From assembly GCA_002238665.1 (NCBI GenBank), contig MPMU01000011.1, forward strand, positions 1 through 44,384: DNA of 44,384 nt. The letters run 5' to 3'. Below, piece after piece: positions 1 to 44,384 of the stretch (positions are counted from its first letter, which is position 1; the number at the start of each line of letters is the position of its first letter). The stretch is from Gammaproteobacteria bacterium bin55. GTDB lineage: Bacteria; Pseudomonadota; Gammaproteobacteria; Pseudomonadales; Azotimanducaceae. The position numbers and the translations under genes are program-made. Below the pieces are notes generated by a model. That model had not been told where the DNA came from, did not search any database, and saw nothing but the letters and a program-made list of their open reading frames with translations.

Positions 1-2
1 CT

Positions 3-1022
3 TTCATTGACGCTTGCCACGGTAAGCCGACTTCACATACCCCCATTTGGCTGAATCGTCAAGCCGGCCGCTACATGCCGGAATATCATCGATTAAAGGG
101 TGATACTCCGAGCTTGACCTTTTTCAAATCGCCCGATCTTGCGGCTCAGGCAACACTTGATGCACAACGCATACTAGGGGTGGACGCAGCAATTTTGTTT
201 GCGGACTTGCTACCTATCGTAGAACCGATGGGATTTGATCTGGATTATGTCGCCGGCACAGGTCCAGTGATAGGTAATCGTATCGAAACTGAAAGAGACG
301 TCCAAATGATGACTCCAGTGTGTGCCGAAGAAGCCTTTGACTATATCCCGACTGCGATACACAACATTCGAGAAGACCTGCCGTCTGGTATCCCACTCAT
401 CGGATTCGCGGGCGCACCTTTCACACTCGCATCCTATCTGATTGAAGGAAGTAGCTCAAAGTCCTTCGTACGAACCAAGCAGTTCATGTATCAACACGAG
501 GCTTCCTGGAATGCACTACTGCATAAGTTGGTCGACGTGCTGATTGATTACGTGAAATTGCAAATTAACGCAGGAGCACAGGCAATACAGATTTTCGACA
601 GTTGGGTTGGTTGTCTATCCATCAGTGATTATCAGCACTATGTTTTCGATACTGTGTCCCGTCTCATGCAAGGGATTCAATCACATGTTCCGATTATTTA
701 TTTCGGAACAGGAAACTCACACCTTTGCGATCTTATGGCTTCGACAGGCCCAAGCCTGTTGGCAGTTGACTGGCGTACTCCATTGACATCTACATGGCAA
801 CGTTCTAACCTACCCGCAATTCAAGGCAATCTTGATCCTGTGATTTTATTTGGTGATCGATCGCTCATCAAGAAAGAGGTAGACCGTATCTTGAAAGAAG
901 TAGATTCCAGACCTGGTCACATCTTCAATCTTGGACACGGCATACTTCCCACGACCCCAGTCGATAACGTCAAGTACCTAGTAGACTACGTCCAAGAAAC
1001 ATCCGCACTAATCCGAAACTAG
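3..1022 (+). CDS. hemE: Uroporphyrinogen decarboxylase HemE (5' end outside window)
   Basis: HemE removes the four acetate carboxyls of uroporphyrinogen III to give coproporphyrinogen III, a cytosolic step of heme synthesis. The frame is open from base 3, and the family signature RQAGRYMPEY lies upstream of the first ATG at 75. That ATG is therefore internal, and the true start is probably only some ten codons beyond the left edge. Further family blocks are ILFADLLPI, GFAGAPFTLASYLIEG and IQIFDSWVGCLS, and the C-terminal GHGILPTTPVDNV. About 340 residues are visible against a usual 350 or so. The next gene follows after 11 bases on the same strand, which suggests cotranscription. Identification is secure. 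Confidence 0.96.
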   Translation, partial: FIDACHGKPTSHTPIWLNRQAGRYMPEYHRLKGDTPSLTFFKSPDLAAQATLDAQRILGVDAAILFADLLPIVEPMGFDLDYVAGTGPVIGNRIETERDVQMMTPVCAEEAFDYIPTAIHNIREDLPSGIPLIGFAGAPFTLASYLIEGSSSKSFVRTKQFMYQHEASWNALLHKLVDVLIDYVKLQINAGAQAIQIFDSWVGCLSISDYQHYVFDTVSRLMQGIQSHVPIIYFGTGNSHLCDLMASTGPSLLAVDWRTPLTSTWQRSNLPAIQGNLDPVILFGDRSLIKKEVDRILKEVDSRPGHIFNLGHGILPTTPVDNVKYLVDYVQETSALIRN

Positions 1023-1033
1023 AAGAGATTTCT

Positions 1034-1939
1034 GTGTCTAAAGCACTACACCAACCTCCACTTAACACCTCTCAGATGGGGATGGTTATTGCAGCCGCCA
1101 ACTATTTTGACTTACCAGTAACCACCAAACAGGCATTCTTTGAATCTGGCCATGGATTCATGGTCAATACGGGCAAAGATATGTGTCCCAGTGGTCCATA
1201 TGTCTGGGATGCACGACGATTTAGATCTCAACTGAGTAATTTCGGTCTCCATGCCCAGACGCTAGGAACGGTATTTCCTGGTGAGGCAGACGACAATCGA
1301 TTGAATTTGCAGAGCCAAATACGACATGCCATGCAAGCAGGCAAGGTCATTGGTCTTGGACACTGGGATTACCAGGTCGTGCTAGACGCCAATGATCAAG
1401 GCTTCCAACTTAGTCAACCTTGGGATTCGGAAACTCCAACAACTCCGGGCTTTTTAACGGCTGACTCATGGAAGGAATTGGCAAATGCTCCTCCCATCGA
1501 AGTGATTGCCTTTACAAAGTGCGAGCCATTGGATGACGTTATACGAACTGATGCTGCACTACAGTATGCGCTGGATGTATTTAATAGCCCTGAAGATTTT
1601 CAGCACCCTGGATACGGCCTAGGTCTCAATGCTTATCCAATCTGGCGTGATTCACTTAGTCATGAAACGTACGACATGCATGGGCAATGGTGGAACGCCA
1701 CGGTCTGGAGTGAATGTCGGCTAATGACAGGCCAATACATGCAGGACTTCAGTTCCGCAAACTCGGCATTCACTAAAGGCTTGAACGCTCTAGGTGACCT
1801 GTATGTCAAACTGGCTGAGACGATCTGTGAATCAGCACCACAGGATGTTCCAAACCGCAAAAAACTTGAGCTCATTTCGCAAGCCGAAGAGCTTGAGAAC
1901 CAATGTGTGAATCACCTTAGAACTTTACCGTGGAACTGA
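1034..1939 (+). CDS. C39-peptidase-fold / BtrH-like protein, function unknown
   Basis: A 301-aa cytosolic protein starts at GTG 1034, behind the purine-rich AGAAGAGA and 11 bases after hemE. The N-terminal half (residues 1-150) resembles proteins related to BtrH and peptidase C39, with the run KVIGLGHWDYQVVLDANDQG and a following block with PWD. The C-terminal half carries GLGLNAYPIWRDSL and an NATVWSECR stretch, like the helical second domain of such proteins. The catalytic residues are not convincing, so peptidase or acyltransferase activity cannot be claimed. The family call rests on recognition by eye. The position behind hemE may only reflect operon convenience. Confidence 0.6.
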   Translation: MSKALHQPPLNTSQMGMVIAAANYFDLPVTTKQAFFESGHGFMVNTGKDMCPSGPYVWDARRFRSQLSNFGLHAQTLGTVFPGEADDNRLNLQSQIRHAMQAGKVIGLGHWDYQVVLDANDQGFQLSQPWDSETPTTPGFLTADSWKELANAPPIEVIAFTKCEPLDDVIRTDAALQYALDVFNSPEDFQHPGYGLGLNAYPIWRDSLSHETYDMHGQWWNATVWSECRLMTGQYMQDFSSANSAFTKGLNALGDLYVKLAETICESAPQDVPNRKKLELISQAEELENQCVNHLRTLPWN

Positions 1940-1999
1940 CGGCTCGCTCAGTCCCTTCCTCGGGATTAGCAATAAGCGCTAGAAGATTGATTAGCTAGG

Positions 2000-3052
2000 T
2001 CAATCGATGGAAACTTCCCGCCTTTCCTGCCCCGATTGGTACAGTCCATCCAACATCTTTTGGACCATTAGTCCATGTTCGGCCGGTGCCATAGTAGGCT
2101 TATCGTAAAGTACGTGTTCCACAAAATTTCGCATTTTTAGTCGGAAGTGATCTGCGCGTCTACCACTAGGTAAAAAATCTGGTTTCGTATGAACCATATG
2201 GTCGTGCTCATCACTGAAAATCGCTGGCGGGTCCCAGGTTGCACCACCTTTTTCACCCATTAGCGTGAAATTCCATTCGTTCTTTTCGATGTGTGCCGCA
2301 AAACTTGCCTCGATACTTAAAGATGCACCATTCTCAAATCGAATATGTCCTACCGCCAAATCCTCGACTGTATACGTTTTGTGATCCCAATTCTCCCATT
2401 GTGAGATCACCGACGATGGTTTATCCCCTAGGTAGGTGTGAGTCAAACCCGTTGCTGCAACTGGTTTTGGCGCGCCCATAGTGAAATGACACATCTCTAA
2501 GACATGAACCCCAATGTCAATTAATGGTCCGCCACCCTGCAATTCCTTTCGTCCGAACACACCCCAATTCGGTATCCCTCGGCGCCGCAGTGCTTGCACG
2601 CGGCCGTATAGGATCTTTCCTAGTTTCCCTTCATCGACAGCGTTTTTAACGAATCTAGTCCTAGCTTCGTAGCGATGCTGGAAACCAATCACTAGCTTCA
2701 GGCCTTGTTGATTGGCTTTATCAACCATCTGTTGGCCTTCTTCTGAATTCATGGCAAGCGGCTTTTCCACTAGCACATGATTCCCGGCCTCCAGTGCGGC
2801 TAGCGTACAAGGTGCATGAAACCCGTTCGGAGTGCAGACACTGATAGCATCCACATCAACATCATTGAGCATATTTTCGTAGTCTGTGTAGATGTGAGGT
2901 ATCTCAAACTCCTCACTTCTACGTTTTACAGCTACCTCCGATACATCCGACGCTGCGACGAGTTCTACATCGTCCATCTCACGCAGATACCGCATGTGGG
3001 TACCTGCGATTCCACCAGCTCCGATGAACGCAACTCGTAATTTTCTAGCCAT
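2000..3052 (-). CDS. Gfo/Idh/MocA-family NAD(P)-dependent oxidoreductase
   Basis: A 350-aa protein with an N-terminal Rossmann motif, AFIGAGGIAGTH (residues about 8-19), then SVCTPNGFH and the family motif EKPLAMN (near residue 95), whose lysine is normally catalytic. The C-terminal half, with GGGPLIDIGVHVLEM, matches the family's substrate-binding beta-sheet domain. Members oxidise or reduce sugars, inositols or related polyols with NAD(P); the substrate cannot be read from the sequence. The ATG at 3052 has AAGGGC in front of it. The gene converges on the hemE operon and has no co-directional neighbour, so context does not help with substrate. Confidence 0.9.
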   Translation of the reverse strand: MARKLRVAFIGAGGIAGTHMRYLREMDDVELVAASDVSEVAVKRRSEEFEIPHIYTDYENMLNDVDVDAISVCTPNGFHAPCTLAALEAGNHVLVEKPLAMNSEEGQQMVDKANQQGLKLVIGFQHRYEARTRFVKNAVDEGKLGKILYGRVQALRRRGIPNWGVFGRKELQGGGPLIDIGVHVLEMCHFTMGAPKPVAATGLTHTYLGDKPSSVISQWENWDHKTYTVEDLAVGHIRFENGASLSIEASFAAHIEKNEWNFTLMGEKGGATWDPPAIFSDEHDHMVHTKPDFLPSGRRADHFRLKMRNFVEHVLYDKPTMAPAEHGLMVQKMLDGLYQSGQERREVSID

Positions 3053-3534
3053 ATATTGCCCTTAGTATGAAACAGATTTTTGACTCGTGAGAGGTCGTCC
3101 ATTGTATTTGGAGATCACAGGTGGAGCAAGAAATGCAAGTTGCTTGTTAATGGTGAATCTTGTTCTCAGATTTCAAATTTGCCTTTTTGCTCGAGCTGAT
3201 TGGAGCTCGATTTTTAAATGAACAACGAAGCGTTTGTGCCGGCTGTCATTCGATCATCCCAGCATCAACGAAGTGTGTAAGCAATGCATTACCGCGATGA
3301 AAGATGAAGGATTCCCCCAGACATCGATTGGACCGTCTGTTTTACAGCGTCGTTGTAATTTGAGCGTTGGCTAGCTTCATGACTGGCTACTGCGGCTATC
3401 GCATGTTGGTTATTGTCTTTCTCTTGTGTGCTGATTGGCACACAACAAACCAATTTGTGCCTATTAGTCCGCTCAATGATAATGTATGTTGAAGTAGACA
3501 ATAATCACGCGTCCGATGCACCCTATACACCTGA
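3053..3534. other. Intergenic stretch with a short hairpin and a decayed fragment
   Basis: No gene is recognised in these 482 bases. A 7-bp hairpin at 3191-3210 (TCGAGCT / AGCTCGA) is followed by five Ts on the + strand, like an orphan terminator. Bases 3228-3269 match 34 of 42 bases at 7158-7199, next to the ISKra4-like insertion. On the + strand both translate to KRL..LSFD...IN, so both may be relics of one gene family. A 70-codon minus-strand frame (3289-3501) has no recognisable features. Confidence 0.5.
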
Positions 3535-3996
3535 TCACTTAGGTTGTGTTTGTGTTTGGACTATGGGAGATCCCACATGTAGACGAACGGCCTCTATCTC
3601 TACAAACCACTTTGAATGCTCAAGCAAAAACCTCCTCTCGGATTTTGTAAAACGAGGCCTACTTTCAATTGGCCAAACCTCTCCGTGATAGGGATTTGCT
3701 TCTAAGGGTTCTTTTCCCACACGAAGACCCCGACTTCTAGGAATCTGAGCTTCAAACATTACGGCTCCAGAACCTAGCGAATCCAGTACGAACTCTCGTG
3801 GATTCTCATCTGCTTCCTCAATAAGTCGCAATATATCGACTGACATTCCAGCGCTTGTACCGCTAGAAACTTGGAATGCCTTCGTTGAGATCCTATAGCA
3901 ATTAAAATTTTCGTCTCGCACTATATGGTGAACCTTGCTAATGCGACGTATCAAATAGTCACAATTTTTAATATCAGGGTCATCGTGTGGTTCCAT
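3535..3996 (-). CDS. Conserved protein, third gene of the TIGR04255 cassette
   Basis: A 153-aa soluble protein with no signal peptide or membrane segment. It opens with CDYLIRRISKVHHIVRDEN (from residue 12), then has AFQVSSGTSAGMSVDI and, towards the C-terminus, ANPYHGEVW. This layout belongs to a small conserved family that I recognise by pattern but cannot assign a function; no catalytic motif stands out. It is last in a co-directional set of three, 36 bases behind its neighbour. The conserved HGEVW block and the constant partners argue for a real gene and a joint role. Confidence 0.72.
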   Translation of the reverse strand: MEPHDDPDIKNCDYLIRRISKVHHIVRDENFNCYRISTKAFQVSSGTSAGMSVDILRLIEEADENPREFVLDSLGSGAVMFEAQIPRSRGLRVGKEPLEANPYHGEVWPIESRPRFTKSERRFLLEHSKWFVEIEAVRLHVGSPIVQTQTQPK

Positions 3997-4032
3997 GTCA
4001 CTGCTCTTATCGAATCTTCCAATACATATAGC

Positions 4033-4518
4033 TTAGGACGAACTAAGTTCACGGAGCCAATTACTAATCTCAGTATATTCATTACCGTACAAGGTTATTT
4101 CTTCTATTTCCTTTTCACTGTTGTTTACATTCTCTCTCGATGCATTAATTTCATAAGGTGCGGCTATGTCAATTTCAATATCAAATCCATTTTGGTGCCA
4201 CTCCAATTGAAGCGTGCCATCGGACCCGGGCACGACCTGCGGTAACGGAAATTGACTTCGAGTCCTTAGTGTCCCCATCAGTTCAAGTGCAAATGTGGCA
4301 CACTCTATTGATACAGATACACCTTTGTATCCGTCCCAGTTCTTCGGAAGATTACATAGCTCGACTAACCTCAAGAAGAAACTTTGAAACTCGTGCTCAA
4401 CCATCGGTTCTTCTATGGTAGTGCTATGTTCAACTGTACCCATGGTGCGTTGATCGGCAATCGAATCAGATATTGAAAGTTCAGAAAAAACGCCATTTGC
4501 GACTTGTACATCAATCAT
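4033..4518 (-). CDS. Conserved protein with NWDGY motif, second gene of the TIGR04255 cassette
   Basis: The frame is open to an ATG at 4602, but the better start is ATG 4518. It overlaps the stop of the preceding gene as ATGATTGA, giving 161 aa. The core motif LPKNWDGYKGVSVS (around residue 65) is followed by LPQVVPGSDGTLQLEWH and an FDIEID strand. These features are seen in small uncharacterised proteins that accompany TIGR04255 members. There is no signal peptide. The 8-nt overlap implies translational coupling and points to stoichiometric expression with its partner. Function is unknown. Confidence 0.72.
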   Translation of the reverse strand: MIDVQVANGVFSELSISDSIADQRTMGTVEHSTTIEEPMVEHEFQSFFLRLVELCNLPKNWDGYKGVSVSIECATFALELMGTLRTRSQFPLPQVVPGSDGTLQLEWHQNGFDIEIDIAAPYEINASRENVNNSEKEIEEITLYGNEYTEISNWLRELSSS

Positions 4519-5329
4519 TTTGCTTTCGCTCCCAGTAATCGTGAGCAGATTCAGTTGTGATTTCCCAAAACCGGCTACTAATTTGCTTTTGCCCGTCTTC
4601 AATGAAATCTAGTGCACCAGCGATGTCACGTTTCATTGGCTTTCCCCGAAACGTCATTGTTAATCTAAGTGCGATGTTTGAGCTTGTATGAGAATCGAAT
4701 TGAAAGTTCCTCAATTCGTGATGTAGGCGAGCGTATTTGTTACCTTTGGCGTCATTGATCGATTCGGAAAACGTCATGTATAGAGACTCCGCATTTGGAA
4801 TATTCTCTGGACATAGCGTGACCCAACTACCACTCTCAGACAGGCTTTTTACAGGAATACGGTCGATGTAGCTTACCTCTGCTTGATTGATCTCTAGTCC
4901 CGATTTAAATTTTGCTGCTAAATGGTCGCTTAGTCTTTCGAGGTTTGTACTAAACCGATTTGAAATTTCCTCAAAATTTGTGTAGCGAACATCTGATTCA
5001 GCGCGTCGTCGCCAATTTAGCAAGAATCGATCACGTTGAAATTGAATTACGTTTGCATCGTTTTCAGATACAAACCAGAGACGACTTCCGTAGGAGGGCG
5101 CAATTCCTCTTGAACCACCTTCTCCTGTAACACTTTCCGTAGTGAACACCTCAAATGCCGGTGGAATTAATCTGTGCTCCTCGACCTGCGGAAATTTATC
5201 GGAGAATAGGCTCCATACGTCAAAGGTATCTACAGAGGTGAACGACGGAAGTGGACTAAACTGGACCCCAAGTACAACCTCATGAAGTGGTGCATTTGGA
5301 AGATGGCTCGGAAAATCCTGTATCGTCAT
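4511..5329 (-). CDS. TIGR04255-family protein, first gene of the cassette
   Basis: A 272-aa protein starting at ATG 5329. The N-terminal block NAPLHEVVLGVQFSPL (residues 11-26) is the hallmark of the TIGR04255 family, which is sporadic across bacteria and has no assigned function. Other matching parts are LWFVSENDANVIQFQRDRF and YIDRIPV. The usual family length is about 250-270 aa, so the gene looks intact. It leads a three-gene co-directional set. Its position beside IS remnants and its sporadic family distribution suggest a horizontally moving cassette; a defence or toxin-antitoxin role is only a guess. Confidence 0.82.
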   Translation of the reverse strand: MTIQDFPSHLPNAPLHEVVLGVQFSPLPSFTSVDTFDVWSLFSDKFPQVEEHRLIPPAFEVFTTESVTGEGGSRGIAPSYGSRLWFVSENDANVIQFQRDRFLLNWRRRAESDVRYTNFEEISNRFSTNLERLSDHLAAKFKSGLEINQAEVSYIDRIPVKSLSESGSWVTLCPENIPNAESLYMTFSESINDAKGNKYARLHHELRNFQFDSHTSSNIALRLTMTFRGKPMKRDIAGALDFIEDGQKQISSRFWEITTESAHDYWERKQND

Positions 5330-5898
5330 GTTTGCGTTGCAGTTAAAAGCTCAATTAATCGTTGTATTCAAAGTTGTACTCATATTTAGTTGCGTCATAT
5401 CTCGTGATTGCTCAAGCGATGTAGGTCACCTCAGTTGATAATTTCGCAATGAATTGGACAATGTCGGAATAGTAAGATTCACTCAGATTTGACAATTCTA
5501 AAAATGCGCGTCGGCTAGAAAATGTTCGTGATGCTTACGAGCGGCCAGAGTAACTCCGAATGAGCATGACGTGGGTGCTTCCAATTCTCCTCATAACATC
5601 ACGTTTATGAACTATCCCACTTCGATCGTTCACAAATTCCAAATTTATGCTGACTTGAGAGTCTTTAGATTCCGTTCGTGGTGATCAGACCTTCACACCG
5701 AACGCAAAACCCGCTATCCACCTAAGCACAGGATCTTTTATTCAGTAAAAATCTTTTCAGTCAGATAGTTCCAATCTGCTCCGCGGGTAACGATATGCTG
5801 AAGTATCCAAAAAACATTATCGATAGTATACATGCTTCGAAACTTGAATTGAGTTTCACGGGAGTAAATTGGCCAGTCGGTGGCGCGACGTAGACCAG
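5330..5898. other. Gene-poor stretch between the TIGR04255 cassette and the IS element
   Basis: No gene is supported. The first part must hold the promoter of the minus-strand cassette starting at 5329, but no convincing -35/-10 pair was picked out. Near the right end the + strand frame ...VDQKRL (5884-5907) is the left half of the sequence into which the neighbouring IS inserted. Confidence 0.45.
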
Positions 5899-5907
5899 AA
5901 GCGTCTG

Positions 5908-5928
5908 GGGTGTACGACAAATCTTGTT
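5908..5928 (+). repeat. Left terminal inverted repeat of the ISKra4-type element
   Basis: A 21-bp perfect inverted match to 7137-7157, starting GGGTGTACGAC at the outer end. It directly abuts the 9-bp duplication AAGCGTCTG at 5899-5907. Confidence 0.93.
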
Positions 5929-5989
5929 GAATATTCGCTGCACAGGGTTGGCGCTATCAACTGGATTCGTAGCGAATGCCCGCAGTTCG

Positions 5990-6997
5990 CGTGCGAGCGC
6001 CTTCCTAACGCGATCGAAATAGCCGTCCAATTGCCCGCTCTTGATGCTACATCGTAGCGCCAAGATCGCGTTCGCCCCTTGTACCGTCCACCGCCAATTT
6101 CGCCTCACGAGTGCGCGCTAGTCCGTCTTCGGCCTTGCCTCGGCGACCCTCGGTCTCCACCGGTCGCATCGGCACGCCGGTGCCATCGACCGCCAAGCAA
6201 GCCATTGAGGACGGCTTCGCCTGCACAACTTCCACCCATGCCTCCTCGTCCGCAGCGATCTCGGCTCCCAGCATTTTGGCCTCACGCTCGAGTCGTTTTG
6301 CACTCACCTGCATACCGGCGAGCCTCTCGATCAGACGAGAACCGCCGCCGAATGTGCACTCGGCGGCTATCCCCCTATCACACACTGCTTCCCGCGCGTC
6401 GACTGGCGACCACCGTCAATCCCAGCTCGCGCTCGCGCGGGCAAAGCTGATTTAGCCGATGCTATGGAACGTCAAAGAGGCCCAGCTCGCGCTCGCGCGG
6501 GCAAAGCCGATGCCCGCACCCGTCGCACCACCATCCGTTGAACTTCGCTTCCAGAAAACCCAGCCGAGAAAGAATCTTACGCTTATACCGACGCTCGAAG
6601 CGCATCTGTCCCGAACAGCGCGCGGACACGTCACCTCAGACGACTTCCGAACCGCTTCTACGTCTTTCAGCGTCTCGCCCAGAAGCGCAGAGGCAAGCTT
6701 GTGCGAACCCTTCAGCATGCTCTCTTCCAACTCCGTAAAATCCAAGCGACCCTTGACATCGTCTGCACGCGCACGCCGTAGCAACTCGACCAGTTCCTCC
6801 CCCGCCTGCGCCAGCGATCCGCGTACCCCGTCCTCGTCATCCGTTGGCGTAGCGAGACGCGTCCGCAAGCGATCGTTTTCCGCCTCAAGCTCAGCAAGCG
6901 CACTCTCCCTCTCGCAGATTCCAGACTCCAACTCCGCGTTTCGAGCCTCCAGTTCGACAGGACGCGGCCGACGCAACATTCGGTTAATCCAATCCAT
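5990..6997 (-). pseudogene. ISKra4-family transposase, frameshifted and internally deleted
   Basis: Read right to left, the parts are as follows. A charged coiled-coil start (from 6997) leads to GRLDFTELEESML. In the next frame comes a zinc-ribbon segment with WWCDGCGHRLCPRERELG. Then comes the catalytic-domain block SAKRLEREAKMLGAEIAADE followed by VDGTGVPMRPVETEGRRGK and ARTREAKLAV. Finally, in another frame, the C-terminal signature WRWTVQGANAILALRCS appears. ARTREAKLAV and the C-terminal signature overlap at about 6090-6110, where a large central part is missing, so the deletion also shifts the frame. No functional transposase can be made. Confidence 0.9.
6421..6507. repeat. 27-bp direct repeat, 60-bp period, inside the transposase pseudogene
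   Basis: Bases 6421-6447 and 6481-6507 are identical (CCCAGCTCGCGCTCGCGCGG followed by GCAAAGC). On the minus strand each copy encodes LCPRERELG, the end of the zinc-ribbon segment. The second copy and its 33-bp spacer are therefore an insertion by local duplication, which added stop codons and another frame break. Confidence 0.9.
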
Positions 6998-7136
6998 GAC
7001 TTCGCTCCACTTCCTTGTGAAAATACGCCGACTCGAACAATGTCCGTAGCCACGCGCTTTGACTGCATAACTGTCGATGAACAGTTTACTGTCAGGAGCG
7101 ACAAAAATGCGTGGTTGATCTGTAGAAATTTATGAA

Positions 7137-7157
7137 AACAAGATTTGTCGTACACCC
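7137..7157 (-). repeat. Right terminal inverted repeat of the ISKra4-type element
   Basis: A 21-bp perfect inverted match to 5908-5928, ending in GTCGTACACCC. The second copy of the target duplication, AAGCGTCTG, follows at 7158-7166. Confidence 0.93.
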
Positions 7158-7283
7158 AAGCGTCTGAACTTGCTGTCATTCGATTATTCCAACATCAACA
7201 GTGGTGGTCGCGAAAAATGAGACAATTTGAGATGCTAGTCTATAGTTGAGTTGGACTGTATTTTTATTCAATGGGAGAACAAC

Positions 7284-7481
7284 ATGGTTACCAAACGACG
7301 GCGACGACAATTTTCGCCAGACTTCAAGTTTAAAGTGGCCTTAGCAGCGAGTGGCTCGGAGTTTTCACCATTGACGTTTGGTCGAGGTGTGTTCAGCGTG
7401 AATGTCTCATTTGGTCGCATGAAAATACCAGTGTCAGAAGCGGATTCAGGCGTGGTGGTGAGTGGTAATCTACGGTATTAG
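7284..7481 (+). pseudogene. IS3-family OrfA remnant (N-terminus only)
   Basis: Starting at ATG 7284 with GGGAG upstream, the frame reads MVTKRRRRQFSPDFKFKVAL, the usual opening of IS3-type OrfA helix-turn-helix proteins. After about 25 residues the similarity stops and the frame ends at 7481. The left end of the parent element probably lies near 7201 (GTGGTGGTCGCGAAAAATGAG). It directly follows the 42-bp sequence that also carries the ISKra4 target site, so two elements landed in almost the same place. Confidence 0.75.
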
Positions 7482-7534
7482 TAGACGTAAAAACAACTAA
7501 AATTAACTGGTGCTAGTTAACTTACAGGGATGAA

Positions 7535-7819
7535 ATGACAGACAAAACGATACCCGTGAAAGAACGCTGGGCACAGGCGATAGGAATTGAGAACGCTCGT
7601 TATAACCGACTCGCGGACGCCTACGCACAATTGGGGTTCTCACCAGAACAAATTGAAACCCATCTACAAGAATTGGATGCGTTAGAAGATGAGTCCGGCG
7701 TCTCGTATCCGTTCACGAAACATTCCGCACGTTATGCACAGGAAAGTCTTAAAGAAGGCGCTCTTGCGAGAGGCTTGGAATGGCTTGATGAGGACGAAGA
7801 CCACAACGAAGAGGACTAG
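7535..7819 (+). CDS. Small acidic protein, possible antitoxin partner of the PIN-like gene
   Basis: A 94-aa protein starting at ATG 7535. It is acidic, with a C-terminus rich in Glu and Asp (LDEDEDHNEED) and a helical middle (YNRLADAYAQLGFSPEQIE). No DNA-binding motif is obvious and the family is not recognised. Its stop is immediately followed by the GTG start of the next gene with no gap, an arrangement typical of toxin-antitoxin pairs. A true antitoxin role is inferred only from size, charge and coupling to a PIN-like frame. Confidence 0.55.
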   Translation: MTDKTIPVKERWAQAIGIENARYNRLADAYAQLGFSPEQIETHLQELDALEDESGVSYPFTKHSARYAQESLKEGALARGLEWLDEDEDHNEED

Positions 7820-8661
7820 GTGGTGTTCACCGTTGACACTAACCTTTTAGCCTTCATCACCCCAAGGCGCTTTCTCATGGGTGTGGCTGCTTATCTATCC
7901 GCGCCTATTTTCTTGCCTCCGACGGTAGCTATGGAAACAAAGAGAAGGATGTTCGAAAGGACAGTAGTGCACGATACTAAACGTTCACGACGCCCACCTC
8001 CCGAGGCTGGTGAGGATGCGGCTGCGCAATATGAGATGTTGATACAGAACGCGGTGGATCAATTTGTTGACGAAGACTTACCGGACGCACATGGGATCTT
8101 CTGTGTAAGAACATTAGTCGTGTTGATGTGGCTGTTATGGCGGATCAAATCCCTCAATGGATATTCGCAATGGGGGTGCCCATAGAGGAGAACCGAGATC
8201 GACATATCGCAGCAGAAACTCTCGTCAGTAATGTAAACAATATGGTGACTTCCAATATGGGCTCGATTAATCACACTTTATTCAATCAGTGGGGTAAGGA
8301 ACAGTATGGGCTTAATGAAAACTTCATTTACTCACCAGATGCATTCGTGCAATATGCACTTGGTAATAATCTAGGAGAAGCTGTACACCAAATCGCCATC
8401 AATATGACGCTTTCTCACAAAGAACGGAGTGGTGCAGAATATAAATCTTCACTTAACAATTTCATAAGGAATTTACACGCGACTATGCCTTTCTGCAGCA
8501 ATGCCATAGATCTTCAAGAACGTCACAGTTCGAGCAGAGACATTCGTTGGAAAGAGGGGCATGAAATGATCCGTGAAGCGTCATGGGCGACCGCCAGAGC
8601 TGTCGAGGATAAACGAATCGCAAGGATGCGAGAAGCCAGAAAGGCAATCAGCAGACTTTAG
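7820..8661 (+). pseudogene. PIN-domain-like protein gene split by a frameshift near 8100
   Basis: The first frame starts at GTG 7820 with FTVDTNLLAF and then PPTVAMETKRRM. This looks like the first two acidic positions (Asp, Glu) of a PIN ribonuclease. Its continuation after about 8100 (CVRTLVVLMWLLWRIKS) is unlike a PIN fold. The -1 frame, open from about 8070, reads KNISRVDVAVMADQ and then NVNNMVTSNMGSIN, which would supply the third and fourth acidic or polar positions, and runs to 8661. A single-base indel between 8070 and 8110 is the simplest reading. The long tail (residues about 160-280) is not recognised. Programmed frameshifting cannot be excluded. Confidence 0.5.
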
Positions 8662-8843
8662 GACTTCGACGATATTCGTAGCCTTAACCACGACAATTGC
8701 AACAACCTGGCACCAAAATTGGCGTTGGTTCAAAATTAGACCTTTAGTTTCTACACCTTGCCGATTTCGTATTTCTCCAGAGTTACCAAAGAGCTACAAC
8801 CATGCTCTTTCGCATAACTTCGTGTCTGCATAAAAACTCAATT
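8662..8843. other. Spacer with no recognisable content
   Basis: This stretch lies between the end of the PIN-like frame and the IS3 OrfB remnant. Open frames here are short and show no family pattern. Confidence 0.4.
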
Positions 8844-9000
8844 AAACTGCAATACGCGACGACTGTACCAATCCATAATCACCACCCGATAACAATGTCC
8901 CTGGCTCATCTAGAGATAGGTGGTGCCCGTGCACCACACATCATTCGGTGCCTGAATGGGTCGATTTCGTAGCAGATACGGGTACGTACGCAGTCCCCAC
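8844..9000 (-). pseudogene. IS3-family OrfB remnant
   Basis: The minus strand reads YPYLLRNRPIQAPNDVWCTG, close to the block of IS3 integrases just before the first catalytic Asp. A stop follows. In another frame VIMDWYSRRVLQF matches the IS3 block that follows. The fragment is short, frame-broken and in the opposite direction to the OrfA remnant at 7284, so it comes from a different insertion or a rearranged one. The Asp expected after WCT is Gly here, a further sign of decay. Confidence 0.8.
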
Positions 9001-9166
9001 TCTCGACCATGGAGCTCGTTTTTCAGACTTGCTATCTCCCTATCACATTCACGACCTTCCGCTGAGCGTTTTGACCTTTCAGCGACCACCATGTTTATCG
9101 CGTCTGTGAGTCTATATAAGTAATATATGTTTTAATGCATATATATCCCAAATGTTACGCCTAAGA

Positions 9167-9610
9167 CTATCGACGGCGAAGGAAAAACACATGGCTTCCA
9201 TCGGAATAAATCATGCCACCTCGTCCGGTTCCTAGGCCAGCCGTACTATTCGGTCTTCGGCTTCCACCATAAGGTGATAACGCTTTGACATTTCCTGGGT
9301 AAATCCACTCTAGTTGTACCAATCCCACTCTCGCGGTTTGTTCGCCCGTCGCTCTCAGTGTCCCGGAACGAAAGACCTGCGCGACGTGACCTCGCCGATA
9401 ACTATCCTCAACGTAGTCATATGAAAGATCCTCATGAATAGTCAGAACTACTTGGCGGTTGCCGGTCAAAACCGCACGATAATGTCCAACAAACCTCTTT
9501 TCCATTTCTGGTGTAATGGGTACAAACGAAACACAGGAATGACAAACAATGAGCGTTAGAAATATCGCTGCAATTCGCACTGCTTTCGATGCAATTGAAC
9601 AATCGGACAC
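9167..9610 (-). CDS. Small exported protein, possible lipoprotein
   Basis: A 147-aa protein with an N-terminal hydrophobic segment, AVRIAAIFLTLIVCHSC (residues 10-26). It is exported, and Cys26 could be a lipid-attachment site, although the residues before it (CHS) do not form a standard lipobox. The mature part is a short beta-rich domain (HYRAVLTGNRQVVLTIHEDL, then SGTLRATGEQ and VGLVQLEWIYPG), much like small domains that measure out a lipocalin-type fold. The family is not recognised. It lies alone between the IS remnants and a MITE-like element. Confidence 0.6.
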   Translation of the reverse strand: MSDCSIASKAVRIAAIFLTLIVCHSCVSFVPITPEMEKRFVGHYRAVLTGNRQVVLTIHEDLSYDYVEDSYRRGHVAQVFRSGTLRATGEQTARVGLVQLEWIYPGNVKALSPYGGSRRPNSTAGLGTGRGGMIYSDGSHVFFLRRR

Positions 9611-9634
9611 GGCGTTTCGCTAAATCACTATAAG

Positions 9635-9875
9635 AAAAATTGGGGAGTTATATACCTTGATGCCAAAGAGCTTGGACAAGTATTTGGGAACCGTGCATCT
9701 TTTGGTTAAACTTGTCCAATACATTCTACTTGAGGGACTAAAGGCCCTCTGCTTGGGCGGGAGTTCCCCCGGGGCGTGGGTAGAAGGCAGGGAAACGGAG
9801 ATCACTGGATCACCGTCCACGCAGAACAGTAGCCTTAAGCCTAAAGGGCACTAAGGTATATAACTCCCAAAAATT
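9635..9875. mobile_element. MITE-like element of 227 bp with inverted ends and target duplication
   Basis: Bases 9642-9868 have inverted ends: (G)GGGAGTTATATACCTT on the left, and AAGGTATATAACTCCC on the right, 16 bp perfect. They are flanked by a 7-bp direct repeat, AAAAATT, at 9635-9641 and 9869-9875. The interior has no real gene and contains a second inverted pair, TTGGACAAGT (9672-9681) against ACTTGTCCAA (9709-9718), plus G- and C-rich runs near 9755-9775. The structure is that of a non-autonomous transposable element. The parent family was not identified. Confidence 0.72.
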
Positions 9876-9881
9876 GGATGG

Positions 9882-10955
9882 TTATTTGCTTCGATTAGAA
9901 ATGCGCCGCGCTTCAAACGCAAGCACCAATCCTTCTCGAGATTGCACTGTCCCGCGCATAAGATCCCTATCAACCCAAGCGGTAGTCACTGAAACTAACC
10001 CCATCATCATGAAGCTCAGGAAGAGTCTGTTGCCGTCCACAGCGCCATAGTGCATATCGAGCTCGTAATCAGAGGTTATCACCACGCCTTTCACTTCCTT
10101 CGCACTATCCTGTTCAAGCACCACGGTAAAGGTTTCCTCCGGTGCTCCGGTTTCGGAGATCGATTTCCAGGTGCCGGTAACATCTACATCCTCACTAGAG
10201 TATTGGACCGTCGGTTCCTCATCGAACATCGCCCATGCCGAAGGTACTTTCAGAAGTGGCAATATCTTCAAATACACGTAACCCAGTGAACTCTGCGTCA
10301 CCGATTTGCTGATGGTGCGATTCTCGTCGTCACAGTCATTCGCCAGCCTAAGTAAGTTACGGAAATTCCGAACGACATCCTCGGTCCAGCTCCGGTTGGT
10401 GGCATTCGCGAACAATAACTCCTCGGTCGCCAGATCATCCGCCAAAATCATCAGTGAAAAGCGGTCAAATTCCCCCGCCCCATGATTCTTCCAAATTTCT
10501 TCGATCTCCTTCTCTTTGTATTTACCCTTCCCTTGCGGACCTAAAGTGGTCGTGATCATGTACCCCAAAAGGGTGCCTGTTGACCTGAAAATGTTGTCCC
10601 TAATTTGAAAGAACGCCGATTGTCTCGCGCGCAGTTCTGTCGTTGCCAATACTCTCGTCTGCTCCGCTGCTTGGAGGTTCGACTGTTCCAATACCGCTGT
10701 ATTTACCGACAGCTCTTTCTGTTGCACGAACAGACCAACCACTAGCCAAAGAAACGCCATTGGAGCAAATAGCCCTTCTAGGCCTCCCAAACTCACTAAT
10801 TCCGTGCGCCAGAATGAGTCCCAGCCCACGACCAGCGCAACCGTGGTCCACCCCACCAACCAGATGAATGTCAAAACAACGGCAAAGACGATGCGCCAAT
10901 CTTTAATCTTCCAACGCTTGAAGTTCAGTCGTGGATTCTGTGGTTCGTCACTCAT
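9882..10955 (-). CDS. Two-helix inner-membrane protein of unknown function
   Basis: A 357-aa protein. Residues 1-20 are charged and cytosolic, followed by two membrane segments (about 21-45, VFAVVLTFIWLVGWTTVALV, and about 60-80, FAPMAFLWLVVGLFV). A coiled-coil-like linker (ELSVNTAVLEQSNLQAAEQ) follows, then a helical region. From about residue 255 there is a beta-rich end opening DVTGTWKSISE that resembles a small lipocalin-like sheet. It is last in a four-gene set, 12 bases behind the transglutaminase-like gene, so probably cotranscribed. Membership in the ATP-grasp/alpha-E system is only inferred from spacing. Confidence 0.65.
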   Translation of the reverse strand: MSDEPQNPRLNFKRWKIKDWRIVFAVVLTFIWLVGWTTVALVVGWDSFWRTELVSLGGLEGLFAPMAFLWLVVGLFVQQKELSVNTAVLEQSNLQAAEQTRVLATTELRARQSAFFQIRDNIFRSTGTLLGYMITTTLGPQGKGKYKEKEIEEIWKNHGAGEFDRFSLMILADDLATEELLFANATNRSWTEDVVRNFRNLLRLANDCDDENRTISKSVTQSSLGYVYLKILPLLKVPSAWAMFDEEPTVQYSSEDVDVTGTWKSISETGAPEETFTVVLEQDSAKEVKGVVITSDYELDMHYGAVDGNRLFLSFMMMGLVSVTTAWVDRDLMRGTVQSREGLVLAFEARRISNRSK

Positions 10956-10967
10956 GATTATGTGAGC

Positions 10968-11831
10968 TTAGCTCGAAAGGTTTAAAACCGTTACTTCTAC
11001 CTGCAACTCCTCGTCTCCACTGCCGATATTGACTCCCTTCGTCGGACACACGTCCTCAAAATCACGACCATGTGCGACGGTGATGTAGCCACTGTCTCGC
11101 AAAGTTGGATTGGTCGGGTCGAAACACACCCAACCTCGGTCTTGAATCAAGCACTCTACCCACGCGTGAGTTGCCTGTGCGTTCGCAACTGGTTGAGCGT
11201 CAGAACAGAGATATCCCATGACGTACCTTGCTGGAATATTCCAATGACGCGCCACCGCAATCATGAGGTGGGCAAAGTCCTGACACACACCTGCGCGTTG
11301 CACAAGTACCTCATCAATCATGGTATCCACCGTCGTGCTCTGCGGCGTATAGCGTAAGGCATCATAAATACCTTGTTCCAACCGGTATAACGAGCCATAC
11401 GTGTCGTCGTCTTGGCTAAGGCATTGCTCCTCCAAAAACGCTTCCACCTTCTCCGACCAAGCGGTTCTTGCCGTCGGTTGTTCGTAGTCCCAGTAATCGG
11501 CGTAGCCACCAAGTTCATAGGTTGGATTCTGTAGCTGAGAATGGACCGAATCCTTATTGGGGTTATCCTTGAGGCACACCAGACTTTTCGACCGAATGCT
11601 AACCTCGGTATGTGGCTGATGAATGTTGATCAGGTGACAGGCATTTCCAAGAAAATCTTCAAACGGTATCGGTTGCGTCAGAGGATCAATAATCAATTCG
11701 AACGCCTCTACCCGTTGCTTTGAGTTCGATAGTGGCATTAAACACAGCGACATCACGCAGGAAGTACGCTCAGCCGTATAGTTGTACGTTGAGCAGTGCT
11801 CAATAGTGAATACTCTCTCAGCTTGAGCCAT
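10968..11831 (-). CDS. Transglutaminase-like cysteine peptidase of the ATP-grasp/alpha-E system
   Basis: A 287-aa protein. Residues 1-90 form the bacterial transglutaminase N-terminal domain (HCSTYNYTAERTS...). The catalytic core shows Cys183 (RAGVCQDFAH), His222 (ATHAWVE) and Asp238 (VCFDPTNPT), a complete triad, followed by the usual HGRDFEDVCPTKGV. There is no signal peptide, so it acts in the cytosol. In many bacteria this gene stands next to an alpha-E gene and a circularly permuted ATP-grasp gene, as here. The set is thought to make and cut a peptide-type bond, with the substrate unknown. It starts two bases from the stop of the alpha-E gene. Confidence 0.92.
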   Translation of the reverse strand: MAQAERVFTIEHCSTYNYTAERTSCVMSLCLMPLSNSKQRVEAFELIIDPLTQPIPFEDFLGNACHLINIHQPHTEVSIRSKSLVCLKDNPNKDSVHSQLQNPTYELGGYADYWDYEQPTARTAWSEKVEAFLEEQCLSQDDDTYGSLYRLEQGIYDALRYTPQSTTVDTMIDEVLVQRAGVCQDFAHLMIAVARHWNIPARYVMGYLCSDAQPVANAQATHAWVECLIQDRGWVCFDPTNPTLRDSGYITVAHGRDFEDVCPTKGVNIGSGDEELQVEVTVLNLSS

Positions 11832-11832
11832 G

Positions 11833-12801
11833 CTAGTTGACTGGCGCTTCCTCTACGGTATAGCCGATCCACGCATTGAAGATATCCTCATGGATTTGCG
11901 TGAAAATATTCTGTGCACTCTGAAGACTTTCTAAAGATGCCTTAAAGCCCGATGAAATATGGGAAACTTGCGTTGCTAGAGAAAACATTGCACTCCTAAT
12001 CTGTTGCAATGCTACGAGATTAGGAGCTTCTCCCAAGTCTGAGATGGTTGCCTGGAGTTTCTTCAACAACGCATTAAGAGAACAAGGTAGCCGAGAATCA
12101 AACACAAGCAGATTGAATGCCGATCTTGGATCGATGGTCATGCCATAGACATGCTCATAGGTTTCTTTCGCGTAGTAGCATCTCAACAGACTCACCCATG
12201 TAGAGGTCGACAGTCTTCGGTGGCTCAGGAGCAGCTCATGTTGCGACAGTAGCATCGAACATAGTTGTTGGGCTTGTTCAATGATCCCACCAAGCTGATA
12301 GAAGAACCAACCATCGTCTCGATACATGGTTGCTTCTGCCACTCCTTCGATAGACTGAATGTCTCGCGCGAAGTCTCGATAGAAGAACTGCGGAGAACTT
12401 TCCCAAACGTCTAATATGGTCTTATCACGATATTCCAAGTAAGTCAAGTTAATACTCGACCAGACCTCTTCAGTTATGCAATAGCGCACTTGACGAGCAT
12501 TCTCCCTTACTCGTACGAAACATGCCCATGCTGAATCTGGATTGACTGTCGAAAATGTCAAGTCATCACATAACGTCAATGAATCTGAAGACGGAAGTTC
12601 ATCTTCGTTGGAGTCCTGTGTCTGCCACTGTGGTATGTCACGCTCCAATGAACGGTATAGTCGTTCCCACCCGAAAAGAATTTCAGCAATGGGTTTATCC
12701 ACCAGTGTTTCCACCTGAATGCTTAGCATCCGCGCGGTCAGTTCACACCTCTGTAAATATCTAGCCAACCAATAGAGATTAAACGCGGTTCTTGCCAGCA
12801 T
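11833..12801 (-). CDS. Alpha-E domain protein (DUF403)
   Basis: The frame opens at 12888, but the family start is MLARTAFNLYWLARYLQRCE at ATG 12801, giving 322 aa. This ATG overlaps the stop of the ATP-grasp gene as TAATG. The all-helical alpha-E fold is expected throughout; visible blocks are YRSLERDIPQWQ, ENARQVRYCITEEVW and FYQLGGIIEQAQQL. The protein is a constant partner of circularly permuted ATP-grasp ligases and transglutaminase-like peptidases. It has no known enzyme activity of its own. The 1-nt overlap points to translational coupling. Confidence 0.92.
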   Translation of the reverse strand: MLARTAFNLYWLARYLQRCELTARMLSIQVETLVDKPIAEILFGWERLYRSLERDIPQWQTQDSNEDELPSSDSLTLCDDLTFSTVNPDSAWACFVRVRENARQVRYCITEEVWSSINLTYLEYRDKTILDVWESSPQFFYRDFARDIQSIEGVAEATMYRDDGWFFYQLGGIIEQAQQLCSMLLSQHELLLSHRRLSTSTWVSLLRCYYAKETYEHVYGMTIDPRSAFNLLVFDSRLPCSLNALLKKLQATISDLGEAPNLVALQQIRSAMFSLATQVSHISSGFKASLESLQSAQNIFTQIHEDIFNAWIGYTVEEAPVN

Positions 12802-14189
12802 TATTCGCGCAACACCCAGAGGTCTTTTCCGCCACCACCTTGGCTGGAATTGACTACCCGGCTTCCTTCTTTCAGAGCCACTCGGCAAAATGCGCCTGGC
12901 ACGAGGCGAGTTTCCCTACCGTGCAGAATAAAGGGTCTCAAATCGACGTGTCGAGGTTCTGGTTTAGAGTCTATCAGACAAGGTGATTTCGAGAACTCCA
13001 GTGTGGGTTGCGATATGTAATTTCTAGGATTTTCCCTGAGATTGGTTTCACATTCTTGCAGTTCTGCGGGAGAAGCATCAGGCCCAATCGTGAGTCCAAA
13101 GCCTCCCGACTCGCCTACCGGCTTGACAACCAACTTTGACAAATTATCCAAGGTATATTCCAGATCCCGTGCACGTCGACACAAGTATGTTTCGACATTC
13201 TGGAGCTTGGGTTCTTGCCCTAGGTAGTACCTGATCATTTCAGGTACGTAGGTATAAATGCTCTTATCGTCTGCAACACCTACACCAGGGGCATTGACAA
13301 CAGACACTCTACCTAGCTTAAATGCATGCAACAACCCTGGCACACCAAGCATGGAGTCCTGTCGAAATACCAACGGGTCCAAAAACTCATCATCGACACG
13401 ACGATAGATAACGTCAATTTTCTGAAGACCACGCGTCGTTCTCGCGTAGACATACCCATCCTTTATGACCAAGTCTTGTCCTTCAACGAGATCCGCACCT
13501 AATTCATCAGCGAGGAACATGTGCTCGTAAAACGCTGAATTGAATACGCCTGGAGTCAGTACCGCAATCACCGGATTGGTGACTCCTTCGGGAGCCATTT
13601 CGAGCAGGGTCCGGTGCAGAAACTCCCCGTACTGACTCACTTCATGGACGCGATGATTTCGATAGGCGCGAGGAAAATGCGCCTTGACCGCATTTCGATT
13701 AGCAATCATGTAGGACACCCCAGATGGCACACGCAAGTTGTCTTCCAGTACAAGGAAACCATCATTGGTGCGCACGATATCTGTGCCACAAATGCTGACC
13801 CAAGTTCTGTTGGGTATATTGATCCCACGCATCTCTACCTTGTACGCAGGGCATCCCCGCACTAGATCAATCGGTATCACTTGGTCCTTAAGAATATTGC
13901 CCTCGTGATAGACATCGTCCAGGAAAGCATTTAGTGCTTTAAGACGTTGGGTCAGGCCAATATCTAGCTCGTTCCATTCCCAACTAGGGATGATTCGCGG
14001 GATGCAGTCGATTGGGATCATCCGCTCGCTCATTTCCTTGTCGTCGTAGAGCGTGAAAGAAATCCCCTGATCTAAAAAACTACGCGATACCCGAGTCTGT
14101 ATGTTGTCCAGTACTGTGGTGTCCGCTCTTTCGAGCACTTCATAGAATCGTCTTGTATGAACGTGCGGACGCCCATCGCTATCAAACAT
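12801..14189 (-). CDS. Circularly permuted ATP-grasp ligase (DUF404/407)
   Basis: A 462-aa protein with the family blocks IIPSWEWNELDIGLTQRLKA, VEDNLR-like VLEDNLRVPSGVSY, IDVIYRRVDDEFLDPL, VVNAPGVGVADDKSIYTYVP, LVVKPVGESGGFG and DLRPFI. This is the permuted ATP-grasp fold that activates carboxylates to form amide bonds. Homologues usually carry a conserved stretch before this Met, and the matching SDIFDEMFDSDG here begins upstream of the ATG at 14189. Between that ATG and the upstream in-frame stop there is only CTG, ATC or ATT, so either a rare start is used or the protein is slightly short. It leads the operon. Confidence 0.92.
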   Translation of the reverse strand: MFDSDGRPHVHTRRFYEVLERADTTVLDNIQTRVSRSFLDQGISFTLYDDKEMSERMIPIDCIPRIIPSWEWNELDIGLTQRLKALNAFLDDVYHEGNILKDQVIPIDLVRGCPAYKVEMRGINIPNRTWVSICGTDIVRTNDGFLVLEDNLRVPSGVSYMIANRNAVKAHFPRAYRNHRVHEVSQYGEFLHRTLLEMAPEGVTNPVIAVLTPGVFNSAFYEHMFLADELGADLVEGQDLVIKDGYVYARTTRGLQKIDVIYRRVDDEFLDPLVFRQDSMLGVPGLLHAFKLGRVSVVNAPGVGVADDKSIYTYVPEMIRYYLGQEPKLQNVETYLCRRARDLEYTLDNLSKLVVKPVGESGGFGLTIGPDASPAELQECETNLRENPRNYISQPTLEFSKSPCLIDSKPEPRHVDLRPFILHGRETRLVPGAFCRVALKEGSRVVNSSQGGGGKDLWVLRE

Positions 14190-14354
14190 CTCATCGAAAA
14201 TGTCTGAATCCAGTGGGTAACCTGAGAAGTCGATAGCTGTACTCTCTTAGTTATGCGGCCGCTTCAACAAGCTACTTTACCCAATTAAAAGCTGAATACT
14301 TCGAGACTCACATTTTGAGGTCGATTCGTTGCAATTCAGTCAGAACAGACCGCA

Positions 14355-15110
14355 TTACCACTTTTTCCCTATACCGCCTCTAGAGCCAAAGAATGCAGCA
14401 GGCCAGTTTCTACCAGTAATCATTGCCTTGTCTACATCTTCTGGTGACGCTAGCCCATCATCGACGATCTGCTTGGCTTCTCTCGCAGCTGCAGCAAATA
14501 CACGATTCAAAATGAATCCATAAGTGCCGGCTTTGTCCTTCACCATACAAACTGCACGACCCGATGCTTCACCTACAGCCTTACAAATCTCAGCGACTTC
14601 AGGGTCAGATTCGTCGGTGCTGATCACCTCCAACATACGCATCACAGGTACTGGATTGGAAAAGTGCATGCCTACGAACTTTTTCTTACGTTCTGCGGAA
14701 ACATCTTGCGCGATCTCTGCGATCACGAAGCCCGAAGTATTGGAAGCAAAGATGCAGTCTTCCTTAGCAATCCCATCAAGCTCTTTAAAAACTTGCTGCT
14801 TTAGTTCCAATCGCTCTGGGACTGCCTCAATAATCAAATCGCAATCTGCCAAATCCGCCAATTCAAGCGTGTAGTTGACTTGATTAAGAGCTCGAATGGC
14901 TTGATCAAATCCAAGTTTGCCGCGTTCAACCGCTCGCTTGACGCCCCACTTGTTATCTTCAATCTCTGCTTGGGTGTCATCTAGGATTTGCTGAGTTAGA
15001 TCCCTGACTGTGACTTGGTATCCCGCGATTGCTGTCATGATCTGAGCAATACCGCCTCCCATGACTCCGCCACCAAGTACTCCGATGTGCTTAATATCTT
15101 CTAAACGCAT
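14355..15110 (-). CDS. 3-hydroxyacyl-CoA dehydrogenase, NAD-binding type, short C-terminus
   Basis: A 251-aa protein with the Rossmann motif GVLGGGVMGGGIAQIM (residues 9-24), then LIIEAVPERLELK, FASNTSGFVIAEIA and MHFSNPVPVMRMLEV, all standard for the enzyme that oxidises 3-hydroxyacyl-CoA with NAD. His in MHFSNP is the catalytic His and is present. The C-terminal domain begins AGTYGFILNRVFAAAAREA but ends at GRGG-type sequence (FGSRGGIGKKW) after about 60 residues, shorter than the usual 90 or more. No continuation is seen after the stop. It may be a short family variant. Confidence 0.88.
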   Translation of the reverse strand: MRLEDIKHIGVLGGGVMGGGIAQIMTAIAGYQVTVRDLTQQILDDTQAEIEDNKWGVKRAVERGKLGFDQAIRALNQVNYTLELADLADCDLIIEAVPERLELKQQVFKELDGIAKEDCIFASNTSGFVIAEIAQDVSAERKKKFVGMHFSNPVPVMRMLEVISTDESDPEVAEICKAVGEASGRAVCMVKDKAGTYGFILNRVFAAAAREAKQIVDDGLASPEDVDKAMITGRNWPAAFFGSRGGIGKKW

Positions 15111-15364
15111 GAATCTCCTGTTTTGCAGTTTTCTGAGCTTGGAAATTGTAGTGCTGACGACACTGTTCCCTTCAATTTACCACCAATCCATGGATTACAT
15201 AATGAGCATTCCAAGAACTATGGATTTTGCAAGGGACACCTCAAATTGCCAGTTACGACTAGGGCGCTTTTACATGTCTGATAGGCTCGAAAGTTTCAAG
15301 GTGGACAACCCTGTTCAATAGACCATTTGACGAGTGACGTTCCCTACAATCATTTGGTTTTCTA

Positions 15365-16210
15365 TTGGGCTTGACTCACTTGACGAATATCCTGTTATTA
15401 CATCCTGGCGAAATGGGTAGCTCCATCGCTGCTAATCTGAAAAGTTCAAATCACACTGTCTATTGGGTTAGCCGAGGGCGATCACTGGACACGCAGAAAC
15501 GAGCTCAAGATGCAGGGATCGCCGCTGTGGCAGACCTCAACGAGGGGCTGGCAGTAGCTGACATGGTTTTCTCCATCTGTCCTCCTGAAGCCGCACTGGA
15601 ACTGGCGACGGATGTACGTGGCCGAGGTTTCGAAAATCTTTACATGGATGCAAATGCCACCTCACCAGATACTGCGTTACAAATCAGTGATCTGTTTGGA
15701 CAGAACTATGTTGACGGTGGGATCATTGGTCCACCTGCAACAAGACCTAGAACCACTCGACTGTACCTTTCAGGAATGCGTCGCGTAGAGGTGGCAGAGT
15801 TATTTCAAGGAACATTGGTTGGGGCGGTCCCGTTGGATGAGCAGAACTCAAGCGCTTCTGCACTAAAAATGTGTTATGCGTCGTATACCAAGGGAACATC
15901 GGCGTTACTGCTGGCGTTGAGAGCTCTTGCGGAATACCATGGAATAACCGAGGCTCTTTTGTCAGAATGGTCCATCTCACAACCTGGGTTAGAGCAGAGA
16001 TCCAGTAACACCGCTCCTGGAACGAGTAGAAAGGGCTGGCGTTTTACCGGCGAAATGCTTGAAATCTCTAAGACATACAGCGAAGCAGGATTACCGGGAG
16101 ATTTTCACCAAGCAGCTGCTGAGATATATCGTCGAATGACACCTTTTAAAGATCAGGAACCTGCTCAACTTGAGCAAGTGATTGAGGTGCTACTCGACCG
16201 CAAGAAATAA
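15365..16210 (+). CDS. NAD(P)-binding dehydrogenase with DUF1932 C-terminal domain
   Basis: A 281-aa protein from TTG 15365. The N-terminal part has LLHPGEMGSSIAANL (residues 11-25), the Rossmann loop of 6-phosphogluconate/3-hydroxyisobutyrate dehydrogenase relatives, then ADMVFSICPPEAALELA and YVDGGIIGPPA. The second half, SASALKMCYASYTKGTSALL, is the DUF1932 helical domain. The substrate is unknown. There is no nearby ATG; other TTG codons within 40 bases could be used. It stands alone, divergent from the 3-hydroxyacyl-CoA dehydrogenase gene with a 254-bp spacer that holds both promoters. Confidence 0.82.
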   Translation: MGLTHLTNILLLHPGEMGSSIAANLKSSNHTVYWVSRGRSLDTQKRAQDAGIAAVADLNEGLAVADMVFSICPPEAALELATDVRGRGFENLYMDANATSPDTALQISDLFGQNYVDGGIIGPPATRPRTTRLYLSGMRRVEVAELFQGTLVGAVPLDEQNSSASALKMCYASYTKGTSALLLALRALAEYHGITEALLSEWSISQPGLEQRSSNTAPGTSRKGWRFTGEMLEISKTYSEAGLPGDFHQAAAEIYRRMTPFKDQEPAQLEQVIEVLLDRKK

Positions 16211-16224
16211 CAGATTTACAGACC

Positions 16225-16247
16225 GGAGTGCCATCAAGCAGCACTCC
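16225..16247. terminator. Weak hairpin between convergent genes
   Basis: A 7-bp stem, GGAGTGC / GCACTCC, with a 9-base loop lies in the 47-bp gap between two convergent genes. There is no T-run, so it may serve as a boundary hairpin rather than a strong terminator. Confidence 0.4.
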
Positions 16248-16257
16248 AGTATGCACC

Positions 16258-17562
16258 TTACCTAACCCTGGTGTAACTCTCGTCTCCTGGAAGACATTCT
16301 CCAGCGTCTGGCACATCCTTGTTCTGTTGTTTCATCAACTTTTGTCGATGCGCTGAAGCCTTAAGATCATCTTGCACATTCCGTTTGATGTGGTCCATTA
16401 AAGAGAGAATGGCTCGTTCATAAAAACGTTTCGACACGTCAGGCTTCCACAAATATCCCAAATCACTGAGTTGCTGAATGTCGGATTTTGAATCTGAGAT
16501 TCCTTCACCTGAAAGTCGCGTTACAAGCTCCGATTCCAGCCATTGCTCCTTTTCATCAAATAGCTTCGCAATGTGAAATGCACTTTCGAGTAGGTTCTTT
16601 TTACTGATTTCTTCATACCGCTCTTCGTACATGAAGTCTTTGCCGGTATGAAACTGTGTCGTAGCTTTTTCCCATTTTTCGGCATTGATTACGAGTGATT
16701 CGTCTTCTACACAATTTCGCCATAGAGCTCGACCGTACAACTGAATGAAAAATGGGTAGTTATGACATTCACGTACCATTTCATCAATGACATGTTCAGG
16801 TGGTGATTCAACTTTGTTTTTCGTAAATGGCGTACCAATGGCTCGCCTACTCTCCTCTGTTGTTAATGTTCTTAGTGTATGTACAGTGTATCTAGTCGCA
16901 AAAGAGGCATTGCATTCCCTAACTGCACGCCTTAATTCAGGAGTACCTGATAATATGGTGGTAACAGGTATTTTGTCACCCGTGGTCTGCTGCAAGCATT
17001 GAAGTAGATTTCTCAATACTTGGGGGTCCATAGTATGTGATTCATCGATACATAGAATAGTTGGTCTGTATTTGCCTATCAACTCTATGACCTGAGCAAA
17101 ATCTTCCACATCATGTTCATACGTAGTCTTCTTTGATAGATTTCCGCTAGCTTTGAAAGCTAGTTGAAAACCTAATAGTTCAGACTTTGTTCCAGCATCG
17201 ATTCCGCCACTTCCCTGTTTTGTAACTGATGTTTCAACTTCTAGGTTGTTCCCCGTTATTTTTCTGTAGAGGGTTTTTAGATTCAGTTCTGACGGAGTAA
17301 GAATGATTGTCTGAACATCTTTGACATTTTCCTCTCTGGCAAACTGGCTGGAATGTTCCTTTAGGTATCTCAAAAGGGTCGTTTTACCATGTCCTCGAGG
17401 TGCATAAAGCACACGCAATGTTGGTCTGGGTGTTTTTTTACCGACATCTCGGATCAACTCTTTAAACTCATTAATCTCTTCTTCCCTACCTTCAAATACA
17501 TCAGGAAGCTCCCCAGGGTCTGGTGTAAACGGATTGTCGAGAGTTGTGCCTTTACCTATCAC
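16258..17562 (-). CDS. AAA ATPase of unknown function, relative of the mnmE-island ATPases
   Basis: A 434-aa protein with an ORC/STAND-like front, FEGREEEINEFKELI (residues 23-37), Walker A APRGHGKTTL (54-63), Walker B TILCIDESHT (168-177) and SGTPELR as sensor-1 region. It has no membrane segment. The C-terminal part (from about 290) is helical and may be a winged helix. The order of motifs (FEGR, Walker A, LC/LVDESH or Q, then an NYPFFIQLY-type block) resembles the two ATPases at 39811-42871, so all three seem to belong to one broad family. It stands alone, divergent from a PhyH gene. Function unknown. Confidence 0.78.
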   Translation of the reverse strand: MIGKGTTLDNPFTPDPGELPDVFEGREEEINEFKELIRDVGKKTPRPTLRVLYAPRGHGKTTLLRYLKEHSSQFAREENVKDVQTIILTPSELNLKTLYRKITGNNLEVETSVTKQGSGGIDAGTKSELLGFQLAFKASGNLSKKTTYEHDVEDFAQVIELIGKYRPTILCIDESHTMDPQVLRNLLQCLQQTTGDKIPVTTILSGTPELRRAVRECNASFATRYTVHTLRTLTTEESRRAIGTPFTKNKVESPPEHVIDEMVRECHNYPFFIQLYGRALWRNCVEDESLVINAEKWEKATTQFHTGKDFMYEERYEEISKKNLLESAFHIAKLFDEKEQWLESELVTRLSGEGISDSKSDIQQLSDLGYLWKPDVSKRFYERAILSLMDHIKRNVQDDLKASAHRQKLMKQQNKDVPDAGECLPGDESYTRVR

Positions 17563-17691
17563 TTGTTTTAATTCAAACCTTCAAGGTTCAGTGTTCATAA
17601 TGACCTATTCTATGATTTGACACAGACTTATACAGCCTAGTGCCGCTTTAAGAGGCATAATGACGCTAGACCACGTAAATCCCAAAATCAG

Positions 17692-18480
17692 ATGTCATTA
17701 CCAACTCCGAGTATCCAAGAGTTCCATGCCAGTGGCAAGCTAGTCGTTCACCGATTTTTCTCAGATGACGAGGTCCTAGCAATGCAGCTCGAAGTAGCTC
17801 GTTGGCTTAACGAAGGTATGTTCAGAGACGTATCCACAAACCCTGCCGTTCAAAACCTGCAGTGCATTCCTCTACATCCAAGGAGCACGCTCTTCCAGGT
17901 TTTGAGCAGGACCACAAAGGTCGTCTCTGCGGTACAAAATCTAGTCGGTAGTCCAATCGTAAAAATCCTAGATCAGAGCTTCTACAAGCCTGCACACTCC
18001 GGCATAGCGACAAGCTGGCACACCGATAATGCCTATTTCCAAATGTCAGATCCGCTAGGTGGCTTGGCCATGTGGATTGCAATTCACGATGCAAGTCGGG
18101 AAAACGGTTGTCTAAAGGTTCTTCCTAATGCTTTCAACAAGACTTTTGCACATTGCAGGGATCCTTTATCTGATCATCATATCCGAACTGAAATTCACGA
18201 TAAGGACGCTCTTTACTGTGAACTTGAAGCCGGTGGCGTGGTCTTCTTCTGCTTTGGTACGCCACATGCAACAGGTGACAATACCACCGACCAACCTAGA
18301 GCTGGCGTGGGTATCCACTATGTCAATACTACCCGAATGGATGGACTCAATGCAGAACGATGGCAACAACTAGATAAATCAGACTCACGTTCGTCTTCAG
18401 AAGGCGATGTGGAGTTTTCAACGCTAGTTCAGGAAACGATCAGTCGAGGATCTGCTCACCTCAAGCCTCAAGAGTACTGA
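17692..18480 (+). CDS. Phytanoyl-CoA dioxygenase (PhyH) family protein
   Basis: A 262-aa Fe(II)/2-oxoglutarate-dependent oxygenase. The metal triad is visible: His110 and Asp112 in WHTDNAYFQM, and distal His192 in TPHATGDN. Arg in QPRAGV is placed to bind 2-oxoglutarate. PhyH-family bacterial members hydroxylate diverse small molecules, and the substrate is not predictable here. ATG 17692 follows a 129-bp divergent spacer. It is convergent with another PhyH gene to which it is only distantly similar, so this is not a recent duplication. Confidence 0.9.
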   Translation: MSLPTPSIQEFHASGKLVVHRFFSDDEVLAMQLEVARWLNEGMFRDVSTNPAVQNLQCIPLHPRSTLFQVLSRTTKVVSAVQNLVGSPIVKILDQSFYKPAHSGIATSWHTDNAYFQMSDPLGGLAMWIAIHDASRENGCLKVLPNAFNKTFAHCRDPLSDHHIRTEIHDKDALYCELEAGGVVFFCFGTPHATGDNTTDQPRAGVGIHYVNTTRMDGLNAERWQQLDKSDSRSSSEGDVEFSTLVQETISRGSAHLKPQEY

Positions 18481-18497
18481 AATTTTGCTCTTCCCGT

Positions 18498-19325
18498 CTA
18501 GCTTTGGCCCTCTTCGTAGTCCTTTGAGTGTATTGCTCTCTGCATCTTTCGTAAGGAATCTTTGTGCCGCGACACTTCTTCGTTACCCATATTCACTTGG
18601 GGTGGCGGTAGCAACTCGAAGTGGTTGAATACGTCTCGTCCTTTGACTAGCACCGCTGTATCTGCCACTTTAGTCTGCTTTACATGAGTTGCACAATACC
18701 GTAGTACCATGCCGATTCTGCGATCTCCTGTTTCATTCGGCTCAGAGCCATGGATAGTGCACACATGGTGCAATGACATTTCTCCTGCTTGAAGCGGTGC
18801 AACCGCAATCCTATCGTCCGACACTTGACCCTTGATTACCTGTCCTCGAGACAGGAGGTTATTTTCACTGAAGGTATCGGAATGCTCGCGAATCGGTTCG
18901 GTATGACTCCCTTTCACAAATCTCATCGGTCCCGTTGCCATGGATGCATCCGATAAAGCAACCCATGCCGTAACTACGTCATAAGGGTATAGACCCCAAT
19001 AAGTGGCATCCTGATGAAACGTGACGAATTTTTGATCATTGGCTTCTTTGATAAACCAGTTCAACGACCAAAGCAGTACATTCGGGCCAAGTACATCGGA
19101 AACCGGATCGACAATGCGTGGGTCATGCACAACCTCCCAAGCCCAATCAAGCAGTAAGTGCATGTCCGTGCGCATCGACGCGGCTCGTTCACCTTGACTC
19201 CTCTCGAATGACTCGAGCTTGTTCCGTAACTCAAGTGTCTCTGCTGGAGAGAATACAGATATAGGCGAGATGTAGCCGTCTGCCTGAAACTTCTGTATTT
19301 CAGTGGCACTCAGATGTGTGTTCAC
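18498..19325 (-). CDS. Phytanoyl-CoA dioxygenase (PhyH) family protein
   Basis: A 275-aa oxygenase with His104 and Asp106 (TFHQDATYWGL) and distal His192 (TIHGSEPN), then RRIGMVLRY for 2-oxoglutarate binding. The layout SDASMATGPMRFVKGSH is typical of PhyH proteins that act on small polar substrates. It lies 23 bases behind a short-chain reductase on the same strand, so the two are probably one transcription unit that oxidises and reduces linked metabolites. The substrate is unknown. Confidence 0.9.
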   Translation of the reverse strand: MNTHLSATEIQKFQADGYISPISVFSPAETLELRNKLESFERSQGERAASMRTDMHLLLDWAWEVVHDPRIVDPVSDVLGPNVLLWSLNWFIKEANDQKFVTFHQDATYWGLYPYDVVTAWVALSDASMATGPMRFVKGSHTEPIREHSDTFSENNLLSRGQVIKGQVSDDRIAVAPLQAGEMSLHHVCTIHGSEPNETGDRRIGMVLRYCATHVKQTKVADTAVLVKGRDVFNHFELLPPPQVNMGNEEVSRHKDSLRKMQRAIHSKDYEEGQS

Positions 19326-19348
19326 GCAACAATGAACTGTCGAGCTGG

Positions 19349-20425
19349 TTATCCGCGAAGACTAAACCCTTCCTTAAGCACTGGTTGGACATTTGCAACA
19401 GCCAATAACGACTCCACACAATCTCGCAAAGACTCGTCAAATGGTCGAAACTCAACGCCAGTAACTGCCTTAATTCGATCATTACGTAAATCACAACTTG
19501 CCCAAATACTTCGCAGTTCCTGTTCACGCGCTTTGACTCGATCTGGGAATTGATCTGTAACCTCAGGAGTCGCGTGTCCGAGTTCAGGTAATAGTCGATC
19601 AATACCTGCACAGATTTCTTCGACTTTCGGTGTGTCGGTAGACCAAGCAATATATCGCTCGCCATTCTTGACAAGCACACTCTCCAATAGACCCACATGA
19701 CATGCGGCATCGTCACGCACATCCACTGTCATCCAAGGACGATAGGCACCATTCTGAAAATACTCTCCCAACAACATCATCTCAATATTGTGTTGCCATG
19801 GTCCCATGTTCTTCTGGTGAGCCGATTGGATCGGTCCAACGTTATCTGCCGGACACACAGTAATGGCATCCCAGTCCCCACTTTCCTCAGCCGCGTCGGA
19901 AAATGCTCGTTGTGCGAGTACTTTACCCATCGAATAACCTTGACCATGAGTGACATCCCGCTTGGGATTTTGCTCATCTGGATATCGGTCTTCGTACAGC
20001 GTTGGTCTTCGTTTGAGCTCTTGGATATCCACTTCGGATATGACTGCAGCAATACTTGAAGTTACTACAACTCGACTGACCGTGCCTGAGTTATTGACGC
20101 TATTGATCATGTGATCACAAACTCGTTTCACGTAGTCCTGATCGTTGTAGTTGCTCACATGTGAGACGTGTGCTACACCGTGGCATCCTTTGAAAATGTC
20201 GTCGAAACAGCCTTCGTCATCAAGGTTTGCAGAGTGCAGTGTGAGGCGACCTGATCGATACGCTCCCAGAGCTTTGAGAAAGCCGCAGCGTTCGTCATCG
20301 TCTGCATTTCTGACACAAGCTCTGACGCGGTACCCCTTGTCAAGAAGCACCCGTACAACCCAACTACCTATAAATCCTGCGCTTCCGGTGACTGCAACTG
20401 TTGCACCTCGTGGAATAGCCGCCAT
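19349..20425 (-). CDS. NAD-dependent epimerase/dihydroflavonol-reductase-like SDR protein
   Basis: A 358-aa extended short-chain dehydrogenase. The N-terminus VAVTGSAGFIGSWVVRVLL is the NAD(P) motif TGxxGFIG, followed by VRACVRNADDDE as in dihydroflavonol 4-reductase relatives. VTSSIAAV precedes the catalytic region; YSMGKVLAQ supplies the YxxxK pair. CPADNVGP and a variable C-terminus follow. Members reduce carbonyls or epimerise sugars; the substrate is not known. It begins the unit that continues into the PhyH gene at 18498. Confidence 0.86.
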   Translation of the reverse strand: MAAIPRGATVAVTGSAGFIGSWVVRVLLDKGYRVRACVRNADDDERCGFLKALGAYRSGRLTLHSANLDDEGCFDDIFKGCHGVAHVSHVSNYNDQDYVKRVCDHMINSVNNSGTVSRVVVTSSIAAVISEVDIQELKRRPTLYEDRYPDEQNPKRDVTHGQGYSMGKVLAQRAFSDAAEESGDWDAITVCPADNVGPIQSAHQKNMGPWQHNIEMMLLGEYFQNGAYRPWMTVDVRDDAACHVGLLESVLVKNGERYIAWSTDTPKVEEICAGIDRLLPELGHATPEVTDQFPDRVKAREQELRSIWASCDLRNDRIKAVTGVEFRPFDESLRDCVESLLAVANVQPVLKEGFSLRG

Positions 20426-20640
20426 TGAATTTCCTTACTAATTTGAGAAGTGCAAAAGTCTAACCGATAGCCGTCTTCAGAAAGACGATTAAACGAACGA
20501 AATCATTGTGTGGGACGAAAAATCCAGCTCTGATAATTTTGTTCCTAGAGCATGGATCTGGTCAAACAGCTACTGTCAAAACTTGAGCGAGACCACTCTT
20601 TTTGAACCAATTCAAAACTCCGAACTAATGCGTATGTTCC

Positions 20641-21060
20641 CTAATCCGTTGCTCCGATACCCTCTAAAAGCAGAACAATTTCGGAATATTCTTCTACCGA
20701 CGGCGTATCTTCGAATTCACCAAATCCACCTTCTTCACCTTTCCTCGCTGTTACCAAACGACCTGATGAATCAGCACCTTTGTCAATTAGGGCACGGACC
20801 ATTTCTAGTCGAGCAAACACAATCGCATAGTCGAGCGGAGTTGCATCCCGATCTTGATCTTTGAGCTCTAAATCAGGATCGAAGTCCAACAATGTCTTGA
20901 ACGCCTCAAAGTCGTTCTGGTAGATGGCCCAATGGATAGGCGGGGGAGTAGAATCCTTACTGTTTACCAAACTTGGCATCCTCTCCAGCACGGAACGTAT
21001 GGCGGAATAGTCACCCGACGATATCCCTTCATAGAGTTTCTCTAGATTTGCACTTGTCAT
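20641..21060 (-). CDS. Ankyrin-repeat protein
   Basis: The frame opens at 21120, but the better start is ATG 21060 with GGAGAC upstream, giving 139 aa. About three ankyrin-type repeats are visible: GDYSAIRSVLERMPSLVN, then PPIHWAIYQNDFEAFKTLLD and TPLDYAIVFARLEMVRALID. There is no signal peptide or other domain. Such stand-alone repeat proteins bind a protein partner, which is not identifiable. The gene is divergent from rsgA with an 88-bp spacer. Confidence 0.82.
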   Translation of the reverse strand: MTSANLEKLYEGISSGDYSAIRSVLERMPSLVNSKDSTPPPIHWAIYQNDFEAFKTLLDFDPDLELKDQDRDATPLDYAIVFARLEMVRALIDKGADSSGRLVTARKGEEGGFGEFEDTPSVEEYSEIVLLLEGIGATD

Positions 21061-21148
21061 GAATATTCGTCTCCGATCGTGTTCAAAGAGTTGTGCATGT
21101 CCCTGACAGTTTAGTCGCAAACATTACCTCTCCTGTTCTAATTCTTAG

Positions 21149-22111
21149 GTGAATGAAACTTCAGAATCTCTCGCCAAGCTTGGCTGGTCAAGTTTCTTTG
21201 AAACTCAGCTTACCAATTCAGACGAATTAGCGCGAGTTGTTCGTGTTGCCTCGGTTCGGCGCACCGCATTAGAGGTTCAAGACGGACATTCCAGCTTTGC
21301 TGTTTTAACCCAATACTCCATGCTTCAAAAGTGGATTCCTGCGGTTGGTGATTGGCTTGTACTTGATGGGGCGAAGGAAACCATCGTACGAGCTCTAGAG
21401 CGGAAATCCATACTTCAGCGACAACCAGCGCAACGTCAGCGACGGCAGGCAACTACAGAACTAGACCCAATGGTGGCAAATTCTGACCGCGCATTTATCG
21501 TCAGCTCGTGCAATGATGAGTTCAATGAGTCTCGCATCGAACGATTCTTAGTTTTGTGTCATAGTGGCGAAGTGGAACCCATTGTCGTACTGACAAAAAT
21601 TGATCTTTGCGCGGATGTTGAACCTTTTTCGCAACGCGCTCAAGCAATTTCTAACAAACTCAATGTTCATTTGATTAATTGTCTTGATGCAGAACAATGC
21701 CAACAGCTCTCGGGCTACTTTACCCCAAACCAGACCATCACTCTTCTGGGATCTTCTGGCGTGGGAAAATCAACTCTCATCAATACGCTTAGTGGGAATA
21801 TAGAACGACTAACAGGTCAAGTTCGAGATTCTGATCAACGTGGTAGACACACAACAACCGAACGAAAGCTACTTGCAGTACCAGCTAGTGGTTATGTGGT
21901 AGATATGCCTGGTTTAAAGGCTGTTGGCGTCTCTACGTCAACTGTCGGTATTCGTCGGACCTTCCCTGAAATATGGGAACTTGCAGCCGATTGCCGCTTC
22001 AGAAACTGTCAACATGGCGCGGAACCGGGGTGCAAAGTAAAGGAAAGTATTGAATCGGGAGCGTTATCTGAACGAAGATTCAGAAACTATCAGAAGATGT
22101 TTGTTCCATAA
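21149..22111 (+). CDS. rsgA: Ribosome small-subunit GTPase RsgA
   Basis: RsgA is a circularly permuted GTPase that checks the maturing 30S subunit. The 320-aa protein starts at GTG 21149. It has an OB-fold front, G4 LTKID (residues 148-152) ahead of G1 GSSGVGKSTL (201-210), the RGRHTTTERKL switch, and G3 DMPGLK. The permuted order is diagnostic. The zinc site is seen in the C-terminal CRFRNCQHGAEPGC. Length is normal. It stands 91 bp upstream of the STAS gene on the same strand. Confidence 0.95.
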   Translation: MNETSESLAKLGWSSFFETQLTNSDELARVVRVASVRRTALEVQDGHSSFAVLTQYSMLQKWIPAVGDWLVLDGAKETIVRALERKSILQRQPAQRQRRQATTELDPMVANSDRAFIVSSCNDEFNESRIERFLVLCHSGEVEPIVVLTKIDLCADVEPFSQRAQAISNKLNVHLINCLDAEQCQQLSGYFTPNQTITLLGSSGVGKSTLINTLSGNIERLTGQVRDSDQRGRHTTTERKLLAVPASGYVVDMPGLKAVGVSTSTVGIRRTFPEIWELAADCRFRNCQHGAEPGCKVKESIESGALSERRFRNYQKMFVP

Positions 22112-22202
22112 GTACACTGTTTATCCTTAAAATTGCTTTGCGAACTTTTAAACTAAAGTTCCTTCATAGTAAAGTCAGAATAATCTGTAACGGAGTTTCG
22201 GC

Positions 22203-22538
22203 ATGGAATTGACATCGGAGCACAATGGACCGGTACTAATGATCGCGGTCAACGGGAGAATCGATGGCTTAAATGCTCAGCAGTTCGAAGAGGACGTCAG
22301 AAATCTCATTGCAGATGAGGACAAGGCAGTAGCGTTGGATCTGTCGGGGCTTTCCTATATAAGCTCTGCGGGTCTAAGGTCCATACTGATCACCGCAAAG
22401 AATCTCAAATCTGCAAATGCGAAGTTTGCTCTCTTTGCTCTCCCAAATAACATCATGGAAATCGTGCGCGTCGCTGGTTTTGACAAGATCATTGACATTA
22501 AAGACGGTGCAGACGAGGCGATCAGCGCGCTCTCATAA
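22203..22538 (+). CDS. STAS-domain anti-sigma factor antagonist-like protein
   Basis: A 111-aa single STAS domain. Residues 18-30 (GRIDGLNAQQFEE) and ALDLSGLSYISSAGLRSI (44-61) match the SpoIIAA/RsbV pattern, and the Ser pair of SSAG (54-57) holds the usual phosphorylation site. Such proteins bind an anti-sigma kinase of the RsbW/SpoIIAB type and switch by phosphorylation. No kinase or phosphatase gene is in the window, so partners are elsewhere. ATG 22203 has GGAG nearby (CGGAGTTTCGGC). A strong terminator follows. Confidence 0.92.
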   Translation: MELTSEHNGPVLMIAVNGRIDGLNAQQFEEDVRNLIADEDKAVALDLSGLSYISSAGLRSILITAKNLKSANAKFALFALPNNIMEIVRVAGFDKIIDIKDGADEAISALS

Positions 22539-22568
22539 GTCTTAACTCGTACGTTTTACCAGACACTT

Positions 22569-22602
22569 AAAAGGGGTGTTGCCGCTGGGCAACACCCCTT
22601 TT
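22569..22602. terminator. Strong bidirectional intrinsic terminator
   Basis: A 15-bp perfect stem, AAAAGGGGTGTTGCC / GGCAACACCCCTTTT, with loop GCTG. The stem ends in TTTT on the + strand and in AAAA/TTTT on the opposite one. It sits between the STAS gene (+) and the S9 peptidase gene (-) and can serve both. Confidence 0.93.
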
Positions 22603-22632
22603 CCATTTAGTAGAGATGTTTGGGCTACTAAC

Positions 22633-24504
22633 TTACGAGCCGATGTGTTTTTCCAAAAACGCTAGTTGTCGATTCCAGTAATTCAACAGAGTTTCAGGCC
22701 CTACGAAGCCGTGACCCTGGTCAGTTTCAAACAACCAATCCACCTCTTTCCCTGCATCTCGCAACGCATCACGCATTTTGTGTGCATGCACCGGTGGAGC
22801 ACGACGATCTTGGCCGCCGTGAACCAGCATAACTTCAGCTTTAACTTGATCCGCATAGGTGATTGGAGAAATTTCGCGTTTTCTGTCTTTATTGTTGGAC
22901 AGCATCAGTTCAAGGAACCGTTCGCCTGATCGAAACTGACGAGTATCACCAGCCCGCTCCATGATTGTCATGTCATAAATACCGGCGATACCAATCGCGC
23001 ATTTATACAAATCGGGTTCAAGTGCAACATTCATCATTGCTGAGTATGCTCCGAAGCTACTACCTGCTATGCAAATTCGATCCTTGTTTGCGATTTTTGC
23101 GCCTATGGCCCATCGAGTTGCATCAAGGATATCTTCCTGAATAAGGTCAGCCCACTTCCCGTGGCCTGCCTTTTCGTATTCCACACCGTAACCAGAAGAC
23201 CCCCGATAGTTAATCTGTAATACGTGATATCCGCGCGTTGCAAAGATTTGAGCAGTGGAATTGAAACCCCAATAATCCCTAACGCCATGGGGTCCACCAT
23301 GTGGAACCACGACCATAGGTCCTGGCATAGGTGTATCTGGCATGCTCGTTACGTAACCGTATATTTTCTTTTTATCCCTCGTGGTCACCTCAATGGGTTG
23401 CATCACAGCAAGCTTGTCAGGGGTCAATTCAGGTCTGACCTGCGCAACTTGGTTCAAAGAACCAGCATCTGCATCTACCAGGTAATAGTCGCCCGGTTTT
23501 CGATCCCCGGAGATCATTGCCACCACCTTCTTGTAATCCTTACTGAATGAAGGGAAACTCACTCGATCATTAGGAAACTGCTTCTGAATAAGTTGGTGCT
23601 GTGCGGCTAGTGGATGAGACTTGTCTAGGTAGTGTGTTTGAGGAAAGTGAAATTCAAAGGTCAGCGCATAGGTATTGCCGTAATAATCCCGCATTAAGCT
23701 ACCAAATCCAATATCCACAACAGGATGTTGAACAATCATCGTGTGCTTTCTGCTCTCTGGATCATACGAACCAAGACCAGCGGTTTTTCCATCGCCGCGA
23801 CGACTATCCAATGTCAAGAAGCTACCTGGTGTGAACCCAAATCCAATTGGGATCCATCCGTTTTCACCAAACGGCCTGGTGGTGACATGTTCCCAACGCC
23901 CACGACCTTCACGGTGATGTACCTCTGTATCTCCTCTTTCATTTTCACCCATCGTGAATACGATGCTTCGATCACGGTCATAGACGAAAAACCCACCAGG
24001 GTTGGCAGAACGCGCCATTTGTTCTTTGCCACTACTTTTGATATCCATCTTGTAGATTTCTGAATGCCGACCCTCCCCACCCATGACCATGATGTAATCA
24101 TCATCATCGGGCATCACATCGTAAAGTCCCCCAAAGTACAAATCCGTCCTCCGACCAGATTCCACTTCAATGGCCATTTTCGCGCCGGTGGGATAGTAAA
24201 AGTCACTCCCTGGGGCTCGTTGAGCTGGAGTCACAATGACAATATCGCTGTTAACCCACCAGAATTGATTAATGCGACGTTCTTTCCCCATACCAAAGCT
24301 AACTTTGATTTCTTGGGTAGCTAGATCAACGATACGAAAACGGGCTTCCTCGTCAACGTAGAGAGATGCCGCCATATAGTCGCCGCCCGGTGAGACTGCG
24401 ACACCGAAGTACTTAGGTGGGTCGGTGAAGGCTGGGATGGGTGGAGGCTCAGCAAGAGCTCCGACAGCGGCGAAACATAGAGTAAGTAGAAACAATGATC
24501 GCAT
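22633..24504 (-). CDS. Exported prolyl-oligopeptidase-family (S9) peptidase
   Basis: The better start is ATG 24504, with GGGAG five bases upstream, giving 623 aa. A signal peptide, MRSLFLLTLCFAAVGALA, leads to a beta-propeller domain (about residues 20-370) and an alpha/beta-hydrolase domain. The catalytic triad is visible: Ser483 (GSSFGAY), Asp566 (GGQDRRAP) and His598 (DQGHGFVG). VVPHGGPHGVRDYWG is the family's oxyanion block. It probably cleaves peptides, or acyl-peptides, in the periplasm. It is a single gene. Confidence 0.92.
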   Translation of the reverse strand: MRSLFLLTLCFAAVGALAEPPPIPAFTDPPKYFGVAVSPGGDYMAASLYVDEEARFRIVDLATQEIKVSFGMGKERRINQFWWVNSDIVIVTPAQRAPGSDFYYPTGAKMAIEVESGRRTDLYFGGLYDVMPDDDDYIMVMGGEGRHSEIYKMDIKSSGKEQMARSANPGGFFVYDRDRSIVFTMGENERGDTEVHHREGRGRWEHVTTRPFGENGWIPIGFGFTPGSFLTLDSRRGDGKTAGLGSYDPESRKHTMIVQHPVVDIGFGSLMRDYYGNTYALTFEFHFPQTHYLDKSHPLAAQHQLIQKQFPNDRVSFPSFSKDYKKVVAMISGDRKPGDYYLVDADAGSLNQVAQVRPELTPDKLAVMQPIEVTTRDKKKIYGYVTSMPDTPMPGPMVVVPHGGPHGVRDYWGFNSTAQIFATRGYHVLQINYRGSSGYGVEYEKAGHGKWADLIQEDILDATRWAIGAKIANKDRICIAGSSFGAYSAMMNVALEPDLYKCAIGIAGIYDMTIMERAGDTRQFRSGERFLELMLSNNKDRKREISPITYADQVKAEVMLVHGGQDRRAPPVHAHKMRDALRDAGKEVDWLFETDQGHGFVGPETLLNYWNRQLAFLEKHIGS

Positions 24505-24859
24505 GATTACTCCCGATGTGGACATGCCACAACAAGTTGAGTACTTCCAAGAATTAGGTAGTTTTACTGTGCTGCTATTTACATTAAATATTGAATTGAG
24601 CCTAAGTTTCTAAATTTAGGGTATTGTGTAGCAATTTAGGACGGTTGAAGTGCTGCCAAACCAGCTGTTCGCAGTTGGCTTAATTTTGTCGTAATCTACT
24701 GACATATCTTTTTACTCTGTACATGGGAGTAAAGACACTGCCTAATTGTAAGTGCGGCACTCTTATTGCTGACCAAACCAGATCAACCTGCAATGGGAAT
24801 ATCGTTCACTTAAAGTAGAAGGGTACGCATTTCACAAATCTGAACAAGGAACACATTGA
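24505..24859. other. Divergent promoter region between S9 peptidase and WYL regulator
   Basis: These 355 bases separate two genes transcribed away from each other and must carry both promoters. No operator palindrome or clear sigma-70 promoter was singled out. A WYL regulator often binds near its own start, so this is a plausible site for autoregulation (inference). Confidence 0.4.
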
Positions 24860-25828
24860 ATGAGCAAAATCCATCGACTGTATGAAACCCACAAAATTCT
24901 GAAAGACCGACGCACACCTATTTCGCTGGCAGAACTCGTCAGCCGTGTTGGCGTGGACGACAGAAGCATACACCGCTATCTTGCCGATCTGAAAGACAAC
25001 TATGGAGCTGTCATTGAGTCTAAGAACGGAGGGTATGTAATGAAAAAACCTTCCGAGATAATCAACGGCATGGGGTTGTGGCTTTCAGCTCGATCCATGG
25101 AATGGTTCCTGTTTTTTCATGTCGTAGCCCAACGAATGTCGGATTCAGCCCCCCAGTTGATTCCTGATGAAGTGAAGCAAAATATCGATAAGTACTTCAG
25201 GAAGAGGGGGAAAACGCGTTCCTTTCCCACTGATAAAGTCCGAATTCTCGCATCTCACAGAAGAAAAGGCGAACACACCCATCTTGTTTCAATTGTCTCT
25301 GCGATCCTAGATCAGGAGGTTCTTCTTATTGAGTACGAGTCTCGGTCTCAAGGAGCACAATTAAAGAGGCCTGTCTCGGTTCAACGATTGGTGTATTACA
25401 AAGATCACTGGTACATAGATGGTTACGACCACGAATCAAACGAACTGCGCGTTTTCTCTGTAGACCGCATACGAAAAATAGAAGAAGTAGAGGAAAATTC
25501 TCTGACATTCGAGAGCATTGATGAGGATGAATTAGAGCAGGTTTTACGTAGTGGTTATGGAATCTTCTCTGGTAAAGAGATCACTTGCGCGAAACTTCGT
25601 TTTTCCCAAAAAATCGCACCCTGGATTCGAGACGAAACATGGCACAGCAACCAGAAAAGTGTCGACGCACTGGATGGAAGTTTCATTCTCGAAGTTCCAT
25701 ATTCTGATTCAACTGAGTTAATCGGAGAAATCCTCCGATACGGTCCAGAAGTTGAAGTACTCGAACCATCTGAGTTAAGGTCTGAAGTTCAAAACAGGAT
25801 TCGGGGGGCACTAGAGCTCTATACCTGA
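24860..25828 (+). CDS. WYL-domain transcriptional regulator
   Basis: A 322-aa protein. Residues 1-70 form a winged helix-turn-helix (ISLAELVSRVGVDDRSIHRY). The middle and end form the WYL sensor domain, with VQRLVYYKDHWYIDGYDHES (residues 173 onward) and VFSVDRIRKIEEV. WYL regulators bind nucleotide- or nucleic-acid-like ligands and often control defence or DNA-damage genes. ATG 24860 has AAGGAACAC upstream. The 3' end of this gene is duplicated downstream at 26860-26949. Its target may be the 180-aa gene that follows (inference from neighbourhood). Confidence 0.93.
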   Translation: MSKIHRLYETHKILKDRRTPISLAELVSRVGVDDRSIHRYLADLKDNYGAVIESKNGGYVMKKPSEIINGMGLWLSARSMEWFLFFHVVAQRMSDSAPQLIPDEVKQNIDKYFRKRGKTRSFPTDKVRILASHRRKGEHTHLVSIVSAILDQEVLLIEYESRSQGAQLKRPVSVQRLVYYKDHWYIDGYDHESNELRVFSVDRIRKIEEVEENSLTFESIDEDELEQVLRSGYGIFSGKEITCAKLRFSQKIAPWIRDETWHSNQKSVDALDGSFILEVPYSDSTELIGEILRYGPEVEVLEPSELRSEVQNRIRGALELYT

Positions 25829-25898
25829 AGACGTTTCAAATGCAGTCGAGAGGGGACTCATCAAGAGATTTTTGGCAAATTTTCAAGAAAAACGAGCT

Positions 25899-25919
25899 CA
25901 CTGACAGGTTTTGTCAGTG
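25899..25919 (+). promoter_or_regulatory. Hairpin ahead of first 180-aa gene
   Basis: An 8-bp perfect stem, CACTGACA / TGTCAGTG, with loop GGTTT. It is kept as a 7-bp stem in the second unit at 27022-27040. There is no T-run, so a regulatory RNA structure or operator is as likely as a terminator of the WYL transcript. Confidence 0.5.
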
Positions 25920-25948
25920 TCGATAGCTAGCCTTCCATTTGATGGGGG

Positions 25949-25977
25949 GTAGCAGTATCGTCCTTACCTACTGCTAC
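25949..25977 (+). promoter_or_regulatory. Second hairpin in the leader of the first 180-aa gene
   Basis: A 9-bp perfect stem, GTAGCAGTA / TACTGCTAC, with an 11-base loop, 37 bases before the start codon. The right arm is lost in the second copy (27069 onward), so the two leaders differ in structure. Confidence 0.45.
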
Positions 25978-26014
25978 TGACCCTGTCTAACTGAAAATTA
26001 CTGGAGGAACGCCA

Positions 26015-26557
26015 TTGTTTCTACTTGACCAGTGCATGGATGAAGCAGTAACTGACATTCACAGTCGACACACAGAAGAATATTCCCTATACGAGCTGAT
26101 GGAATACCTGTACACACAACATCTCGCACACCGATATAACTATCGGTCTGAGAGCATTCGGATAAGAGCACGTTCTGAAACAAGACCCTTGATACCTCCT
26201 CGTTCAGACGACGAAGCTCAACTTAGGAGAATCCTGAATTACGTTGAGTGTGGTTTGTCAATGAAACCGATTGAGAAAGGATATGTGCCATATGAGTTTC
26301 TGGTTTTTGAAGCAAACATGGCTCACTACAGCCCTATCAGAACCAGGAACCTCACACCTGTCTTAACCGAACTGGTTCTTTTAGAACTCATGCATCGCCG
26401 ACACCTGAAACGAATACAGCTCAACTTGAGGTTCGAGTCTCGTATGCCCAGGTATAGTTCGGTGGCTCAACGTTTTATTGAAGGCAATGATGAAGGTTTC
26501 ATTCTGTTGTGGGAGCGTCGCTACCATACAAATGGCATTTCAGTGAGAGTCTACTGA
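26015..26557 (+). CDS. Unrecognised 180-aa protein, copy 1
   Basis: A 180-aa soluble, charged protein that starts at TTG 26015 (FLLDQCMDEAVTDIHSR) behind a strong GGAGG at 26003. The second copy has ATG at the same place, so the weaker start is a derived change in this copy or an improved one in the other. Notable blocks: YSLYELMEYLYTQHLAHRYN, LRRILNYVECGLSMKPIEK, PYEFLVFEA and a C-terminal ILLWERRYHTNG. No family, signal peptide or membrane segment is recognised. It lies behind a WYL regulator and may be its target. Confidence 0.7.
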   Translation: MFLLDQCMDEAVTDIHSRHTEEYSLYELMEYLYTQHLAHRYNYRSESIRIRARSETRPLIPPRSDDEAQLRRILNYVECGLSMKPIEKGYVPYEFLVFEANMAHYSPIRTRNLTPVLTELVLLELMHRRHLKRIQLNLRFESRMPRYSSVAQRFIEGNDEGFILLWERRYHTNGISVRVY

Positions 26558-26663
26558 CTAAGCTCACTTCCAATAGGACTCGTCTTTACCCAGCATCCAA
26601 CACAGTTGACTTGACTAGAAAGCATCACAACCAAGCCAATAAAATCCCATGAGCTCGTCTCTC

Positions 26664-26820
26664 TTAAGATGCTCGGTTCTTTAGTTCTTCAACTGGTTTC
26701 TGTCGAGCCGTTGCATCTGCTAGCATCGTAGCGGCTCGCGACAAATCCACATCAGCCGCCTGATCCGACATCGCTTTTCAGCATCTTTTTGCGACTCTAA
26801 CACCGCCTCGTCGAAGTCGG
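26664..26820 (-). pseudogene. atpC 3'-end fragment
   Basis: Matches the last 160 bases of the intact atpC (27782 to about 27941), including the stop TAA at 26664-26666. Scattered substitutions and single-base indels (e.g. CGCTTTTCAGC for CGCTTTTTCAGC) break the frame. It has no start and is a by-product of the tandem duplication. Confidence 0.9.
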
Positions 26821-26859
26821 TGGTATATTAAACGACAATCAATATGAGAACGCCATCTA

Positions 26860-26949
26860 TACGGTCCAGAAGTTGAAGTACTCAAACCAACTGAGTTACG
26901 GTCTGAAGTTCAAAACAGGGTTCGGCGAGCACTAGAGCTCGATAGCTGA
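26860..26949 (+). pseudogene. WYL-regulator 3'-end fragment
   Basis: Matches 25739-25828 of the intact WYL gene, including the stop TGA at 26947-26949. It encodes about the last 30 residues (GPEVEVLEPSELRS in the intact gene). It has no start and is a by-product of the tandem duplication. Confidence 0.9.
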
Positions 26950-27132
26950 AGACATTTCAAATGCAGTCAAGAAGGGGACTCATCAAGAAATTATTGGCGA
27001 ATGTACAAGAAAAACGAGCTCACTGACAGGTTTTGTCAGTTTCGATAGCTAGCTTTAGGTTTGATAGGGGTAGCAGTATCGTCCCTATCTATTACGTCCC
27101 CTGTTTTACTGACCATTATTGGAGGAACGCAA

Positions 27133-27675
27133 ATGTTTCTACTTGACCAGTGCATGGATGAAGCAGTAACTGACATTCACAGTCGAAACACAAAAGGATA
27201 TTCCCTATACGAACTGATGGAATACCTATACACCCAACATCTCGTACATCGATATAACTATCTGTCAGAGAGCATTCGGACACATGAACGCTTTGAAACA
27301 AGACCCTTAATGTCTACTCGTCCAGACGACGAAGCTCACCTTAGGAGAATCCTAGATTACGTTGAGTGTGGTTTATCAAGGAAACCGATTGAGAAAGGAC
27401 ATGTGCCATATGAGTTTTTGGTTTTTGAAGCAACCATGGCTTACTACAGACCCCTCAGAATCAGGAGCCTCACATCTGTCATAACCGAGCTGGTTCTTTT
27501 GGAACTCATGTATCGCCGAGACCTGGAACCAATCCAGCTCGAGCTGAGGCGCGAGGCTCGTATGTCCCGCTATACTTTTGTGACTGACGATTTTATTGCA
27601 GGCCACGATGAAGATTTCATTCTGCTGTGGGAGCGTCGCTACCGTACAAATGGTCTTTCTGCGGTGGTCTACTGA
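27133..27675 (+). CDS. Unrecognised 180-aa protein, copy 2
   Basis: The frame opens at 27061, but ATG 27133 behind GGAGGA (27121) matches copy 1, giving 180 aa. About three quarters of the residues match copy 1 by eye, and both ends (MFLLDQCMDEAVTDIHSR; ILLWERRYRTNG) are nearly fixed. Both copies stay open over their full length with differences spread along it, which argues that both are kept by selection. Function is not recognised. It is convergent with atpC, 106 bp away. Confidence 0.72.
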   Translation: MFLLDQCMDEAVTDIHSRNTKGYSLYELMEYLYTQHLVHRYNYLSESIRTHERFETRPLMSTRPDDEAHLRRILDYVECGLSRKPIEKGHVPYEFLVFEATMAYYRPLRIRSLTSVITELVLLELMYRRDLEPIQLELRREARMSRYTFVTDDFIAGHDEDFILLWERRYRTNGLSAVVY

Positions 27676-27781
27676 CTCAGCTCATTCGCAATAGAAATCG
27701 TCTTTACCCTGTATCCAACGCAGTTGATTTAACTAGAAAGCCTCAGAACCAACCCAATAAAATCCTATGGGCTCGTCTTTC

Positions 27782-28204
27782 TTAAGATCTTCGCTTTTTT
27801 AGTTCTTCAACTGTTTTCTGTCGAGCCGTTGCATCTGCCAGCATCGCAGCGGCTCGCGACAAATCCACATCAGCCGCCTGATCCGACATCGCTTTTTCAG
27901 CATCTTCTTGCGCTTTTAACACCGCCGCCTCATCGAGGTCGGCCGCATGCTCCGCGGCATCCGCAAGGATAGTCACTACGTGCGGTTGAACTTCCAAAAA
28001 TCCACCTGAGACGTAGAAAGGCTCCTCACTTCCATCTTCAAATTTGAGGCGCACGGTACAAGGATTTAAACCTGTTAACAGTGGGGTATGCCCAGGCATA
28101 ATGCCTAATTCCCCTAAGATGCCCGTCGCAACAACCATCGTAACATCACCAGAAAAAATCTCCTTTTCTGCGCTTACGATGTCACATCGCATTGAACTCG
28201 CCAT
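27782..28204 (-). CDS. atpC: ATP synthase F1 subunit epsilon
   Basis: A 140-aa rotor-stalk subunit, which couples rotation and can inhibit ATP hydrolysis. Residues 1-85 form the beta-sandwich (CDIVSAEKEIFSGDV, GELGIMPGHTPLLTGL), and the rest is the two-helix end. It is last in the operon, two bases after atpD. Its 3' end is copied at 26664-26820. Confidence 0.96.
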   Translation of the reverse strand: MASSMRCDIVSAEKEIFSGDVTMVVATGILGELGIMPGHTPLLTGLNPCTVRLKFEDGSEEPFYVSGGFLEVQPHVVTILADAAEHAADLDEAAVLKAQEDAEKAMSDQAADVDLSRAAAMLADATARQKTVEELKKRRS

Positions 28205-28206
28205 GC

Positions 28207-29616
<1,410 letters not shown>

Positions 29617-30480
29617 TTACGACAGTGCTGCCGCACCACCGACAATTTCGGCGATTTCTTGTGTGATGGATGCCTGTCTTGCGTTGTTGTACAACAACGT
29701 TAAATCCTCAATCATCTGCTCTGCGTTATCCGTCGCGTTCTTCATCGCAATCATGCGCGCAGACTGTTCACAGGCAGTATTTTCAATGACTGCTTCATAC
29801 ACTTCAGATTCAATATAACGTTGCACTAAGCCGTTAATGAGGTCTCTAGCATCCGGTTCGTAAATGTAATCCCACCGATGTTGTAGGTTTTGATCGGTGA
29901 TTGGGTTCAATGGCAGTAGCTGAAATATCTTTGGTGTCTGAGTCATACTATTGACGAATTCGTTCGACACCACATCCAAGCGATCAATATCACCCGCTTC
30001 GAATTTATCCAGCATCACGCGAATACCTCCAATCAAGTCATCCACGCCAGGATTCTCACCGATGTCGCTGATAGCCGCTACTACATTTCCACCCACTGAT
30101 CGAAAGAACGAAGCTGCTTTGTTTCCGATCAAAGCCAGTGCCGAACCAACTTCTTTCTCCTTCCAGCGCGTCATATCTTTAATCATGGCGCGGAACAGAT
30201 TTGCGTTTAAACCACCGCACTGACCTTTGTCCGTCGAGACCACGATATAGCCAATATTCTTGACTTCCCTAACCCCCATGTATTTATGCTCATATTCAGG
30301 ATTGGAATTGGCCAGATGTCCAATGACGTCGCGAATGTGGATTGCATACGGACGAGCTGCAATCATCCTATCTTGAGTCCGACGCATCTTACTGGCTGCC
30401 ACCATCTGCATCGCACTCGTGACCTTCTGCGTATTCTGTACGCTCCCGATCTTTTTCTTAATTTCGCGCCCAGCGGCCAC
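29617..30480 (-). CDS. atpG: ATP synthase F1 subunit gamma
   Basis: A 287-aa central-stalk subunit. The N-terminus [20 protein letters not shown] and C-terminus [17 protein letters not shown] are diagnostic. The start GTG at 30480 shares its first G with the atpA stop (TAGTG), so the two are translationally coupled. Confidence 0.97.
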
Positions 30481-32033
30481 TATGCTTCCTCGTACGAGTG
30501 GGTCGCGACGAATGCATCAATGGCTGCTTTCATCTGCTCAACAATCTCGTCGGTGTAATCTCCTGATTCCGAGACTTGCGTCATCCAATCAGCATGTTCC
30601 GCGTTCATATACGCCAACAAATCACGCTCGAAATCAAGTACTCGATTCACTGGCACGTCTCGAAGGTACCCTTCGTTCGCGGCAAATAGAGACACCCCCA
30701 TTTCTGAGACCGAAAGAGGTGAAAATTGAGGTTGTTTCATCAATTCTTCAATGCGTTGGCCGTGTTCAAGCTGTGTTCGTGTCGCTTCGTCTAGATCCGA
30801 AGCAAACTGCGAAAATGCTGCGAGTTCACGATATTGGGCCAACGCTAGTTTGATACCGCCTGAAATCTTCTTCATAAACGGTACCTGAGCCGCACCCCCT
30901 ACCCTAGATACCGAAATACCTGGACTCATTGCCGGCCGAATACCTGCATTAAAACGATCAGTTTCAAGGAAAATCTGACCATCCGTGATTGAAATCACAT
31001 TAGTTGGTACAAACGCTGATACGTCACCCGCCTGTGTCTCAATGATCGGCAGTGCCGTCAGAGAACCGGTTTTGCCTTTAACTTCACCATTGGTGTATTT
31101 CTCGACATATTCGGCATTTACACGTGCCGCACGTTCTAGTAATCGAGAGTGGAGATAGAAAATATCGCCTGGATACGCTTCACGACCTGGAGGACGTCGA
31201 AGTAGTAGCGAAATTTGTCGATACGCCCATGCCTGCTTTGTCAGGTCATCGTAAATAATGAGTGCGTCTTCCCCATGATCACGGAAGTACTCACCCATGG
31301 AACAGCCTGCATAAGGCGCAATATACAGCATCGGTGCGGGATCAGCCGCTGCCGCCGCGACGACAATGGTATGCTCCATCGCACCGTTCTCCTCCAAGGT
31401 GCGAACAATATTGGCGACCGTCGACATTTTCTGGCCAATTGCCACATAAATGCACTTAATCCCTGTGCCTTTCTGATTGATGATTGCATCGACAGCAATG
31501 GCTGTTTTACCAATCTGTCGGTCTCCAATGATCAATTCCCGTTGGCCGCGGCCTACAGGAATCATTGAATCGATGCACTTAATACCCATTTGCACCGGCT
31601 GGTCTACCGACTGTCTTGCGATCACACCAGGCGCTACTTTTTCAATTGGAGCGCTGGCTGTTGCAGCAATCGGTCCTTTACCATCAATTGGAACGCCCAA
31701 AGCATCGACCACGCGACCCAATAGTTCAGGTCCGGTGGGTACTTCGGCAATGCGTTTAGTACATCGTGCCGTCATACCTTCGGATAAATCTCCGTAATCG
31801 CCCAATATGACCGCACCAACGGAATCTCTTTCGAGATTCATTGCCATACCGTAGACACCTCCTGGAAACTCAATCATTTCACCGTATTGTGCCTCTGCCA
31901 GCCCGTGGATACGCACGATACCATCCGATACTGAGACGATGGTACCTTCGTTTTGTGGCTGTGAACTGATATCAAGTTGCGCAATGCGGTCCTTGATCAG
32001 ATCACTAATTTCAGATGGTTTAAGTTGCTCCAT
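30480..32033 (-). CDS. atpA: ATP synthase F1 subunit alpha
   Basis: A 517-aa non-catalytic nucleotide-binding subunit. It has the Walker [19 protein letters not shown] (residues about 170-187), the [19 protein letters not shown] block and the usual [10 protein letters not shown]. Length is typical. It starts 17 bases after atpH and overlaps atpG by one base. Confidence 0.98.
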
Positions 32034-32050
32034 TTTTTGTCTTTACCTAA

Positions 32051-32590
32051 TTAAGCGCGCCTGAGCGCTTCCTGCATTTTGTTTAGTTTGCCTCGAAGGG
32101 AATGATCCAGAACGCTATCCCCAGCTCGTATGACCACACCACCTAGGATCCTTGGGTCCACCGTTTGAGAGAGTTCAATATCTTGCTCAAACCGATTGCT
32201 CAAGGCATCTTTGAAAGATTGGACTTCGTTGTCGTTGAGCTGTATTGCGGCGATCAGCTCGACATCTAGGATTTTTTCTTCTTCTGCACGACGCCGTTCA
32301 AAATCCTCGGTGACTTCAGGTAGCAATTCAAGTCGTTGGTTCTCCGCCAATATGTAAATAAATCTGCGAATTTCCTCACCTGGAGGTTCTCCAAATAGTC
32401 GATAAAGGCTGAATGCCTTCTGAACGTCAGCAATGGTGGGTGACCCCAGCAATTGCTGCATTTCAGGGGTACTCAATGCTTCTACCAAGAAGTTGAGAGT
32501 TCGCGACCATTCAAGCATGCGATCTGAACTTTTTGCAAGCTCAAATATTGCCTTGGCGTAAGGTCTCGCCAGCGTCGTGTTTTCAGCCAT
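32051..32590 (-). CDS. atpH: ATP synthase F1 subunit delta
   Basis: A 179-aa peripheral-stalk subunit. ARPYAKAIFELA at the start and the C-terminal DPRILGGVVIRAGDSVLDHS are the family ends. It follows atpF by 3 bases. Confidence 0.96.
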   Translation of the reverse strand: MAENTTLARPYAKAIFELAKSSDRMLEWSRTLNFLVEALSTPEMQQLLGSPTIADVQKAFSLYRLFGEPPGEEIRRFIYILAENQRLELLPEVTEDFERRRAEEEKILDVELIAAIQLNDNEVQSFKDALSNRFEQDIELSQTVDPRILGGVVIRAGDSVLDHSLRGKLNKMQEALRRA

Positions 32591-32593
32591 CGA

Positions 32594-33064
32594 TTAAAGT
32601 TCGGCTGCCAATTTCTTCAAGAGATCAGCATGTTTGTCACGGTCAATCTCTTCTTCAAGAATACGTTCAGCGCCCGATACTGCAATTCCAGCAACTTCCT
32701 CACGAAGTCGTTCTCTCGCTCGATTAACTTCTTGATCGATTTCTGCTTGAGCTGCTTGAACAATGCGTTCGCCTTCTTCACTCGCTTCTCTTTTAGCTTC
32801 CTCAATCATGGTCGACGATTGTCGACGTGCCTGAGCGATGATCTGGTCGGCTTCAGTTCTGGCATTCTTAATGGCCTCCTGGGCTCGAAGCCCTGCTTCA
32901 GCCAAGTCGTGCTCAGCTTTTTCCGCATTCTCAATGCCTTCCGCGATGGTCTTCTGCCGCTCGCGCATAGCATTGATGAGAGGTGGCCAAATAAATCGAA
33001 CACAGAACCATATGAAAACCGCGAAGGTCACTGACTGCGCAACCATCGTCATAGTAAAGTTCAT
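32594..33064 (-). CDS. atpF: ATP synthase F0 subunit b
   Basis: A 156-aa peripheral-stalk subunit. One N-terminal membrane helix (residues about 5-27, [20 protein letters not shown]) is followed by a long charged coiled coil rich in Ala, Glu and Arg. Length is the same as in typical gammaproteobacteria. It lies 45 bases after atpE. Confidence 0.96.
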
Positions 33065-33109
33065 TTCGTTACCTCGTTTGTGACAGAATGTCCTTCCTTT
33101 CGGTGGTTT

Positions 33110-33358
<249 letters not shown>

Positions 33359-33369
33359 CTAATCTTTGC

Positions 33370-34221
<852 letters not shown>

Positions 34222-34225
34222 CTAG

Positions 34226-34633
34226 TTACTCTCGAATCAACGAAGTGTTTTCTGCGGGACGTTCGGTTCTAGGTAACATCCAAGTCGTGAATACGGGTAC
34301 AAGAATGCCTACGCCGGCCGTGACCAAAAATGGGATTATCTGAGACCTAAATAACACACCAAAACCAAGCAGAGCACACATCATCACGATCGTTCGAAGA
34401 TATCCATAAACCAACACTTGAGTAGGTTTCTTCGCACGACTCATAAGGAAGTAAGAAAGCCAATTGGGTAAGAGCACTACCGCGCCACCAACGATTGCTG
34501 CGGTCATGGCAGATAAATCTATGAACGACCAAGCCATGAGTGTTAGGACAACACCCATAAACTGCCACACAAATAGTTGTTTGGCAATATGCTCAGTCGT
34601 ATTTACAGACTCAGGCGTAGCTGGGTCGTCCAT
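34226..34633 (-). CDS. atpI: ATP synthase accessory protein AtpI
   Basis: A 135-aa protein with four predicted membrane helices (residues about 22-42, 45-65, 77-97, 101-121). It is thought to help assemble the c-ring. It leads the operon atpIBEFHAGDC, as in many bacteria. Confidence 0.9.
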   Translation of the reverse strand: MDDPATPESVNTTEHIAKQLFVWQFMGVVLTLMAWSFIDLSAMTAAIVGGAVVLLPNWLSYFLMSRAKKPTQVLVYGYLRTIVMMCALLGFGVLFRSQIIPFLVTAGVGILVPVFTTWMLPRTERPAENTSLIRE

Positions 34634-34849
34634 TCAAAAATCAGCGAATTTGGGTAATTAGATGCGGATGTGCAACCGATAAGAGCTGCTACTAGTTTCG
34701 TAGCGGTGCGAATTATAAGAATGGATATTTAGCAAGCTCAAGATTTGCAGAAAAACCACGAAAATTAGATGTCTAAATCGAATGTAACTACTTGGTTTTA
34801 ATTGAAAATACCAAGTATTTAATTGACTGGCAAACGGAATGAAAAACGC
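34634..34849 (-). promoter_or_regulatory. Spacer between parB and atpI, expected to hold the atp promoter
   Basis: A 216-bp A+T-rich gap between two minus-strand units. It carries an imperfect hairpin, ACTTGGT / ACCAAGT, with a 13-base loop at 34790-34816, lacking a T-run. The atp operon promoter is expected on the minus strand here, but no confident -35/-10 pair is claimed. Confidence 0.45.
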
Positions 34850-35722
34850 TCATTCTTCCCCTAGCAACTTAAGAACTTCGTGTAGTTTCTCCAACGATTG
34901 GTAGTGGATAGCTAGCACACCAGATTTGCCGGGCTTGGATTCCTTAATCTTTACCAAGAGTCCTAGTTCATCCGATAGTCGGCGTTGAAGATTAATTAAA
35001 TCAGCACTTTGAGGAGCTTTCGGAGCTTTGCGTTTCCCGCCAGCTAGCTGACGGATTTTTGCTTCGAGCTGACGAACGGTCAGATCTCTGGTTACCACAT
35101 CCCGAGCAAGAGATTTACGACGCGACTCATTTTCGACACCCAGTAACGCTCTGGCATGACCTTCTTCAAGTTTCTCATTCGCAAGTAGCTGCAAAATTGA
35201 CTGATCAAGATTCATCAGTCGGATCAGGTTAGTGACTGTCGTTCTTGATTTCCCGATGGCTTCCCCAATAGCCCCCTGAGTAAGTCCAAACTCGGTGTAT
35301 AGCCGATGCAATGCTTGAGCTTCTTCAAAAGTATTCAAGTCATCTCGCTGCAGATTTTCAATCAGTGCGATCACCAGCGCATCCACATCATTGACAGCCT
35401 TCACGATGACAGGAATCGTGTCTAATCCTGCCTGTTGGGATGCGAGCCACCGACGTTCACCAGCAACTAATTCATAGCCTTGTTCTACCGGTCGAACAAT
35501 AATGGGTTGAACCACCCCATTTGACCGAATGGAGTCAGCCAACTCCCTTAAAGATTCATCTTCAAATACTTGCCTGGGTTGTTGGGGATTACGCGTAATC
35601 TGCGAAACCTGCAACTCTAAGAGCTGATTTTCATGGTTTTCAGTACTTGAAATGGGTAACTCAGGGTTATTTTGCCCAAGCAGAGCTTCAAGTCCTTTGC
35701 CTAGGCTAGGTCGTTTTGCCAT
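34850..35722 (-). CDS. parB: Chromosome-partitioning protein ParB
   Basis: A 290-aa parS-binding CTPase clamp. The N-terminus KRPSLGKGLEALLG, the NPQQPRQVFEDESLRELADS block, the CTP-binding GERRWLAS, and the helix-turn-helix GEAIGKSRTTVTNLIRLM are all present. Its ATG overlaps the parA stop as TGATG. No good parS site (TGTTTCACGTGAAACA) was found in the window. Confidence 0.97.
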   Translation of the reverse strand: MAKRPSLGKGLEALLGQNNPELPISSTENHENQLLELQVSQITRNPQQPRQVFEDESLRELADSIRSNGVVQPIIVRPVEQGYELVAGERRWLASQQAGLDTIPVIVKAVNDVDALVIALIENLQRDDLNTFEEAQALHRLYTEFGLTQGAIGEAIGKSRTTVTNLIRLMNLDQSILQLLANEKLEEGHARALLGVENESRRKSLARDVVTRDLTVRQLEAKIRQLAGGKRKAPKAPQSADLINLQRRLSDELGLLVKIKESKPGKSGVLAIHYQSLEKLHEVLKLLGEE

Positions 35723-36525
35723 CAGCTGTCTCCCGTTTCTGTCACGTCAACAGAATCGCTTTCATGTGCCTCATGTCTGCGAATGACTTCATTCGCTAAG
35801 GCAAGATATGCGAGCGCACCTCTACATTTAGGTGAATATTCAATCACCGCTAAACCATGACTCGGAGCTTCGGCCAATCTGACGTTGCGCGGAATCACTG
35901 TTCGGTACACCTGTTCCGGAAAATACTGAAATAACTGCCTTGCAACGTCATTGGTCAGACTATTCCTCGGATCGTACATACAACGTAATATGCCGTCCAG
36001 CTCAAGATTCCGATGACCTGCTGCTCGTACAGCATCCAACGTGCGAATCAATCCAGATAACCCTTCCAACGCAAAGTACTCGCACTGCATGGGAATTATT
36101 ACACCCGTTGCCGCCATTAAAGCATTGATGGTGACTACATTTAACGCGGGTGGGCAATCCAGAATTATGTAGTCGTAACCATTCACCTGCGAGAATGCTC
36201 GTTGAAGTCGAAAATTTCGATCTCGTTCTCCCAGCATCTGCAGTTCGGCAGATGTTAAATCAGAATTTGAGGGAATGACATCCACCCCACAACTCGTTGG
36301 GAGAATCATGTCCATGGGATTCCCGTTGTCGACGAGTATCTCCCAAACCGTTCCAGTCTCTTCACTTAGTTCAACACCTAAGCCTACAGATGCGTTGCTC
36401 TGTTGATCTAAATCGACTAGGAGTGTTTTCTGCTTCATTGTGACCAAAGAAGCCGCGAGGTTCATGCTTGTTGTGGTTTTACCAACACCACCTTTCTGGT
36501 TGGCAACTGCAAGAATGTGGGTCAC
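35722..36525 (-). CDS. parA: Chromosome-partitioning ATPase ParA (Soj type)
   Basis: A 267-aa deviant Walker-A ATPase (NQKGGVGKTTTSMNLAASL, residues 9-27). DCPPALN follows. It works with ParB to separate origins. GTG 36525 overlaps the rsmG stop as GTGA. The order mnmG-rsmG-parA-parB is the classical origin-proximal cluster. Confidence 0.97.
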   Translation of the reverse strand: MTHILAVANQKGGVGKTTTSMNLAASLVTMKQKTLLVDLDQQSNASVGLGVELSEETGTVWEILVDNGNPMDMILPTSCGVDVIPSNSDLTSAELQMLGERDRNFRLQRAFSQVNGYDYIILDCPPALNVVTINALMAATGVIIPMQCEYFALEGLSGLIRTLDAVRAAGHRNLELDGILRCMYDPRNSLTNDVARQLFQYFPEQVYRTVIPRNVRLAEAPSHGLAVIEYSPKCRGALAYLALANEVIRRHEAHESDSVDVTETGDS

Positions 36526-37049
36526 GACCCAGCCTTGGATACTAAGGTAACGAACCCTCGCCTAACCGCAATACTCGGTTCAACGATTGCTTGTTGAAGT
36601 GGTTCATGGAATTCTTCGGATGTCTGCAGGATTAATTTACCCTGTGGGTTTAGTAGCTCTTTACTCCACTCCCATAAAGCGTCTGGCTTAGCAACAGCTC
36701 TGGCAGTCACCACATCAAAACCAATCTCCCGGCCTTGCGAAATCGATCTGACATCCTGTTCCAGAATCTTTACATTGATGAGATTCAGCCGCATTTTAAC
36801 GTGGTTGAGAAACCTGCACTTGGTACTGCTTCGTTCAGCCAGTTCAAACGACACATTGGGTAACGCTAGCGCCAAAGGGATGCTTGGGAAGCCACCTCCA
36901 GGACCAATATCAAGTACAGTTTTCGCTGCTTCTAAGTGTGTAATAAGCCCCAAACTATCGTCAACATGCCGTGACTGCAGGTGTCGAACATCCTGTCTTG
37001 AAACAAGCTTGCAAATGGGATTCCACTTTGCAACAAGATCCTTGTACAA
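36522..37049 (-). CDS. rsmG: 16S rRNA m7G527 methyltransferase RsmG
   Basis: RsmG methylates N7 of G527 with SAM. The visible blocks are KWNPICKLVS, HVDDSLGLITHL and the SAM motif VLDIGPGGGFPSIPLALA (residues 45-62). At 175 aa from TTG 37049 it is shorter than the usual 200 or so. There is no ATG or GTG in front of KDLVAKWN before mnmG ends at 37079, so a TTG (or CTG 37055) start or a short N-terminus must be accepted. The frame itself stays open into mnmG. Confidence 0.92.
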   Translation of the reverse strand: MYKDLVAKWNPICKLVSRQDVRHLQSRHVDDSLGLITHLEAAKTVLDIGPGGGFPSIPLALALPNVSFELAERSSTKCRFLNHVKMRLNLINVKILEQDVRSISQGREIGFDVVTARAVAKPDALWEWSKELLNPQGKLILQTSEEFHEPLQQAIVEPSIAVRRGFVTLVSKAGS

Positions 37050-37078
37050 CTGCAGATCTGATTCGAATGTGGGACTAG

Positions 37079-38974
37079 CTAAGCGATCTTTCGTGGTCGC
37101 TCCTTCTGGTGTCGTTTTATGTGAACCGTCAGTAAAGACAACGCCGCTGGTGTCATACCTGGAATTCGAGATGCTTGCGATATCGTTTGCGGTCGGACGT
37201 TACTTAATTTCTCACATAGTTCGTTTGAGAGTCCTTCCATAGTCGTGTATTGCAGAGAGTCCGGTATTTTTATTTGCCTACGTTCGTCCGCAATTTCAAT
37301 TTCTTTGTCCTGTCGCCGAATATAGCCTTCGTACTTGATCTCAACACACGCCTGCGCAAGTGCATCAGAGTCCAGGGAATCAAACCACCCGGTCTTGATT
37401 AAATCCGCGGCATGCACATTGGGACGCTTCATAAATTCAACCAAATTCGTGTCTTTAGTAATTGATTCGCCCGTCACTTGCGCGGCTAGAGCTGCATTTA
37501 CTGAATTGACCGGCAAATTTAGGGTGGAGATCTTACGTTGACATTCTTCCACATTCTTAACACGAGTTTGGAAAGTCAGCCATCTCTGGTCGTCAATCAA
37601 TCCCACCTGTCGCCCTATTGGTGTCAGGCGATAATCTGCATTGTCCTGACGCAATCTAAGACGATACTCCGCTCTACTCGTGAACATTCTGTATGGCTCG
37701 TCCGTACCTAAGGTGATAAGGTCATCCACCAAAACCCCCGCATAGGCTTCATGTCGAGCAGGGCACCAACTTGATTTGTGTTGTACTTTGAGCGCTGCAT
37801 TAATTCCCGCTATTAACCCCTGAATACCTGCTTCTTCGTATCCAGTCGTACCGTTGATCTGGCCGGCAAAGAACAGATTCTCTATGACTTGAGTTTCTAG
37901 TGAGCTCTGTAGGTCGCGTGGATCGAAAAAGTCATACTCGATGGCATATCCTGCGCGTGTGATATGCGCATTCTCAAACCCACGAATACTCCGGACAAAT
38001 CGCACTTGTGTTGAATACGGCAGGCTTGTTGAAATACCATTGGGATAAAGTTCCGTTGTACCTAATCCTTCAGGCTCTACAAAAATCTGATGGGAGTCAC
38101 GATCAGCGAATCTCACTACCTTGTCTTCAATAGAAGGACAGTAGCGAGGTCCTATGCCTTCAATCTTTCCTGAATACATCGGCGATTCACCAAGTCCGGC
38201 ACGAATCAGTTCGTGTGTTTTAGAGTTGGTGCGCGTGATATGACACGGGACTTGCTCTGGATGATGACTGCGATCACCAAGAAACGACATAACAGGTACT
38301 GGGACGTCGCCTGGTTGCTCGTCCATTACACTGAAATCTACGGTTTTACCATCAATTCGTGGGGGCGTACCGGTCTTCAATCGACCTACTCGTAGAGGTA
38401 AGGCCCGAAGCCGTTCAGCGAGAGCTATCGAGGCTGAGTCTCCCGCTCTTCCACCGCTTTGGGCTTGTAGACCAATAAAAATTCGCCCGCCAAGAAATGT
38501 ACCCGTGGTCATGATCACGGTTTCCGCCTCCATGATCATTCCAGTTCGGGTAACGACACCCTTTACTCTATCTTTTTCGACAACCAAATCAACTACCGTA
38601 TCTTGCCATAGTTTCAGACCGGCTTGATTTTCAACCTGTCTTCGTATGGCGGCTTTATAAAGCGCGCGATCCGCTTGTGCTCTCGTGGCCTGAACTGCAG
38701 GTCCTTTGGTTGCGTTTAATGTTCGAAAATGGATTCCCGCTTCATCAGCGGCCAACGCCATAGCGCCGCCTAATGCGTCGATTTCTCTCGCAAGATGACT
38801 CTTACCAATCCCACCGATTGCAGGATTACAAGACATCTGACCGATCGTCTCAATGGATTGGGTCAGTAAACAGGTATTGACTCCCATCCTTGCCGCACCG
38901 AGAGCAGCTTCGACTCCAGCATGACCTCCTCCGACGACCAAAACATCGAACTTTTCTGGATAGGCAAATGACAT
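37079..38974 (-). CDS. mnmG: tRNA U34 carboxymethylaminomethyl-modification enzyme MnmG
   Basis: A 631-aa FAD enzyme that works with MnmE on wobble U34. The Rossmann motif [19 protein letters not shown] (residues 13-31), [20 protein letters not shown], and [10 protein letters not shown] are all standard. It is normally next to mnmE in gammaproteobacteria or separated from it by little; here about 4.5 kb of accessory DNA lies between. Confidence 0.98.
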
Positions 38975-39111
38975 AAAAGGGGGTTAGCTAGATGAAGAAT
39001 TGATTCAGGTACGTGCGTATTTTAATACTGTAATTATATATACCAAATTTATTGTGGTACTTTTGCGATGAATCAAGGCTCAGACGACATTCGGAATATG
39101 TATTTTCATGC
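38975..39111. other. mnmG upstream region
   Basis: An A+T-rich spacer of 137 bp (for example TTTTAATACTGTAATTATAT at 39020-39039), likely to hold the mnmG promoter on the minus strand. No oriC-type DnaA-box cluster is seen. Confidence 0.4.
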
Positions 39112-39505
39112 GACCCTCGATATTCTGTCTAGATGGGGTCCGTCTTTAAAGATCGCTAGAATCCTTAGAGAGGCTACAACGTCTGTTGTTCTGCTCTTTG
39201 GTGATCACTTACCAATACAGAATTTAGAAAAAATCTCGCCTATTAGATCGACGGTAGTGGTTGAGCCTATTACTTTACCTAGCCAATCGAAGGCTTTCAG
39301 CGGCGATTTCTCTATGTTGAGGACGTAAATTGTCTGACGCTGACTATAGATGCGATTGAGCATTCCAGAGAGATCTTAAGTGTCTGGGTCTACCTCAAAA
39401 TGCATCGTCCCTTGGCTCATGGCAAAACCCTTCGCGTATCCCTGTTTTGAGCTCGCGTAAAGCCACTTCTTTTAAAGTGCTAATCCCGACCGAACCGTCC
39501 CACGA
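39112..39505. repeat. Imperfect direct repeat of the mnmE 3' end, left copy
   Basis: About 390 bases align with 43413-43815, at about 80 percent identity by eye. The repeat includes about 90 bases downstream of the mnmE stop and about 300 bases of the coding 3' end. The block between the two repeats is the island. Confidence 0.9.
39204..39505 (-). pseudogene. mnmE 3'-end fragment
   Basis: The minus strand reads GKVIGSTTTVDLIGEIFSKF and ends CIGK with TGA at 39204-39206, matching the C-terminus of the intact mnmE. Upstream, indels break the frame: LRELKTGIR and GRPRHL homologues are present but a TAA interrupts between them. It is not expressed as a protein. It may be the original 3' end left behind when the island entered, or a copy carried in with the island. 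Confidence 0.92.
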
Positions 39506-39605
39506 TACGGGGCGTAAACCGGCCAGTACCGCCAGATTACACAGGGAATCAGCTCAACACCGCACCGCACTCGAGTGTGCGACCATTGCCCTCTCTCAAG
39601 CGAAG

Positions 39606-39720
39606 CCGTATCCTGAAGCAATGACCTGACGAGAATCTCCGGTCCGGTGTCCTTTTGACCGACTGATGCCATGAGCCGAGAGCGAACCTCGGCCCTGAAT
39701 TTATCCGTTAGGTCAAACCC
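39606..39720 (-). pseudogene. vsr 5'-end fragment, second copy
   Basis: The minus strand encodes LTDKFRAEVRSRLMASVGQ and then KDTGPEILVRSLL, the N-terminal signature of the very-short-patch repair endonuclease Vsr (RS..M..V..KDT.PE..VR.LL). The frame ends soon after, and the nuclease core is missing. It starts without a clear ATG; a stop lies 7 codons upstream. Vsr normally mends T:G mismatches left by Dcm-type methylation. Confidence 0.8.
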
Positions 39721-39810
39721 AAGACGAAGCTACAGATATTCGCAACAAAAAGTCAAAGGCAACGTAAAGGGCGATTTCACATGTCCGTCGCCAGATGCGC
39801 CGCCTGCGTC

Positions 39811-41106
39811 TTACTCCCTCATTCTTTCTCTCAGAATTTCTTTAGTTCGATCTGCATCCATATCATTCGCTAGAAATGTCTTAAGTGATGGAATGGGGAA
39901 ACTATAGGTTCTATCAAGATTTCGGTCAAGAACGCCTTTGTGAACACATAAATTGACAAACGCCAGCAACTCTTTGCTGTTGGAGAAACAATCAAGGAAG
40001 GCAACCTTAATATCCTTGTAATTAAACACCTTTTTGTCCTTTTGAAGCTTTGCTAGATTCAATACTGCGTCACTAAGATCAGGCTCGATAAATTCCAACT
40101 GCTCTTGGTAATACGTAATGCGATCATCATTGCCTAAATCCAAAACTTTATTCAAATCAAAATGATCTTTCTTTTTTCTCTGTGCGTCTGAAATTTCATT
40201 TATGAAGTGGTGCAAACAACAATGCAGATGGCGCGGCCATCTGTCGCTGGCGTATTCCAATTGATGGACTATAAAGTTCAGATTTTTATCAGTGAATAGT
40301 TTTGTTACGTTCAGCTTTTCGAATGTAGAAAGACATACCTTCCTGCCTTCAACTTCCGTAAATGTTCCTAAATTAAACCGCTTTGGTAATAATCGAGTAG
40401 GGCCTACGTCCTTTAAGCGTTCTCGTGTATCACTTAAACCAGCGAACACTGAGATGATTCTCAATTCGGCGATATTCATCGCACCATGTAGGTTGACCAG
40501 AAGCGTATTGTATTTGCCACTATTAGGTTGAATCCGTTGCGACTCATCAACCAACAGTAGAAATATGGGGTTATCGCCCGGATGCAAAGATTGTCGAATC
40601 ACGTTCCAGATTCTGCCTGGTGATTCCCTTACTCTTTGATCCAGTGCTGGTAAATGAGACTGTATTCCACCTTCTAATTTAAGCACCGATAAGTTAAATG
40701 TTCCTTTGCCATCTTCGCTATAGGATTTGGATATCGACTCCAAATTACCTCTGCCATGAACAAGAAATTTCTCTAGGAACAATACAGGATCATTGAACTG
40801 TTCTATTTCTATCAAGATAGGAATGATGTCGCTACTGCTAGGCATGTCCAATGCATCTTGCTTAATTTGATGAAGCAAGCTGGTTTTACCCGCACCAGGT
40901 GCTCCCTGAACAACGACTGTACTGCAGGTGGGCTCTGCCGTCTCACGAACCACAGTAATCCGCTTTTCGATGTGATTCCTTACGTCGTCACGACCCTCAA
41001 ACGCAATCGGGGAACTGCGTTCGTTTAGGCTTAAATAGGAGATTAGTCGTTGTTGTTCATCGTCGCTAAGACGAGACCGAAACTTGATTTCCATTGGTGT
41101 TGACAT
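39811..41106 (-). CDS. AAA ATPase of the mnmE island, copy 2
   Basis: A 431-aa protein from ATG 41106 (an upstream GTG at 41169 would add 21 residues). It has FEGRDDVRNHIEK (36-48), Walker A QGAPGAGKTSLL (67-78), Walker B FLLLVDESQ (182-190) and FAGLSDT (221-227). After this the sequence is unlike copy 1 except for DRWPRHLHCCLHHF and the end YSFPIPSLKTFL, which looks like a winged helix. No membrane segment. Such ATP-binding proteins with a WP.H.H motif are widespread and uncharacterised. It lies between two vsr fragments. It may be a sensor or remodeller in the lost modification system (inference). Confidence 0.85.
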   Translation of the reverse strand: MSTPMEIKFRSRLSDDEQQRLISYLSLNERSSPIAFEGRDDVRNHIEKRITVVRETAEPTCSTVVVQGAPGAGKTSLLHQIKQDALDMPSSSDIIPILIEIEQFNDPVLFLEKFLVHGRGNLESISKSYSEDGKGTFNLSVLKLEGGIQSHLPALDQRVRESPGRIWNVIRQSLHPGDNPIFLLLVDESQRIQPNSGKYNTLLVNLHGAMNIAELRIISVFAGLSDTRERLKDVGPTRLLPKRFNLGTFTEVEGRKVCLSTFEKLNVTKLFTDKNLNFIVHQLEYASDRWPRHLHCCLHHFINEISDAQRKKKDHFDLNKVLDLGNDDRITYYQEQLEFIEPDLSDAVLNLAKLQKDKKVFNYKDIKVAFLDCFSNSKELLAFVNLCVHKGVLDRNLDRTYSFPIPSLKTFLANDMDADRTKEILRERMRE

Positions 41107-41227
41107 AACACTCTTGATTGTAGAAGATGCTAAGTCGCTATAGTCATTAAATGTGCACAGCCCTCTCACACTGCGCCTGGTCGGCTGATGACCTTTGGGG
41201 TAAAAAACAATTCAACTCTATGTTTCG

Positions 41228-41340
41228 GTTTCCTGAAGCAATCGCTTGACGATCATCTCCGGTCCCGTGTCCTTTTGACTGACTGATGGAGTGGTCCGGG
41301 TGCGAAGCTCGGCCGTGAATTTGTCCGTTCGGTCAACCCC
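41228..41340 (-). pseudogene. vsr 5'-end fragment, first copy
   Basis: The minus strand encodes VDRTDKFTAELRTRTTPSVS and then QKDTGPEMIVKRLLQ, the Vsr N-terminal pattern, and stops after a further four residues. It is homologous to 39606-39720 and truncated at the same point. In front of it the frame end IAKSPFKLPLIFYGEYL, stop, is also shared with the second copy. Confidence 0.8.
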
Positions 41341-41497
41341 AAGATGATGCTACAGATATTCGCCATAAAAGATCAAAGGCAACTTAAAGGGCGATTTCGC
41401 AATGACTTCCCAAACAATCGATCTAAATGGAGTGGCTTATCGAGATAGCGCTTGCTTGGACGACACAAAGGGCGAAAGAAGGATACACATGGCCAAT

Positions 41498-42871
41498 CTA
41501 ATCGAAACTCCCACGTTTAAACGATTTCATATGACCGTCACCAAGAGCTCCGCCCCCACCACCCGTATCCCCATCAAATCGAGTTCGTAACAACTCCTTC
41601 GTAATCTCGGGATTCCTTCCAGTCGCTAAAAAAGTATGCAAGGAAGGTATCGCGAATCCGTAATTACCATTTTCAAATTTCCGGAATATGCCATTGTGTA
41701 CACACGCGTCAATCATTCCGTTGACATCATTACGATTCGCACCAGAGGCATTCTGAAAAGAATCAAACACAGCACCCGTTTCCATTTCAGCGCCTATGTC
41801 ATACTTCAAGGCTAGTGCGTCTAAATGCTTATGTAAATCGTCATAGCCTTTAATTCGTTTCAAACGTCTAAAGTAATAACCAATTCGTTCGTCATGGCCT
41901 TCATCCAGTACTTTATCCATGTCTATGTGTGTCCTCCCTTCTTTCTGACACAACACTATTTCAGCGACCAACGCGTGTAAATAGCTATGGATGTGCCGCG
42001 GCCACACATCTCCGGCAATGCTAATCTGATGAACTAGATTGGCTTTATCTTCTGGATAAAACAATTTTTTTAAACCTAGGGCGTTGAGCGAAGACAATAC
42101 GACGCGAGCGCCTTCATCCGGCGAAAGTGAATCTAGTATGAAATCCTCACAAGCCTCCCGTGTAATACCAACCTGCGACAACGCGTCATCAGTATCACTT
42201 AAACCTGCAAACACTGGAATGATCCTCAATCCCGCGAGATTTATCGCTCCGTGTATATTGGCCAGAAGTGTGTTGGTATCTCTATCATTAGGTTTGACTC
42301 GTTGGGACTCGTCCACCAACAAAATAAATATGGGGTCATCACCCGGATATAGAGATTGCCGAATTACATTCCAAATCCTTCCCGGAGACTCCCTTACCCT
42401 TGTATCTAGTGCTGGTAAATGAGCCTGGATTCCTCCTTCGAATTTAAGCACAGACAAGTTAAATGTACCTTTGCCATCTTCGCTATAGGATTTAGATATC
42501 GACTCGTAATTCACTTTGCCATGATCTAGAAATTTCTCCAGCAACAACACTGGGTCATTGAACTGTTCTATTTCTATCAAGATGGGAATAATGTCGCCGC
42601 TGTTAGGCATGTTCAATACGTCATGCTTAATTTGTTGGAGCAAGCTCGTTTTACCCGCACCTGGAGCGCCTTGGACAACGACAGTACTACAAATAGGTTC
42701 CGGCGACTCTCGAACTGCCGCAATCTGCTCTTCAATATGCTTTCTAACATCGTGACGACCTTCGAAGGCAATAGGTTGCATGCGCTCGTTTCGTCTTAAA
42801 TAAGAAACTAAGCGTTTTTGTTCATCGTCATTAAGACGCGACTGGAACTTGATTTCCATTGGTATTGACAT
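41498..42871 (-). CDS. AAA ATPase of the mnmE island, copy 1
   Basis: A 457-aa protein from ATG 42871 (an upstream TTG at 42952 would add 27 residues). Its front half, with QGAPGAGKTSLL, FILLVDESQ and FAGLSDT, is nearly the same as copy 2. The back half differs, keeping GDVWPRHIHSYLHALV and YGFAIPSLHTFLA. It ends with a glycine-rich tail (DGDTGGGGGALGDGHMKSFK) that copy 2 lacks, perhaps because the old stop was lost. It directly follows the broken methyltransferase gene and precedes a vsr fragment. Function unknown. Confidence 0.85.
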   Translation of the reverse strand: MSIPMEIKFQSRLNDDEQKRLVSYLRRNERMQPIAFEGRHDVRKHIEEQIAAVRESPEPICSTVVVQGAPGAGKTSLLQQIKHDVLNMPNSGDIIPILIEIEQFNDPVLLLEKFLDHGKVNYESISKSYSEDGKGTFNLSVLKFEGGIQAHLPALDTRVRESPGRIWNVIRQSLYPGDDPIFILLVDESQRVKPNDRDTNTLLANIHGAINLAGLRIIPVFAGLSDTDDALSQVGITREACEDFILDSLSPDEGARVVLSSLNALGLKKLFYPEDKANLVHQISIAGDVWPRHIHSYLHALVAEIVLCQKEGRTHIDMDKVLDEGHDERIGYYFRRLKRIKGYDDLHKHLDALALKYDIGAEMETGAVFDSFQNASGANRNDVNGMIDACVHNGIFRKFENGNYGFAIPSLHTFLATGRNPEITKELLRTRFDGDTGGGGGALGDGHMKSFKRGSFD

Positions 42872-42985
42872 AACACTCTTGATTTTAGAAGATGCTAAGT
42901 CGCTGGATTCACTAAATGCGTACAGCCCTCTCAAACTCCGACTGGAACCCAAATTTTAGGAGTGCTCGCTGACACCGCTCGTTCA

Positions 42986-43360
42986 TCAACGATATCGATT
43001 CGAACGCGACTTTTCCTCCAGCACGCTGAGAATTGAGTTCCCATGTAACTCTGTAAATCTCGGTGGTACGGCCTCACCGATCATTCGCCGGACGAAATGC
43101 GTTTCGAGGCGGTCGCAGGGATTCGACTGCCATCGAAATTCATTAGGGATGGTCTGTAAATGGCAACACTCGCGAGCGCTTAGCACTCGATTTTCTACTG
43201 GATGAATTGTCGTTGAACTACCGATGCTTCCGTTCGCCATTGTTACGGCAGGCGCCGGTGAGTACGGATTCATTCGTCGATAGATTGAAGCTCGAAATCC
43301 TTTTATTAACCAAAAACTGCCATCTGTTTGTTGACCAAGCGTAAATTCGAAGAGTCGAAG
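42986..43360 (-). pseudogene. C5-cytosine DNA methyltransferase, 3' end only
   Basis: The frame is open from 43360 to the stop at 42986 (124 codons) with no proper start. Recognisable: TDGSFWLIKGFR, RRMNPYSPAPAVT (the target-domain end), NRVLSARECCHLQTIPNEF (motif IX) and RRMIGEAVPPRFTELHG (motif X). The catalytic PC motif and SAM motif would be on the missing 5' part. The break at about 43363 lies within 50 bases of the mnmE repeat, so the missing part was lost at the island edge. Confidence 0.9.
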
Positions 43361-43412
43361 CTATTCAGTCTCAATAAGGTCTCGGGGGGTATTGGGAACT
43401 GTATGTTCCAAA

Positions 43413-43815
43413 GATCCTCGACATTCTGTGTAGATGACTCTACCCTTTAGGATCGCTAAGCATCCTTAGAGAGGCTACGATATCTGTTGTTCTGCTGTTC
43501 GGTAATCACTTACCAATACAGAATTTAGAAAAAATCTCGCCTAATAGATCGTCGGTAGTGGTCGAGCCTATGACTTCACCTAGTGAAGCATGCGCCAATC
43601 GGAGACTTTCGGCGGCGATTTCTCCATGTTGATGGCGTAAATTGTCTGACGCAGACTGTAGATGCGATTGGGCGTTCCTTAGAGACTTTAAGTGCCTGGG
43701 CCTCCCTGCAAATGCATCGTCCCTTGGCTCATAGCCACAACGTTTGCGTATCACTGTTTTGAGCTCGCGTAGACCCACTCCTTTTAAAGCGCTAACTCCG
43801 ACTGAACCGTCGCTA
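43413..43815. repeat. Imperfect direct repeat of the mnmE 3' end, right copy
   Basis: The functional copy, partner of 39112-39505. It includes the intact mnmE stop region at 43506. Confidence 0.9.
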
Positions 43816-44384
43816 CGAGGGCCAAATTCCCCATTCGATAGATCACACTTGTTGCGTACTACGATGGCTTTAGATGGTGGTGATTCCTCGCCAAATTGGG
43901 TATCGTCCACTACCCACAAAACCAAATCACTTCCAGTTAATGCAGACTCCGTCCGCAAAATACCTTCTGCCTCAATCGGATCGTGGGTTTCATGTAAACC
44001 AGCTGTGTCAATCAAGGTAACTGGCAACCCTTCAAGTGAAATGGTGGCATCCAAGGTGTCTCTCGTAGTACCTGCGATATGGGTAACTATCGCTCGATCC
44101 TCATTGAGTAACGCATTGAACAACGATGACTTTCCAACATTTGGTGCTCCTGCGATTACCAACTGATAGCCCTGTTGCAACACCATTCCTTGTTCGCATC
44201 TTTCCATGAGAGTCTTCAGCGAATCCGTGACGTCAGCGATTCGATCTTTGAGGTCGCTGTCTTCTAAAAAGTCGATGTCTTCATCTACAAAATCAATAGC
44301 ACTTTCAACGAAGACACGCACATCCAACAGCTTTCGGTCTACTTCAAGTACTTGCTCCGAAAAACCACCTTGCAATGATCTCAG
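43506..44384 (-). CDS. mnmE: tRNA modification GTPase MnmE (5' part outside window)
   Basis: The C-terminal 292 residues of MnmE, which works with MnmG on U34 of tRNA. The G domain is complete: G1 GAPNVGKSSLFNAL, G2 region AGTTRDTLD, G3 DTAGLH, G4 NKCDLS. The helical end closes with FSKFCIGK, whose Cys is conserved. The frame is open to the right edge. The 3' end (TTCTGTATTGGTAAG) is a well-known integration site for genomic islands of the SGI1 type. Confidence 0.97.
   Translation of the reverse strand: MRSLQGGFSEQVLEVDRKLLDVRVFVESAIDFVDEDIDFLEDSDLKDRIADVTDSLKTLMERCEQGMVLQQGYQLVIAGAPNVGKSSLFNALLNEDRAIVTHIAGTTRDTLDATISLEGLPVTLIDTAGLHETHDPIEAEGILRTESALTGSDLVLWVVDDTQFGEESPPSKAIVVRNKCDLSNGEFGPRSDGSVGVSALKGVGLRELKTVIRKRCGYEPRDDAFAGRPRHLKSLRNAQSHLQSASDNLRHQHGEIAAESLRLAHASLGEVIGSTTTDDLLGEIFSKFCIGK

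Follow-up and report, generated by a model that had tools for sequence, protein, structure and literature searches.

A probable insertion with long target duplication beside mnmE, leaving a second mnmE 3' end, in Gammaproteobacteria bacterium bin55

We analyzed a 44,384-nucleotide stretch of DNA from Gammaproteobacteria bacterium bin55 (the window, always meant at its full length) and found that a segment of accessory genes lies between mnmE and mnmG, flanked by two direct copies of the mnmE 3' end (Table 1). The locus was probably formed by an event with the pattern of insertion with long target duplication, which left the second mnmE end behind. We infer the following order of events and mechanism. 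A segment carrying pieces of a DNA-methylation/mismatch-repair type system, namely the end of dcm, an AAA+ ATPase gene and the start of vsr, would have entered the gap between mnmE and mnmG just downstream of mnmE, and its insertion would have given rise to a second copy of the final ~310 bases of mnmE together with ~115 downstream bases. The copy beside the insert would have kept mnmE working while the copy beside mnmG decayed, and the ATPase-vsr unit would have been doubled in tandem, then or earlier. Such an event accounts for an island-like feature that lies beside a classic island site and has no integrase.

Table 1. Features of the mnmE-mnmG region (positions in the window)
Feature	Position	Strand	Evidence
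mnmG (gidA), native downstream neighbour of mnmE	37079..38974	-	ORF; identified by eye and from its position in relatives
Left repeat: decayed mnmE 3' end and ~115 bases downstream	39089..39505	-	self-alignment, stops, deletion
vsr 5' fragment copy B and upstream stretch	39608..39781	-	84% to copy A
AAA+ ATPase gene B, 452 aa	39811..41169	-	ORF, sub-cut-off AAA_16/NACHT matches, 8-paralogue alignment
vsr 5' fragment copy A and upstream stretch	41228..41401	-	repeat search; reading frame with QKDTGPEMIVKRLL
AAA+ ATPase gene A, 484 aa	41498..42952	-	ORF, sub-cut-off Pfam matches, paralogue alignment, AlphaFold model
dcm (C5-cytosine methyltransferase) 3' fragment, last 95 codons	42986..43273	-	PF00145 1.5e-6
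Right repeat: working mnmE 3' end (43506-43815) and ~115 bases downstream	43391..43815	-	self-alignment
mnmE, truncated at contig end, 292 codons present	43506..44384	-	PF12631 4.1e-39

When the window was compared with itself by blastn, 39089-39499 aligned with 43391-43811 at 81.8% identity over 423 columns (E 4.7e-115). The identity was 86.6% in the coding part, and a repeat search gave ungapped parts of 85% (39282-39499) and 90% (39158-39282). These results bore out the preliminary description of two mnmE 3' ends with accessory genes between them, about a fifth diverged, and the 15-base core that it had noted in both copies was located at 43523-43509 and 39222-39208. The upstream edge of the repeats was sharp (near 43815 and 39505), and the similarity faded across the ~115 bases 3' of the stop codon. 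The left copy has decayed into a pseudogene: it is interrupted by two in-frame stops and has lost 11 bases in a deletion. The working mnmE end is the right copy. Differences between the copies fell at the three codon positions in the proportion 14/8/18, which is as expected from decay after insertion and agrees equally with an incoming end and with a local duplication. The contig ends inside mnmE, and the N-terminal half of the gene was not found elsewhere in the 88%-complete bin.

We then compared the locus with that of relatives. The preliminary description had expected relatives without the island to carry a single mnmE end, and this is what we observed: no second end could be found in the 1.5 kb that follow mnmE in any of 17 same-genus relatives, nor in the 10-kb stretches of two genomes (G003 and G006) in which mnmG was further off. 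In 16 of the 17, an mnmG homologue (62-81% identity among those near mnmE) lay at most 1.5 kb from mnmE. A single mnmE end with mnmG close by in relatives therefore indicates an insertion at mnmE. The nearest same-genus MnmE was 56% identical to that of the window. Which copy is nearer to the local lineage was an uninformative comparison, since the relatives were only 48-56% identical at the amino acid level in this part of MnmE and the left copy is decayed. The comparison covers relatives at the level of the genus and no close strain, so the empty site is not seen directly in a near relative, which counts against this reading.

The insert starts ~115 bases past the mnmE stop and opens with the dcm 3' fragment, followed by two AAA+ ATPase genes, each of which is followed in turn by the same vsr 5' fragment. 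DNA similarity of the dcm fragment to a longer dcm-like gene on contig C135 continues to 43329. Both ATPase units end in a common 174-base stretch that contains the vsr start; copy B matched positions 1-32 of 74 of the Vsr profile (PF03852) at 20.8 bits, under the cut-off of 27, and copy A was itself under the threshold of the Vsr profile search. Besides the two ATPases, only the dcm 3' fragment and the vsr 5' fragments remain as cargo between the mnmE ends. No integrase was found among the insert ORFs that were read or scanned. The earlier claim of no integrase gene in the window is borne out for the insert, whose ORFs are the ATPases and the dcm and vsr fragments. The gene fragments and tandem units of the insert show several overlapping events.

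The Pfam AAA_16/NACHT matches of ATPases A and B were all under the cut-off, and we aligned eight paralogues with gene B. An AlphaFold model of ATPase A (pLDDT 70, a middling confidence) gave Cdc6/Orc1- and STAND-like Foldseek matches (2qby, 2qen, 2fna) with low TM-scores of 0.1-0.4, and no PDB chain matched the ATPase profile by sequence at E 0.01. The predicted fold, with a largely helical C-terminal region after the AAA+ core, would resemble Cdc6/Orc1 proteins and archaeal Walker-type ATPases, although the likeness is bounded by the sub-cut-off Pfam matches and by the pLDDT and TM-scores just given. Solo Walker-type ATPases are often multi-copy in archaea. Among nine members of the family, the anti-phage profile mads_8 was matched by five (best 8e-5), IetA by two (best 1.4e-6) and AbiO by two (best 4.2e-5); ATPase A matched none of the three at 0.001. 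Taken as a whole, the family shows no clear match to the profile of any of these known anti-phage ATPases. The bin55 genome contained 15 matches to the family, and at least 73 loci were found in other genomes, many of them unrelated MAGs. On the other hand, only 1 of 37 relatives had a match at E 1e-10 or better, at 28% identity, and none was found in the other 36, indicating that this cargo did not belong to the ancestral mnmE locus.

Repeat pairs of comparable form (scars) were also present elsewhere. A 695-kb sample of the bin55 genome yielded 17 pairs, of which eight were dropped as paralogous genes or within-gene repeats and one (L161) as an adjacent tandem repeat; the eight kept were six gene-end pairs (aroB, a TPR gene and four others) and two intergenic ones. 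From 1,194 kb of relatives, 15 of 18 pairs were dropped as paralogous genes and three were kept, among them an internal aceF fragment that does not reach the end of the gene and a gene-start repeat (L251). Pairs were sorted by eye from a table, and the genes called aroB, TPR, parB, aceF and methyltransferase were named by inspection alone. The excess over relatives was modest for gene-end pairs (6 vs 3, P 0.068) and reached P 0.017 with the intergenic pairs included (8 vs 3), both for stretches not drawn at random: those of relatives came mostly from contigs already in hand and those of bin55 from contigs picked by number. Scars also surrounded cargo without the ATPase family. Since they were not confined to methylation-type cargo, the link between scars and such cargo is loose. 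If such scars are general across genomes, they would be countable fossils of gene gain, and the question of long target duplication could be tested by comparing strains. In the relative with the aceF scar (G009), the working copy was 82, 81 and 81% identical to aceF of three other relatives (G016, G015 and G017) and the fragment 80, 79 and 78%, values that do not tell which copy came in.

Around the ATPase family itself, flanking repeats of non-ATPase sequence were found at 7 of 85 loci, a count that excludes the window and leaves out repeats consisting wholly or at their edge of ATPase sequence (L083, L090, L096, L101 and others); the remaining 78 had no flanking repeat of the counted kind, which weighs against the main reading. 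Three of the seven (L040, L127 and L133) repeat the start of a neighbouring gene, and in two of these (L127 and L133, from one Bacteroidetes bin) the repeats, identified by eye, are 70-78 bases long. The other four are L085, with a 3.4-kb repeat 9.5 kb apart, L089, L112 and L137. On contig C156, an ATPase gene lies between repeats that copy the beginning of the gene next to it, one of 324 bases (97.5%) and one of 110 bases (94.5%).

Several other explanations of the mnmE locus were weighed. The preliminary description had pointed to the mnmE 3' end as an attachment site of SGI1-type islands; on such a reading, a tyrosine recombinase would have inserted the island into the final bases of the gene. 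The insert does lie at the mnmE 3' end, with the core in both copies, and integration of SGI1 variants at the trmE 3' end has been reported (PMC8409611). However, we saw no drop in identity at the core when the copies were aligned; homology passed beyond it for ~290 bases upstream and ~115 bases downstream, while the related dusA elements are described in the same source with 21-bp repeats at their ends. The C-terminus of MnmE was FCIGK in 16 of the 18 relatives read and FCVGK in the other two, and judging from these proteins the core merely codes the conserved MnmE end. SGI1-type integration is hardly credible here and was rejected because homology crosses the core and the insert has no integrase. 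Location is what the locus has in common with SGI1-family islands at trmE/mnmE; it differs from them in having no integrase, no mobilisation gene (by eye) and no short att repeats, the repeat being a gene end. Long gene-end repeats should thus be named att sites only with caution, if at all. A misjoined left copy, derived from another strain or species in the metagenome bin, is highly improbable as well. In its favour, the bin is broken up into 183 contigs at 88% completeness and the contig breaks off within mnmE, but the longest exact match between the two mnmE ends is only 39 bases, so the repeat is unlikely to have confused the assembly. Moreover, the left copy is a fragment containing stops and not an allele, and scars of a similar kind are found at further loci and in further genomes.

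Tandem duplication followed by loss is possible though unlikely: after an ordinary insertion, the mnmE end and insert would have been duplicated head to tail and the second insert then lost, leaving the extra end. Tandem ATPase units are indeed common, since the window itself carries the ATPase-vsr unit twice, two units lie ~2 kb apart on contig C41, and tandem stretches at 95-99.7% occur in L083, L096 and L145. This route, however, requires an extra loss of the second insert at every scar, and only ~110 bases, without a cargo ORF, separate the left copy (39089) from the mnmG start (38974). That the ATPase gene is itself a mobile unit that makes duplications upon insertion is very unlikely. 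The number of family matches here and in other genomes, the flanking repeats at seven loci and an ATPase unit that is present at L149 and absent from a sister genome would agree with it. Against it, no common ends upstream or downstream of the ATPase copies appeared among the alignment matches listed; in two sister genomes, five units are alike over the gene and its near flanks, and comparing the two ends of one of them gave no inverted match longer than 9 bases. No long duplication was seen around the L149 unit in this presence/absence comparison, the one made between sister genomes, and this tells against the main reading as well. A dispersed stretch of 250 bases close to three of the ATPase loci had the look of an element end and was rejected, since just four genomic matches to it were found and the window had none. 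ATPase-specific insertion is further weakened by the same scars around other cargo in this genome and by three more in relatives. A wider proposal, in which the Orc1/Cdc6- and STAND-like ATPase genes would form a mobile family that spreads between unrelated bacteria, enters beside host genes and leaves long gene-end copies, with mnmE one of many sites, is quite unlikely.

The mnmE locus fits as a further case of insertion with long target duplication, an already known but poorly understood form of gene movement. To our knowledge, its mechanism is itself unsettled. Long, variable target duplications have been reported for restriction-modification genes (PMC3874152, PMC1643837), and the pattern is attributed by citing papers to Nobusato et al. 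2000 and Furuta et al. 2010. As in the cases so described, an accessory segment lies between long direct repeats of its target, the cargo is methylation-related, no transposase was found in the insert, the segment is absent from relatives and the target is single-copy without it. On the other hand, our repeats are ~420 bases long and strongly decayed, as against the order of 100 bases given in PMC3874152, and the cargo consists of broken pieces and ATPases and not of a whole restriction-modification pair. Additive horizontal transfer by homologous recombination in flanking genes, as outlined in PMC11375855, likewise places new genes beside a gene shared by donor and recipient, whereas here one gene end stays in two copies. 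Transposed genes of Arabidopsis, for which circle excision and re-integration have been proposed (PMC2869330), are also non-transposon genes between direct repeats of host sequence, although in that account they belong to a plant genome and have mostly shorter repeats.

For insertion with a long target duplication at mnmE, the leading route, which we put forward tentatively, is that the segment arrived already joined to an mnmE end and entered through a single homologous crossover within mnmE. Genuine duplication of the target, through a staggered break or template switching, is a somewhat weaker candidate. When nine scars were compared, two, aceF in G009 and L181, had an excess of third-position differences above the expectation from decay alone (P below 0.02), which favours an incoming allele at these two.

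We compared the window with itself by blastn and found the 3' end of mnmE as two direct copies (81.8% over 423 columns, E 4.7e-115) flanking a set of accessory genes, which bears out the arrangement given in the preliminary description; a separate repeat search of the window returned the same pair as ungapped parts at 85% and 90%. The similarity sets in sharply inside mnmE, near 43815 in one copy and 39505 in the other, holds at 72-98% per 40-column window as far as the stop codon and tails off over the next ~115 bases. The preliminary description had pointed out that the mnmE 3' end is a known attachment site of SGI1-type islands, and we used a paper on the SGI1 family for comparison (PMC8409611). 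Except for the location of the insert at the mnmE 3' end, the features tested failed and we rejected this reading, since the homology is not limited to a short core with a sharp drop in identity and no integrase is found among the ORFs of the insert. The sequence TTCTGTATTGGTAAG occurs in both copies because this stretch codes for the end of MnmE; among 18 relatives, of which 17 belong to the genus and one to the family, the C-terminus reads FCIGK in 16 and FCVGK in two.

Of 17 relatives in the same genus, 16 have the start of mnmG no more than ~1.5 kb from mnmE; in the remaining one, G006, a stretch of 10 kb showed no mnmG. When the mnmE end plus the following 1.5 kb was compared with itself at the DNA level, a second mnmE end appeared in none of the 17, a comparison that a very decayed copy could escape, and a protein search of 10-kb stretches of the genomes G003 and G006 found none either. 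Relatives that lack the insert and still have two mnmE ends, the arrangement named beforehand as speaking against an island, were thus not seen. At a threshold of E 1e-10, the ATPase was matched in only one of the 37 relatives searched, with 28% identity. This rarity, together with the single mnmE end and the proximity of mnmG in relatives, makes gain of the segment within this lineage the most likely history.

The insert, read on the minus strand, consists of a dcm 3' fragment, ATPase A, a vsr 5' fragment, ATPase B and a vsr 5' fragment again. The dcm fragment matches PF00145 and is similar to a 478-codon dcm-like gene on another contig of the genome (C135), where that gene comes directly after a large gene, by eye a GHKL-type ATPase. 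The two vsr fragments are 84% alike over 174 bases, and the second covers Vsr positions 1-32 of 74 with a score of 20.8 bits, short of the 27-bit cut-off, as the sole Vsr match in the genome. ATPases A and B share 69% identity over the first 310 codons and 36% thereafter; their differences by codon position in the first part (68/50/131) suggest that both were kept as proteins. Their Pfam matches, AAA_16/NACHT and the like, all lay below cut-off, and the AlphaFold model (pLDDT 70) was nearest, with low TM-scores, to Cdc6/Orc1 proteins and two archaeal Walker ATPases. Both the dcm and the vsr remnants are truncated on the outer side, which suggests that the insert may be a segment taken at random from a methylation-type locus. 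Elsewhere, the window holds a 1.1-kb tandem duplication (86%) with two similar ORFs.

Coordinates of the mnmE repeats, the insert and the loci compared
Feature	Location	Coordinates
Left mnmE copy, as aligned	window	39089-39499
Right mnmE copy, as aligned	window	43391-43811
dcm 3' fragment	window	42986-43273
ATPase A	window	41498-42952
vsr 5' fragment	window	41228-41401
ATPase B	window	39811-41169
vsr 5' fragment, second	window	39608-39781
Tandem duplication	window	25725-27942
ORFs of the duplication	window	26015-26557, 27061-27675
AAA_22/TniB-like ATPase	window	16258-17562
Relative, by eye, of the latter	L181	2016-3224
dcm-like gene and large gene	L043 (C135)	1695-5259
ATPase with flanking repeats	L040 (C156)	4348-8711
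Gene-start repeats	L133	5626-5703, 7200-7277
Gene-start repeats	L127	5697-5765, 7629-7698
ATPase unit	L149	8432-9919
Matching place without the unit	G044, contig C22	near 56291-56301
aroB-like gene and fragment	L193	3606-5808
Dispersed repeat	L222	12959-13118

We file the feature under insertion with long target duplication, a kind that came to light in a comparison of two Helicobacter pylori strains and is described there as often accompanying restriction-modification genes (PMC1643837). According to a review, the target duplications made by some restriction-modification systems on insertion are long and variable, of the order of 100 bp, and individual component genes can look mobile (PMC3874152). 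The window differs from the known cases in that its repeats are longer and older and its cargo is broken. The right copy is part of an open mnmE frame reaching the contig end, while the left one is broken by two in-frame stops and a deletion of 11 bases. The 40 differences fall 14/8/18 by codon position, a third-position share of 0.45 against a yardstick of 0.46 that we estimated roughly, which is about the pattern expected if one copy had drifted freely and the other had changed mainly at silent sites.

We also examined other scars, in which a fragment of a gene end or start is left as a second copy with other DNA between it and the whole gene. The aceF copies in the relative G009 (92.6% identical, 4/2/17 by codon position) and the copies at locus L181 (8/9/29) exceeded the yardstick for decay alone (P 0.006 and 0.015, nine tests, uncorrected). 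At both loci the two copies had probably been functional genes that diverged in separate lineages before meeting, one having come in with the insert. The seven other scars, mnmE included, gave no excess over decay at 0.05, and at L221 and L222 it was nil. For mnmE, our first choice of route would be one homologous crossover with DNA that bore an mnmE end, to which we give somewhat less than an even chance.

The ATPase family has 15 matches in the genome, including the two in the window, and at least 73 loci in other genomes; among the matches listed, at least ten loci fall in the Bacteroidetes bin CAR4_bin_2, at least eight in each of two other Bacteroidetes bins and at least seven in a Rhodothermales bin. 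Judging by their names, many of these bins presumably come from marine sponges. Direct repeats other than ATPase sequence flanked the ATPase at seven of 85 loci examined, and at three of the seven (L040, L127 and L133) the repeat was by eye the start of the neighbor gene. At L127 and L133, both in one Bacteroidetes bin, the first codons of a gene are duplicated, by eye, on the far side of same-family ATPases lying upstream of it. L040, on contig C156 of the window's genome, is a young scar: the repeats on either side of a family ATPase copy the start of the next gene and comprise one part of 324 bases at 97.5% and another of 110 bases at 94.5%. These parts lie ~1.4 kb apart in the repeat copy more distant from that gene, with a methyltransferase-like gene, by eye, between them. 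In a pair of sister Flavobacteriaceae genomes, one carried a 1.5-kb ATPase unit that the other lacked at the matching place, and comparison with the sister genome revealed neither a long duplication nor terminal repeats at this unit (L149).

To determine whether scars were special to these ATPases, we sampled 59 stretches (695 kb) of the window's genome, excluding the contig of the window, and counted direct repeats of at least 60 bases. The first 40 stretches carried no ATPase of this family, and the contigs of the other 19 were absent from the matches of the genome-wide ATPase search. In six of the 17 pairs, other DNA separated a whole gene from a fragment of it near its end (by eye, the genes were aroB, a TPR gene and four more); the remainder were two intergenic pairs, one adjacent tandem repeat and eight pairs reflecting gene paralogy or repetition within a single gene. 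At L193, an aroB-like gene is followed, after ~1.2 kb of other sequence, by a 500-base 3'-end fragment at 80%, the mnmE anatomy without an ATPase. Sixty stretches (1,194 kb) of eight same-genus relatives yielded 18 pairs, three of the gene-fragment kind: parB (G016), a gene start (G015) and the aceF fragment (G009), the last enclosing an ATPase-like gene of another kind. No such pairs were found in G006 (400 kb) or G014 (200 kb). The rates were 8.6 per Mb in the window's genome and 2.5 per Mb in relatives (P 0.068), or 11.5 and 2.5 per Mb with intergenic pairs (P 0.017), only a hint, the stretches being non-random, that this genome may be richer in scars. A second AAA ATPase family, AAA_22/TniB-like, is also present in the window, and its relative by eye at L181 lies inside another gene-end scar. 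A dispersed repeat of ~70-150 bases at L222 has similar stretches in L199, L223, L184, L178, L234 and L191, seven copies in the part of the genome compared.
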